From: Stictocephala bisonia
Taxonomy: Eukaryota; Arthropoda; Insecta; Hemiptera; Membracidae
Assembly (NCBI GenBank): GCA_035578905.1
Contig: JAQJVL010000565.1
Coordinates: 473,001-537,000, forward strand
Direction: 5' to 3'
DNA: 64,000 nucleotides
Made by a program: the position numbers and the translations under genes. Shown here one piece after another: positions 1 through 64,000 of the stretch (positions are counted from its first letter, which is position 1; each line of letters opens with the position of its first letter). The notes beneath the pieces were generated by a model. The model saw only the letters and a program-made list of their open reading frames with translations. It searched no databases and had not been told where the DNA came from.

Positions 1-185
1 TCTGTTAGTAAATTACACGATACGCATGCGTTCTTGGTCTGTTAGTAAATTATACGATACGCATGCGGTCTTGGTCTGTTAGTAAATTATACGATACGCA
101 TGCGGTCTTGGTCTGTTAGTAAATTACACGATACGCATGCGTTCTTGGTCTGTTAGTAAATTACACGATACGCATGCGTTCTTGG
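1..185. repeat. 37-bp tandem repeat, 5 copies, cut by window edge
   Basis: Five consecutive 37-bp units run from base 1 to base 185. Copies differ by one or two bases (tacacg/tatacg, gcgttc/gcggtc). Each unit carries the palindrome CGCATGCG. The array starts at the window edge, so its true length is unknown. No coding potential is seen. Confidence 0.95.
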
Positions 186-1120
186 TCTTTAGTCAGCATA
201 CAATTATCTTAAACTCTGTTTTCATATGTATAGAACAAAATTAATTGTGGATTACTTTAAATATTGCTTTTAGATATAACTTATGAAAATCAAATAACTT
301 TGACGCATACATTTTTAAAATAGCTATTGTTACTATGTAAAATTCTGACATTGACAAAACATGTATTTATGGATTATTGTTAAATATTAAAAATAGTAAT
401 AATAAACATATGGTAAGTAACAATTTTTACCAGCAGCTTATTACATAAAACATTATCAACCAGCATTTCTCTTTAATTTCAAGCTGAATTTAACGGTAGG
501 TGCAATGCTGAACAATTTTATGAACCCTATAAACTTCACCAATTCCTTTATTGGAGAGCTTTGTTTACGTCATTAGGGAGTCACTTGAGAGCTTAAATGC
601 TTTCTAAAGCTGCTGGTTCACCTGATTCAGGTTTAAAGTATGCTCTTGAATCGTATTTATAAATCTTTTATGCTTATTTTGGATAGTTGATTAGTTCTAT
701 TGACTCTCGTAGTCGTAGCATATTAATAAGGGGTCTTCGAGTAAAAACATAAGATTTTCTCTATGAACAGGACCATTCGTTATTTTATAAATTGCAGTGA
801 AACTGACAAAATTTCTTTTCGTATGGAAATGAGCATAAGTGCACAATGTTAAATATCTTTATAAGACTTGAATTATTGTCTGTAGGTAAAGGTTATTATG
901 TTGTTCTTAAGTAATATAATCAGTATTTTCATAATAGGAAACATATAGTGAGGTTTAATTATACGTATAAATAAATGTCCTATAAAGTAAGATATACTTT
1001 ACGGCTCTAACTTGGCAACTTTTGTCATTTATTGTAGATTATGTCCAATATAAGGTTCGATGTTATAGATTTTACTTGAAATTCATATAATGTTTATTTT
1101 TGAAGGTGTAAACTGACCTA
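186..1120. other. AT-rich stretch without recognised feature
   Basis: No long reading frame, RNA gene or mobile-element motif was recognised here. The sequence is AT-rich with ordinary complexity. Confidence 0.5.
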
Positions 1121-1141
1121 AAATTGCTTAGGTCATTGTAC

Positions 1142-1190
<49 letters not shown>

Positions 1191-1218
1191 TATACATATA
1201 TTACGACCTAAGCAATTT
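1121..1218. repeat. (TA)n tract enclosed by 14-bp inverted arms
   Basis: The 14-base arm aaattgcttaggtc (1121-1134) is exactly complementary to 1205-1218. Between them lies an almost pure TA dinucleotide tract (about 1141-1201), itself self-complementary. The whole can fold into one long hairpin or cruciform. Confidence 0.85.
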
Positions 1219-1922
1219 ATATTGCTTGATGACCCTTATCAAATTATATTGCTGTACAATTATGAAACATTTTACTATCTCTTTTTCTTACAAGTAGCTT
1301 TTCCTAGAACATACTAGGCGTTATGGAAGTAGATATTGGAAGGAAGTATCCTAAGACCGAAGAGAGGTTGAATCAATAGCGAGCATCACGTCTATTGTGG
1401 CAGTCACGCCCGGAGTCTCGGAGGGCCTTTTGTTCTTCATCTTACCTAATTATTAGCTAACAAACCAATAAATATGTATCACTGACTAATTAATTGTATA
1501 CAAATTAATAAAATGGACATCTTTCAAATATATAATTATAAAGTAAAAGAATTAACCAACAATTTGTGAATATATGACTAAAATATTTTTAATATTATCC
1601 TTTGTAATATTTAACAATTAATATTGTAAGTATTAAGTTAATTACACAGAAAGCTTAGATTAATTTTATTAAAGAAGCAATATATTCAATATTTAATCCA
1701 GTTTATGTTTTCCGGTAATGTAAGGCAGAAGTCATCTGCCGCCCGTTAGCAGTGACACCAGAGTTACGATATCACAATCCGATGGCTGATTTCTCAGACA
1801 CATAACAACAATGACAGTGGTTTCATATCTTTGCCTTCATTTTAAAAGAGTTCGCTAATCATATAAAAATAGATTAAACCACACTCACTAGTTCTTGGTG
1901 TACGCCGGTACAACTTAGTGCA
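1219..1922. other. AT-rich stretch without recognised feature
   Basis: No gene or element was recognised. A small GC-richer patch around 1380-1435 shows no motif I can name. Confidence 0.45.
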
Positions 1923-4182
1923 TATTTTAAAGTGAATATGACTGATGATATGCGTGTAGGATGTTTGAATGACCTGTGTAGAATCTTAATGATTGTGAAT
2001 ACTTTAAGATGCATACATATAAATGATAATATGAGTGAAATATGATTGTGAATGACCTGTGTAGTCTGTTTATGATTGTGCGTATTTTAAGGCGAATATG
2101 ACAGATGATATGAGTTTAGGATGAGTGTGAATGATCTGTGCTGTCTGTTTATGATTGTATATATTTTAAGATGAAATTGGATGATGACAAGAGTGTTGGA
2201 TGAGTGTAAATGACCTGTGTAGTCTGTTTATGTTGTGAATACTTTAAAGTGAAAATATGGCTGATGATATGAGTGTAGGATGAGAATGAATGACCTGTGT
2301 AGTCTGTTTATGATTGTGCGTATTTCAAGGTGAATATGACTGATGATATGAGTTTAGGATGAGTGTGAATGACCTGTGCTGTCTGTTTATGATTGTGAAT
2401 ATTTTAACGTGAATATGACTGATGATATAAGTGTAGGATGAGTGTGAATGACCTGTGCTGTCTGTTTATGATTGTGAATATTTTAACGTGAATATGACTG
2501 ATGATATGAGTGTAGGATGAGTGTGACTGAAATGTGCTGTCTGTTTATGATTGTGCGTATTTTAACGTGAATATGACTGATGATATAAGTGTAGGATGAG
2601 TGTGAATGACCTGTGCTGTCTGTTTATGATTGTGCGTATTTAATTTGAATATGACTGATGATATGAGTGTAGGATGAGTGTGAATGACCAGTGCTGTCTG
2701 TTTATGATTGTGAATATTTTAAGGTGAATATGACTGATGATATAAGTGTAGGATGAGAATGAATGACTTGTGTAGTCTGTTTATGATTGTGCGTATTTTA
2801 ACGTGAATATGACTGATGATATGAGTTTAGAATGAGTGTGAATGACCTGTGCTGTCTGTTTATGATTGTGCGTATTTGAAGTTGAATATGACTGATGATA
2901 TACCTGCAGGATGAGTGTGAATGACCTGTGCTGTCTGTTAATGATTGTGCGTATTTTAACGTGAATATGACTGATGATATAAGTGTAAGACGAGTGTATG
3001 ACCTGTGCTGTCTGTTTAAGATTGTGCGTATTTTAACGTGAATATGACTGATGATATTAGTTTAGGATGAGTGTGAAAGACCAGTTCTGTCTGTTTATGA
3101 CTGTGCGTATTTTAACGTGAATATGACTGATGATATAAGTGTAAGACGAGTGTATGACCTGTGCTGTCTGTTTAAGATTGTGCGTATTTTAACGTGAATA
3201 TGACTGATGATATTAGTTTAGGATGAGTGTGAAAGACCAGTGCTGTCTGTTTATGACTGTGCGTATTTTAACGTGAATATGACTGATGATATAAGTGTAG
3301 GATGAGTGTGAATGACCAGTGCTGTCTGTTTACGATTGTGCGTATTTTAACGTGAATATGACTGATGATATTAGTTTAGGATGAGTGTGAATGACCAGTT
3401 CTGTCTGTTTATGACTGTGCGTATTTTAACGTGAATATGACTGATGATATAAGTGTAGGATGAGTGTGAATGACCAGTGCTGTCTGTTTACGATTGTGCG
3501 TATTTTAACGTGAATATGACTGATGATATAAGTGTAGGATGAGTGTGAAAGACCAGTGCTGTCTGTTTATGCTAGTGACTATTTTAAGGTGAATATGACT
3601 GATGATATGAGTTTAGGATGAGTGTGAATGACCAGTGCTATCTGTTTATGATTGTGAATATTTTAAGGTGAATATGACTGATGATATAAGTGTAGGATGA
3701 GTGTGAATGACCAGTGCTGTCTGTTTATGATTGTGAATATTTTAAGGTGAATATGACTGATGATATAAGTGTAGGATGAGTGTGAATGACCAGTGCTGTC
3801 TGTATATGATTGTGAATATTTTAAGGTGAATATGACTGATGATATAAGTGTAGGATGAGTGTAAATGACCAGTGCTGTCTGTTTATGATTGTACGTATTT
3901 TAACGTGAATATGACTGATGATATAAGTGTAGGATGAGAGTAAATTACCAGTGCTGTCTGCTTATGATTGTGCGTATTTTAACGTGAATATGACTGATGA
4001 TATAAGTGTAGGATGAGTGTGAATGACCAGTGCTGTCTGATTATGATTGTGTATTTTAACGTGAATATGACTGATGATATAAGTGTAGGATGAGTGTGAA
4101 TGACCAGTGCTGTCTGTTTATGATTGTGCGTATTTTAACGTGAATATGACTGATGATATGAGTGTAGGATGAGTGTAAATGA
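1923..4182. repeat. 79-bp satellite array, about 28 copies
   Basis: The unit measures 79 bp (for example unit starts at 2409 and 2488). It is recognisable by gtgaatatgactgatgat, gtgtaggatgagtgtgaatg and tgctgtctgtttatgattg. Copies at the left edge (1923-2300) are the most divergent and the rest are more uniform. A two-unit higher-order repeat of 156 bp, including copies shortened to 77 bp, recurs at about 2981 and 3137. Reading frames crossing the array on either strand are by-products of repetition. Confidence 0.95.
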
Positions 4183-6495
4183 CATGTGTTACTTTTATTG
4201 CCATTTATTGTTATGAGGTATGTTATAAACTGAAGTATTTTATTTAAAATACTTTTCCTAGAACATACTCTAGTCGTTTCCCAACCACCTAAATACGATA
4301 ACAGTCGTTTCATATGTTTGATCTCATATTTGAAGGAGTAAGCATATTATAAGAAACTTACATCATACATGGGAAGTATGCAGAATAAGATTAACAATAT
4401 TATTCCTTAACTTAACATTATCTACATAAAAAGTATATATAGTAGGATTACTACACCTATAATATATTTATTTTAATACATCAAATTGGAATCATGTGTT
4501 TTATATTCCATGATAGTCAAAGTACAAGTGAATTAAAAACCTAAGAACCTAGCATCAAATAACTAAAACTATAGTTAAATTAAGAAAGTTCACCAGCCGT
4601 AAAAGTTAAATTTTTACTTTCGTTCTTAAACATTATAATGTTTGTTGGTAAAAAAATGTGGGTCGGATGGTGTACACAGGCAGCAAGGCCGTTAATTAAG
4701 CTAGTGCTTGTTTTCCGCCTGACTTCTGAATGTGCGTTGATTCTTAAAATTCTTAAAACACTTTAATCAGCTTAATTCACTCTTTTGTCTCTTATATATT
4801 TTTGAGCTTTGAGATTATTAAAATTTGATTTTTAATATTATAGTGTTAACATAATTATTTAATACATTGGAAATAAAATATCTCTAAATGCTCAACCAAC
4901 CTAAATATAAGAAAATGTGTAAATATTAAAATTCAACACAACTTATTTCCAAAAATTGTTTGTAGTATTATTTTTACTATACCATAAGTATAGCCATTAA
5001 ATTAAATTCTTGTGGTATAGTCAATATAGAGAAAATAAAATTTTGCAATCTATGTATGTGGTTGCAGAGAGAGATAGTAGTTGTCATTTTGTCAGTCATT
5101 GAAATTTAAAGTTTACAGACTATTAAAGCTGTAGATAGCGATAACTTGTTTGAATACATTACCAAGGCATTGCAATAAGATGAATCAATAGCAGTACCAA
5201 TTAAATCACATTATTTAAATTCACCTTGGTTTTACACTTTCTTTATGCAAACAATGTTTTTTTCAGTTTGCATAAGACAATGTGAATCACTACATTAGTA
5301 ACACTAATTTCATATACAACAACTCAAAAAAAAAAAAAAACTACTGAGTCTTGGTTTTAAATGTTCATGTAAACATTGAAGTGGAGATCTGATTGTATTG
5401 AATTGCAAATACCTTGGAAATGCACATTTAATAAAACGTTGGATGAAAAGAAAAAAAAGAATTGATATGGTACTTAAGTGAGTATCTTTTTAAATTTAAT
5501 GAATTATTTGCAAAGCGTAAATGATGGTGAATTAAAAACTGATATCATTATTAATGGTATATACAATGTTTTTATAAAAGTATATAACAAAATCAAACAT
5601 ATTATTATTAATAACATAAGGAAGTTTTATATTTGGTTATTCTTTACAGGATAGACTCAGGATATTATACAGTTCAGTTAAACAATATTAAGAACCATTA
5701 TTTAAAACGTTAATAATAGTTATTAAAAAAATTAATAAATGATGGCAAATACTATATCCCTTATAACTTTCTTTGTTATTTTATATAAACTGAAAATGTA
5801 AAGTCTTTCTTATTTGTAATATATAGCACAACAATTTAACCAGACTTATGTACCTACACTCAAAACTAAGTTACCAAAATTTTTTTATTACAAAAACTAT
5901 AACAGTTTTTTAAAAATTGGATAATAAAGTTATAAAAAAAGTTATTCAATTGACTGACCACATTGATTCTAGTTCAGATTGTGTCTATAGATGATTTGTA
6001 CACCTGGCAAAAGTTTGGTAGCTGTAGGATAATTAGTTTTTTAGAAATTTGGAAAACGGTAATAAAAACACTGGTTTCAAGAAATCAACTTTACAGTCAT
6101 AATTATCCATAAAACTATCCACCAGCATAAGAAACTCCTTCACTTCTTTGCAAATTTGTTCCTATAGGAGTCTTATTATTGCAGATTAGCAGACTTTCAT
6201 CCTGTTATCCCAGCTTCCAGAGTGTCTATTTCTACTTTTGTTTGCTTTGTTACTGCGCAGCGTACCAATATCAATCATAACCTGGAATAACTGCAGGACC
6301 TTTGATTTACTTAGGTTTCTCTCAATATAAACTTTATAGACCTTGGCCAATAGTTCACATACAGTAAACTGACCTTCCATTTACTTCATAGGTATTCTTT
6401 GTGCCTTCAATTATTATTTTTTTTTTTTTTTTACAAAAGTAGCCTACAGTTTTTAGATTACACGACGTGCACTGAAATAAAATTGCTAAGCCTAA
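4183..6495. other. AT-rich stretch; no supported gene
   Basis: Homopolymer runs (A about 5326-5340, T about 6418-6432) and AT-rich sequence. A 64-codon minus-strand frame at 6186-6380 lies just downstream of the Mutator-like relic at 6496-6750 on the same strand. It has no motif I recognise, so it is not called. Confidence 0.4.
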
Positions 6496-6750
6496 TCATT
6501 TAAAATTTGTTACGGCCAAGTGAACTTCTTCATTACATATCTTACAAGACAAAAAAATTTTTATTCCTTCAGATAACATTTCCAAATCAATCAATTTATA
6601 ACCAGAAGAGTTATTAGTAACTTGCCAGCTAATAGCCATTAGAACTAGGACTAATAGCCTGTTTGAGTTTAGGTGAGGGTGTGATTTTATGTATAGTTTC
6701 TTACTAACTCTTGTAAGGTTCTTTATTGCCTTTAATGTGTTGGTTGCCAT
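6496..6750 (-). pseudogene. Relic of Mutator-like transposase N-terminal region
   Basis: This 84-codon frame ends in a stretch resembling the N-terminal region of arthropod Mutator-like transposases, which typically read as 'G-[FY]-[RK]-L-[IV]-D-x-x-x-L' followed by a CxxC pair. Here it is GYKLIDLEMLSEG (residues about 50-62) followed by CKIC (about 69-72). The frame stops shortly after, and neither the DDE core nor the rest of the protein is seen nearby. It would be a 5' fragment or a captured exon. The match is from memory of the family pattern and is short, so chance similarity remains possible. A fuller Mutator-like frame on the same strand lies at the right edge of the window (62924-64000). 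Confidence 0.4.
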
Positions 6751-7643
6751 AAAACTGCTTTTTATTTCTTCTGTATGATCCCTTATTCACTCCCATTTCC
6801 CAAACAAAATCCAGTAATGACAGTACACAGTAACACAGACAACAGTTGTATGAACAGTAATAAAATAAAAATAAAAATAAACCAATAGCACATCAGCTGT
6901 TGATGGTCTATTACCTACATATTCCATACAAAGATGAACATAAAATATATTCACCTATTGTAACAACAGTTTATTTTGAACAAGTTAGTACTATGTGAAA
7001 ATGTCAATATAAGCTCCAAACTGTGAATAATATAACACGACGTTACATTGGTTTTTTCTTTATATATTTATCAAATATTGATATATTTAGTTGGACCGTT
7101 CACTTAAATGTTCAATAATCACCAGACTAAATAAAAATCACTGTTTTTCAAAAAATGATTTTTTAAAAGTTTTTAGGTAAACACAATGAAGGCCCCATAA
7201 ACTATGAAAACTATTATTACGTGGCAGTTTAAAATATATTAATAACAAACTGGTTATCAAACAAGAGATTCAGAATAACTGACAATGTTTCTCAATGATT
7301 TGAATCAATGAACAATTCAAGAGTTAATAACATTAATCGTACCTTCTGGCGTTCCTCATCGCTGATGAGTTGTGACGCATCACTATGTGGCTTCTACATG
7401 AACATTCACATAAAATAGTAATTTCAGTAGAAAGAAATGAACTACAATTCGAGCGTGATTAAAAACTAATAAAACATAACTATTGAATAATAAACTTCAA
7501 TATAAAAATATTGAAGTTATATATTTTTTTTCTCATTGGTATATGATTTTTTGTTGATCATTGGTATTCAATACTGCTACAAAAACTAAACAATTCTAAG
7601 ATAATAAGTAATTCCTCTTGGCCTTTAATTGTAGGTTAGGGAA
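6751..7643. other. AT-rich stretch without recognised feature
   Basis: No gene or RNA motif was recognised. A short ctgatgag at about 7361 is not followed by the other hammerhead core half. Confidence 0.45.
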
Positions 7644-8005
7644 ATGAAATGAAATGAAATGGAATGGAATGAAATGGAATGGAATGGAATGGAATGGAAT
7701 GGAATGGAATGGAATGGAATGGAATGGAATGGAATGGAATGGAATGGAATGGAATGGAATGGAATGGAATGGAATGGAATGGAATGGAATGGAATGGAAT
7801 GGAATGGAATGGAATGGAATGGAATGGAATGGAATGGAATGGAATGGAATGGAATGGAATGGAATGGAATGAAATGGAATGGAATGGAATGGAATGGAAT
7901 GGAATGGAATGAAATGGAATGAAATGAAATGAAATGAAATGAAATGAAATGAAATGAAATGAAATGAAATGAAATGAAATGAAATGAAATGAAATGAAAT
8001 GAAAT
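7644..8005. repeat. GGAAT/GAAAT pentanucleotide microsatellite
   Basis: About 360 bp of pure 5-bp repeats. A central block of GGAAT (about 7670-7910, with a few GAAAT units) is flanked by GAAAT blocks at the left edge (about 7644-7660) and at the right (about 7917-8005). The three forward frames appear open because the 5-bp unit contains no stop; these are not genes. The right edge joins directly to a LINE 3' tail read on the minus strand. Confidence 0.97.
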
Positions 8006-8063
8006 ACGTCTTTATTTAATCAGGCAAAGTTGGGATTAGAAAGTCCCTTCTTCCACTTAACCT
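8006..8063 (-). mobile_element. Non-LTR retrotransposon 3' tail fragment
   Basis: Read on the minus strand the segment gives aggttaagtggaagaaggga, then cccaactttgcctgatt, then aataaagacgtattt. It ends in the ATTTC repeats of the adjoining microsatellite. The same 3'-end pattern recurs at 38355-38420 (minus) and 46255-46315 (plus). The aataaagacg tail is shared with the LINE relic at 36905. Only the terminal 60 bp or so is recognisable. Confidence 0.6.
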
Positions 8064-10929
8064 GAAACTGTAATAAATATAATTTTTTTGCAATTCAACA
8101 GCTAATTTTTATTTGAACAGCTGACGTAAAAGCTACATGCAAGACGTTCTTTAAAAAATCCATTCAAATTTTTTATGGATTTTTTTTAATAAAAATAAAA
8201 AATTTCAAATTTTATGAAATTTTCAGTGTGTGTGTCTGGAGCCAGGGCATAGTATATTTAAAACTATACTATGTTGCGATTACACAAATATCATAATAAT
8301 TTACTTATAGTGTACTTATAATAATGCTATTTTTTCTGATAAAATATATGTAATTGTGAAACTACGTTAAAAATGAAAATAAAAGTTTAAGAAATTAGTA
8401 GTAAGAACAGGGTTATAAAAATAGTCTTGGGCTGATTATTTATTTTGTCTTTGACATTATTAACCTTTATGCTAAATAAAATGTATGCATTTATGCTGCA
8501 ACCTATTATTACAGAACAAAATATGGTTGTTATATCAATGATGCAATAGCAAAAGTTGCTGTCTTGAACCATTTGAGTTCTAAACATTATAAACTGCCAA
8601 TATTATAGGAAAAATGCTGAGATTATCACAGTTTTAAAATATCTTTTTCTACAAGAAAAACTCATTGCATTTACAGTATTCTAGGAAAGAAAATAAGTTG
8701 TTCTCAATTCTTTTATAATAGCAGCTTTTTTTTTTTTAATCACTAAGTGCATATTTTTATTAATCCGGAACAATTAAGTGAAGCTAATCTCTATAGTTTG
8801 TTGTACCTCTGCAGGTTTAATAGATCCCAACTGTGGCACCCTTGAAGAAGTCACCCAGTATAGTGTGTATCTGAAGATTTTGGATGCACATTTTAACTAA
8901 TAATTTATATAGAATGATAAGGGTTTTATGGTATAAATCACAGAACATATATTATAGGAAACACAAAGCCAATCGATATTTGTAAACAGCATAACTGCAA
9001 GTGTCCAGCCTTAACAAGTGCAAGGTGATGTCAGAGAAAATACTGCTTTTAGTCAGAAGCATTACCCAGGTAACTAAACGAAGTACATAACTAAGCTACT
9101 TAGTGGATAGGCTTCAACTGTGGAGTTTAATTCTAAGGTTTCATTTCTCAACCAAGCCATGGCCAATACTTCACTCATTGAATAAAGTTGATAAACTGGC
9201 CTGAAGGCACATTTGAAATGACGATTGAAGTTTAATAAAGTGATTATAATCTACTCTTTGGCCAAAGTTATTCTGATTTATTCTTAAGTTTAAACAATGC
9301 TAACACAAATATAAAGAGGCTTACACGATATATGTAGTTTTATTTGCATAGTTTGTAAGTCAAAAAGTGTTATGCGAGTAAAGAGTTGGCTAGTTCACTT
9401 TAGTCGACAGTCTCTAAAGTGTTGCACGTGTGTTTGGCTATAGCCAGTTCTCAAGTGATAACTCAGATTTTACCCATGAATTTACTTGGATGACTAATAA
9501 TTAAGTAGACTCAGTTAGAATGTCTCTTTCATTGTTTTTAATTAAACACATGAGCATCGTGAAGTAGTTAAAGGCATTTAGTATTGTTTAAAATAGGTCG
9601 ACACTGTATTTGAACTTTTCCTGAAAGAAAACATTTAAATTCATGTATTCAACTCCTCTTAGAATTTTATGTAACGGCTTACCCAAAGCCACCCAAAAAC
9701 TCACACAACAAGTAAATATGAATTCACACCAAAACATGTTTTGTTTTAGTGTAAGACAGTTGTAGAACTTCAGTGAAACATAAACTGACATATACTAATT
9801 ATTGTCATCAGTTCTATGAGTTTTTATGGCAATTAAATTATCAATTACAGTTAAAAAATAAATCATGAGCCAATGTAGCTATTTTATACTATGTTACTAC
9901 ATTTTGTACAGGATAAGTTTCCCATATCAAACTAGATACTACAAAATATGGTAACAGCAGACTTACTGTATCTTATATTGCAGCAACTGTTCAACTAACA
10001 GCTTATTTTATTTATTGACGTAAACTCTTATGTTTATATGTTCATAAAAAATATATTGATACAATTTAACCAATTTAATTTTTTATGTTAACTTATTAAT
10101 TGATGTCACAATTCTTTGTAAATTGTGATGTCAATGAAACCCATAGTTAAAATGTACTTAGAAAAGTGATTTTATGTATAAATATATCTGGATATACGTA
10201 CATTATTTATTTGGTTTACTAAGTAATATTTTATATGAGATATTATATTATGTAGAAACATTTTAATATGTTAAAATATTTCGTAATAAATATTACCTGC
10301 CTGAATTTTATTAAACATTAGTGGGTATTCAAACCATAATACTTTATTTAACTATAACAAAGACTTATATTAAAGTAAAAACATAAGGAAGGCTGAGGTA
10401 AAGTGACAAGCGTGTTTTATAAAACACTTAAAACACTTTGTCACTGTCTTATTCCTTCTTTATGGAATTTGTGTCACGTCTTCTTAAAGAAAACAGGCCA
10501 CTTTCCTGCATATACCATTAAAGATTTATACACCCTATATTATCTTGAATGGCAAACAGTGTTTACGAAGGGAAATGTGTTTTTGGTGTGTGTTTATTAT
10601 TACATTTAATGGTTGAGAAAAGTTCTAAGTAATAAATATTCTGGTAATGAATAATGCTTCGTAGTTATAGTGTATATGTAAATAATTTATTTATCTTTGG
10701 CATTGAATTTAAATGAAATTAAAATTGATATACTTACATACACTAAAACATGTTCGCTTTACTTGAAATATAGATATATCTTGCATCAAGCTGCTTATCA
10801 TTGCACTTAATAGGTTAAACATTTAACGATTTTAAACAAAAACATTTATCGGCCCACTTGATTTTATTTTATGAAAATTAGTTTATCAAAGGATCATGGA
10901 AAGATGTTGTGATAAACAACATACCCACA
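8064..10929. other. AT-rich stretch without recognised feature
   Basis: Only short, unremarkable frames of 66-68 codons occur. No RNA gene, repeat array or transposon motif was recognised. Confidence 0.45.
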
Positions 10930-11803
10930 TAAACAGCAACATACCATGAATCAAGGTGAAAACAACTATATCTCCATCTAGATGTGCAACTTAAACAGCA
11001 ACATACCATGAATCAAGGTGAAAACAATTATATCTACATCTAGACGTGCAACTTAAACAGCAAAATACCATGAATCAAGGTGAAAACAACTATATCTCCA
11101 TCTAGATGTGCAACTTAAACAACAACATACCATGAATCAAGGTGAAAACAATTATATCTCCATCTAGACGTGCAACTTAAACAGCAAAATACCATGAATC
11201 AAGGTAAAAACAACTATATCTCCATCTAGACGTGCAACTTAAACAGCAACATACCATGAATCAAGGTGAAAACAACTATATCTCCATCTAGACGTGCAGC
11301 TTAAACAACAACATACCATACATCAAGGTGAAAACAACTATATCTCCATCTAGACGTGCAACTTAAACAGTAATATACCATACATCAAGGTGAAAACAAC
11401 TATATCTCCATCTAGACGTGCAACTTAAACAGTAATATACCATGAATCAAGGTGAAAACAACGATATCTCCATTTAGACGTGCAACTTAAACAACAACAT
11501 ACCATGAATCAAGGTGAAAACAACTATATCTCCATCTAGACGTGCAACTTAAACAGCAACATACCATGAATCAAGGTGAAAACAACTATATCTCCATCTA
11601 GACGTGCAACTTAAACAGCAACATACCATGAACCAAGGTAAAAACAACTATATCTCCATCTAGACGTGCAACTTAAACAGCAACATACCATGAATCAAGG
11701 TGAAAACAATTATATCTACATCTAGACGTGCAACTTAAACAGCAACATACCATGAATCAAGGTGAAAACAACTACATCTCCATTTAGACGTGCAACTTAA
11801 ACA
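10930..11803. repeat. 62-bp tandem repeat, about 14 copies
   Basis: The unit is 62 bp (unit starts at 10989 and 11051). It contains acagcaacataccatgaatc, aaggtgaaaacaactatatc and tccatctagacgtgcaactt. Copies are about 90-98% alike and differ at a few fixed positions (agca/aaca, gatgtg/gacgtg). Confidence 0.95.
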
Positions 11804-14800
11804 ACCATACAAATAACGTTTGGGTACTTCGTTTCAAGGTTTGATACAGCCCTAAATTAAATTTCACAAAATTGACGTCAGAGTTAAAGGCTATGACACC
11901 CCTTTCTCTCCTAACACGGAGGCGCTTGCACAGGAACCAATTGTGGAATACATATCTCTACAAGTGTGCTAAAACTTACCCGAGGTAGATAATATATTGT
12001 CATTTCAATTACACAATCACTATACAATATATTTGTCCGGGATAGTAGATAGTTGGTAGGTCCTCTAACAAGGCCAGCTTCTTTTTTGTCGTCTTTTAAA
12101 TGGCGTATCTTTAAACAAATTTATACAATTAACTGTAAATCCTTGTTAAAACGGAACATAATTTTACAAAATAAATGTAAGGAATTAAGTACCAAAATGT
12201 CTGCCATACGAAGAGTATATATATATATGGGGACAACCCTGCACGCTTTGCGTGACAACCCTGTCGCTCACTGTGCTCGTTAAATCTCGGCCGGTGAATT
12301 TTGACTACAAATAAATATTAGTAGGTTGATTGTATAACGAAACATCATTATTTTAAATTGTTTACAGTGTATCACTCACAATACTTGCGTTGCTACCTAT
12401 TGATTAGTATAAACACTCTTTGATATTACTTAGCCAACTTAAAACGTGTTTTTTCCATTTGTTTTGTTTAAAAGCTGAAGATTATTTTAATAAATAAAAT
12501 TACTGTATTATATTACGTTTAAACTTTAAAGTCTAGTAGAGGAGAGCCTTTAATCGAATATGAATAAAACTATGCTTTCAACCTTCCCTGGTTGAATGAC
12601 ATTATAACAGGTCTAACCTCCACAATATTACAAATAACGTTGTTTACATTCCATCAGCAGCAGTTAAAACTTTTTGGAAATCGTTATTTACATTTTGACA
12701 GCTGTTTCTTTCAGATTTATTTTAACCTCTCTTCGTGTAATTCTTATTTCCAAGAAACGGATTTTGAGTGCTTTTTACCCTTCAGGGTAAAAATATTCAA
12801 ACATTAAGACCTTACTGTACAACTACGAACAGAGGACACATTTTTGACTCTAGGACCGTTTAAATGGGTCAGGAAATAAGGAAGGAGTTGCGTTAAAAAA
12901 CGGCATCAAGTATTATCTATAGATTAAAATTTAATATCCGTCATTTCGGATGGGTATTAAATATTACTCAAGTCCTGCGTAAACCATTAAACCAGGAAGG
13001 GAACGTCCCACCTTAGAATTAAAGTGAAATAGTTTGATGCATTCCGATCTGGTAAACATTCTAAATTCAAACATCATATAAAAGTGTCCCCATTTTCTAC
13101 GTACCTAGAGGTAAAATTAATTTAACTTGTCCCATAAAATTATATATTTTTAAGTCCTCTATGAGATCCAAACTCAGCTTTCCTGACTATAGAATGCATT
13201 AATTAAAGTAACTAGTCGATGTGTTGAACCTAAATCTTATGACTGTATTGAAAATTGCGTGGTTGCCTTATGTCACCCAATTTTTATCCTCTGGTCACTT
13301 TTTATCGACCGGAAGACTAGGAGTGTGTATGGGATATAAAAACAATATATTACTCATTTTGATTGTTGTCATAAGAAATTGTTGTTGGCAGAAATATTCG
13401 GAGAGAAAATAATATAATGCCAAGAAATAAATTGTGACATGTTATAAAAATGACCAAACGATTAAGAGTAAAACCCAGTATTATTCTGTTTCGATGGCAT
13501 TACAAAATATTGCAGTCTTAAATAATTTTTATTTATTTTGAATACCTTCATTCATATTGTTAAAATATTAACTTATATATATTATATATATATATAAGTT
13601 TTAACTGAAGTAATAATAGCCTAAAAATACCCAGACATGTGTATATTATAATGATTTATTCCAAATTAGAAACTCTTTCTGGTTTTTATTTATACCGATC
13701 ATGTTTTTGTAAGAAAATGTTCCTGTTAAAGAAATGTTGGTTATACGTTTATATTAGGTTCAATATTTTGCATGTATTTTATCGCTTTGAGTTTTAACCT
13801 ATTTTAATATTTAAATTACATGACGTCTAATTATTCGAAAAAATCTACTATTGGTAGCGAAAAAATAAAATGGTTTTACAATCTTTGAAGTTACTGTAAG
13901 TAAATATGAAGCTCCTTCATTTTAGCAGCAATCTACTGTCTAAGTCAGTCTCCTTTATTTAGATGAATCGAGAACATGCTATCTGAATAAAGGGATGCTA
14001 TTCAGGTCAGATGTGTTTACATCGTTCTAAGCGTGTAAGCAATGTTGGTTTACGGTAAATGAGAAATTATAATAAAGTAAAACTATGTTAATATGATATA
14101 ACTATATAAACGTAAATTATTGCATTATTAAACTATACAACTCTATAATTACATGAAAGTAAATCAGGCAGTTTTTATTTTAGTTTTGCATGAAACTAAA
14201 ATTTGAATATAAACCTAAAAATATATTTTTTAGAGAATATAAAAAAATATATATGTTAAATCGTAATATAAATGTCATAAAGTGTTTTTATTACAGCTAT
14301 GATCAATTTAGCTAGGTTGACCGGGTCTGTATGGTGACGAGAGGGGCAGTGGGGAGTGCTGGGGAGAGAACATGATAAAATATTGGGCTTCTACCAATTC
14401 CACACACAAGACACTTTTTAGAGGCATAAAATCTCATGTAATAAAATAACATACCTACTTTTAAAAATTTCAATATTATTAAAAACTACAAGTATTGTCT
14501 TTCGAATACTAATAAATTGTACTATATGCACTCTAATATAAATCATATTATATTAAGTAGGGGGAGGCTTAGTATATTAGGTGATACTATATTCTCTTAT
14601 ACATAAAGTGGTCATTCAATCTGTTGAGGACCTTATCTTAATGCTAATGTTCAAGATGTCCTCAATTTCAAAAAGGTCTTGAATAAATTATTATGCATTA
14701 CACATGTGCTCTTTCCACTTTTTCTATAATTCTATAAATGAAAATAGATTGTATGTTACATACTTACCGTAATTAACTCTGTAAACATTTTAAAATATTT

Positions 14801-16374
14801 TCAACACATTTTTACAGGCATATGATATAATATATATCAAAGATTTCATCATTATTATATAGCTGAGTTTATATCCACTTAAAAAGTGTGTAATAAATAA
14901 ATGCATTTAAATTTAATTTATGTGTGTTATTAAAATGTATTCATCGAATATACATAAAATAATTATCAATTTTGAGATATATTTCCTCTAAAATGAAATC
15001 AAGATAAATTATATAACCAAAAAGCTTAATTTTAATGCATGAAAGAGTACAATAAACATCATTATACGTCACTACTTACAAATAAAGATGAATTTTTTTT
15101 GTTTTTGAAAGGTCTTACCAAATAAAAATTATTATTACAGAGGATTGTCTCAGCCCTTAACACATAAAAATAAATATAACTTCCAGTAAAAAGAACTTTA
15201 AGAATGTTACATGAAGCACGAGTTAAAACATATATTAACTATCCTAGCAGGATTTTATATATATACATATATATATTTCGTAATATATTATAAATAAATA
15301 ATCAATACATTTGGTAGATAAACACATTAAACTATTACAACCAGAGAATATTTATAACTCCTTACCAAGAATTTCTGTCAGAATATTTGTTAAACTTAAT
15401 CACATTGATAACAAATGAAAATATTTCATATATTTATTTGTTATCTTCGTAAAAGGACTTACCGTACGGTGATTGTCCTGTTATTTAGGTTGCAGAACTT
15501 GTTTGCATATCCGATCTATTTAGTTTAAAAAACGCTGATTGGATTTCTGAAAAGCAAATTTGCACTTTGGAATATATTTTTATATAAAATTTAAACTAAA
15601 TGTAATTTTATATATGTGTATACAGTATACTTAAATATAACAATAATTAACTATACCCATAGTAAAATTACTTAATTAAATGTTTTATGAACCATTGGTT
15701 CCCTATATTTTTTAGTCCAAAACTTTAAGCCAAAAAACTTTATAAAATTTGATATTAAAATAAAAAATATACAAATCCTGAAAATACCCAGATAAATATT
15801 TAAGGAAAAAATTTATGGTACAAATTCGTTACTTTTTAGTTACGGAAGATTATATTAATATGAATCGTTGTTGGTAAACAATTTATATAAATCATAAACT
15901 ACTTATTTCATACTTACAAATGTAAAAATACGACATTATTCCTATATAAGCATGTATGGTACTCCATTCAGTCTCAGCAAGATGATCCTTTGATGGTTAT
16001 TTAAACCAATACTAAGCAAAATTAAAATATTCATAAACAGTTTGCTTAAAACTTTTACTAAATTACTTTATAAATCTGATTAATTTAGAGATTTTATTCA
16101 CTTATATTATATGTTCACCCAAAAGACAAAACAACTATATGTTTTCCGTATTGATGCTAGGCAATGTTGTGTTGTATAAAAACGAATGCATATAAGATCA
16201 ATGCGTTTGAAAAAGGCTCAATAAAATAATTTTAATAAACAATGGCTTACAATAAACAAATGTAAAGCCAACTTTGTTTATTAATAGGCAACAACACTTT
16301 AATATTAGGAAACATGCAAATTTAGATAAACTCAACATGTTGACGGTGTCATAGTTTAATAAGAATCAACATTT
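11804..16374. other. AT-rich stretch without recognised gene
   Basis: No supported gene. Frames of 63-76 codons at 12053, 12592 and 13221 show no domain and no repeat structure. An AT palindrome lies at 13570-13600. Confidence 0.45.
13570..13600. repeat. TA-rich palindrome
   Basis: aacttatatat at the left is mirrored by atatataagtt at the right around a TA-rich centre, so the segment can form a hairpin. It probably derives from a TA microsatellite. Confidence 0.7.
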
Positions 16375-16632
16375 AAAGTAATACCAATTTATAGAAAAGA
16401 AGACATGCTAAAACATAGTCTATCTAACTAGCGGCCATATTCAATCCCACCTACAACATCCGAAATACATGAAAAAATTGTCAACAAATGGCATATATTG
16501 ATAAATAATATAATATAATTAATTAACAGTGAATAACATGGTTTTAGACCAGCTAAATCTGTTATAACTACTGCTGTACGATGTATAGAATGAATTATTG
16601 AAAATATTTTTATTGACTACCTTATAATGGTT
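16375..16632 (+). pseudogene. Decayed LINE reverse transcriptase fragment
   Basis: One forward frame, interrupted by several stops, reads KVIPIYRKED, then RPYSIPPTTSEIHEKIVNK, then HGFRPAKSVITTAVRCIE. These correspond to RT blocks of jockey/I/R1-type LINEs: 'VIPIYKKGD', 'YRPIS..P..SKI.EKIV' and 'QHGFRPGKST'. Five in-frame stop codons are visible across about 86 codons, so the copy is dead. Downstream sequence to about 16780 may be further decayed RT, but I cannot align it. Confidence 0.75.
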
Positions 16633-17084
16633 TAATGTTTATTTTCACACGATGCCTATAGTTTTCAACACTTTAATTTTAGAGGTTATATAAATGACTA
16701 ACTGAAAATATCTATAGGCACTTGTTTTAACAAGGTATTTAGAAGACAATATTATAACCTCCTCTGGGAGTGGGTCAGGTGATATGTAGATTATCGATTC
16801 AAAGATTGTGTAAGCTGTTTAGATATCATGGATGGGTTGATCTCAAGAAGTTGAGTCAATTCAGTAAGTGGATAGGTCACGTAGAGAAATTTTCTTTTCT
16901 TCAGGGTCGTTTCAGAAGGGAGTAACTAATCTATAGAACATTTCTCTATCAGTGTGTCCGTAGGGTTGGCTGGAGAAAGTCATATTCTTTCCTCCATCAG
17001 ACATGACGGTGGGTGTCCAGCGTGTTGTACAAGTTGACATGTTGGGTGTATACTTGCTGAGGTGTTTAACACAGGAGGATATAT
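16633..17084. other. Transition between LINE relic and satellite
   Basis: No clear feature. The segment lies between the RT relic and the first recognisable 103-bp satellite unit, and may hold degenerate pieces of both. Confidence 0.35.
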
Positions 17085-18466
17085 TTATTGAGTGGTTGAC
17101 AACGTGCTTCTGATCGTTTCAACCGGGAAGTATGATTTTATATCTGGTAATGCAATATGTTAAGACCAGTTCAGAGTCACGTAAGTTGTGTACAACCAGT
17201 CAAGGCAGCCAGGTCAATCTGAAAACTATGAATTATGTTATCATGTCCGGTAATATTATCTGTCGAGAACAGCCCAGAGTTACCTGGTTGTGTACAACTA
17301 GACAAGGCACAATGCTAATTATGTAAACCAAGAGGTATGTTCTCGTAACCGGTAATGTAACCTGTCAAGAACAGCCCAGAGTCACGCTGGCTGTGTACAA
17401 CTAGTCAAGGCACAATGCTAATCATGTAAGCCAAGAGGTATGTTCTCATAACCGATAGTGTAATATGTCAATTACAGTTCAGAGTCACGGTTGTTGTGCA
17501 CAACTAGTCAAGGCACAATGCTAATAATGTAAACCAAGATGTATGTTCTCGTAACCAATAGTGTAATCTGTCAATTACAGTTCAGAGTCACGGTGGTTGT
17601 GTACAACTAGTCAAGGCACAATGCTAATCATGTAAGCCAAGAGGTATGTTCTCATAACCGATAGAGTAAAATGTCAGTTACAGTTCAGAGTCACGGTTGT
17701 TGTGTACAACTAGTCAAGGTAAAATGCTAATAATGTAAACCAAGATGTATGTTCTCGTAACCAATAGTGTAATCTGTCAATTACAGTTCAGAGTCACGGT
17801 GGTTGATTACAGCTAGTCAAGGCACAATGCTAATCATGTAAACCAAGATGTATGTTCTCGTAACCAATAGTGTAATCTGTCAATTCAGTTCAGAGTCATG
17901 CAGGTTGTGTACAACTAGTCAAGGCACAATGCTAATCATGTAAGCCAAGAGGTATATTCTCATAACCGATAGTGTAATATGTCAATTATAGTTCAGAGTC
18001 AAGCAGGTTGTGTACAACTAGTCAAGGCACAATGCTAATCATGTAAACCAAGAGGTACAGTATGTTCTCGTAAACAATAGTGTAATCTGTCAATTACAGT
18101 TCAGAGTCAAGCAGGTTGTGTACAACTAGTCAAGGCAGACAGTTCATCGAGTGAACCTGGAAGTCGGTGTTCATATTCACTAATATAACCTGTCAATAAC
18201 AGTTCACAGTCTCTTACATTATGTAAAACCAGTCAAGGCAGACAGCTCATCATTTTAACCAGAATGTATGTTCTCATATCTGGTAAAGTAATATATCGAT
18301 AACAGTTTAGAGTCACATAGATTATGTTTAATGATTTAAAGCAGACATTTCATCGCGTGAACCAGGAAGTATGTTCTCATATCCGGAAATATAATTGGCA
18401 AACAACAGCTTATTCACTTAGGTTGTGTTCAATCTGTCAAGGCAGACAGTTGATCACGTGTACAAG
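17085..18466. repeat. 103-bp satellite, left array (about 13 copies)
   Basis: The period is 103 bp, measured at 17301, 17404, 17507 and 17610. The units contain ttcagagtcacg, gtgtacaactagtcaaggca and tatgttctcataacc. The outermost units are the most divergent. The array is interrupted at 18466 by the P-like transposon and resumes at 26349. Confidence 0.93.
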
Positions 18467-18498
18467 CAATGAATACAGACCCTATAAGAAGCGAAACC
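18460..18498. repeat. Left target duplication and terminal inverted repeat of P-like element
   Basis: GTACAAG (18460-18466) is the target duplication, repeated at 26349-26355. Bases 18467-18498 form the left 32-bp terminal inverted repeat. It begins CAATGAATACAGACC and is perfectly complementary to 26317-26348. Confidence 0.95.
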
Positions 18499-19325
18499 TT
18501 ACGGGCCAAAAAGGGACACCCTGAGGTTAGTTTGCCGATATTCCGCTTGGAACGCCACAAGTTCTTTTGCAGTGGCGAGGAAGGCGAAACTCACTGTCAG
18601 CGCTTTAATTTCACCGCACAAGAAAAGAGAGGTGAATTTTACCGTCCTTGCCTGCCTTGCCGTTGCCCGCCGTGCCTTCGTTTACATTTACAGATCAGCG
18701 GCCAGTCAGCTCATTCACTCCATTCAGTAGTCTTTTGGCACAAAACATTTGCTTTGCTTAAGTGATTCTCAGTTATTTTTTTCCAAACCATTTTAATGCT
18801 ACAATCTTTGGCAAAACTGCTAAATTATTTCAAATTTATAAAAGTTAAGTATTATTAAAAATATATATATTTTTAAACTCCTGATTTTCGTTCATGCACT
18901 TACAAGAAGAAGTCAATACTCTAAAAAAATTCTATAATTTTCTTTTTAATTGAAACATAAATTCAAGTTTTAAGTCATTGTGAAGCTAAATATATTATTT
19001 ACTGTTTAATCTTTTTACATTTAGAGTTTAAAACCTGTATTGATCATATTTATGTCAAACAAATTAATTGAATTGTTTATCTTTCCCGTGTATTTTTTTG
19101 CAAAAATCTAATTTTAAACGGGTAATGCCTTTTAAAATCATTTGAATCATACATACCATTATAAATGTTTGAATTTTAAAAGTACATTTTGCTCATCTCG
19201 AAAATACATTTTAACGGAGTTCGCGAATCTTTTCTACGGCACGTATAAAACGAGTAAAGTGTTTCTAAATTTTCGCGGGTGCCTATTGTTATATAGATAT
19301 TTTCAACGTACTTTGTTTCAATTAA

Positions 19326-19881
19326 GGGGAGTCGGATGACCCTATCTTAACGCACGTTAATTCTTATAACTTTCAGTACATATATCTCAGAAACAATTGT
19401 AGATATCAGACTTTTTCTGTGTAATTTTTAATCTGTAATACCTCCTAAGTATTTACTGCACAGGAAATAAAATCAAATACATTCTTTATATTTTATTCAA
19501 TTTTTTTTATTCTGAAAAATAGTAAAAATTAAATTTTAAAGCTTTACAACTTTAGGCTTATGACTTTTCCTGTGCCTTAAATATAAATTATGATGTGCCA
19601 AATAAACAAATCAAAATCACACAAATATATTATTAGGTTCAAGATTGATGAGTACCGAAGTCTAAAAAAAACACAATTTTCGGAGAAACCCATTTTAATG
19701 TGCAACCAGACCAGCTGATGAGTACGTTTACATACTTTATAAATGGTCGTAACTATGTTAATAATAGCCGGAATTCGATGCTTTATACTATACATTAAAC
19801 TTTTCACAAATCTACAAGGAATAAAATAAACTTAAAACAAAAAAAATTATAATTGTTATTAAAATAGTCATCTGACTCCCC
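19326..19881. mobile_element. 556-bp MITE nested in the P-like element
   Basis: Left end GGGGAGTCGGATGAC (19326-19340) and right end GTCATCTGACTCCCC (19867-19881) are inverted repeats matching at 14 of 15 positions. Both are flanked outward by TTAA (19322-19325 and 19882-19885), consistent with a TTAA target duplication. No transposase is encoded. TTAA is the piggyBac target, but these ends begin GGGG rather than the usual CC, so the superfamily is left open. Confidence 0.75.
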
Positions 19882-20266
19882 TTAAATTACGTGTAAAAAT
19901 CAAAATTTAATCCTTCAATTGCAAAATTGTTTACTAACCCATTTTGTGAAATAAATATTATACTACCAACTGTATTAACCCCTCCCCCTCCTGAAAGGAT
20001 CTAAAAGAAAAACAACTGTGAAATATCAAACGCTGTAAAATTTATTTTGTCATTAATAACATCATAACACATGACTATATTGTGAACACATGAAAGTTTT
20101 TTGTGAACACGTTAATACACAAATTCTCTTCTCTGCCACTACAAATAAAACAATTTTTCACAACTCTATGATGCAAAAATAGAAACAGAATCTTTGAATT
20201 CGTTTTAATGACACACAAAAAGTGTACAAATTCAATTAACATTAGATATTTATGGTATAACAATTC

Positions 20267-20272
20267 TTTATT
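20267..20272 (-). terminator. Probable polyadenylation signal of P-like transposase
   Basis: AATAAA on the minus strand lies about 21 bases beyond the transposase stop codon. The spacing suggests a very short 3' UTR, although other AATAAA copies occur further downstream. Confidence 0.45.
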
Positions 20273-20293
20273 AATTACAAAGTTAGCCCGGGA

Positions 20294-23200
20294 CTATACA
20301 CCTTTGAGTTTCATCAGTTTAGAGTTGGGCTTTTCATTTTCTTTGAAGTGCTGCCTTCGTTTTTGAAACATTAAGGCTCCATCTCGAAGATCTTGTGATA
20401 TCCACTTTAGGTTATAGAAGATTTTCATTTTTACAAAATGTTCAAGTATAAACTGGCGATGATCTTTACACTCATCGGAGAACCATTCAGGAAAGCCGGC
20501 TTCAATATCTTTCCTCACGGCCAGGTTAATTTGTTTTTTCAAATCTCTTTTTGTTTTTAGCTTATTAAAATGGTGGGTAAACGAGCTTGTGGTGGCTTTA
20601 ACTACTTTGTAAAATGAAGTAGTAGGTATCTTCAACCCTTTGACATGGCCATCTGAGTTGGAGTTGTATTGCTTGAATTTAATCAAGGTTTCTTCTGGTA
20701 AAATCATTTCTTCCCTCGGTTTTGTTAACTTCACAGTGCAATTGTTGCAGGCATATTTATCTACACATTTCTTTGCAAGCCAGCCTGCCATGTAATTAAT
20801 TACACTATCTTCCAAGTTTACAGCTGCACCATTGTTCTTCTGCAGGTCAATAACTGCAAGTGGCATCGTGTCACATGTAGCATCTGTCAACCCCAGTGGC
20901 GTGGTCAGAATGGTGTCCGTCGACTCAATTGGCGTGGTCAAGGTGGTGAAATCGGAACTCAGCAGGGTGATGTCTGTCGTCTTATGTGGTGTGGTCAGAG
21001 TGTCATATATGGCTGTCAACTGAAGTGGCGTGGTCAGGGTGGCGAAATCTGAAATTTGCGGCAGGGCCATGTCCGTAAACTGAGGTGGCGTGCTTAGGGA
21101 GGTGGCGTCTGGTTGATCCGATAAATTGTGCCTGTTACAATTTATAAGTTCTCTTGGGAAATCTACGGTGATGTCGTCATCCGGTTCACAATTCGAGCTA
21201 TCCGGTGGTGTCATGAGACGAATTGATACTGCATGTTGAAGATTTCTTCTAAATTGACTTGCAGTAGGGTTAGCGTTATACCCACCCCTTTGTCTAATCA
21301 CTCCAAACATGTTCTCTATAGGGTCCTGGTTCATTCTTGATGTTAATAAGTAGCTGGTGCCTTCTGATTTTAGGTCTGAATAAAGTCCGAGAATCGCTCT
21401 AATTGTAGATATTAATCCAGAAAAACATGGTGGAGCTTTGACCCTCTTCACTTGTCCTTTTTTGGTTGATGTAAACTTGTTTAGTTTCCAGGATTGTATG
21501 TTCGCAATGGCTTCTTTCAAGTACTGTTCCACTTGAGGATTTTTTTCTGACAGTGGTCGTCGTAAGGGACATTTCTCACACTCACTGCGGCTGTTCAAAC
21601 AATCTGTAATGTTATTGCAATTTTGCAAAAAAATCAGCTGTGTTTAGAGTTGTTACACTCTTTAGTTCGCCAATTGCATAAGAAGCTTTCATGCCTCTAC
21701 TCACAGAATTACTAAACACTTGTGTGGCGAGATTAACTTTCATACGATGGAATTCGTTTGGTTTTATGTGTCTCTGGGTAAGTTTTGGAGCCGCTCTACA
21801 ATCATTGACAGATCTTCTGTCAAGTTCATAGAATTCTTCTATGTCAGACCACTTCACTACCTTACCTTCGACTTCAATGTCACATTTTAGGAGTGTATTG
21901 CGTATTGATTTAATAAGATGGGGTGCATCATAAATACAATATATTTTGTGCTCATTGAAAAGGAAGTGTGGCTCTTTTTCTGTTAGCCCCAAGAGGTTTA
22001 AAGCAGCAACATTGGTGGAACCTTGGTCACAAACGGTGCCTCTAACCTTCAAGCCTGCTTGAAATAGTTTGTCAAGGCACATATCTAACAAAATAGTTAG
22101 TGCAGTAGCTGGTGTCGCGTTTTCACAAAGCGTGAATGCAACTGGCAGTTTCCACCTGTACTTTATCCCACGCACCATGAACAATAGTGCATGGGTGGCT
22201 ACGCTATCTGCTCTTCCTAGGGGTCCCAGATCTTGTAAACCTTCAATTAGGTCTTGGGTCGGGTCATACTGAAGGTTCTTTTTAATGCTCATCTCGTCCC
22301 ACATGAGAACACAGTCTTTCTCAAATTCACTCATACTTTTAACCTTTAGTTTAAGTTTTTTAAACACTTCATTTGAAAACCCACTTTCTAGCCTAGTGAG
22401 GTTAATCCACTGCTGCACAGTTCTTACACAAGGGAGCTTAAACCCTCTAGAAATCAAAAACAAATAAACAGACGGAGACTTGTAATACAGAGAGAGAGAA
22501 AAGTTTTTTTCTTCATTTGTCCATTGAGTTCTTTTCAAATGAAAAATTTGCATGTTCAAAAAAGTCAGTACGTCTCCAGAAACACATTTACTTAAGGTAT
22601 TCAATAAAATATTTTTGTGGTTGACAGGGGAAAGTCCCTTTTTCTTCAGTTTAAATAATTTTTTTCTCTTCGAAGTCAAAAGTACTGTCTGTTTATGTAT
22701 ATGGTTTTTTTGAGTATCAATCTTTCTCTTCAATAGTTTTTTCCTTGGCGTGAGGTCTTCATTGGGGGTGTTCTCAATAGACGTAAAATCTGATAAAAAG
22801 CTTTGGAGAGATTCATCTTCATTCTGATTTTCCGTTTGTGTTGTCGAAGAACATTTAGTGTTACACTTAGTTAACAATATACAGCTGTTGAGTTTACCAC
22901 TTATACTGTCCGTTGATGTTGTTGTCTGAGATGACCTGTTTGTTAAAGCTGTTGTAGGCATCCATGGTGATGGTGTGGGACGATTTGACGAAATATCTTC
23001 ACTACTTTCCTTTTCTGTATAATGACTTTCCGTTGATGTCGTTGTCAGAGATGTTCTGGTTGCTGAAGATGTTGTAGGTGTCCAAGGTGATAGTGTTGGT
23101 AGATTTGACGAAATATCTTCACTGCTTTCCTTTTCTTTATAATGTGGTATAGGAACAGCATTTTTATTTATCTTATTTCTTAAAGAGTTGGAAAAGTCCT

Positions 23201-26051
23201 TGCCTTCAAAGTGATTACTGCAAATGCGTTTATTTTTTAAAATCTTGTCTGGCAATTCAATGAAATCGTCACGCCCACTGCTTGCTATCCAATCACAGCA
23301 CCTAAAAATACAAATGTTTTTTAGGACTTACAGTACAAATTGGATGATTCCCTGTCATGATTATGATAGATTCAACTCCATGTTCAAACCTTTAAGTTTT
23401 GCAAATGCAAAGAAGGATCAGCCAAATATTATTAAACTTTGTGATAAAGCTATTGTTATGAAATAACAACTTGTATTAGAACTGTCATTTTGGAATGTTG
23501 CGTTATAACTGGTCAGAGATTAAAATTAATAAATATGACAGAATGTACGAGCAGACGTAAAATAACCTAAATCGTTTGTTTAGGGTTGTTCAGCTATCTT
23601 ATACGTTTGTTTGGCCTTAGTTACCTGTAAAATGGAAAAATAAAGTGGGCGTTGCTAGCCTCACACCAGCAGCGCCCATTAGTCAATTAAATTTGAGGTA
23701 AATGCAATTTAAATCGTTTACTTAGCTCTATTTAGCTGTGTTTGTCATTTGTTTGGCATTAGTCACTCTAGGATTCTAAAATTAAAGTCGGCGCTGCTAA
23801 CACAACACTAGCAGCCCAGATTTCAAAAATGTAATTGATAAATATGTATTGTTTATCATTTTGTTAATTTTGTATCTTTTTCCAACGTGTTTAATACGAT
23901 GCTTTCACGTATAAGCCTCGACGCACACCACTTATAAACAAATCAGAAATACTTCGTATTAAAATTGGGAAGGAAATTTCCCACGGTTGCTGAAGACTCT
24001 GAGCTTTCCCACGCGCTCAGCAAGATAACAGAATGGAAGGGATTACCGTGATGCGCCAAAAATTACATCTGTACAGCAATGATAACCAGATGTATTTCCT
24101 GTTCATGGCCAAAATGTAATTCCTTATATTCTTGTCATAAAAGTTGTATTTTTTTATTTACTCAGTTTATACAAGTTAGAAATGGTTGTATCAATAAATG
24201 CTGAGTAATGCATTTACGGAACAGATGTCAAATAATTAATTCTGTTAAAGCAGTGCCTACATTGTTTTTCGATTTACAATAATACATTAAAGCTTGACAT
24301 ACGTTAAAGCAGCAGTAAAATTGGGGTAATAATGCAAAATCTGTGGTTTTAGCCTCCTTCCATATTTCCTTAACTATTCTCGTTTTTGCCTCGATTCCTA
24401 TAATAAAAATACGTAAACAAACGATTCAACTGGTGTTTAGATAAAATAAACGAATGGGCACTGCTGGTATGAAGCTAGCTAGCATTGCCCACTAGCAGCG
24501 CTCACTTTATTTTTTCAATTCAAAAGCAACTAAGGCCAAACAAACCTAAACAAAAGATTCTGTTATTTTTCAGTTCAAATCAACTAATGGGCGCTGCTGG
24601 TTTGAAGCTAGCAGCGCCCATTTTATTTCTTGATTTTAAAGGCGTCAGGGATAAGTTTTGGAAAATAGCTAAACAAACGATAAACAAACTATTAAAGTTA
24701 TTTTAACGTCTATTTTCAATATGGGCGCTGCCAGCTTCACATACATGAGCTCTTTGGTCAATGTGTAATTCTAGTAGCTTCCGTTCTCACGGATATTTTC
24801 GGTTTCTATAGGCATAGCTACATAGAGTAACCACAATAGTAAACACAACAATCACAATTTCAAATTAGATATATTTAAAATTGCTTTTTACAAAATGATA
24901 AAACTAAACCAAACGCAATAGCATAAACAAATCAGTGACAGTCTGAAGTGTGTGAAATACTATAACAGCTGTTTATTTAATTGAAATAAAGTAAGCTAAA
25001 CACATACGACATAAATCTGTTAATATATTTCTTCCATTTCATTCCATAACAATTTTACCACACAGTTTAATAATATTTGGCTGATCTTTCTTTGCATTTG
25101 CATATTTTACTAAAACAATCTGTTTACATTAATTATATTCGCCACTTTAAATGAAATGATATTAAAATCAAAATATTAATCATCCAAAATCATATGATTC
25201 CATAGATACGTAAAAGCAAACTTATTTCCACACCGATAACATTTAAATTTTGAAGAAAATTACTGTGTAGTTTCCCATTCTGTAATGCATTCCATGGTCA
25301 TGGTATTAAACTATTTAAAAGTGTGGAAAATTAAATTATAATAAAACATATTATAATGTAATAAAAAACACTGTTTTAAGTGCTGCTTTTGTCACCAGGC
25401 TTTTAAACTATTTATTGTGTAGGAACTTTAAGTATTAATCTTAAAGTTATTTATATTTACAGTAAGTAATATAGTTTTACTATTAATCAAGCATCTGTTA
25501 AAATTTACAATGGTTATTTTTCATTAAATGTTTTATAAATTTGAGTCAAGAGTGTGGAACGATTGCTTCAATAAATTATTCTATATGGCAATCAAAAAAT
25601 TATTTAAACTAGTTTTGTTTCAAACATTTCTCGTAAATCCCTAACACATATAACACCTTAATAAATTATATACAATTTTTTTCAAAGTTTTTCACTAAAA
25701 CGGAATATATTTATCTATATGGTGTACTTATTTATTGTTAACTTATAATAGTAAATTTAATGTTAACATTACAAACATCCCATTTTCCATCTCTCAGTGT
25801 AGAAAATTATAATGCGTAAGTTGAAGGTTCAAGCCGTTGCACCAGGTTCAAAAGGTACACCAGTCAGTCTTAAATGTAATTTTTTTGACTCATTAGTGTA
25901 GTGTTTGTCACATAAAAAAACAATATAAATAAAAAATAAAATGCGCTTACCTTTTCTTGTTACTCGCAGGGAAACAGAAAAAACTCAGTTTATTGCTGGT
26001 CTTATTATTAGAGTCACACCCTAAATAGTGACACTTCACATAACTACTCAT
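20294..26051 (-). CDS. THAP-domain P-element-type transposase (two exons, one frameshift)
   Basis: DNA-binding transposase acting in the nucleus on the ends of its own element. Exon 1 runs 26051-25951, starts at ATG and ends at a GTAAG donor. Exon 2 runs 23301-20294 after a TTTTAG acceptor. Together they complete a THAP zinc finger (residues about 1-86): ligands C7, C12, C61 and H64, W38, and the closing AVPIP motif. Then follow a linker with a tandem 40-residue duplication (87-166), a basic region, and the RNase H-like core with candidate catalytic D369 (MWDEMS), D459 (VCDQGS) and D693/E696 (QDPIE). YDAPHLIKSIRN (about 492-503) and RQRGGYNANPT are also P-type signatures. A threonine-rich insert (about 766-856) precedes NYMAGWLAKK. 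One extra base in a 7-T run (21627-21633) breaks the frame; removing it gives exactly 1,035 codons plus stop. It may be a real mutation or an assembly error. The domain calls are from family knowledge. Confidence 0.92.
23302..25950 (-). other. Intron 1 of the P-like transposase (2,649 bp)
   Basis: On the minus strand it begins GTAAG at the exon 1 end and finishes TTTTTAG before exon 2. The splice joins the two halves of the THAP domain in frame, which strongly supports it. The part next to exon 2 (23580-24750) holds the GC-rich palindromes listed separately; the remainder is AT-rich without motif. Confidence 0.85.
23580..24750. repeat. Intronic module with five GC-rich palindromes
   Basis: Imperfect palindromes built on TGGGCGCTGCTGG and its complement lie near 23645-23680, 23787-23820, 24453-24506, 24588-24623 and 24720-24750. 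The clearest, 24589-24621, is almost fully self-complementary. Flanks are shared too: the two left copies carry GTTTGTTTGGC-like sequence and the right copies carry the inverted AAACAAAC forms. The whole is a large inverted arrangement of a unit of about 140 bp. They could be protein-binding sites; that is inference. Confidence 0.75.
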
Positions 26052-26316
26052 TTTTTAATACTTATAACACAAATGGTCACAACTATCACATGACCACCGA
26101 GCCGGCCGTAGGGAATTAAATCACGGTCACTGCAAACATTCAAAACTGGGGGTGATCGGGTGTTGACGTTGACATGAGAGAAAGAGAAAGTGGTGGGAGT
26201 ACACTCCCAACCAAGAGTATGTACAGTCCACCGACTTAGCATCAGCACAGCCTAGCGGATTATCGGTGAACTAGAAATTATCGCTGGTACTCCCGCGTCG
26301 CCACCAAAAGCATTGG
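26052..26316 (-). promoter_or_regulatory. 5' leader and subterminal region of P-like element
   Basis: This 265-bp segment between the right terminal repeat and the transposase ATG must hold the promoter and 5' UTR if the gene is expressed from the element. It is GC-richer than its surroundings and includes the palindrome gtgggagtacactccca. No TATA box or initiator is assigned. A 66-codon frame here (26048-26248 minus) has no domain. Confidence 0.4.
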
Positions 26317-26355
26317 GGTTTCGCTTCTTATAGGGTCTGTATTCATTGGTACAAG
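26317..26355. repeat. Right terminal inverted repeat and target duplication of P-like element
   Basis: Bases 26317-26348 are the exact complement of 18467-18498. They are followed by the second GTACAAG duplication (26349-26355). The satellite resumes immediately with ggaagtatgtagtcatatc. Confidence 0.95.
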
Positions 26356-28690
26356 GAAGTATGTAGTCATATCTGGTAAAGTATTTTTTCAAGGAGAGTT
26401 TAGAGTCACTTAGATTGTGTTCAATGATTTAAGGCAGACAATTCATAGTTTGAACCTGGAGGTATGTTCTTATATCCGGTAATTTAACCTGTCAAGACCA
26501 GTAACTGTTCAGAGTCACTTAGACTGTTTATAACTAGTCAAAGCAGACAGCTCACCGTATGAACCAGGTGGTATATATATCCGGTAATTTAACCTGTCAA
26601 GACCAGTAGTTACAGGTGTTCAGAGTCACTTAGACTGTTTATAACTAGTCAAGGCAGACAGCTCATCGTGTGAACCAGGCGGTATGATCTTATATCCGGT
26701 AATTTAACCTGTCAAGACCAGTAGTTACAGTTGTTCAGAGTCACTTAGACAGTTTATAACTAGTCAAGGCAGACAGCTCACCGTATGAACCAGGCGGTAT
26801 ATTCTTATATCCGGTAATTTAACCTGTCAATACCAGTAGTTACAGTTGTTCAGAGTCACTTTTTGCACTTTTTTTGCACTGTTTATAACTAGTCAAGGCA
26901 GACAGCTTACCGTATGAACCAGGTGGTATGTTCTTTATCCAGCAATTTAACCTGTCAAGACCAGTAGTTACAGTTGTTCAGAGTCACTTAGACTGTTTAT
27001 AACTAGTCAAGGCAGACAGCTTACCGTATGAACCAGGTGGTATGTTCTTTATCCAGCAATTTAACCTGTCAAGACCAGTAGTTAGAATTGTTCAGAGTCA
27101 CTTAGACTGTTTATAACTAATCAAGGCGTCTGCAGATGACAGCTCATCATCATTTGAACCATAAAGTATGTTCTCATATCCAGTGAAGTAACATGTCGAG
27201 AACAGTTTAGAGTCACGTAGATTGTGCTCAATGATTTAAGACAGACAGTTCATTGTGTGAACCAGGACATATATACTCATATCCAGTGAAGTAATATGTC
27301 GACAACAGTTTAGAGTCACTTATATTGTGCTCAGTGAATTAAGGCAGACAGTTCACTGTGTGAACCAGGAAGTATGTTCTCATATCCTGTGAAGTAATAT
27401 GTCGAGAACAGTTTAGAGTCACTTAGATTGTGTTCAATGATTTAAGGCAGACAGTTCATTGTGTGAACCATAACGTATGTTCTCATATCCAGTAAAGTTA
27501 TATGTCGAGAACAGTTCAGAGTCACTTAGATTGTGCTCAATGATATAAGGCAGACAGTTCATTGTGTGAACCAGGACATATATACTCATATCCAGTGAAG
27601 TAATATGTCGAGAACAGTTTAGAGTCACTTAGATTGTGCTCAATGATTTAAGGCAGACAGTTCATTGTGTGAACCAGGACATATATACTCATATCCAGTG
27701 AAGTAATATGTCGAGAACAGTTTAGAGTCACTTATATTGTGCTCAATGATTTAAGGCAGACAGTTCACTGTGTGAACCATAACGTATGTTCTCATATCCA
27801 GTGAAGTAATATGTCGAGAACAGTTTAGATTCACTTAGATTGTGCTCAATGATTTAAGGCAGACAGTTCATAGTGTGAACCAGGAAGTATGTTCTCATAT
27901 CCAGTGAAGTAATATGTCGAGAACAGTTTAGAGTCACTTAGATTGTGCTCAATGATTTAAGACAGACAGTTCATTGTATGAACCAGGAAGTATGTTCTCA
28001 TATCCAGTGAAGTAATATGTCGAGAACAGTTTAGAGTCACTTAGATTGTACTCAATGATTTAAGGCAGACAGTTCATTGTGTGAATCAGGAAGTATGTTC
28101 TCATATTCAGTGAAGTAATATGTCGAGAACAGTTTAGAGTCACTTAGATTGTGCTCAATGATTTAAGGCAGACAGTTCATTGTGTGAATCAGGAAGTATG
28201 TTCTCATATTCAGTGAAGTAATATGTCGAGAACAGTTTAGAGTCACTTATATTGTGCTCAATGATTTAAGGCAGACAGTTCACTGTGTGAACCAGGAAGT
28301 ATGTTCTCATATCCAGTGAAGTAATATGTCGAGAACAGTTTAGAGTCACTTAGATTGTGCTCAATGATTTAAGGCAGACAGTTCATTGTGTGAACCAGGA
28401 AGTATGTTCTCATATCTAGAGAAGTAATATGTTGAGAACAGTTTAGAGTCACTTAGATTGTGCTCAATGATTTAAGGCAGACAGTTCATTGTGTGAATCA
28501 GGAAGTATGTTCTCATATTCAGTGAAGTAATATGTCGAGAACAGTTTAGAGTCACTTAGATTGTGTTAAATGATTTAAGGGAGACAGTCCATTCTGTGAA
28601 CCAGGAAGTATGTTCTCATATCTGTAATATAATTTGTGAAGAACAGCTTAATCGTTTAGGTCGTGTAAAACCAGTCAAGGCGGTCAGTTC
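26349..28690. repeat. 103-bp satellite, right array (about 22 copies)
   Basis: The main unit is 103 bp with gtgctcaatgatttaaggca, gacagttcattgtgtgaacc and tcgagaacagtttagagtca. The proximal part (about 26470-27130) is a variant with units of 115 bp (starts at 26591, 26706 and 26821), one lengthened to 128 bp by a duplicated tttttgcac. It is the continuation of the 17085-18466 array across the transposon. The last units near 28600-28690 are degenerate. Confidence 0.94.
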
Positions 28691-29159
28691 ATTGTCATTT
28701 CCTCACTAAAATGTGATTGAACTAGAGGATATTGAATACTAAAAAAAGAGAGTTCCTTACTTGCAATAAATAACATTGTATAACTTAATAAATTAGGAAG
28801 AGCGCACTGAAAATGTTACTAGACTACATTTACTCCCCAAGAATCTTAATAATTTGTTAAACTATAAGTTTTACTTTGATTTAAGTACTTGGTATAGGAA
28901 GTTAAAATACGAGTAACATAAAGATACCACTGTCAAGATTATATAAAATTTGAAAAAAGTTTTACCACTTATAGAAACAAACTCAATAATCTTAAAAAAT
29001 GGTTATTCATACGTTGTTTTAACAGTGGCTTATATGCAAGTTATTTATACAAAATTAGTAACTAGAATACTGGAAATATATTGAACTTAATTGGTGTTTA
29101 TTAAATAAACTGACTATTTATATCATGTTATGATAATTAATTGAAGTATATAATGTAAC
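28691..29159. other. AT-rich stretch without recognised feature
   Basis: No gene, repeat or element motif was seen. Confidence 0.45.
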
Positions 29160-30070
29160 TTTAAGCTTTTGTAAATACGAGTATGCAGATAGTCCAGCTT
29201 TGACTGTCGCTTGTTTTAGAGAAATGTTTATCAGGACAATACAAGCAAATAATGTCATATAACATGTGTCCTATCTCGATTCGTTTTCTGTCTGTGTGTC
29301 TGTATGTGATTTTTACAAACATTTGAATATCTCAAAAACCGTTTGACTGAATTTTCATTTGAAAGTTGGTCTTAAAATACAACATTTCAAGTAAAAAGTC
29401 TGAATGTCTATGATTATGTATTACAAAATGGTGCCTATCTAAACATTTAAAAGTCAAATATCATGTAAATACACATTTTACCCAAAAATGATAAATAAAT
29501 TATTTATAGACTACATTATGCCAAATTCAACAAAATGTTACTTTAAAAGATCAAGAGATAAATAACAGAGTAAACTTATTTTTGTGACTCAAAGAATTGT
29601 TATCTGATTATTCTTTACCTAGATAACGATTCTGTTAGTCACAGAAAATAAGTTACCTCTGTTATTTACTAACCGTCTCTACAGTAAGCATATGCTTTAC
29701 ATAGGCATAATATAGTCTACAAATCATACGTCTTAACGTTTTTAATAAAATATGTAGGTTTTTATATTTGACATTCTTAAACAGCCACCATTTTGAAACT
29801 TATAATCCTAGACATGTAGCCTTTTTATATAACATGTATCTTTGTAGGATCAAATTTCAAATGAAAATTGTTATTGTATGTCAAACGGTTTTAAGATTTT
29901 GTGTGTGTATGTGTAAAAAACACATACAGACACACAGAGAGAAAACAAATCGAAATAGGACACGTGTTAAACGCATTAATTGCTTGTATTGACCTGACAA
30001 ACAATCCTCTAAAATATGCGACATTCGAAGCTGAACACTCTGTATATATTAATTTTAACGAAAGCCTTTT
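29160..30070. mobile_element. Foldback (long inverted repeat) element, about 0.9 kb
   Basis: Two arms of about 450 bp meet at a 15-base loop (29606-29620). Examples of matching arm pieces: aacatgtgtcctatctcgat (29261) against the complement of ataggacacgtgtt (29956-29969), the gtctgtatgtg/cacatacagac pair, and tagactacattatgcc (29509) against its inverted copy near 29710-29725. Arms are roughly 80% alike, so the structure is old. No transposase and no clear target duplication were found. It is probably a long-arm MITE or foldback element. Confidence 0.75.
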
Positions 30071-33000
30071 GGTGATTCTATTTAGGTGAAATGTTTGATG
30101 CACTTACTAAAATAGTTGATCTTTAATAAGTTGGCCACTTTTCTCTGTTTTGTTGTTTTTTATTTGTATTACTATCACTGTCTTCTATTTATTTGGTTTG
30201 ATAAGATAATTTTTGAAGATACAGTACTATTCTTGTTTTTTTTTTTTTTATAGGTATTAAATAATTATTATTTTAGTTCCAGTTTAGTGCAATATTGTAC
30301 ATAATCACACGTTATTAAATATATGTGCTATCAAGCAACAATTGATCTGAGGATTGAACTCAAAAACATCAACAAATTTACTTAAAGAAGTGGTCGATTA
30401 ATCCTACTTTTATTTTGTTTAATTGTATCTATTATATCACCATTCGTGGAGTAAACAAAAATTATTTCAAAACAATACATAATCCGTAGTTAATGTTTAA
30501 TTTTTTTTCTTCGTGTATTTACGAACTTGTACCTTCATATCATACTTAAAACAAACTTTTTATTTATAAAATTATAAAAATGAATACAAGAATTTTTATT
30601 TTTTTAATCCCTCTGGTCTGAGGAAGGTGAGCGTTTTTCACCGAAATCGATTACCATAATTTGTGAATTTTGTACTTGTATTGTAATATATTTGTGCTTT
30701 TTGTGCTTATATTGTAATAAATTTGTGTTCTGTGACGTTTACTTCTACTGTTAAATAAAGAGTAAATATTTATAACAAAATGTTCATATATTTTAAGATA
30801 TCATCGTAAGAAATTATTTGTTTAACGATGTATATTAAAAAATATAATTTTTCTAATATTCTTGGGTGTATGTGTTCATAATAACACTGTTACCCCTATA
30901 ACCACTGCAAACTAATAGCAGTAATATTGAATAACGTATTTAGTCAATTTATGTCCAATTTCAGCCCGCCATTAGCATATTGATGACGTGGAACCCGTTA
31001 CGCTCGTTTAGTCCCAAACCTCCTTAGCATATAAACTGGGCTATAACCATTCGTAACATGCCATTGTATATTGATAACAATATTCATTGGTTATAAGCTG
31101 AGTGTATATACTGTTGATGAATTAAGTGTTGCCATCATAGATAGAGTAAAATCATCAGTAAGTTTTTGTTAAGAGAAATTAAAGTACTTTCGAGCATTGT
31201 TTATACTCTATACACATTTAAAATGGTTAGCTTAGTAACTTACTCTACATATGCAAATATGCTTTCTATAAATGGTCGCTCTTCAAATGTATGAAATTTA
31301 AATAAAATTAAAATAATATATGAAATAATAAGTAACAATATTATAATAGCATTTTGTTTGTGAATCGAGTTATTTAAGTGAAGTAATGCTATAACAATAC
31401 TGTAGTATTATTAATTCCTTCTTCGTATACATTATAAGTGAGGCAACTAATTTTTACAACCATTATTATTATTTAAAAGCAGTTTATTTTTCAATATTAT
31501 TTATCTCTAAACCATTGAGCAAAATATTTTTTATTTAAAAAAAACAATAAACAATATTTGGATCATGGTAGTATAATTAAATGTAAGGTGTTTAAATAAA
31601 TATAATTTTACATTAAATACTCACACAGTAATAATAAATTAAGTACTCTGTATTGTGATGTACCTTTGTTTGTATGGAGTTAAACCAAATATTTTCTTTC
31701 GGTAGCTGAACCCTCAGGGCTGTAAGCAGTAAAAATTAAGCCAGCAAAATAGTTTACAATAGAGGTTTCAAACATGGAAGCCGTTTAGTGTAAAACTGTA
31801 AAAATGTGTATGAAACTATAAAGTAAATAAGTGTGTATTAATTTAATTTTCAACAGAGATTAATTGTTTTTCAGAAAGGTATTTAGTGACTTAAATATCA
31901 TAAATATATTGAAAAATATAAAAAAATAAAAACGTTGATTTATAGCCTAAAATCTATTTGATCATGATTAAAAATAAATAAGTTTAGGAGTCCGTTTATA
32001 GAAAAAAAAAGAAAAAAAATATGTGATATAATGTTTTAGGAATAAACAAAACAATATATTTACACCTAGTGAGAAATATATTGTTTTATTTCTTTGACTA
32101 ATTTACTCGTTGGGAAGTTTATCTTTTCAAAGTAATCAATAATTATTTATTGAACTACAATTGCAAAATTTAAGTAAAATTTAATAAAAAGATTGTACCC
32201 TGTTTTTTTGTTTTGTTGGCCATTAACATGGACCACATCTAGCAGCTTCTGCTCTAAATAATTTATATAAATATGTATTTATAAATAATTGTATTTATTT
32301 ACACATAAATAAATAAAATATATTACAAACAATATATTGGATGGTTAAAAGATTTATTATTACTCTCACTTTGTACTAGATGAATGTATTCTTTTGATTG
32401 TTACTAATTTAGATAATTTATTCCTAAATAATGCCACATGATTTATCCATGTAAAGTATTTAGAAAATATAATATATTGTATGTATACTTTCGTCTAAAA
32501 TGTGGATATGTCATGATTTTTATTTTATTAGTTAGTTAGTTAACCTTCTTAATGATATTTTCGTATATTACTAAGTACTTTAAATGTACAGAGGAAGGTA
32601 CAAACTAGTAGGAATTATTAGGTCGTTTCCCATTACCAAAACATAAGAAGTTTGATGGAAAATAAGAAGTGTTACAGTCTGATGTAGATATTAACCAAAC
32701 AGATGCTAACTAAACATTTATTTTCCCAGTAGTGTAATATGACTCTAGTTAGTTTACAATAGTTTCCTTGTTATAACTAGTCAAGAGGCAAGATCATTTA
32801 TTTAGGAACAAAAAAATGAAATGAAAAATCAGTTCCATACGGATTAAAATTTTCCAATACACATGTACACTTGTTGCCTAATCTGTTTGAAGTCTATCTT
32901 AATGTTCAGTTGGGTTAATCATAACATTTATAATATTTATTTATGATTCAATTTACATTTCAGTTATCTTTTTCCATTTGTTCAGACGGCCTTTTAGTTT

Positions 33001-33929
33001 GATAATCCCACCGTCAGATTTTAAATATATTTTCACAACCGAGAAAAACTGGAAAAACTGAAATAGTTCATAATAACCTTATCGCCGGAAAAGTAAATCC
33101 TGACAGTTTGTATGTTTGGATATATTTTGACGCATTTCTAACCATTATGAATTTGAGCTTTCCTCAATGTTTACATAAATAGCAAAGTGCATGGTGGCTT
33201 TCGCTCGGCAACAGAATGAAAATGTATAGTCCACAAATTAAATAATATAAGAAATAGTCAGATGCCGAAGGCCTTTGAAGCTCAAGGGGTGGACGGACGT
33301 AGCTGCCAACGTATACGTCGCTTGCTGGCAAGTATTCGGTTAGATAGAACTTTCAATAAGCATAATAAATAGAACTAATTACAGTATATAAAATATGTCC
33401 GTGGTGTAATGCCAGCCACTTTTAAATAGTCGAGAGTGATGGTTTTATGAAGTCATACGGAGATTCAAAGTGAGCGGATAACTATCGGCATATAGCCCCA
33501 TGCATTGTTTGATATATACTGACTGCACTGAATGAAACAGTTGATCTGTATAAAAAGCGTATACCATAGAAGTACAACAATGTTAAGTGGAAGATTAAAC
33601 AAAGTTCACTTAGGGCTCTTTTATGCAACTGAACAATTACTTCCTTAAAGATTTTGATCGTTCTCTAATACTTTGCCCAAATATAATATACTGTACACTA
33701 TCACCATACTCAATGCCAGTGTTCACACTGATCAAGCGGAATACAGGCATGTATGTCGTTGTTGTGATCAGGTATTATATGTTATATTTTTTATCAAGGA
33801 CGGAATTTAGCCAACGACTGACTAGGATAAATGCTTGTTAAGGGTTTAAAGTCCATTAACGTTACTACTCCAGATTCAGATCCTAACCACCATGTTAGTG
33901 GAAGATTAAACAAAGTTCACTTAGGGCCT
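30071..33929. other. AT-rich stretch; no supported gene
   Basis: No gene recognised. A T run lies at about 30237-30250. A segment of about 34 bp at 33586-33619 (ggaagattaaacaaagttca and following) is repeated at 33895-33929, next to the LINE relic, suggesting a small duplication. Confidence 0.4.
30618..30646 (+). other. Hammerhead-like core remnant (CTGAGGA ... GAAA)
   Basis: CTGAGGA (30618-30624) fits the hammerhead CUGANGA half. After one extra A, GGTGA and TCACC form a 5-bp stem, and GAAA follows. The extra base and the lack of an evident stem III partner make activity doubtful. It may be a worn retroelement end. Similar cores occur at 37487-37518 and in the Penelope-like relic. Confidence 0.3.
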
Positions 33930-34640
33930 AACGAAAGATATACAATTGCCTCCCTATGGGTTCTGTTAGTAATCCCTTATGTTTTAATGTAAACAATGCC
34001 GAAATTAACATACAATATCCATGAAATTAATTTATGCTGATGATATTATTTTTGCTATACAACATAAGGACAATAAAAAATGAGTTAATACTCACTGATG
34101 ACTCTTATTTTCTCAAAGACTATTTCAGGACCTGAAAGCTAAATAACCGTGTCATAAAGCTGGACATTGGATACTAAGTACCTATTAAATGATAGAGTAG
34201 CCAGCAAAAAGTTGATATTATGATTGATTTTATTAAACATATGAACACAGCACAACAACTGAACGTAACTTAGCATATCTAGCATTGAGCAGCCAAAACC
34301 AATCAGAGCCACAAAGAACTGCTGAAATGAAAAGAGTTCAAAATATTAATTTGTCGTCGTGCCACAGCTCTGTATTGTGCCTACTGCTGAGTACTGCATG
34401 GAAAATAGTGCACATGTTAAAGACATGTACATTGAACGTAATAGGGCCATTATATTAGTAAGTGGAATATTCATGTTAATCTTCATTCTTGGCCACAGTT
34501 TGGCTTAGAATATAGGTCATCCTAAAATGTATCACAAGGGAGAAATGATAAGAGAGTTCAAAAAGATTTCATCTACATTAGAATAACAACTTACGCAGAA
34601 CCTTCCCTAGCTCGAGGGCCGACTCCATTTCAGAAAGTAC
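33930..34640 (+). pseudogene. Decayed CR1/jockey-type LINE (YADD and C-terminal blocks)
   Basis: A plus-strand frame at 34024-34080 reads KLIYADDIIFAIQHKDNKK, containing the RT catalytic YADD box. From 34380 another frame reads PTAEYCMENSAHVKDMYIE, matching the post-RT 'PxAEYCxPVW' block of CR1/jockey-like LINEs. Upstream LCFNV at about 33967 fits the 'LLFNVY.ND' block. Stops and frame changes separate these pieces, so the copy is inactive. Ends are not defined. Confidence 0.7.
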
Positions 34641-36904
34641 TCTCTATATAAATTTCCCGATTTACTTTAGACTTTCATTTCCCAATATTAACCCAGCAAT
34701 TTGTTTGTATATTTTTTTGTATGAAAAAATGACTCAATTCCGATTTTGCGATGCTGTTGGGTGACATTTTACTGATCCGCAAAGATTGGGTCCTGTAAAT
34801 GTGTATCCTGTTAGAATTGGGAGAATAAATTATTGGAAGAGTAAATGTATTAAAAATATATATCAGTAATGCGACTGTGGTGAAAATCTCAGGCAATAAA
34901 CCAAACTATCAATGAATGGATTTTTCGTGCCTTTTTATGGGGTATTTCGTGTTTTTACGACATGGGCTCAAATAAATAGACTGCCAGCTAGGATTTAACT
35001 TTGTAATAGGTTATTTCTTTTTTATTTGTTTGTTTTTTTTTGTTTTTATTCTGTTATTTTTATTTACTCGCGTAATGTTATCTGTTTTTTAACCCTGACA
35101 CAACTACTTTTTATAATTGAATTTAACAATCGGTTAATGACAACTAACTATAAGCTATGTGATGAATATACGTTTTACAAAATATATCACAACTATAAAA
35201 ACTTAGACTTAGTATAGATGGTGTTTTCGATGTTGTAAAAATTAACTAAATATATTATAAATAGTGGACAAAATTAACAGATCTATTAAATATTAGTGTT
35301 TAAATGCATATTACAATAATAATACATTTTTCTAGCCCTTCACATTTTATATAATCATTTCAATAATGAATAAAATACACACACAAGAAAGATGAAATAT
35401 TACTAGACAAACCATAAAGTGGCTTGCCCTAATACTCTTCCTAAAACGGGGTTGAAAGGAAATAAAGTTTTCCTCAGAGAGAGCTTTACCTTCGATCAAG
35501 GGCTATTGATGTCCTCTCTATATACAAAGTAGCTTGTATCAGCAACCAAAGAATCACACAATTCTGAATAATACTACCAAATATTTCTTGATATAATATT
35601 TTTTATATAATTCGTCTCAAAAATTATTATAATTATAATACTTTTAAGAACATTATCATAAAGTATACCAGCTCCCTACTGACATACGTTTAATTATGTC
35701 CTATTATTTTCTTTAGAACATTATTTGTTGTTATGAGGGAAATACAAGGATCTTATGAGGTATGTTACAGTTATGGATAAAATGTAACTACTCAATCCAA
35801 ACTAAGTGGTATCAAATTAATTGATTTATTTTCTTTTATGATAATTATATTTATCAATTGGAAGTGATTTTTATTGATTATTTCATGAATTAATAATTGT
35901 ATTGTCACTATAAAATTAAGTTTCCTTTATTAATTAATTTATCGTCATTGGTACTATGCGTTTTCTAAAACTACTAAGAAGATTGATATAATCTACTGAG
36001 AACATACAAGTAAGTACACATTTATAACAACAATTAATTATCTATGAAAAATTACTTTTGCACGTGTTATGAAATGTTGTGCAGCAGTTTGAAAAAGAGT
36101 AGATGTTAAAATGGAGACTTACAAATAAATGACCGTTGATTTTATTTTTACCATTAGCCATTTTATAGATGAAAAGTAAATTATTATTGATACAGTGCTT
36201 TGCACAAGTAAGCACAAGTAAAATCATTGTTGGAAAATACCATAATTCAATACCTTTATCCATTTATAAATGTTTTAGGCGTAATGCATTCAAAGCATCC
36301 TAAACGATGCTTAATTATTAGAGCACTTTTGTTAAAGTTAACTGTTCAACCGGCGGGAACACATTATCAGAGGGTGTAATGTAATTTATCTAATTATTAA
36401 ATGTTTAATCTACCTTTCCGTTTTTCAAATTTTACATAGTAAAACAGTTTGATTCAACGTTATTATAAAACAGTGTATAAATATAAACGTAGAAAAATAA
36501 TCCATTTATACAATTATAGCCAGTACCATTTTTTTACATTATGACATAAATAAATTATTAAAAAAATAATTTGCATTTTTTACCTAATTGGAATGCCGAA
36601 TTGATATAAATAAAGAGGTGCTGTGTAGTAAAAATATATAAGTTCAGCACTATATAAATAAATAAATGTAAGAATATATAATACATATAATAAAAACATG
36701 TATAAATAAAGTTGTTAAATGCACCTCAATTAGTAAATTTAAACGTTGTACGTTTTTAATTTTAAGGATGTCTTGTAGTACAGGGTTATCATCTGGCATA
36801 GTTAAGTTTTATGTCATATATGTGAATAAAGAAATTTATGAATAGTTAATGATATATTTAAACATTATGACAATTATTTAATGGATCAGGCTAGAGCCAC
36901 AGTG
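34641..36904. other. AT-rich stretch without recognised gene
   Basis: Only low-complexity short frames are present (for example 34675-34896 and 36042-36263, minus). No domain, RNA gene or array was recognised. Confidence 0.45.
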
Positions 36905-37486
36905 CCATACTTTAAATAAATAAATAAATAACGTCTTTATTTGGATCGTTTTTCAACATACAGTTGTTTTTCAAAGTATTCAAGACAAAGAAAATTACAA
37001 GTATATTGCCAAGGACTAGGCTAAAATTACAAACGACATACATGTTTCAAAACTTACATTTTAAAATAATCATATTCCAATCGTAGCTTAAGCTTATTTT
37101 TAAAATATACATAGCTGAGTGATTTGAAATTCTGTTGTAAATTTGGGGAAGAAAATAATAAAAATTATTCCTTCCCACCTCGAGCCTGACTTTGGGTACC
37201 TGTCCTGGCGCGTGCGACGTTGTCTAAACTCTGAACGAGCCCGCAGCATGTTCCTCAAATAAGTGGGTGTAACAGATAGCAGAATCTTGTGGACTAAACA
37301 AGCCACTTCCAAACTAAATATATGCTTTATTGAAAGTGTTTTCTGCTTTTTCTCGAGCTTGACTGACATGGTAATATTTCCTGAGACCATACACAAACCT
37401 AATGGCTGGGTTTTGCAGTCTTTGGAGTGAGACAGTGTTGTCAAGGTATAACGAATAAACGTATATGTTGAGTCTCGGAGATACCA
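36905..37486 (-). pseudogene. LINE 3' fragment (C-terminal ORF2 region and tail)
   Basis: On the minus strand the pieces SLQRLQNPAIRFVYGLRKY, VPKVRLEVGRNNFYYFLP and QIYNRISNHSAMY resemble the region after the reverse transcriptase in jockey-like LINEs ('LQ..QN.CIRFIYGLR...H' and 'R....FYF.P..YN.LP'). They occur in different frames, so it is decayed. The 3' end reads aataaagacg followed by ATTT repeats (36915-36935). This is a typical 3' tail and is shared with the fragment at 8006. The element is 5' truncated near 37486. Confidence 0.7.
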
Positions 37487-37518
37487 CTGAGGATGCCACA
37501 TCACAGCATGAGCGAAAC
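37487..37518 (+). other. CTGAGGATGCC ... CGAAAC motif (hammerhead-like half-core)
   Basis: CTGAGGATGCC (37487-37497) and GCGAAACGTTTAG (from 37512) flank a short variable stretch. The spacing resembles the degenerate hammerhead-like ends in the Penelope-like relic at 43.7-45.6 kb. No good stem II is formed here. It sits at the boundary of the LINE fragment. Confidence 0.25.
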
Positions 37519-37886
37519 GTTTAGTGATGTACATGTTGTATACAACATATTGACACGTCGTTACCGGAAGGTTTAGGTTTTAGCAAATGATATCGGCCAC
37601 TTAAGCCTACGAGTTCCGATCTCAAAGTCTTGTTGTAAATATTGTGTTCATAAATTATAAGTTATTATATTGCTATAACAATTATTACATTTATATTAGC
37701 ATTAAAAAAATATGATATTAAAATACAATTGGCTAGTTGAAAACTTATCTCTTGAGGTTTAACTAATTTTTTTTAATTTAGATACCACTAAGGTTAATAT
37801 TATTCTCCGTCATCCACTCTAATGGAACTGTATGTCAATGATTGCTTCAAGAAAATGAAGACAATTATATGACATCAACTCAGTTC

Positions 37887-37959
37887 GCTGTAGTGTAATG
37901 GTGAGTAAGAAAACTCTCACCTATTTACACCTGATGAGACGAAACAACGTCGAAACAGC
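37887..37959 (+). ncRNA. Type I hammerhead self-cleaving ribozyme
   Basis: All conserved core positions are present. Stem III is GCTGT (37887-37891) with ACAGC (37955-37959). The cleavage site follows A37892 (GUA). Stem I pairs GTGTAA (37893-37898) with TTACAC (37925-37930). After an internal loop (T against TAT), GGTGAG (37900-37905) pairs with CTCACC (37916-37921) around a 10-base loop. The core CTGATGA (37931-37937) is followed by stem II GACG/CGTC (37938-37941 and 37948-37951) with loop aaacaa, then GAA (37952-37954). Stem III is the closing open helix, so this is type I. In animals such ribozymes are known from Penelope-like elements, SINE-like repeats and satellites. Which host element this copy belongs to is not clear. 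Confidence 0.88.
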
Positions 37960-38354
37960 ACACATGGAGACCATCTGGTCCACGTACCAACATCCTTTCG
38001 GTGTGGCCAATGCATAGCGACCAACTGTTGTCAGAAGGTGCCTTAGCAAGCACTACTTGGAGCGCTATTACTTTTGTTAACGCAGAGTAACCCGTAGACT
38101 GTTGTCAGGCGGAAAACTGCAATCATGTGTAATAATTGATGTCTTAGCGACCAATGGTTGAGGTTCGCCCTCACATGTTAGCGAGTAACATACTCGTGAG
38201 TCCAAAAACCATTCTTAACCAGGTCAGTATGGTTAAAGCGCTTGAAGATAAACTTACTCCACTACTAAGATCTTCGGACTAACAACTAGTCCATCTCGAT
38301 ACTAAGGTTAAAATGGAAAAACGTGGTGTATATGTTAAGAATATTAAACAAAGT
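37960..38354. other. Moderate-GC sequence downstream of the hammerhead
   Basis: This stretch is richer in GC than its surroundings and may be the body of the repeat carrying the ribozyme. The phrase gcgaccaa...gttg occurs twice (about 38018 and 38144), suggesting internal repetition. No second complete hammerhead and no reading frame were found. Confidence 0.35.
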
Positions 38355-38420
38355 TAAAGTTCATTTTATTTTACCTGGCGAAGTTAAGGCTAAGAAGCCC
38401 TCTCCAACACTTCACCTGGG
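38355..38420 (-). mobile_element. Non-LTR retrotransposon 3' tail fragment
   Basis: The minus strand reads aggtgaagtgttggagaggg, then cttcttagccttaacttcgc and caggtaaaataaaatgaac. This is the same 3'-end layout as the fragments at 8006-8063 and 46255-46315. No coding remnant was recognised upstream. Confidence 0.55.
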
Positions 38421-39717
38421 GACCTGTTTAACGTGACTTCCGTACCATGAGAGCGGCAGTGCAAAAACTGTTAGTGGTCATATCGGGAATTGAACTCGGA
38501 TCAAGTCGTGGCTAACCTTTACGTAAGCCTCTTAAAAACTGCCACTCTATGTTATTATATTTAGCTCCTATAGCTCCTTAAACTAAATATAATTTATTTT
38601 TATTAAGTAATAACAGTTTTACAATATCTTTCAAGTTCCAAAAATTGTATCCCTTGAACTATTGTGTTGACTATCCCTTGACTGTCCTAAAAGCTGTTTA
38701 ACTCTGTTTATAATGTTATAATTAATTATTTCACATGAATGATTTATTAAACTCTGTAAATTAATATTTCAAACCGATTTAATTCCATTATAAAATAACA
38801 TTTTTTGAAACTTTACAATTTGTTTACCAAAGTAATTATTTTTTATTAAAATCGGTGTTGTTAGATTTCCCATAACAATTCCTAAAACCTCAGTCTTCAA
38901 GAATTGTTGTCCATAAATACTGATGGTTTTAATATTTTTAATATCGTAAATGATCGCCATTTAGTGATTTGTGATTTGTAAATATCTAAATAAAATGGTT
39001 TATTAAATTCGATTTATTTGAGTTAGCAGGAGATCTTCCAGGTTTGAGAAGAATATTTCAAGTAACCTTTGGAATGTCGATGATTTGTAAACAATACAAA
39101 ATGGCAGGTTAAAGATTAAAGAAGCTGAATTTAAAATAAAAAAATTTTCACAGGACATGTTTGAGTTATTTTTATAGGTAGAATCACGTCAAGACACGAC
39201 ACTGTTGCAGTACTAGCTTAAGTTATGTGGTGTCTTTAATATTTAATTAAATCCGGTAAAATTCAATAATGTAGCCCATAATGAGGTCAAAGGTACGGTG
39301 TATTTTATTATTATAGTAACAAAATTTTAGATCACTAGGAATGAATTTGATCCACAACAATATAACCAAGCAAACCATTACCACAACAATGTTGTGTTTA
39401 TTATAATTAGGTTTGAGTATAGGTATGTGTGGTTTGATTTAATTGATATTATTTTCACAAATAGATTAAAATATGGTAATGTAATTCAAACATTCAAATT
39501 GTAGAATATTTGGAAGAACAGTGTTACATATTTGTTAGTCCTCATATATTGACAGTAAAATATGAACACTTAATGTAACTTATCTAAATTTTATTTGAAA
39601 AATGGTTAGTTTTGAAAATTATATAAAAATATGTCTTGGTTAGTTTTGCATTTGTTCAACATATTAAACAATTATTAAAATATTTCTATTTTAAAGCTAT
39701 TCTGTGGCTGAAGAAAA
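38421..39717. other. AT-rich stretch without recognised feature
   Basis: No gene or element was recognised. A 63-codon minus frame at 38769-38960 shows no domain. Confidence 0.45.
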
Positions 39718-39793
39718 GAGGAGTTGCTGTAGCCAAGGGGCTAAGGCTGTTTCTTGCCAAGCAGCAGAACCGGGTTTTGTTCCTAGTGTGATA
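39718..39793 (+). mobile_element. tRNA-derived SINE head (tRNA-Gly-like)
   Basis: The segment has a pol III type 2 promoter layout: a box A-like TAGCCAAGGGG (about 39730-39740) and a box B-like GGGTTTTGTTCC (39772-39783). An anticodon-loop-like TTGCCAA (39753-39759) sits between them, as in tRNA-Gly(GCC). The anticodon stem is mismatched and box B deviates from GGTTCGAANCC, so this is not a functional tRNA gene. The downstream body and tail of the SINE were not delimited. Confidence 0.5.
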
Positions 39794-40423
39794 GTAATTA
39801 AAAATTTTAAAATTAAATAAATTATTTTGATAATTTAAAATTTGAATAAACAACACAATCATGTAACTGTGTTGTTATTAAAATAATAATAACAACACAT
39901 TTACATAATTTCCTACCCGGACACAATATGTTTTTCAATAACCTTTATTGTTTACCTATACCATATATAACTTAAATAATGCAATATTCTTTAGTTTGTT
40001 TCACATTAATTATATCATAGAAGATATTATCAATCATAAATTTAGTTAGAATTTTCCAAAGAGTGTGTTTTTTTACTACTGACTTTACTTCCACTAGAAA
40101 ACCCCTATTTGCGCCATTGCAATTGCCCATCAGGCAGTTCGGTGGTAGTGGAAGGGGGACCCCTCCACGCGGCTGTCTTGGGTGCACTGAGACGCAGTGT
40201 CATAGTGAATTTTTCTGGTAAGAAATTCTGGCAATAATTTTACCGGATTATGGTGTTTTCTTTTTTCAAAAGAATTTTTTCAATAAAGGTAACCAGAGAT
40301 GTTTATCTTCAAGAATACTTTTACTAATTAGATTGTCGTTTAATTTTATCAAGGGACCTCGAACAAATTTTATTTTGTAGTAGTGTTGGGAGCACTAAAA
40401 AATTTACTATCCTTGAAATATTT
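39794..40423. other. Intergenic; includes a GC-rich island of probable transposon origin
   Basis: Mostly AT-rich. At about 40085-40200 a GC-rich block contains ggtggtagtggaaggggg and an inverted match to the ccactaccacc type. It stands out from its surroundings like a piece of a transposon 3' end. I could not name it. Confidence 0.35.
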
Positions 40424-40988
40424 CTATCGTAGATTTGTTTAACCACACTATTAGAATACACATTACTATGTAATACTGTTATATTAACGACGATACGTAC
40501 AATATAAAAGTAATAAGAATAGTTTTATTCTCAATCATTATATTAAACGACCAATATAAATACAGGGAAAATAACATAATAAATGGCTAATTTATTTTAA
40601 CTGGTAATGAAGTCAAAACAACATTAACATATCCTCAAGATCTTCACTGTATAATGAGAAACATTTCAGGTCAACTATTGACCTGAAATGTTTCTCATTA
40701 ACATTTCACATATAATGAGAAACATTTCAGGTCAACTATTGACCTGAAATGTTTCTCATTAACAGTGAAGATCTTGAGGATATGTTAATGTTGTTTTGAC
40801 TTCATTACCAGTTAAAATAAATTAGCCATTTATTATGTTATTTTCCCTGTATTTTAAGTGGTTGTTTAATATAATGGTTGAGAATAAAACTATTCTTATT
40901 ACTTTAATATTGTACGTATCGTCGTTAATATAACAGTATTACATAGTAATGTGTATTCTAATAGTGTGGTTAAACAAATCTACGATAG
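40424..40988. repeat. Near-perfect 565-bp palindrome with nested palindromes
   Basis: The left arm from 40424 (ctatcgtagatttgtttaac) is mirrored by the right arm ending at 40988. Arms of about 228 bp differ at only a handful of positions, mainly near 40540-40556 against their partners. The centre (40651-40761) contains two copies of a palindrome of about 50 bp built on gagaaacatttcaggtcaac. The two are separated by acatttcacat and flanked by cactgt/acagtg. Sequences outside the arms do not match each other. It could be a foldback transposon, a recent inverted duplication, or an assembly artefact. Confidence 0.9.
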
Positions 40989-42165
40989 TGTCAAAAGGTT
41001 TTGAAACTATTGATCTAAAGTGTATATATATTGGTGAATTTGTATATATTGTATAATATATCAATGAAGTGTGTGTTTTTTAAACTTGACCATGTGGGAG
41101 AGGCGATTCTGATTTGTTGTTAACTCTATGAAGGGTATTTGATTTCATTGAGTAAAATACCTAGTTATTCTAAATTATAGAATTGCCCATGTAAAGCGAA
41201 CCTTAATCATTTGTGAGGGACCAATTACAAAAATCATTTTAACTATTTCACAGGTTTATTACTATAAGTATCTGATCCGTTTCTAAGAAACAATCTTAAG
41301 TATTTAGCTAGAACAGATAGAATAAAAGTACTTTATTCTGCCTATAATAATAAATAATTTGTGATTTAGGGAGAAACAACAACCATACGAGATATAAATC
41401 TATATTTAATTAAGTTTTTATTTCTATGGCATATTTGGTATAAATTATTTGAGATATGGAATCTTTCTGCGTTTAACGTTTTATCGGCAATTATATACTA
41501 AATGAATTATGTGTACGAGAACTAATTGATATCGTGTTACCCATCAGGGGCACGCCAACTTGATGACAGCACGCACTTGAGTCCCAGATTGTATGCTTGA
41601 CTCAAGATCTGTTATATATTGTAAATTGAAATATATATGAAGAGAGCTTCTAATTTATACTTGGATAGTGATGAACGTTAGGACCACAGTTAATGGAAAT
41701 TTTAACAAGCTAATGAATCGTTATTACAATGAATCACTGAGAGTTTTAATATAGAGGACGTCTATTCTTATATTTTCATTATGCTCTTTTTAACTGTTTA
41801 GTTAATTGAATTTATGTAATGGTAATAATAACAATTAGAAAATATCTCACTTGTACGTGGCAAGGACCAAAAGCCTCTTTCATGTGCTTCATAATTGTTT
41901 TTCACTTAACTTGAAGTCCTAGCCATGCGCCCATGAGAGAAAAATTTCATTTCCATCATTGCATTGAAATTTATGTATAATGTTATTATTTTCTTGGAAA
42001 TAAAATTATCAACTGTATATAATATATATTTTAGTATGATCTATGACAACTAGTTAAATACAATATGCATTTTACAGTTTATCTATACAACTGACAATGT
42101 CAATCTCTGCAGTTCATCGGAAAAGTAAGAATTTTTCCTGGACTTTCATTTGTTAATGAATTTTG
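40989..42165. other. AT-rich stretch without recognised feature
   Basis: No gene, RNA or repeat was recognised between the palindrome and the 50-bp array. Confidence 0.45.
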
Positions 42166-42766
42166 TTTGAACATGTAATATCTTACAACCCGGATGTACA
42201 GAGGAACACGTGTACTTTGAACATGTAATATCTTACAACCCGGATGTACAGAGGAACACGTGTACTTTGAACATGTAATATCTTACAACCCGGATGTACA
42301 GAGGAATACGTGTACTTTGAACATGTAATATCTTACAACCCGGATGTACAGAGGAACACGTGTACTTTGAACATGTAATATCTTACAACCCGGATATACA
42401 GAGGAACACGTGTACTTTGAACATGTAATATCTTACAACCCGGATATACAGAGGAACACGTGTACTTTGAACATGTAATATCTTACAACCCGGATATACA
42501 GAGGAACACGTGTACTTTGAACATGTAATATCCTACAACCCGGATATACAGAGGAACACGTGTACTTTGAACATGTAGTATCTTACAACCCGGATGTACA
42601 GAGGAACACGTGTACTTTGAACATGTAATATCTTACAACCCGGATGTACAGAGGAACACGTGTACTTTGAACATGTAATATCTTACAACCCGGATATACA
42701 GAGGAACACGTGTACTTTGAACATGTAATATCTTACAACCCGGATATACAGAGGAACACGTGTACT
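42166..42766. repeat. 50-bp tandem repeat, 12 copies
   Basis: The unit is exactly 50 bp (starts at 42166, 42216 and 42266 onward). It contains tttgaacatgtaatatctta, caacccggatgtacagagga and acacgtgtac. Copies are nearly identical. A G/A variant (ggatgt/ggatat) occurs in blocks: copies 1-4 and 9-10 have G, copies 5-8 and 11-12 have A. Each unit except copy 3 contains the E-box palindrome ACACGTGT. Confidence 0.97.
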
Positions 42767-43677
42767 TAAACGTTTGAGGCACTAGACTAAAAATGAAGGC
42801 CACATGTTTCCCAATATTTGCGGATATATTGTTAGTGAAAAATAGTGTTAAGTGCGGAACGAACTTTTACCAAACGTATTTATTGGTATTTTTAATTATG
42901 ACTGAATTTAATTTATTGTTTAGTTAATGCAATTTATCACCATCTAAATAACCAATGACATCCAATATTTATCTAAATATAGTAAAATAAAAATTTTTAT
43001 GTCCTTATGACAGTTTTTAAAACTATAGTTTGTGATGAAAATATACGTTAATTTACTTTGAATATTATTTACAGACGAATTATGCACAGCATTACTGGCT
43101 TAGCATAGTACTATAGTATTTTTTTTCTATCTACGCCAGTGTGGAATTCTTACTTATTCTACAAACGTTGTTATGGGACAACGGTCCAAACCCATCAAGC
43201 AAATTTGTAGGTTTCTTGAACCCATCAATAAACTACAGGTTTATTGGAAATTGAAAATACGTAGATTGGCCTACAAAACTGCCTAACACTTTAATGCAAA
43301 CACTGACTACTTAAATGTTACTTCTGAGTTAGAACAATTACTTAGACTACGACAGTTAATATTTAGTTAAATATGGTATATTGTTTGAATCACATAAATA
43401 TAACTTTTATAAATGAATTTAATGTAATTATGTTTTATTTCTAATCATATATGACTAAAACTATCACATATCATTTGTAAAAAAGTTCTTTTATTTGAAG
43501 TTAAATATGTGTATGAAGTATGTGTAAATGTAAGCTTCACTACTAAAAGTGCGTAATAGACTTTGGTCAAATTATTGAAAGAGCGTGTTTATATTTAAGG
43601 AGGAAAACATAAAATATCAGTAATTTCCAAAACTGTATTGCTTTTAAATCCATTTAGTAGCTCCTGGACTGTTGTAA
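42767..43677. other. AT-rich stretch without recognised feature
   Basis: No gene or element was recognised. Confidence 0.45.
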
Positions 43678-43996
43678 ATAGACTAAAATAGGTTTACTTT
43701 ACCTTCCGTCAAACAGTTTATAGCGTGTGATGGTGATAACACTACATGTTTCACCGTGAATACGGCATCTTCAGGTTAAAGAACATAAATAAGTGCAGGT
43801 AAGACGCGTCACAAATTAATTAAAACTGAACAAACACAGTTCACACATGAGGAAAACAACGAACATTAAAACTTTTGGTAGGCCTACCACACACATTTCA
43901 CGGTCCACGGCGTGATCCGGAAACAGACTGGAAACAATTCAGTTAAATTACTCCTCCCACCTGTTATCAGTAGGGCAATGGTCGATTTGTCCAGGT

Positions 43997-44338
43997 CTAC
44001 TGTAGAGACATTATTTTGTTAAAAATGGAATGAGATTTAAATTGTAGTTTTTCGTTAAGTATAGAATCTTTGATATTGTTGTTCCTAAAACTTCTATAAA
44101 TTTCAAATTGTTCCAGGGAGTCTAATTTGCTTCCTTTGGTGCAGATATGTAAAATATCTAAGCCAGTATTTAAATAGGCCATGGTGCGATTTTGGTCAAC
44201 CAAGTGTTGAGCAAAGGTCGACTTTTGTTTGTCTGCTCGGGCGTCAGGGTGGTATTCCTAATAGCACTGAGCAAATGTTCACCCTATTTGTCTGATATAA
44301 AAATTGTGACAGTCCACAGAAGAGATTTTATAAACGCC
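43997..44338 (-). pseudogene. GIY-YIG endonuclease remnant of Penelope-like element
   Basis: On the minus strand from 44338 the frame reads GVYKISSVDCHNFYIRQIG and then a stop. This corresponds to the GIY-YIG module 'GIYKI.C..C...YIGQTGR' with worn residues. After a frame change, residues from 44203 read LVDQNRTMAYLNTGLDILHI, then CTKGSKLDSLEQFEIYRSF, then a tail ending KIMSLQ at the stop. That matches the end of Penelope-like ORFs ('HL...NH......ILHI..KG..L..LEELEIY'). In a live element this domain nicks target DNA. Here the frame breaks and the missing RT show it is dead. Confidence 0.78.
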
Positions 44339-44869
44339 AGATTTATTAGTTTTGTTTTCAACAGACTTTTTTAATGACAACGATTGTTTGTTTTATTTAT
44401 AGTTATGAAAACTAGTTGGAGGCCATGTTTTTGAGGTCCCTCTTTAGGCAATTCCGGATTAAATTATTGTATTCCACACATAGGTATTTATTTTCTTGTA
44501 GTCCTGTAACTAAAACTTTATTATCTTTATTTTTATATTTTAAAGACTCCATACTTAACAAAAAACTAAAATTTTAATCTCATTCCATTTTTTACAAAAT
44601 AATGTTTCTAAGCAGTAGACATGGACAAATCTACCATTGCCCTACTGATAACAGAAGAGATGTGGGAGGAGTAACTTAACTGAATTGTTTCCAGTCTGCT
44701 TCCGGGTCACGCCGTGGACCGTGAAATGTGTGTGGTAGGCCTACCGAAAGTTTTAATGTTCGTTGTTTTCCTCATGTGTGAACTGTGTTTGTTAAGTTTT
44801 GATTAATTTGTGACGCGTCCCACTTGGACTTATTTATGTTCTTTAACCGGATGATGCCGGTTAAATATT

Positions 44870-45297
44870 CGTCAATACCACCGTACGTATATAGGATGGC
44901 GGGTGGGTCAATACCACTGTACGTGTATGGGTGGGCGTGCGGGTCAATACCACTGTACGTGTATGGGTGGGCGTGCGGGTCAATACCACTGTACGTGTAT
45001 GGGTGGGCGGGTGGGTCAATACCACTGTACGTATATAGGATGGCGGGTGGGTCAATACCACTGTACGTGTATGGGTGGGCGTGCGGGTCAATAGCACTGC
45101 ACGTGTATGGGTGGGCGGGTGGGTCAATACCACCGTACGTATATAGGATAGCGGGTGGGTCAATACCACTGTACGTGTATGGGTGGGCGTGCGGGTCAAT
45201 ACCACTGTACGTGTATGGGTGGGCGTGCGGGTCAATACCACTGTACGTGTATGGGTGGGCGTGCGGGTCAATACCACTGTACGTGTCTGGGTAGGCA
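44870..45297. repeat. 36-bp minisatellite, 12 copies, inside Penelope-like arm
   Basis: The unit is 36 bp (starts at 44905, 44941 and 44977), with gtcaataccactgtacgtgt followed by atgggtgggcgtgcgg. Two unit types alternate: a gtatgggtgggcg type and a gtatataggatggcg type. Because 36 is a multiple of 3 and the unit lacks stops, several frames stay open on both strands; none is likely to be a gene. The repeat is related to the arrays at 56017-56172 and 56478-57690. Confidence 0.95.
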
Positions 45298-45655
45298 CAT
45301 GCACGTGTGGATTACCAATTGCTGCGTTTATAATAGACGTGGGAAAGTATCTCCGGATATCAGGATTGCGTCTACCAAAGACTTTGACCTCATGTAGCAT
45401 AGACTTGGTTTTAAGTAGAATTTTTACTACACATGGCATGTTAATGAAGCATGCACATTGGCATGCACACACACACACATGCGCCTTTCTTACTTTCCAT
45501 ACTTAATATGTTAAGTATGGTCACTTACATAACATATGATTACCACCAATCCCATATGTTAAGATCACGGCGAAACATGTAGTGTTATCACCATCACACG
45601 CTGTGAACTGTTTGACGTGACGGAAGGTAAAGTAAACCTATTTTAGTCTGTATTT

Positions 45656-46254
45656 GTTTGTATGGTGTATTAATTGAAAATATGTTTGTTGCGTCATCTC
45701 ACTCGAAACCTAGGAGCATTGGTCCACCATGCATGGTAACATTTAAAATACATTAAATCTGCTTTAAATATGACTACTGTTTTGTTTTTCCTACTGACAT
45801 CACCTTGGTCTCCCCCACCAAGCTGATAGAAATTTCAACGAATTTTAATTTAAATAGAATTTAATGTAAAATTAAATGCGAATTTAGATCCAGCGGTTTC
45901 CATGACGGGTAGTGTCGGTGTTTGTGTGTGAAATGTCTTTGAGATGTACCACTTACCAGTAAGTGTACTTAAGGAGTGATTGGTCAAGCGTTAGTACTTA
46001 GTGTGTGGTAGTGTTAATGTTTCACAGGGGTATATTTAAGAATGTTTCAACTTTAAAATGCTTTCATTTTATATTTTTTATTTACTTTCATAACTATAAT
46101 TTAAAAAGTATCAATTCCAGTATCTTAGTATCTTACTATTTCCAGGTACTTTTTGATCGCCTTACCTCATTGTCTTTTTTTTTATAACTCACAATTAACA
46201 AATGACAATTTCTATGCTCATAAATATATTAAAATTTCTAAAATGTACTTCTTT
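45656..46254. other. Stretch without recognised gene
   Basis: AT-rich sequence with no motif seen. Confidence 0.45.
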
Positions 46255-46315
46255 ATGTATCAGGTTAAGTGGTAGAAGGGAATCGCTAGTCCCAGCTTTA
46301 CCTGAATACAAGTTG
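46255..46315 (+). mobile_element. Non-LTR retrotransposon 3' tail fragment
   Basis: The plus strand reads caggttaagtggtagaaggg, then aatcgctagtcccagctttacc and tgaataca. This parallels the minus-strand tails at 8006-8063 and 38355-38420. Only the 3' end is recognisable. Confidence 0.5.
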
Positions 46316-49300
46316 TTTTTAATTTCATTTAGCTGAACAAATCCCGTGGAGGATCTGAGCTGGACGATTGGTGTAACTCAGTACAGAAATCTTTTAAACC
46401 AAATAAATTTCCATACTGATGAAGACTGGAATCTTCTCATTCAACATTACAAATAATCAACTAACATAAGCGTTTAAATTATATAGTAAGTTTGTTGGTG
46501 TAATTTTAATTCTACCATAAGTAAGGCAAGTAATTTAACATTTGTGTGGTTACACGTCTATAGTGAAGGTCGTAGATTTTAAGGATTGATAATTTTAGTA
46601 AGTGAACGGTTTTAATCTCTTTCGGAACGTCAAATGGACTGACTGAGAGCCTTGTTGCTGTCGAAGGTTCTATCAGCCTAACATAATCATGAGTAGTGTT
46701 GGGTTGACCCAGTGGAAGAAGGAATTGAGGATTGATTGGAAAACTTAGCAAACTGATTTACAGAGGCTGACGTTTGTTATACATATACATAATTGGTATT
46801 TTACACAAGCACAAAATGAATGAATAACAATAATGTACTGCTTTGCGATCATATATAAATAAATAAAAACATTTTTGAGTGTAAAAGTAATCTATTGAAC
46901 GAATAAACGGTCTTTGTATAAAAACTATTTACTGTTATGGATTTTAGTTTAATATGTGACAAAAATCACCAATATAATTTAATGGCTAATTAGGTTATGT
47001 GTAGATTTTTCACTGATATATTTGATTTACAACTGTTATCTTTACTATACTAGTAATTTGTAAATTGACTATAACACAGAAATGCATCCTAAGTAATGCT
47101 AATTTTAATGCAAGACATATATGTTCGTATAGTAAACGTTATTCTTTAAAGAGTGTTATTTTACTGTATAATGAAGCGATATTTTTTCCTATGAACACGT
47201 GTATATACGTGTACAAATTGTATACAAGGCTTCCTTTAAAAAGTAAATGCCTGTTAAAGGAGCTCCAACAATACAATTAATAAAACAACGGCATCAAAAC
47301 ACAAAATGGTTATCATTCAATCTTAACAGTTGGAATGAACTTGTTTTCCGAATAACCCAGATAAAATGAATAGTTCTTGTTTAGTTTAATGGCTTAGCAG
47401 GCTATGGTTTTTTACTGTTTCTGGTGTATTTCTCTTCTCTAAACAATTTCAATGTGTTATCAAGTGTTGTCTTTTAAAAACGATTTCCTATTTAATTTCA
47501 AAAGTAAGTATATTATAAAATTAATACTATAATAAAAATTATACAATATTTATTATTTATAACTAATAACAAACGTTGCATCGTTTTTTAAGATCAAGAA
47601 ATATTATTTCCACTCAATCGTAAGCAGCCTAACCGTAAGAAGCATTGAACTTACATTTTATAAAAAAATCAAAGACCTTGAACAAGTCGTTAAGTCAAAA
47701 TGCTGTTCCTCATTTAACATTGATAAAGGAAATAAAATCAATATTGCGACAATTTTTATAGACTATAAAAAAAAAAAAATTAGAACCAGACAGTCTACAA
47801 ATAATTTGGTTTTAATTATCATTAGGTTTAATAAAAATGTATTTGCTGCTCTGCCTGACCTAGTTATATTTAGTCAACCGAGTTAATTAAGTGGATTAGG
47901 AGTTTATATATTTAATTGCTTATTTCTTTGAACAGTCAGCATTTTGAATGCATGTGTATGAGTGATATTAATTTTGCTATATAAATTTCTAATCTAAGTA
48001 CCAAAGAGTTGTAGACCTGCGTACCTTTTACTCATTGTTCAATGTTGTTTCTTACTGTAGACGACTGCATCAAGCTTATAATATTTTATAGCATCAAATA
48101 CTACAAAAGTTACTAAAATTAATCCGATCTTTCTACTTTTTGTAGAAATGAGAAAGCAATGGTTATTGAATCTTGTTTAGTGTTACGAACTAGAACCATA
48201 GGTAAGACAAGAACTACTCTAGTTACTATGTTATATAATATTACAAAATTGTCTGACTATTAGTTATTACTCTTCAAAACAATAGGAATTGTGTTTTATA
48301 TTCCCTTCTTGCATATAATTCAAAATTACTGGTAACAATTACACTCAAGGCTTTTATACAAACTAATAGGCATGGCAATACCGTGTTTTACCTGTTTTTA
48401 ATGTTCTTAATATATTTGTAATTAATTGCATTGCTGATTTCAGTATTATTATTGCAGGTATATAATTGCTACTTTTGAATAAACACAAGAACTATATTTT
48501 AAAAAAATGTTTTTAAAAAAGATAAATTTAAAGTACTATTTGTATACATACAAATTGTAATGTAAATTGATAATTAAACTATAATTAAATAGCCTTACTA
48601 GTTGAGAAAAAAAAATCCTAGTGACAAATTTCGATTTACGCACTTGAACGACTCCTCTTTGGTAATCGCATAAGCTACAACATACATTATATCTAAAAAA
48701 ATTAAGAATCAAAATCAACACTCCCTTTCTAAATCTTCTAAACACCAAGAAATAGGGAAGAAATGTCAGCATAAATCAAGTAACTTAGCAAATTAGTAAA
48801 GCGCCAAACATGGTTCTCGAACACTTATGTTAAACTTAGAAATAGTTTATGTGATTCGAATACATTTTATGGTAAATAAATCAAGGTTTATGAGTAACGT
48901 GATCTCTAGTTGATATTTCTATAGTAGATAATAGTAAGAGAGTTCGTCGCCTATTTCTTCATACAATACGAGCAGAATAGTGGGATATACAAGATGTTTC
49001 TATAAAACATAATTTAAAAAAGGTTAAAAACCCACTTTCATTTAATGATGTAAGCATTAAATATTAATATGACATGACGTTAATAATATATTGATAAAAG
49101 CCAGAAAATAATTGAAATGTCCTGGTGTAATTACTGAAACATCAGTATATAGTATTTGGTAATCAGAAATCCTAGCTTCAGGGTGTCAGGTGTATTTAAT
49201 TTTGTTCAAATTCCTTGCTCATAAAAAATAATCCTTGACAAAATGGGCTAACTGATTAAAATATCGAACGTTTAATTATTATATAGTGGTTATGATATAA

Positions 49301-49864
49301 CCATTACTTTTTCACGCTCGGAGGTCTTTTCCATTGGCTTCTTTTAGGGATAATTTCAGTAAATAAAGTATTCAACATACAGTAACTAAACAAGCTGTTT
49401 TGCATGCGAGTTATGATAATTTGTAAAAGTAGAAGTTTTTCTGAATATTATTTGGAAAATTGTATATTTTTCATGAACTAGATTTTTTATAGACGTTTCT
49501 ATAAACAAATATTTTGTTTTTTATGTCATATCCCAAATATTCAAATCTTTAGTTTCATAAAACGTGTTTACTGGTAGAATGTAATTCATAGCAATCACGG
49601 AAGAAGTTATGATATATATTTTTATTGGCCTAGTTTAAATGCTTTTTTTATTTACTGTCTTTTAAGCCCTTGATTATACTTATGATAATTGACACAGCTA
49701 AAATAGCTTTAAAATGTTAATTTCAAATTTAGTCTACGCACCTTTCATTTATCTTTTAGTAAATACTTTTTATAACTTTTGAAAAATGTACACTCTTGAC
49801 AAAATAAAACTAAGCTTGATCTCATAAATGTTATGAGGGCATCTAAACGTTGAGGGGACATAAA

Positions 49865-49909
49865 ACCAATTAGGATGAATATCGGGTATGTTACAACATC
49901 CTAATTGGT
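49865..49909. repeat. 13-bp inverted repeat with 19-base loop
   Basis: accaattaggatg (49865-49877) is exactly complementary to catcctaattggt (49897-49909). It could be a hairpin or the residue of a small MITE. No role is assigned. Confidence 0.7.
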
Positions 49910-49977
49910 GTTAGTTTACCAGTTAGTTGATGTTAAACGTACTTTAATGACTGAGTGAGAAATATCATGTTCTTTCC

Positions 49978-50097
49978 ATAGTAAACCTAATTATATATAT
50001 ATATATATGAAATATAGGTTTATATTATATATGAAATATATAATATAAACCTATATATATGAAATATAGGTTTATATTCCATAGTAAACCTAATTAT
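49978..50097. repeat. Short duplication with TA and inverted repeats
   Basis: ccatagtaaacctaattat occurs at about 49978 and again at about 50079. Between them are a TA run and three copies, in both orientations, of gaaatataggtttatat. It looks like a local rearrangement of TA-rich DNA. Confidence 0.65.
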
Positions 50098-50374
50098 TTG
50101 AATCATAAAATTTTCACAATACTCAAATTAGTTTATTGTTTTGGGAAAATATTTGTTCTTTTTTAATAAACGATAGGTTGTTTTTTTACACTATGATTTA
50201 TGAAAATAATTGTTGATTTTCATTGTGAAGTAAGAATAGTTACTAAATGAAGATAATTATACAGGCACAATGACTGCCTGTTTATTGCTAATTTGGAATT
50301 GGCTGTAAGTATCAATAAGAAATATATAAGATCAATGCTTATCAAACAATACTGAACAACAAATCTATTTTGCT

Positions 50375-50455
50375 GTTACCTTATTATTACATTAATAATA
50401 AGGTACAGTAACATTACCTATTATTATTACATTAATAATAATTACAGTAACATTA
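50375..50455. repeat. Short tandem duplication
   Basis: ttattattacattaataata followed by acagtaacatta is present twice in tandem, about 45 bp apart. It is a small duplication with self-complementary ATTAATAAT pieces. Confidence 0.65.
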
Positions 50456-53400
50456 ATATTAGTACTGCACATGCTTATGTCTAGACACATCAACGATACT
50501 GCACGCCTTTGACTTCATAGACAGTTATTAACGCTGGATGAACCCAACTAATATTAACACGTTATTTGTATTCTAATAAATATTTTTGGCCGTGTTTAAC
50601 AATGTGTTTCTTTTCAAAACATAGCAAAAACTGCAAGAACATTAGAAAGCTCGTAATATAGTTTGGTCTAGCCTGCAAGACAAATTAGAGTATAAAGAAT
50701 AAATAGAGTTTGTTTTGGTCTGGTCTTGAGGATAAACAGAGTATGAAATGATTAGCTTTTGAAGTCAATAGATATATCAAAGCTCCTGAACTGTGTGCGC
50801 GTGGTTTTAATGTCTACTTAGCTGTGTTCTACCAGCATTTGGAAGAGTAAATATAAAACGTAACAGGTATAATGTAGGATATATCTTATTTTGCTAGACA
50901 TATGAAAGATTTGCTTTGATGGCAATTTTAAGATCAACAATAACTTTAGAAACCTATAGGAAGTGTTTAGTGTCCACTGAATTGCTAACGTATACTATTT
51001 CCTAAAACAACAATAACAATTACTAAATAAAGCCTATCTGAAACTAATTATTCTTTTATATTTTTTGGCTAAATATATTATATTTTTATTGGTCTATTGA
51101 TTTATTTCAAAGCATTTGACATTTTTAGAAATTGATCACATAAATCAATGAAATAGTTACTGAGTTAATTTGAAAACCAATATTATTAACCCAAAACTGC
51201 CACTGTTGATGGATGTATTTCAAAACAAACATAATATTGTCTTTTGACTCCAATATTATGTCGTTTCAGTTTCTTCATGAAACACTAACCCCACTCTTTG
51301 AGTTGATATGACATGTAATGGAAAAATATATATTTTATGTGTCTGTAGCTTTTTTTTACATCCTAGATAGATGAAGTATTAAAATGTTGGCCACACTCAG
51401 CTGCTGTAAACGAATATTATAAAACCTAAAAATTTAATGCACAACGTGAATAAAGAAAAATAGGGGTTTATGTTCATATTTCAAACATGGATGAACATTA
51501 GGCACGAATTACACGAACTAAGTCATAACCATGTATATTCCTAACACTTAATGCTTAGATTGGACCCTTTTTTATACTATATTTATTTAAATTAAGTATG
51601 AAAGTTACTGTGATATATTTATTAATGATGTATGTTAGTATTTTCTACAGCATTGAAAAAAATAAAAAAGCTTTAATATTTTTAAGCGAGATAATGAAGA
51701 CAAATGAATTGTTACAAAAATGTATATATTACACCTTTAATTTATTTGTATTCATAAAGGTATGTCCCATCCATGTTTACATTTTTCTATAAAAGCAGAG
51801 GTTGAGTTTGATATAAGATTTAATAAAGATACAATAAAAACTACGAACCAATGTTTCCCTTTGTCCAGAGTCATCATCTTTTAAATTCCATATCTAACAT
51901 CAAGGACAGCAAAGGAAATAAAATAACTGAACTCAAGGATAAACATTTCATGTACTCAACATTAGACAACGTAGCCTATCTAATCATATTTTTGAGATTT
52001 GGATGGTACTAAATACATAAACACATTTTTTTTATTACCTTTGGTTTATCATATCTTTGTTTTAAATAAAGTGTTCACTAAATTACATGCGTTAAGCTAA
52101 CTTCCCCTTTAAAAAGTACATTGATAGATTCATTCAGATTCTTTAACATGTTCACTATAACATAGATAGTTTTGATTCCCAAATATTTTACTGCTATCAA
52201 TATTTGAGCCATAAATAGGTCAAAACAATACTGTTTCCAGATGTGTGTTTATCATGACAAACGCCACCGTTTGATCCCAAATGAGATATTTAATCATTTT
52301 TTTATAAGACTGCAGTATCTGTTCATGTTTTTCTTTTTTTATTACTATTTTCTTAGAAGTTTATATATTCTTATTGTAATTAAATCTTATAAATTTTGTT
52401 TGGAAACAAACAAATTACCAAGCAATACCATTTTATATTTCATTCACTATCATACATTGATCTCATTTGTATATATTCTGTTCCATCATGTATTAAAATC
52501 ATTAAAACCAGTTGTCTATAGTAAAAAATGAGAATAGTCTTGAAATAATATCCATGATGTAAGATTTTCTTTAGGACCAATTACTTGTCTTACTGTATGC
52601 ATAGTTATCTCCATATGTAAAAACACTATAATTTATAATTAAGAGGAATACTCGAAAAGTTAATATTAATTTATTGTTTGGTAGGAAAACATAATTTATT
52701 TGGATCGATACGTTTGAGTCCCCTCAATCAATGGAGAGATAAGAAGTAATTAGAAGTATAACTGAAGTTGTTCTTTTTATTATATTTAAATAATTAATTA
52801 TCTTACAGAAATGTATTCTACAGTATTATAGTGTATGTATCTATTTTAATAGACTATGTAAAAACTACTTATATAACATTGAAATATGTTAATTTAAAAG
52901 TACAAAGTTATAGTGTTAATGCATAGCCTATAACGTAATGTTAAATTCCACTAATCGTGGATATATTTTTAAGTCTGTGTAATAGTCCTATATATGTGTT
53001 GCACTGTCAAATATTGTGCTACTCATAATATTTTACCTACTTTTTAATTCATAAAGTACTTTCAAAAGTCATAATGTGGATTATCAACTATTTATTTTTA
53101 TTCAGTTTTCAGCATCCAACAGTTAATTTATGGACAGCATAATGCAATGTTGAAGAAACTCTTGTTAAATATGTATTCAGGTTTATCTAACAGAATTAAT
53201 TATATTAAAATTAATTTATACAACTAATTGTTATGTAAGTATATAATCGACATCATTGACATTCTTAACAGCTTATAATAAAAGCTAAATTAAAAAGCAT
53301 ATTGCGTTTAGTGCAGGATTGCGATGGAAAAACTAAAGCAATTTGCTAAATCCTTAGCATAACATTTACAGACAAATGGATGATTCATCATAATGGATGT

Positions 53401-53593
53401 ATGGGTTGCAGGTACTAGTTATGGTAGTTTCAATTTTTTTATAAGGCTAGACGAGTTTTGTTTTTGTTATTTAAACAAAGGTATTAATTAATTTCGAAAA
53501 ACAGTGCTAGATACTGTCTAGAATGTTTATATCACTCACAATATAAAACCAGAATGTTTGCACATTTATTTAATTTATATAACTACCTCCAAA

Positions 53594-55221
53594 ACCTTTT
53601 ACTACTTCAAACGTTGCTTTACAATGTATACAACTACCAAATGGCTAGTTACACTAAAGCCCTATTCATGATGTATCGTGTTTCGTTAACCTTTTACTAC
53701 TTCAAACGTTGCTTGTACAATGTATACAACTACCAAATGGCTAGTTACACTAAAGCCCTATTCATGATGTATCGTGTTTCGTTTACCTTTTACTACTTCA
53801 AACGTTGCTTGTACAATGTATACAACTACCAAATGGCTAGTTACACTAAAGCCCTATTCATGATGTATCGTGTTTCGTTTACCTTTTACTACTTCAAACG
53901 TTGCTTGTACAATGTATACAACTACCAAATGGCTAGTTACACTAAAGCCCTATTCATGATGTATCGTGTTTCGTTTACCTTTTACTACTTCAAACGTTGC
54001 TTGTACAATGTATACAACTACCAAATGGCTAGTTACACTAAAGCCCTATTCATGATGTATCGTGTTTCGTTTACCTTTTACTACTTCAAACGTTGCTTTA
54101 CAATGTATACAACTACCAAATGGCTAGTTATAATAAAGCCCTATTCATGATGTATCGTGTTTCGTTTACCTTTTACTACTTCAAACGTTGCTTGTACAAT
54201 GTATACAACTACCAAATGGCTAGTTACACTAAAGCCCTATTCATGATGTATCGTGTTTCGTTTACCTTTTACTACTTCAAACGTTGCTTGTACAATGTAT
54301 ACAACTACCAAATGGCTAGTTACACTAAAGCCCTATTCATGATGTATCGTGTTTCGTTTACCTTTTACTACTTCAAACGTTGCTTGTACAATGTATACAA
54401 CTACCAAATGGCTAGTTACACTAAAGCCCTATTCATGATGTATCGTGTTTCGTTTACCTTTTACTACTTCAAACGTTGCTTGTACAATGTATACAACTAC
54501 CAAATGGCTAGTTATAATAAAGCCCTATTCATGATGTATCGTGTTTCGTTTACCTTTTACTACTTCAAACGTTGCTTGTACAATGTATACAACTACCAAA
54601 TGGCTAGTTATAATAAAGCCCTATTCATGATGTATCGTGTTTCGTTTACCTTTTACTACTTCAAACGTTGCTTGTACAATGTATACAACTACCAAATGGC
54701 TAGTTACACTAAAGCCCTATTCATGATGTATCGTGTTTCGTTTACCTTTTACTACTTCAAACGTTGCTTGTACAATGTATACAACTACCAAATGGCTAGT
54801 TATAATAAAGCCCTATTCATGATGTATCGTGTTTCGTTTACCTTTTACTACTTCAAACGTTGCTTGTACAATGTATACAACTACCAAATGGCTAGTTATA
54901 ATAAAGCCCTATTCATGATGTATCGTGTTTCGTTTACCTTTTACTACTTTAAACGTTGCTTGTACAATGTATACAACTACCAAATGGCTAGTTATAATAA
55001 AGCCCTATTCATGATGTATCGTGTTTCGTTTACCTTTTACTACTTCAAACGTTGCTTGTACAATGTATACAACTACCAAATGGCTAGTTATAATAAAGCC
55101 CTATTCATGATGTATCGTGTTTCGTTTACCTTTTACTACTTCAAACGTTGCTTGTACAATGTATACAACTACCAAATGGCTAGTTACACTAAAGCCCTAT
55201 TCATGATGTATCGTGTTTCGT
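53594..55221. repeat. 96-bp tandem repeat, about 17 copies, open in frame
   Basis: The unit is 96 bp (starts at 53714 and 53810). It is 32 codons long, so a plus-strand frame stays open through most of the array (53554-54150, then 54093-55238). The encoded unit would contain YNVYNYQMASY, KALFMMYRV and FYYFKRCL. A one-base deletion (gctttacaat in place of gcttgtacaat) in copy 6 breaks the frame; copy 1 has the same variant. Units differ mainly at tacact/tataat. Nothing supports expression, and high homogeneity fits a satellite homogenised by recombination. Confidence 0.95.
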
Positions 55222-56016
55222 TTGTGGTCTTTTCATAAATTATAAGTTGTGCTTTAATTGATTTGTTTATATACAATTCTTAAAGTAATGTATAAACATA
55301 TAACATTCATTAACTCCTTCCTTTTGTTTTTGTGCCATGTTTTCACTCTGTAGAGCACAGTTCTAATGTGAGGTTAGTTTGATTAACTTCTAACAATTTT
55401 CCACTTCCTAGACGAAAGATCTGACACTGTCTTTTACTCTTAGCACTTCATTAATGTAATATATTTTAAGCTCATAAAGTACTAATCATATAAAATACAC
55501 GCACACTTTCCCTTTTTTTAGTCTGATTTTCTAAGTTTGTTGATTTTAAAAGTAATTGCTATGAATAAATATATTTAATACATGGATGATAAAATGTAAA
55601 TTTGTATATACATAAACGCATTGTATTGAATTATTAGCAATTATAAGAATAAAGTAGAATAACACTTTGTTCAAAAATTAGTATATAATTAATACTATTT
55701 TTTTACAGTCAATTTAGTACATTTCGATTCTTTATTTCAGTTTATAATGTTGGTTGTGTCATATCAGATAGCATATTAATATATAGTAAATATAATATAG
55801 TATATATACGTAGCTTTCAATTAGGATACAAACGTATTTTCAATACATATTTGCTATCATATAACAAAACCAATATACAGTACAAATCCATGCAATGTAG
55901 CAATATGTTACTAACATAAGATATATCGGAAAATGTGATAAAGTTTCTTATAAATAGACCTAATTGAAGTAAACATGTTTCAATAACAATCAATTATTTT
56001 TAAATTCGTAGTATTA
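55222..56016. other. AT-rich stretch without recognised feature
   Basis: No gene, RNA or array was recognised. Confidence 0.45.
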
Positions 56017-56172
56017 AATGGTATTGACACACCAACCCATCCATACATTTCAGATGGTGTTGACACACCCACCCATCCATACATTTCAGATGGTATTGAC
56101 ACACCAACCCATCCATACATTTCAGATGGTATTGACACACCATCCCATCCATACATTTTAGATGGTGTTGAC
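56017..56172. repeat. 36-bp minisatellite, about 4 copies, inverted orientation
   Basis: The unit is ggtattgacacaccaaccca plus tccatacatttcagat, 36 bp. Its complement aligns in register with the 44.9-kb unit (gtcaatacca..., tgtatggatggg...). It is the same family in opposite orientation. Confidence 0.85.
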
Positions 56173-56477
56173 AATACTTAGATCTTAGGCTTAAGCATCA
56201 CTAGAGTCTATATATTCCAGAGACAAAACCGAAAAGGTTATTTCTGCACTATTTACAAGATAACATTTGTGTTATATTTATATATGTATATTTTATTTTT
56301 ATATTTGTATACTTTTTATTTTCACTCGTTCCTCTACACTCATCAGTACTCATTAGCCCATATCTTGATCGGCATCTTAATAACGAATCATAAATAATAA
56401 TGAATAATGAACAACCAGACCACTCACCCTATATATTTATCGGAAAATATAGACTCTATTTTTACCCCGCATTATTC
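56173..56477. other. AT-rich spacer between 36-bp arrays
   Basis: No feature was recognised in this 305-bp AT-rich spacer. Confidence 0.45.
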
Positions 56478-57690
56478 ACCTATACACATACGGTGGTATT
56501 GACCAACCCATCAACCTACACACAAACAGTGAGTGGTGTTGACTCTTCCACTCACTTTTATACGACAGGTTGTGCATGGGTTAGGATGGTTATGCCACCG
56601 TTCGTGTATGAGAGGGTAGGAGAGTGATCACCACCGTACATGCATGACGGAGAGGTAGAAACATCACTGTAGGGCTACATGTAAGATTAGGAGAGTGGTT
56701 CAACATACGTATATAGGTGAGAGTGTAGGTGAGCGGAAGAGCAATTGCCTCTGTACGTTTACAGGTAGACGGGAGTTCCATTACCTCTTTACGTGTATGG
56801 GAGGATGGTAGGGCCATTTCCACTGTATGTGTATTGGTAAGCGGAAGAGCCATTACCACAGTATATGTATGGGAGAGTGGAAGAGCCATTACCACAGTAC
56901 ATGTATGGGTGAGCGGAAGAGCCATTACCACAGTACATGTATGGGAAAGTGGAAGAGCCATTACCACAGTACATGTATGGGTGAGTGGAAGAGCCATTAC
57001 CACAGTACATGTATTGGTGAGCGGAAGAGCCATTACCACAGTACATGTATTGGTGAGCGGAAGAGCCATTACCACAGTACATGTATTGGTGAGCGGAAGA
57101 GCCATTACCACACTACATGTATGGGTGAGCGGAAGAGCCATTACCACAGTACATGTATTGGTGAGCGGAAGAGCCATTACCACAGTACATGTATTGGTGA
57201 GCGGAAGAGCCATTACCACAGTACATGTATGGGAGAGTGGAAGAGCCATTACCACAGTACATGTATGGGAGAGTGGAAGAGCCATTACCACAGTACATGT
57301 ATGGGTGAGCGGAAGAGCCATTACCACAGTACATGTATGGGAGAGTGGAAGAGCCATTACCACAGTACATGTATGGGTGAGTGGAAGATCCATTACCACA
57401 GTACATGTATGAGTGAGCGGAAGAGCCATTACCACAGTACATGTATGGGTGAGTGGAAGAGCCATTACCACAGTGCGTGTATGGGTAGATGGGAGTTCCA
57501 TTATTTCTGTACGTGTATGGGAGGATGGAAGGGCCATTTCCACTGTATGTGTATGGGTGAGTGGAAGAGCCATTACCACAGTACGTGTTCGGGTAGACGG
57601 TAGTGTCATTACCTCTGTACGTGTATGGGATGATGGAATAGCTATTTCCACTGAACGAGTATGGATGGGTGGGAAAATACGTATTATGTT
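56478..57690. repeat. 36-bp minisatellite, about 30 copies with degenerate edges
   Basis: The core (about 56835-57480) is made of 36-bp units with ggaagagccattaccacagt then acatgtatgggtgagc, differing mainly at gtgagcg/gagagtg and tgggtg/ttggtg. Edge units are divergent. At 56478-56560 they are in reverse orientation (cacatacggtggtattgacc) and from about 56570 they switch to forward. A three-unit block at 56764-56837 recurs at 57486-57559. Long open frames on both strands follow from the 36-bp period and are not genes. Confidence 0.93.
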
Positions 57691-57861
57691 GCAGTAAGGG
57701 TAATCATAATTAGGTACTTAGAAGTCTCTTGCGACAAATATTTCATTTTTCAAGTTTACTAAGTATTATAGTAATTCTTTTTTAGGTGCCCCACTTACCG
57801 ACATGGGGCGACATTTACTGACTCAACTCAATGAAATCACACAACCTCAAACCTCAATCAA

Positions 57862-58824
57862 AGTTCAATACGACTGCTTCATCAAAATGCCCAATTTACC
57901 ACTAAAAAATTAGAAGAAATCCAAATCATGTGTGAGGAGTTAAAAACAGACGTGCTTGTGGTAACTGAAAATGGATTCAATAACAATAATATCTATCGTT
58001 GTCAAATTCCAAATTTCAATTTAGCCAGGTCATATTGCCTTCAACTCTCCAAAGGAGGAGGTGTCGCAATTTTCGTGAAACAAAATTATGCTTTCGACAC
58101 GCTCATTCTCAATGAGGCGATCGAAAAAGATTTTGAGGCAGTCGGTATAAAATTTCACACACAAAATTCAAAAATAGTCGTAATCGGCATATACTGATCT
58201 CCCAGTGGAAATGAAGGTATATTTTTCTCAAAACTCGAATCATTATAATGCACCTATCAGCAGAGAAACAGAATTATGTCCTGATGGGTGACAATTGACG
58301 CGTTGGTCGACAATTCTCCAATCACAAAAAGATTGATCGACCTGCTAAGAACGTTCGGCCTGGAGTTGTTAATAAATACACCAACGTGGGTATCGGCAGC
58401 AACTCAAACAGCGATCGACAACGTCATCACCAATCTTTCAGGTGTCGCAGTTTACATCGTCAATACAGTGATTTCTGACCACTACGGCCAAGAGGCTGTA
58501 ATTAGTGGGGATGCAATTGTAAGGGAGCCCAAAATTACCAAAACAATAAGAGACACAAGGCCAAGTAATATCGCCCTCCTCAACGCTTCCCTTTCTAAAG
58601 AAAAGTGGAAATGTTTCAATTCATCACAGTCAATCGAAAATAATTTTAAATATTTTTCAGACTGCCTGAATTTTTACTTAAATACATGTTGTCCTACTAA
58701 AACAATCAATGCTTTACCAAAAAAGAAAAATAACAAATGGATAACTAAAGGAATTTTGGTTTCGAGAGAAAAACTAAAATTTTACTCCAAAATTTACAAA
58801 ACAAATACAAATCAACATTTCTAA
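57862..58824 (+). pseudogene. LINE ORF2 endonuclease (EEP) region and linker
   Basis: From 57862 one frame reads SSIRLLHQNAQFTTKKLEEI and continues through CEELKTDVLVVTENGF to KGGGVAIFVKQN. This corresponds to the start of LINE endonucleases ('LLHQNAQSL..K..EL' and 'LKPDIL..TE', with E as a metal ligand). A TGA at 58195 interrupts it after VVIGIY. The block MHLSAEKQNYVLMGDN, the family's 'GDFN' metal-binding motif, lies in another frame. The frame then returns at 58288 with DALVDN and runs to 58824, including TQTAIDNVITN and VISDHYG (the terminal 'SDH' motif). The domain is therefore essentially complete but broken by at least one stop and a compensated pair of frame changes. Confidence 0.82.
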
Positions 58825-59176
58825 ATGTTTTATCAAAATTACAAAAGAATTTACAGAAATGTTATTCAAGCCACAAAATCGTATAATGTATCCAAAGCAA
58901 TCATTTTATCTAAAAATGTTCACAAAACTGTGTGGGACATCATAAACAATAAGCAAATAGAACGGAAATGAATTAAAGTTAAAGTTGGGGAAAGACTTGT
59001 GGACGATCCGACCGATGTGGCAAACGAGTTTAATAGATTCTTCGCGTCTGTTGCTTTTGAGCTCGGCGCCTGTCATTCACCTCCACAAGAAACCCCTATG
59101 CGTATACGGAGCCCAGTTACATAAATGGTACTGGCTCCGGTAGTTCCCAGCCAAAAAATCAAACGATATAAATGTA

Positions 59177-60476
59177 ATGTCCATGTGGCTCACTAAAAAG
59201 TTTGCGAAACAGATCATTACACCATTGACGCAATTGATAAATTCATCTTTCGAAAATAGAGTTTTTCCCTTACTCCTTAAAGTTGCAAAAGTATGTCCAA
59301 TTTTAAAGAAAAACGATCATTATTCCATAAATAATTACAGGCCTGTCTCAATTTGCCAGTTTTAAGCAAAGTATTCGAAAAACTCTTTTTCATTAGAATG
59401 GTGCAGTTTCTAAACAGACACAACCTTCTCTCTGACAACCAATTTGGTTTCAGAAAAAAACAAATCGACAGTAGACGCTGTTGTGAGTCTAGTCGAAAAG
59501 GTTGTTCAGGGATTAGAAGATCGAGATTACACACTTAGTGTATTTATCGACTTGTCAAAAGCTTTCGATTGTGTTGACCACTCTAAGCTGCTTGAAAAAC
59601 TTGAATTTTATGGTATAAGAGGAGTGCCACTCAAGTGGCTTCACTCTTTTCTGAACAACCGATTCCAAGTTGTCCAAATTTCAGACAAATTCTCTGAACC
59701 AATAGAGCTGAGATACGGAGTTCCTCAGGGCTCAATACTCAGCCCGATTCTTTTTCTCATCTATGTCAACGACATAGGGTCATCGCTAATGCATGGGCAA
59801 CTCATTCAGTACGCAGATGACACGACCCTTTTATTCAGAAACAAATTAACACCGATCCTTGAACAACAAGCTTTTTTTGATTTAAACAATTGTGTCCAAT
59901 ATTTCAACAGTCTCAATCTTGAAATAAACCCCTCAAAATGTAATGTTTTGTCATTTTCGTTGCGACCATATGATAACATGGAGAGACCACTCATTTGGCT
60001 GGCAGATAAACGGTTATATAAGACTGTTAGTTCAAAATTCCTGGAAATACACCCGGATCGAGGGTTGACCTGGAATTCGCACATGGACCACATTTGCTCC
60101 AAATTGTCCTCAGGCATTTATGTTTTGAGAACGTTAGCAAAATTCTGCTCAATTCGTTTTAATGACGGCGTATTACGGTCTGATTTATCCCCATCTCACC
60201 TACGGTGTGGTGCTGTGGGGAGCTTCTGCAAACAATCAGTTTAGCAGAGCATTTAAATTGCAAAAACAAGCCGTTCGCATTGTTGCACAATTGAAGTTCA
60301 GAGAAACCTGCAAAGAAACATTCAAAAAATTGCAACTGTTGACATTGCCTAGCCTTTACATACTGGAGACAACCTATTTAGCATATCCAAAAGCGTTATT
60401 ACAAGTAGCCGGGACATACATACACACGACACATGAGGAAGAAACCACTACCGAACTGAGAATCACAGGACGGTAG
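59177..60476 (+). pseudogene. LINE reverse transcriptase and C-terminal region
   Basis: RT blocks occur in order: NNYRPVSI (about 59330), LPVLSKVFEKLFF, LSDNQFGFRKK, STVDAVVSLVEK, FIDLSKAFDCVDH (about 59546), YGVPQGSILSPILFLIYVND (about 59716) and the catalytic YADDTT (about 59810). The post-RT segment from 60162 reads AYYGLIYPHLTYGVVLWG, then KLQKQAVRIVAQLKFR. This matches jockey/CR1-like LINEs. The 59444-60244 part is one clean frame of 266 codons. Frame changes lie at about 59355, in a 7-A run (59454-59460) and in a short T run near 60160, so the copy is disrupted mostly at homopolymers. Confidence 0.88.
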
Positions 60477-60836
60477 TCCACGAACGCTTGCCCTCACACG
60501 CAGGTGTTCGTTTTGTCAACAAGTTGCCGGATTCAATTAAGAATGCCCAACGCTCAAGGCGTTAAAGACTCGCCTCAAACGCTGTTTAGCGTCTCATGCA
60601 TTTTATAGTGTGGACGAGTTTATGGCATACAACTGGGAGACCGCATAATAAGAAGACTGACAACTGGTGTCGGAAGTAGGGATTTGGTATGCTATGAGTG
60701 CAACCGTAAATGATGTATGTTTTGATAGAGGCTTTGATGTAGGATGTATGTTTTAGATTTTTATATAGGGATGACGTTTGCTATACATTTTTGTAATATC
60801 ATTGCAAATAAATATTTGCTTTGGTTGATTTGATTT

Positions 60837-62923
60837 AATTATGAGTGAAAAACTATAAATATCATAGACATGTAGTAATCGTGTCGCCGATTTACTACGT
60901 TCTATGGGTCCATAATAAATTTATTTACAAATACTAAATATAGGAATCATAGAATTCCACTAAGAGTATAATAAGTAAATAAGCCTAACATCAAATAACT
61001 ATATATTCCATATTTTACCAGATTCCATAATTTCATTAACAAATTTAACTAATTTTTAATCAAAATATACTCTAAAATTTAAAACTATATATAAAACTAA
61101 AAAAAAATATATAGTGTAATGGACATTTTTACTGGATTAAGCGTCAAATATATTTGCTTATTTAGAAAAACACATATTTCAAACGCTTACTCTCTTAGAT
61201 CCCGACGTTATTGTAGGAAATGAGGGTCACTTAAAGTAACGATCCGACACTTTTCCACAATGCTTCACTTCTCCTTAGTCTTTATTATAACAATCCTGAA
61301 GTTTTCTTTTCTAAGTTTCAATCAATGATGGTCATTTTAAATTGTTTTTCTATGCTATATAAAATTGGACATAAAGAAATATACATTGCTCATTAAATTT
61401 AGTAATATTGGTTATAGCAAAATGTTATATGATACTTAAAACACCTGAAATAATCTTAAGAGGAATATCAATCCAATGGTAGAATAAAATATAGTAACAA
61501 ACATCTATATAATATGTACTATTATTGTTTGGTGCATTCTCATATGAACAATGTATAAAATATATAATATAACAAATGATTATTCCTACGTTGGTTAGTT
61601 ATTAAAACTGGAAATATTACACCTTTTTAATAAAAAATATATTTTTTAATTAAGATTGAGAGTTTTTAGTAATAAATATTTTAAACTGAACAGAAATTCC
61701 TATTTTATGAAGTTTATTTTTATGTCGGCGTTTACTTATTTCTACATAATTTCCTGTAGTTCAATACTTCATAAGTATTAATTATATTAACCCTTCTCAC
61801 GTAAGTGATATTCATGTACTTGTCTATATTTGTTTAAAGTTTAAGTATAAGGAAGAAGTTAATTATTTCTAAAAATGAACATTATTAGTTAGTAAATCAT
61901 AAGGACATATCTACCTTGTAATTGAATTTATATTTATGATGTAGATATTTATTAAAAACAAAATGTTAAACTTTTTCGTTATTACTTATGTTAAAATTCA
62001 CTTTTTTGTTGGGAGTTTCTTATTTATAAAGTAATATAATTTGTTATTTAATCAGTATTAATTAAATAAGTCTATTTTACATCAATTACATTCTGAGATC
62101 CTAATTTATTTTTAAAAAGCTTGTGTATCATGATTGATTCTATACAAAAATAGATTACCCATGTTAAATTTTGTGTCTCAATATATCACCTGTTTTTATG
62201 GTCTATTGTGGATCGCTAGTGTAGTCCCATGTAAGTGTAATGTCTGTGGTTGCGGGCCTCACTAAATAACCAAATTGCAGGCACAAATATTCCTATTGGA
62301 CAGACTATATATTGTAGGTGTATATAACAAAGTGTATAATCCTGCAATACAATAATTTATGTGTTTCCAATGCCAAATTATCTACTGAACGTACTGTTCC
62401 TAAGTTAATCATTTAAAATTTTCATTAGTTCAAATTTATTCAAGAAATATTAATTCAACATAAACACAAATAGTAACTTCTGTAGATGCTTATATATTGT
62501 AAGCCACCTAAGGGGAGCGGGAAAGGCCTATACCGACAATGTTAATTTTAATAACTTTAGGTACACTTATTATAAAAAGTATTATAGTTACAACCTTCAA
62601 ACTTTCAGGGCGTATTGTTACAATTTCTATCAACAAATAGACCCATTTTCAAACAGTTTTACAAAAAACATTTAGAGATATAAATTTTATTTTAAACATA
62701 CTTTTTTTAAAGAATTTTGAAGTGAATTTTATTTTTAAAAAATGTTATTACATGAGTTAAAATTACGAAATTGGGTCTGCTTATTAAAACCTACTAATAT
62801 AATGTATGTAAAAATTTTCAACTCTCTAGGCCAATTATTTTTTGAGAAAATTGTACCTTTGTGTTATGAAAACCCAACTTTCGGAAAATTGTGAACAAAT
62901 ATGACAAATACAACATACCTAAG
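60837..62923. other. AT-rich stretch between LINE and Mutator-like gene
   Basis: No gene was recognised. The last few hundred bases (about 62520-62923) may be the 3' UTR or flank of the Mutator-like element to the right. A good 5' splice consensus (AG/GTATGT on the minus strand) lies just beyond that gene's stop. Confidence 0.4.
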
Positions 62924-64000
62924 TTAAAAGTGCCCTGGTCCATACTGAGAGTCATCAGCCTCACTTTTGTCTTCTTCCATGAGTCTCTTCCTCCTTCTTG
63001 CTATTCTTGCTTCTTTGGTCATTTCTTCCGCAGATTTATTTGCTTTTTTTAGTCGTAAAACATCAATATTGCGCAGGGCACTTACGGATTGTTCAGACAA
63101 ACTTAGGCTTAACTTCCTATAAATTTCTAACTTACTGCTTTGTCCATCATTGAAGCACAACAAAGCATCATATATACTTATTTTCAAAGTTTCCAACCTT
63201 ACAAACACTTGTTTTGGTTCTTTCAGCCATACCATATGGTTAAAACTTTCATTCGGATTTTGGGTATGTCCGTGAACACACTTTTTCAGAAGATCATTGT
63301 CTGTCAGAGCTCTGTATATGTTTTTGACTTTTAACATCACATTATTGGGTAGGCTATTTTTGTGTTTATGGGTCTTACCTTCAGCTTGAGCTTTGTTATA
63401 GGAGCACCATGTATCTGGTCCTTTGGGGCACAAACCATGCTGGGGGTTGTCGTCGGTTGATATTTTGTGAAAATATGTAGACCATATATTTTTCTTCATT
63501 TCTTCAACACTACTACCCCCTCTTCTGATTGCAAGGCCATAATAGGTTTGCAACTTGCCTATTTTCTCATTGGTAAGTCTATGTCTTCCACCAAGCATTT
63601 TACCATCAGGAAGTATTTCCCTACCTGTTTTCTTTTTCAAATCTTTCAATCTGCTTCCCATTCTTTTCTCCACATGTCCTATACATTCTAGCTTCTCAAT
63701 ATGTACATCATCACCATATGGTTTATTGATATTTACAGTCTGGAAACCTTTGCTGTCCCCATCACCAAGGTACCTCGTGTATCGCACTCCACGGTTTACT
63801 GAATTTTTGAAAACCTGTAAAGCACCAGCAACCTCCATACCACCCGAGGACCCTTCGTAATTCTTGGTGCACACATGATCTATAGGCCTATTTGTTTGAG
63901 TTGAGCAAACCTGGCAGTATTTTGAAAGGATTGCAACATCTAAGACCTTACCAGTATCAAAGCTTGTCACACTAACTAGGCCATTTAGGGATTTAAAACC
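62924..64000 (-). CDS. Mutator-like (MULE) transposase, C-terminal 358 codons, 5' part outside window
   Basis: The minus-strand frame is open from the right edge, with no start inside the window, to a TAA at 62924. It begins GFKSLNGLVSVTSFDTGKVL, matching the block after the first catalytic Asp of insect Mutator-like transposases ('RGF.SLNG.V...S..TGKV.D'). YLGDGDSK (residues about 77-84) carries the second catalytic Asp. ECIGHVEKRMG (about 105-115) carries the C-x2-H motif and candidate third acidic residue. Cysteines at CQVC may be structural. A conserved FNHMVW (about 244-249) and a basic tail ending YGPGHF complete it. There is no internal stop. The protein cuts and pastes its element's DNA in the nucleus. 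Terminal repeats were not found in the window, so element limits are unknown. The relic at 6496-6750 may be the same family. Confidence 0.85.
   Translation of the reverse strand, partial: GFKSLNGLVSVTSFDTGKVLDVAILSKYCQVCSTQTNRPIDHVCTKNYEGSSGGMEVAGALQVFKNSVNRGVRYTRYLGDGDSKGFQTVNINKPYGDDVHIEKLECIGHVEKRMGSRLKDLKKKTGREILPDGKMLGGRHRLTNEKIGKLQTYYGLAIRRGGSSVEEMKKNIWSTYFHKISTDDNPQHGLCPKGPDTWCSYNKAQAEGKTHKHKNSLPNNVMLKVKNIYRALTDNDLLKKCVHGHTQNPNESFNHMVWLKEPKQVFVRLETLKISIYDALLCFNDGQSSKLEIYRKLSLSLSEQSVSALRNIDVLRLKKANKSAEEMTKEARIARRRKRLMEEDKSEADDSQYGPGHF

Follow-up and report, generated by a model that had tools for sequence, protein, structure and literature searches.

Background

Viroid RNAs are able to cut themselves on both strands. 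Among genomic elements with hammerhead ribozymes, metazoan retrozymes carry type I hammerheads and measure ~170-400 nt (PMC7229834, PMC11722881); the non-LTR retrozymes of metazoans are described as short, non-coding tandem repeats with a GC content below 50% and with target-site duplications that exceed the 4 bp seen in plants, and their spread through RNA circles has been proposed (PMC7229834). Plant LTR retrozymes, as described in PMC4918200, bear a type III hammerhead on one strand, yield an RNA of about 700 nt, and possess LTRs with primer-binding sites as well as 4-bp duplications. According to a 2024 review, the retrozymes known so far carry one ribozyme (PMC11721086).

Hammerheads in both polarities are described for CarSV, the plant retroviroid of carnation, a 275-nt small circular RNA with a head-to-tail DNA form that is extrachromosomal and fused to pararetrovirus sequence (PMC11722881). 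They are likewise described for HDV-like RNAs of toad and termite, animal circular RNAs of ~1.5-1.7 kb that encode a delta antigen and have type III hammerheads in both polarities; type III motifs are also known in termite and fly DNA, and the results given for the structure search of the same source report none in hemipterans (PMC7936874). Zeta-virus-like RNAs have a length that is a multiple of 3 and endless reading frames in both polarities (PMC11721086).

Penelope-like elements (PLEs) are associated with hammerheads that are described as minimal type I variants (PMC7229834). The purified PLE protein of Anolis is reported to cut and extend both target strands, and to initiate in vitro at two internal positions of the RNA that are adjacent and enclose the genomic tail (PMC11167929). 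For bdelloid PLEs, a 31-bp tail is described together with short duplications and inverted repeats, and antisense templates were considered by the authors (PMC3846280).

Among the titles and abstracts listed in searches of open-licence full texts, none dealt with an animal genomic retroelement with paired hammerheads; a genomic retroelement with hammerheads on both strands appears to be the combination missing until now. Here we describe a candidate for such an element in the treehopper Stictocephala bisonia, a truncated copy of which lies in a 64,000-nt stretch of DNA (the window).

Methods

The source assembly comprises 1.683 Gb in 11,105 contigs, and its COX1 matches a cluster of Membracidae at 99% identity, the second-best match, likewise from Membracidae, being at 90%. 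Positions are those of the window unless a locus is named, and window positions equal those in locus L001 plus 36299. Unit coordinates follow one genomic period, L010:2144-2847 (704 nt). The copy analysis took in 40 loci, namely the window and 39 loci elsewhere (L009-L047), and copy numbers are lower bounds. Target-site duplications were sought in 38 loci (L021 and L033 were left out), with 12 bases inside the element allowed. The gathering score of RF00008, the Rfam model of type III hammerheads, is 48.5 bits.

Results and discussion

Hammerhead at positions 37887 to 37959

The preliminary description reported a complete hammerhead core with three helices and a GUA triplet at 37887..37959 on the plus strand (hereafter HHR+), and this is borne out by the sequence, by RNAfold, by shuffle tests and by the genomic copies. 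In 5' to 3' order, the motif consists of helix III (37887-37891/37955-37959; GCUGU...ACAGC), which holds both the 5' and the 3' end; A17 of the GUA triplet (37892), with cleavage predicted at 37892|37893; the hairpin of helix I (37893-37898/37925-37930), in which an internal loop leads to an inner 6-bp helix (37900-37905/37916-37921) capped by a 10-nt loop; CUGAUGA (37931-37937); the hairpin of helix II (37938-37941/37948-37951); GAA (37952-37954); and the second strand of helix III. The open-ended helix is thus helix III, both other helices being closed, which makes HHR+ a type III hammerhead; its predicted fold combines the conserved core, the three helices, an NUH site and an open helix III. 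The label "type I" under which it was first reported is ruled out by topology, helix I being closed by a hairpin rather than open-ended, and the comparison with animal type I repeats falls together with that label.

RNAfold draws all three helices (-23.2 kcal/mol, z -3.25), and none of 200 shuffles was equally stable. A strict type III descriptor gave one match in the window and two matches in total over 2,241 dinucleotide shuffles of the window, and the pattern CTGATGAN{4,34}CGAAAC occurs once in the window versus 0.03 expected occurrences. The core is intact in 66/69 full copies of the 40 loci examined, and the core together with 15 pairs in 54/69. On this sequence evidence we regard the hammerhead as real, although misnamed before, and predict that it cleaves itself.

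Element copy in the window

HHR+ had been described as lying in surroundings without a recognised gene, with the adjoining segment 37960-38350 as the possible body of a small ribozyme-bearing repeat. Both points stand, inasmuch as HHR+ is part of such a repeat and the adjoining sequence belongs to its body; the limits had to be redrawn to ~37799-38300, the body extending upstream of the ribozyme as well. This copy of ~500 bp consists of a first arm on the plus strand (37799..38249; unit 65 to 515; L001 1500-1950) and a second, inverted arm on the minus strand (38248..38300; unit 53 to 1; L001 1949-2001) that makes up its last 53 bases, with the fold-back junction near 38248-38250. It is flanked by 14-nt repeats that match at 13/14 positions (repeat family D8; 11 nt exact) and represent the left (37787..37800, ACTAAGGTTAATAT) and right (38301..38314, ACTAAGGTTAAAAT) target-site duplications, the left of which may overlap the element start by one or two bases. 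BLAST found no further copy of the element inside the window. A 14-nt repeat at 37479 was considered as part of the element and dropped, having no further support, and the frame 37100-37579 was rejected as a gene, as it matched no Pfam family at E<=0.001.

Repeat unit and second hammerhead

A genome search for further copies, proposed in the preliminary description, revealed a repeat that is dispersed and partly tandem. The query 37800-38350 gave at least 117 match rows in the source assembly (best 40 of 536 candidates scored), the long ones among the matches listed being mostly 92-100% identical, and a query from the unit stretch that is absent in the window copy gave at least 40 matches (best 40 of 67 candidates) of 86-100% identity. 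Head-to-tail copies of this family (family 1) have a period of ~704 bp. The 704-nt unit has a GC content of 0.4375, and its longest stop-to-stop frames are 52 and 87 aa.

The unit contains a second, compact type III hammerhead (HHR-; unit 623-673) on the strand opposite to HHR+, composed of helix III (GCGU/ACGC), C17 of a GUC site, helix I (UUGCGC/GCGCAA), CUGACGA, helix II (GAGA/UCUC) and GAA. It was invisible to the preliminary description because the window copy is truncated and lacks this part of the unit. Any strict type III match arose in only 2/141,427 shuffles of the 704-nt frame (lengthened by 100 bases). HHR- is intact in 9/17 full copies from 12 loci; of the eight broken copies, L020 contributes five, and L021, L033 and L038 contribute one apiece. 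Another 17 pieces of 68 bases, taken from other copies, have an intact core in 15 cases and an intact core with its pairs in six; the two exceptions are L079, with one core change, and L087, the piece of which does not align through the core. Minor-letter rates among copies are 0.0076 for HHR+, 0.0222 for HHR- and 0.0135 for the rest, and cannot show selection given that the copies are near-identical.

A covariance-model match had also been suggested as a check on the motif, and on this point the outcome went the other way: across the 64,000-nt window, every Rfam family stayed below its gathering score; in 37300-38900, there was no match to an Rfam hammerhead family at E<=5, and there was none at E<=10 on L010:2144-3330, which contains both family 1 hammerheads. 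We consider this miss outweighed by the shuffle results, by the copies that are intact and by the ribozyme of the other strand, and the motif was retained on structure, copies and shuffles. Rfam matches to snoRNA and thermometer families near both hammerheads scored far below their gathering values and were discarded. A search of the phages collection at E<=1e-5 gave no match, and viral contigs scanned for exact occurrences of one stretch from either hammerhead gave 0 matches for each.

A second, unrelated family

Searching the genome with RF00008 at E<=10 gave 12 rows, all below the gathering score of 48.5 bits, the best of them (38.2 bits) in a second family; at the same threshold, matches were also obtained in 7/14 control genomes, none above gathering. 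This family 2, without BLAST similarity to family 1, accounts for 9/12 rows (L054-L062, on six contigs). Our own descriptors found no hammerhead in L063 and L064, and one round of them found none in L065. The type III hammerhead of family 2 has the usual size, a GCGUA site and CUGAUGA. Copies of this family form inverted pairs; from the alignment rows, we read a period of ~857 bp for L055 and, for L054, a tail of 39 nt (1165-1203). On the strand opposite to its hammerhead lies a smaller type III core (within L055 1264-1343, minus strand) with CUGAAGA, GAA, a helix II of 2 bp and a helix III of 10 bp. A descriptor fitted afterwards to this smaller core matched 4/251,744 shuffles, and finds the core only in L055 and L060, which together form a single two-armed insertion; the CUGAAGA and GAA letters of the core persist in L058 and L059 with a mismatched helix III, and L061/L062 span it only in part. 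Under the more far-reaching reading given below, the presence of two unrelated families in one insect would suggest that elements intermediate between retrozymes and viroids have arisen recurrently.

These counts bear on whether both ribozymes of family 1 matter. If the ribozyme of one strand were functional and the other decayed or a chance motif, the element would be an ordinary one-ribozyme retrozyme of unusual type, a reading favoured by the broken HHR- in 8/17 full copies and by the weakness of the smaller family 2 core, with its 2-bp helix II, its mismatched helix III in L058 and its passing of the fitted descriptor in one insertion only. We nevertheless consider it very improbable, as strict type III matches came up in just 2/141,427 frame shuffles, the HHR- core is intact in 15/17 further copies, and the core pairing recurs in the unrelated family 2 (by chance 4/251,744, with a descriptor fitted after the fact).

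Insertion anatomy and polarity

The 40 loci comprise 28 two-armed insertions, the arms of which face inward in the HHR+ sense, and 12 one-armed insertions. Two-armed copies combine one A end (unit -11..+3) with one B end (unit 43..66) in 27/28 cases, with no AA and no BB combination; the remaining locus, L033, is cut by a contig end. The A and B ends lie ~50 nt apart in the unit. Nine of the 12 single-arm loci start at B and two at A, L021 being cut, and two of them have a short opposite piece (17 nt in L047, about 5 nt in L018). The longest arms run for 3.02, 2.84 and 2.63 turns. Inner ends are variable, with 24/68 falling within unit 450-500 (51 nt), which points to a preferred stop of reverse transcription.

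At 21 diagnostic sites, differences amount to 40/780 (5.1%) within insertions versus 8881/41546 (21.4%) between insertions, and no label shuffle out of 2,000 was as low as the within-insertion value, with or without L020; when all sites are taken, the contrast is smaller (2.0% within versus 2.8% between). This sharing of haplotypes is as expected if each insertion was copied from a single template, either a circle or a homogeneous multimer, and does not by itself separate the two. Duplications scoring 10 or more were present at the expected place in 30/38 loci, with a length of 10-15 nt; scores of 8-9 were obtained in L023, L038, L044 and L045, and no credible duplication was found in 4/38 loci (L011, L013, L014 and L019). 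When the search was confined to the flanks, 8/38 loci scored 10 or more (mean 7.6), and in 190 control comparisons between different loci the score averaged 5.3 and never exceeded 10.

Long-read sequencing is known to produce artificial inverted joins, and the assembly is in 11,105 contigs. An origin of the inverted copies from such joins or from misassembly is nonetheless hardly credible, given that the copies are spread over many contigs of up to 26 Mb with different flanks, that 30/38 loci have a duplication of their own, and that the A plus B pair is found in 27/28 two-armed loci.

Since only the outer ends are constant in position, the inner ones being variable, synthesis is likely to have begun at the outer ends. 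Both cDNAs would then be of HHR+ sense, copied from the strand that bears the GUC hammerhead; in family 2, the same reasoning would make the strand with the larger hammerhead the template.

Candidate machinery

A GIY-YIG search of the host genome gave at least 150 rows (best 150 of 4,772 candidates scored), of which at least 13, among the matches listed, lie in frames of exactly 803 aa. RVT_1 and GIY-YIG domains were confirmed in L068, L071 and L067. PLEs are abundant in the host (e.g. C1027:160966-173732; L066-L071) and form tandem arrays and inverted copies: on C1027, five PLE copies form a tandem array with a spacing of 2,634 bp, after which comes one in inverted orientation, and the inverted arms of the PLE locus L070 measure 418 bp. 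Hammerhead-like cores were observed downstream of the PLE frame in several of L066-L071.

As a genomic pattern, family 1 agrees with PLE-type integration in its two adjacent start sites, in the extension of both target ends and in the tail between. Like PLEs as described (PMC11167929, PMC3846280), it shows tandem and inverted arms, two starts with a "tail" between them, short duplications and an association with hammerheads. Unlike PLEs, the element has no reading frame (the 704-nt unit contains no RT + GIY-YIG frame of its own, its longest stop-to-stop frames being those of 52 and 87 aa) and no sequence in common with the host PLE loci; a comparison of six PLE loci with families 1 and 2 found chance-level words only.

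Mobilisation by a LINE rather than a PLE would also have to be weighed, as the window itself has a LINE-like reverse transcriptase (57835-60476; RVT_1). L1-style twin priming yields inverted arms and duplications similar in length to those seen here. It would, however, leave the second start unfixed, whereas both ends are fixed here, as in the account of the PLE protein (PMC11167929), and we regard a LINE as a most improbable vehicle.

Proposed life cycle

The genomic anatomy of a fold-back retroelement with a ribozyme per strand is well supported by the DNA copies, and we consider it fairly probable that the window holds a truncated copy of a non-autonomous, PLE-mobilised, retroviroid-like "two-stranded retrozyme". 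For its RNA life we infer the following course. A ~704-nt non-coding RNA would carry a type III hammerhead in each polarity, and multimeric transcripts of either polarity would cut themselves to unit length and then be closed to circles in vivo. The polarity with the GUC hammerhead, that is the complement of the window ribozyme, would be the one copied into DNA. A PLE reverse transcriptase with its GIY-YIG endonuclease, the presumed enzyme, would make staggered cuts in the target, roughly 11-14 nt apart, and reverse transcription would start at two fixed internal sites ~50 nt apart, one per target end. The distance that each cDNA covers around the template would vary, reaching up to 3 turns, and both cDNAs would be joined as a fold-back between target-site duplications. 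RNA-to-RNA rolling-circle copying would be the reason for the ribozyme on the strand that is not reverse-transcribed.

We count for this proposal the two hammerhead folds in the 704-nt frame, the family 2 pairing, the fixed A and B ends, the multi-turn arms, the haplotype sharing, the duplications, the two-site starts of PLEs, and the GIY-YIG and RVT_1 frames of PLEs in the host. Against it we count the lack of an Rfam report of the family 1 hammerheads, the intactness of HHR- in only 9/17 full copies, the small contrast over all sites, the passing of the smaller family 2 core in one insertion only, the lack of sequence common with the six PLE loci compared, and the 4/38 loci without a credible duplication.

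In both families, the strand that would not be reverse-transcribed also carries a hammerhead, which is needless for a plain retrozyme and thus argues for RNA-to-RNA copying. The same pairing might arise in a retrozyme without RNA-to-RNA replication, if copies were transcribed from either side by neighbouring promoters and one circle polarity were reverse-transcribed. As fold-backs lie in random orientation, a ribozyme per strand would let transcripts of either direction become unit circles; moreover, fold-backs would place both polarities in one read-through transcript, and paired ribozymes need no RNA polymerase. We hold this alternative to be rather unlikely, as it offers no clear use for the ribozyme on the polarity that is not reverse-transcribed, present as it is in both families. 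Beyond the two-stranded retrozyme itself, the element may be a vertically inherited, viroid-like RNA replicon of animals, with circles of both polarities, symmetric rolling-circle copying, a type III hammerhead per strand and Penelope-type two-site genomic archiving; this we put forward tentatively, with chances that we judge somewhat below even.

Comparison with described elements

With metazoan non-LTR retrozymes as described in PMC7229834, family 1 shares short non-coding tandem repeats with hammerheads, a GC content below 50% and duplications of more than 4 bp, the length in plants; unlike them, it has type III rather than type I hammerheads, a unit of ~704 nt rather than 170-400 nt, one ribozyme per strand, and fold-backs with a fixed end pair. 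Like plant LTR retrozymes (PMC4918200), it has a type III hammerhead and a length of about 700 nt, and it differs from them in its duplications of 10-15 nt (30/38 loci) instead of 4 bp and in its ribozyme on each strand. Hammerheads in both polarities and a head-to-tail DNA form, the marks of a retroviroid, are both found in family 1 as in CarSV (PMC11722881); unlike CarSV, the element is present in an insect as many chromosomal copies with target-site duplications, and is known from DNA copies. The circular HDV-like RNAs of toad and termite (PMC7936874) resemble it in that each polarity bears a type III hammerhead, and the type III motifs of termite and fly DNA are a further parallel; those RNAs are unlike it in their larger size and delta antigen. 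Viroids of the Avsunviroidae are set apart from it by having no DNA form, since genomic copies exist here, and Zeta-virus-like RNAs by their frames, as 704 is not a multiple of 3 and stops interrupt the frames.

If the proposal is true, RNA-to-RNA replication of an animal retroelement becomes directly testable, and paired ribozymes in metatranscriptomes alone would be no proof of an exogenous agent. The fold-back copies would further constitute a base-by-base record of a reverse transcriptase starting twice on one template.

Other features of the window

The window contains remains of several other mobile elements. A P-element-like transposase in two frames (20294-23327, minus strand) has TNP-like RNase H domains and Tnp_P_element, with THAP just below the cut-off; LINE-like remains in several frames occupy 57835-60476 on the plus strand, with RVT_1 in 59414-60244; and a Mutator-like transposase domain (PF20700) lies at 62924-63970 on the minus strand. 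Long minisatellite arrays were observed at 1918-4183 (79 bp), 27155-28622 (103 bp), 53594-55223 (96 bp) and 56778-57672 (36 bp), the 96-bp array with 98% matches.
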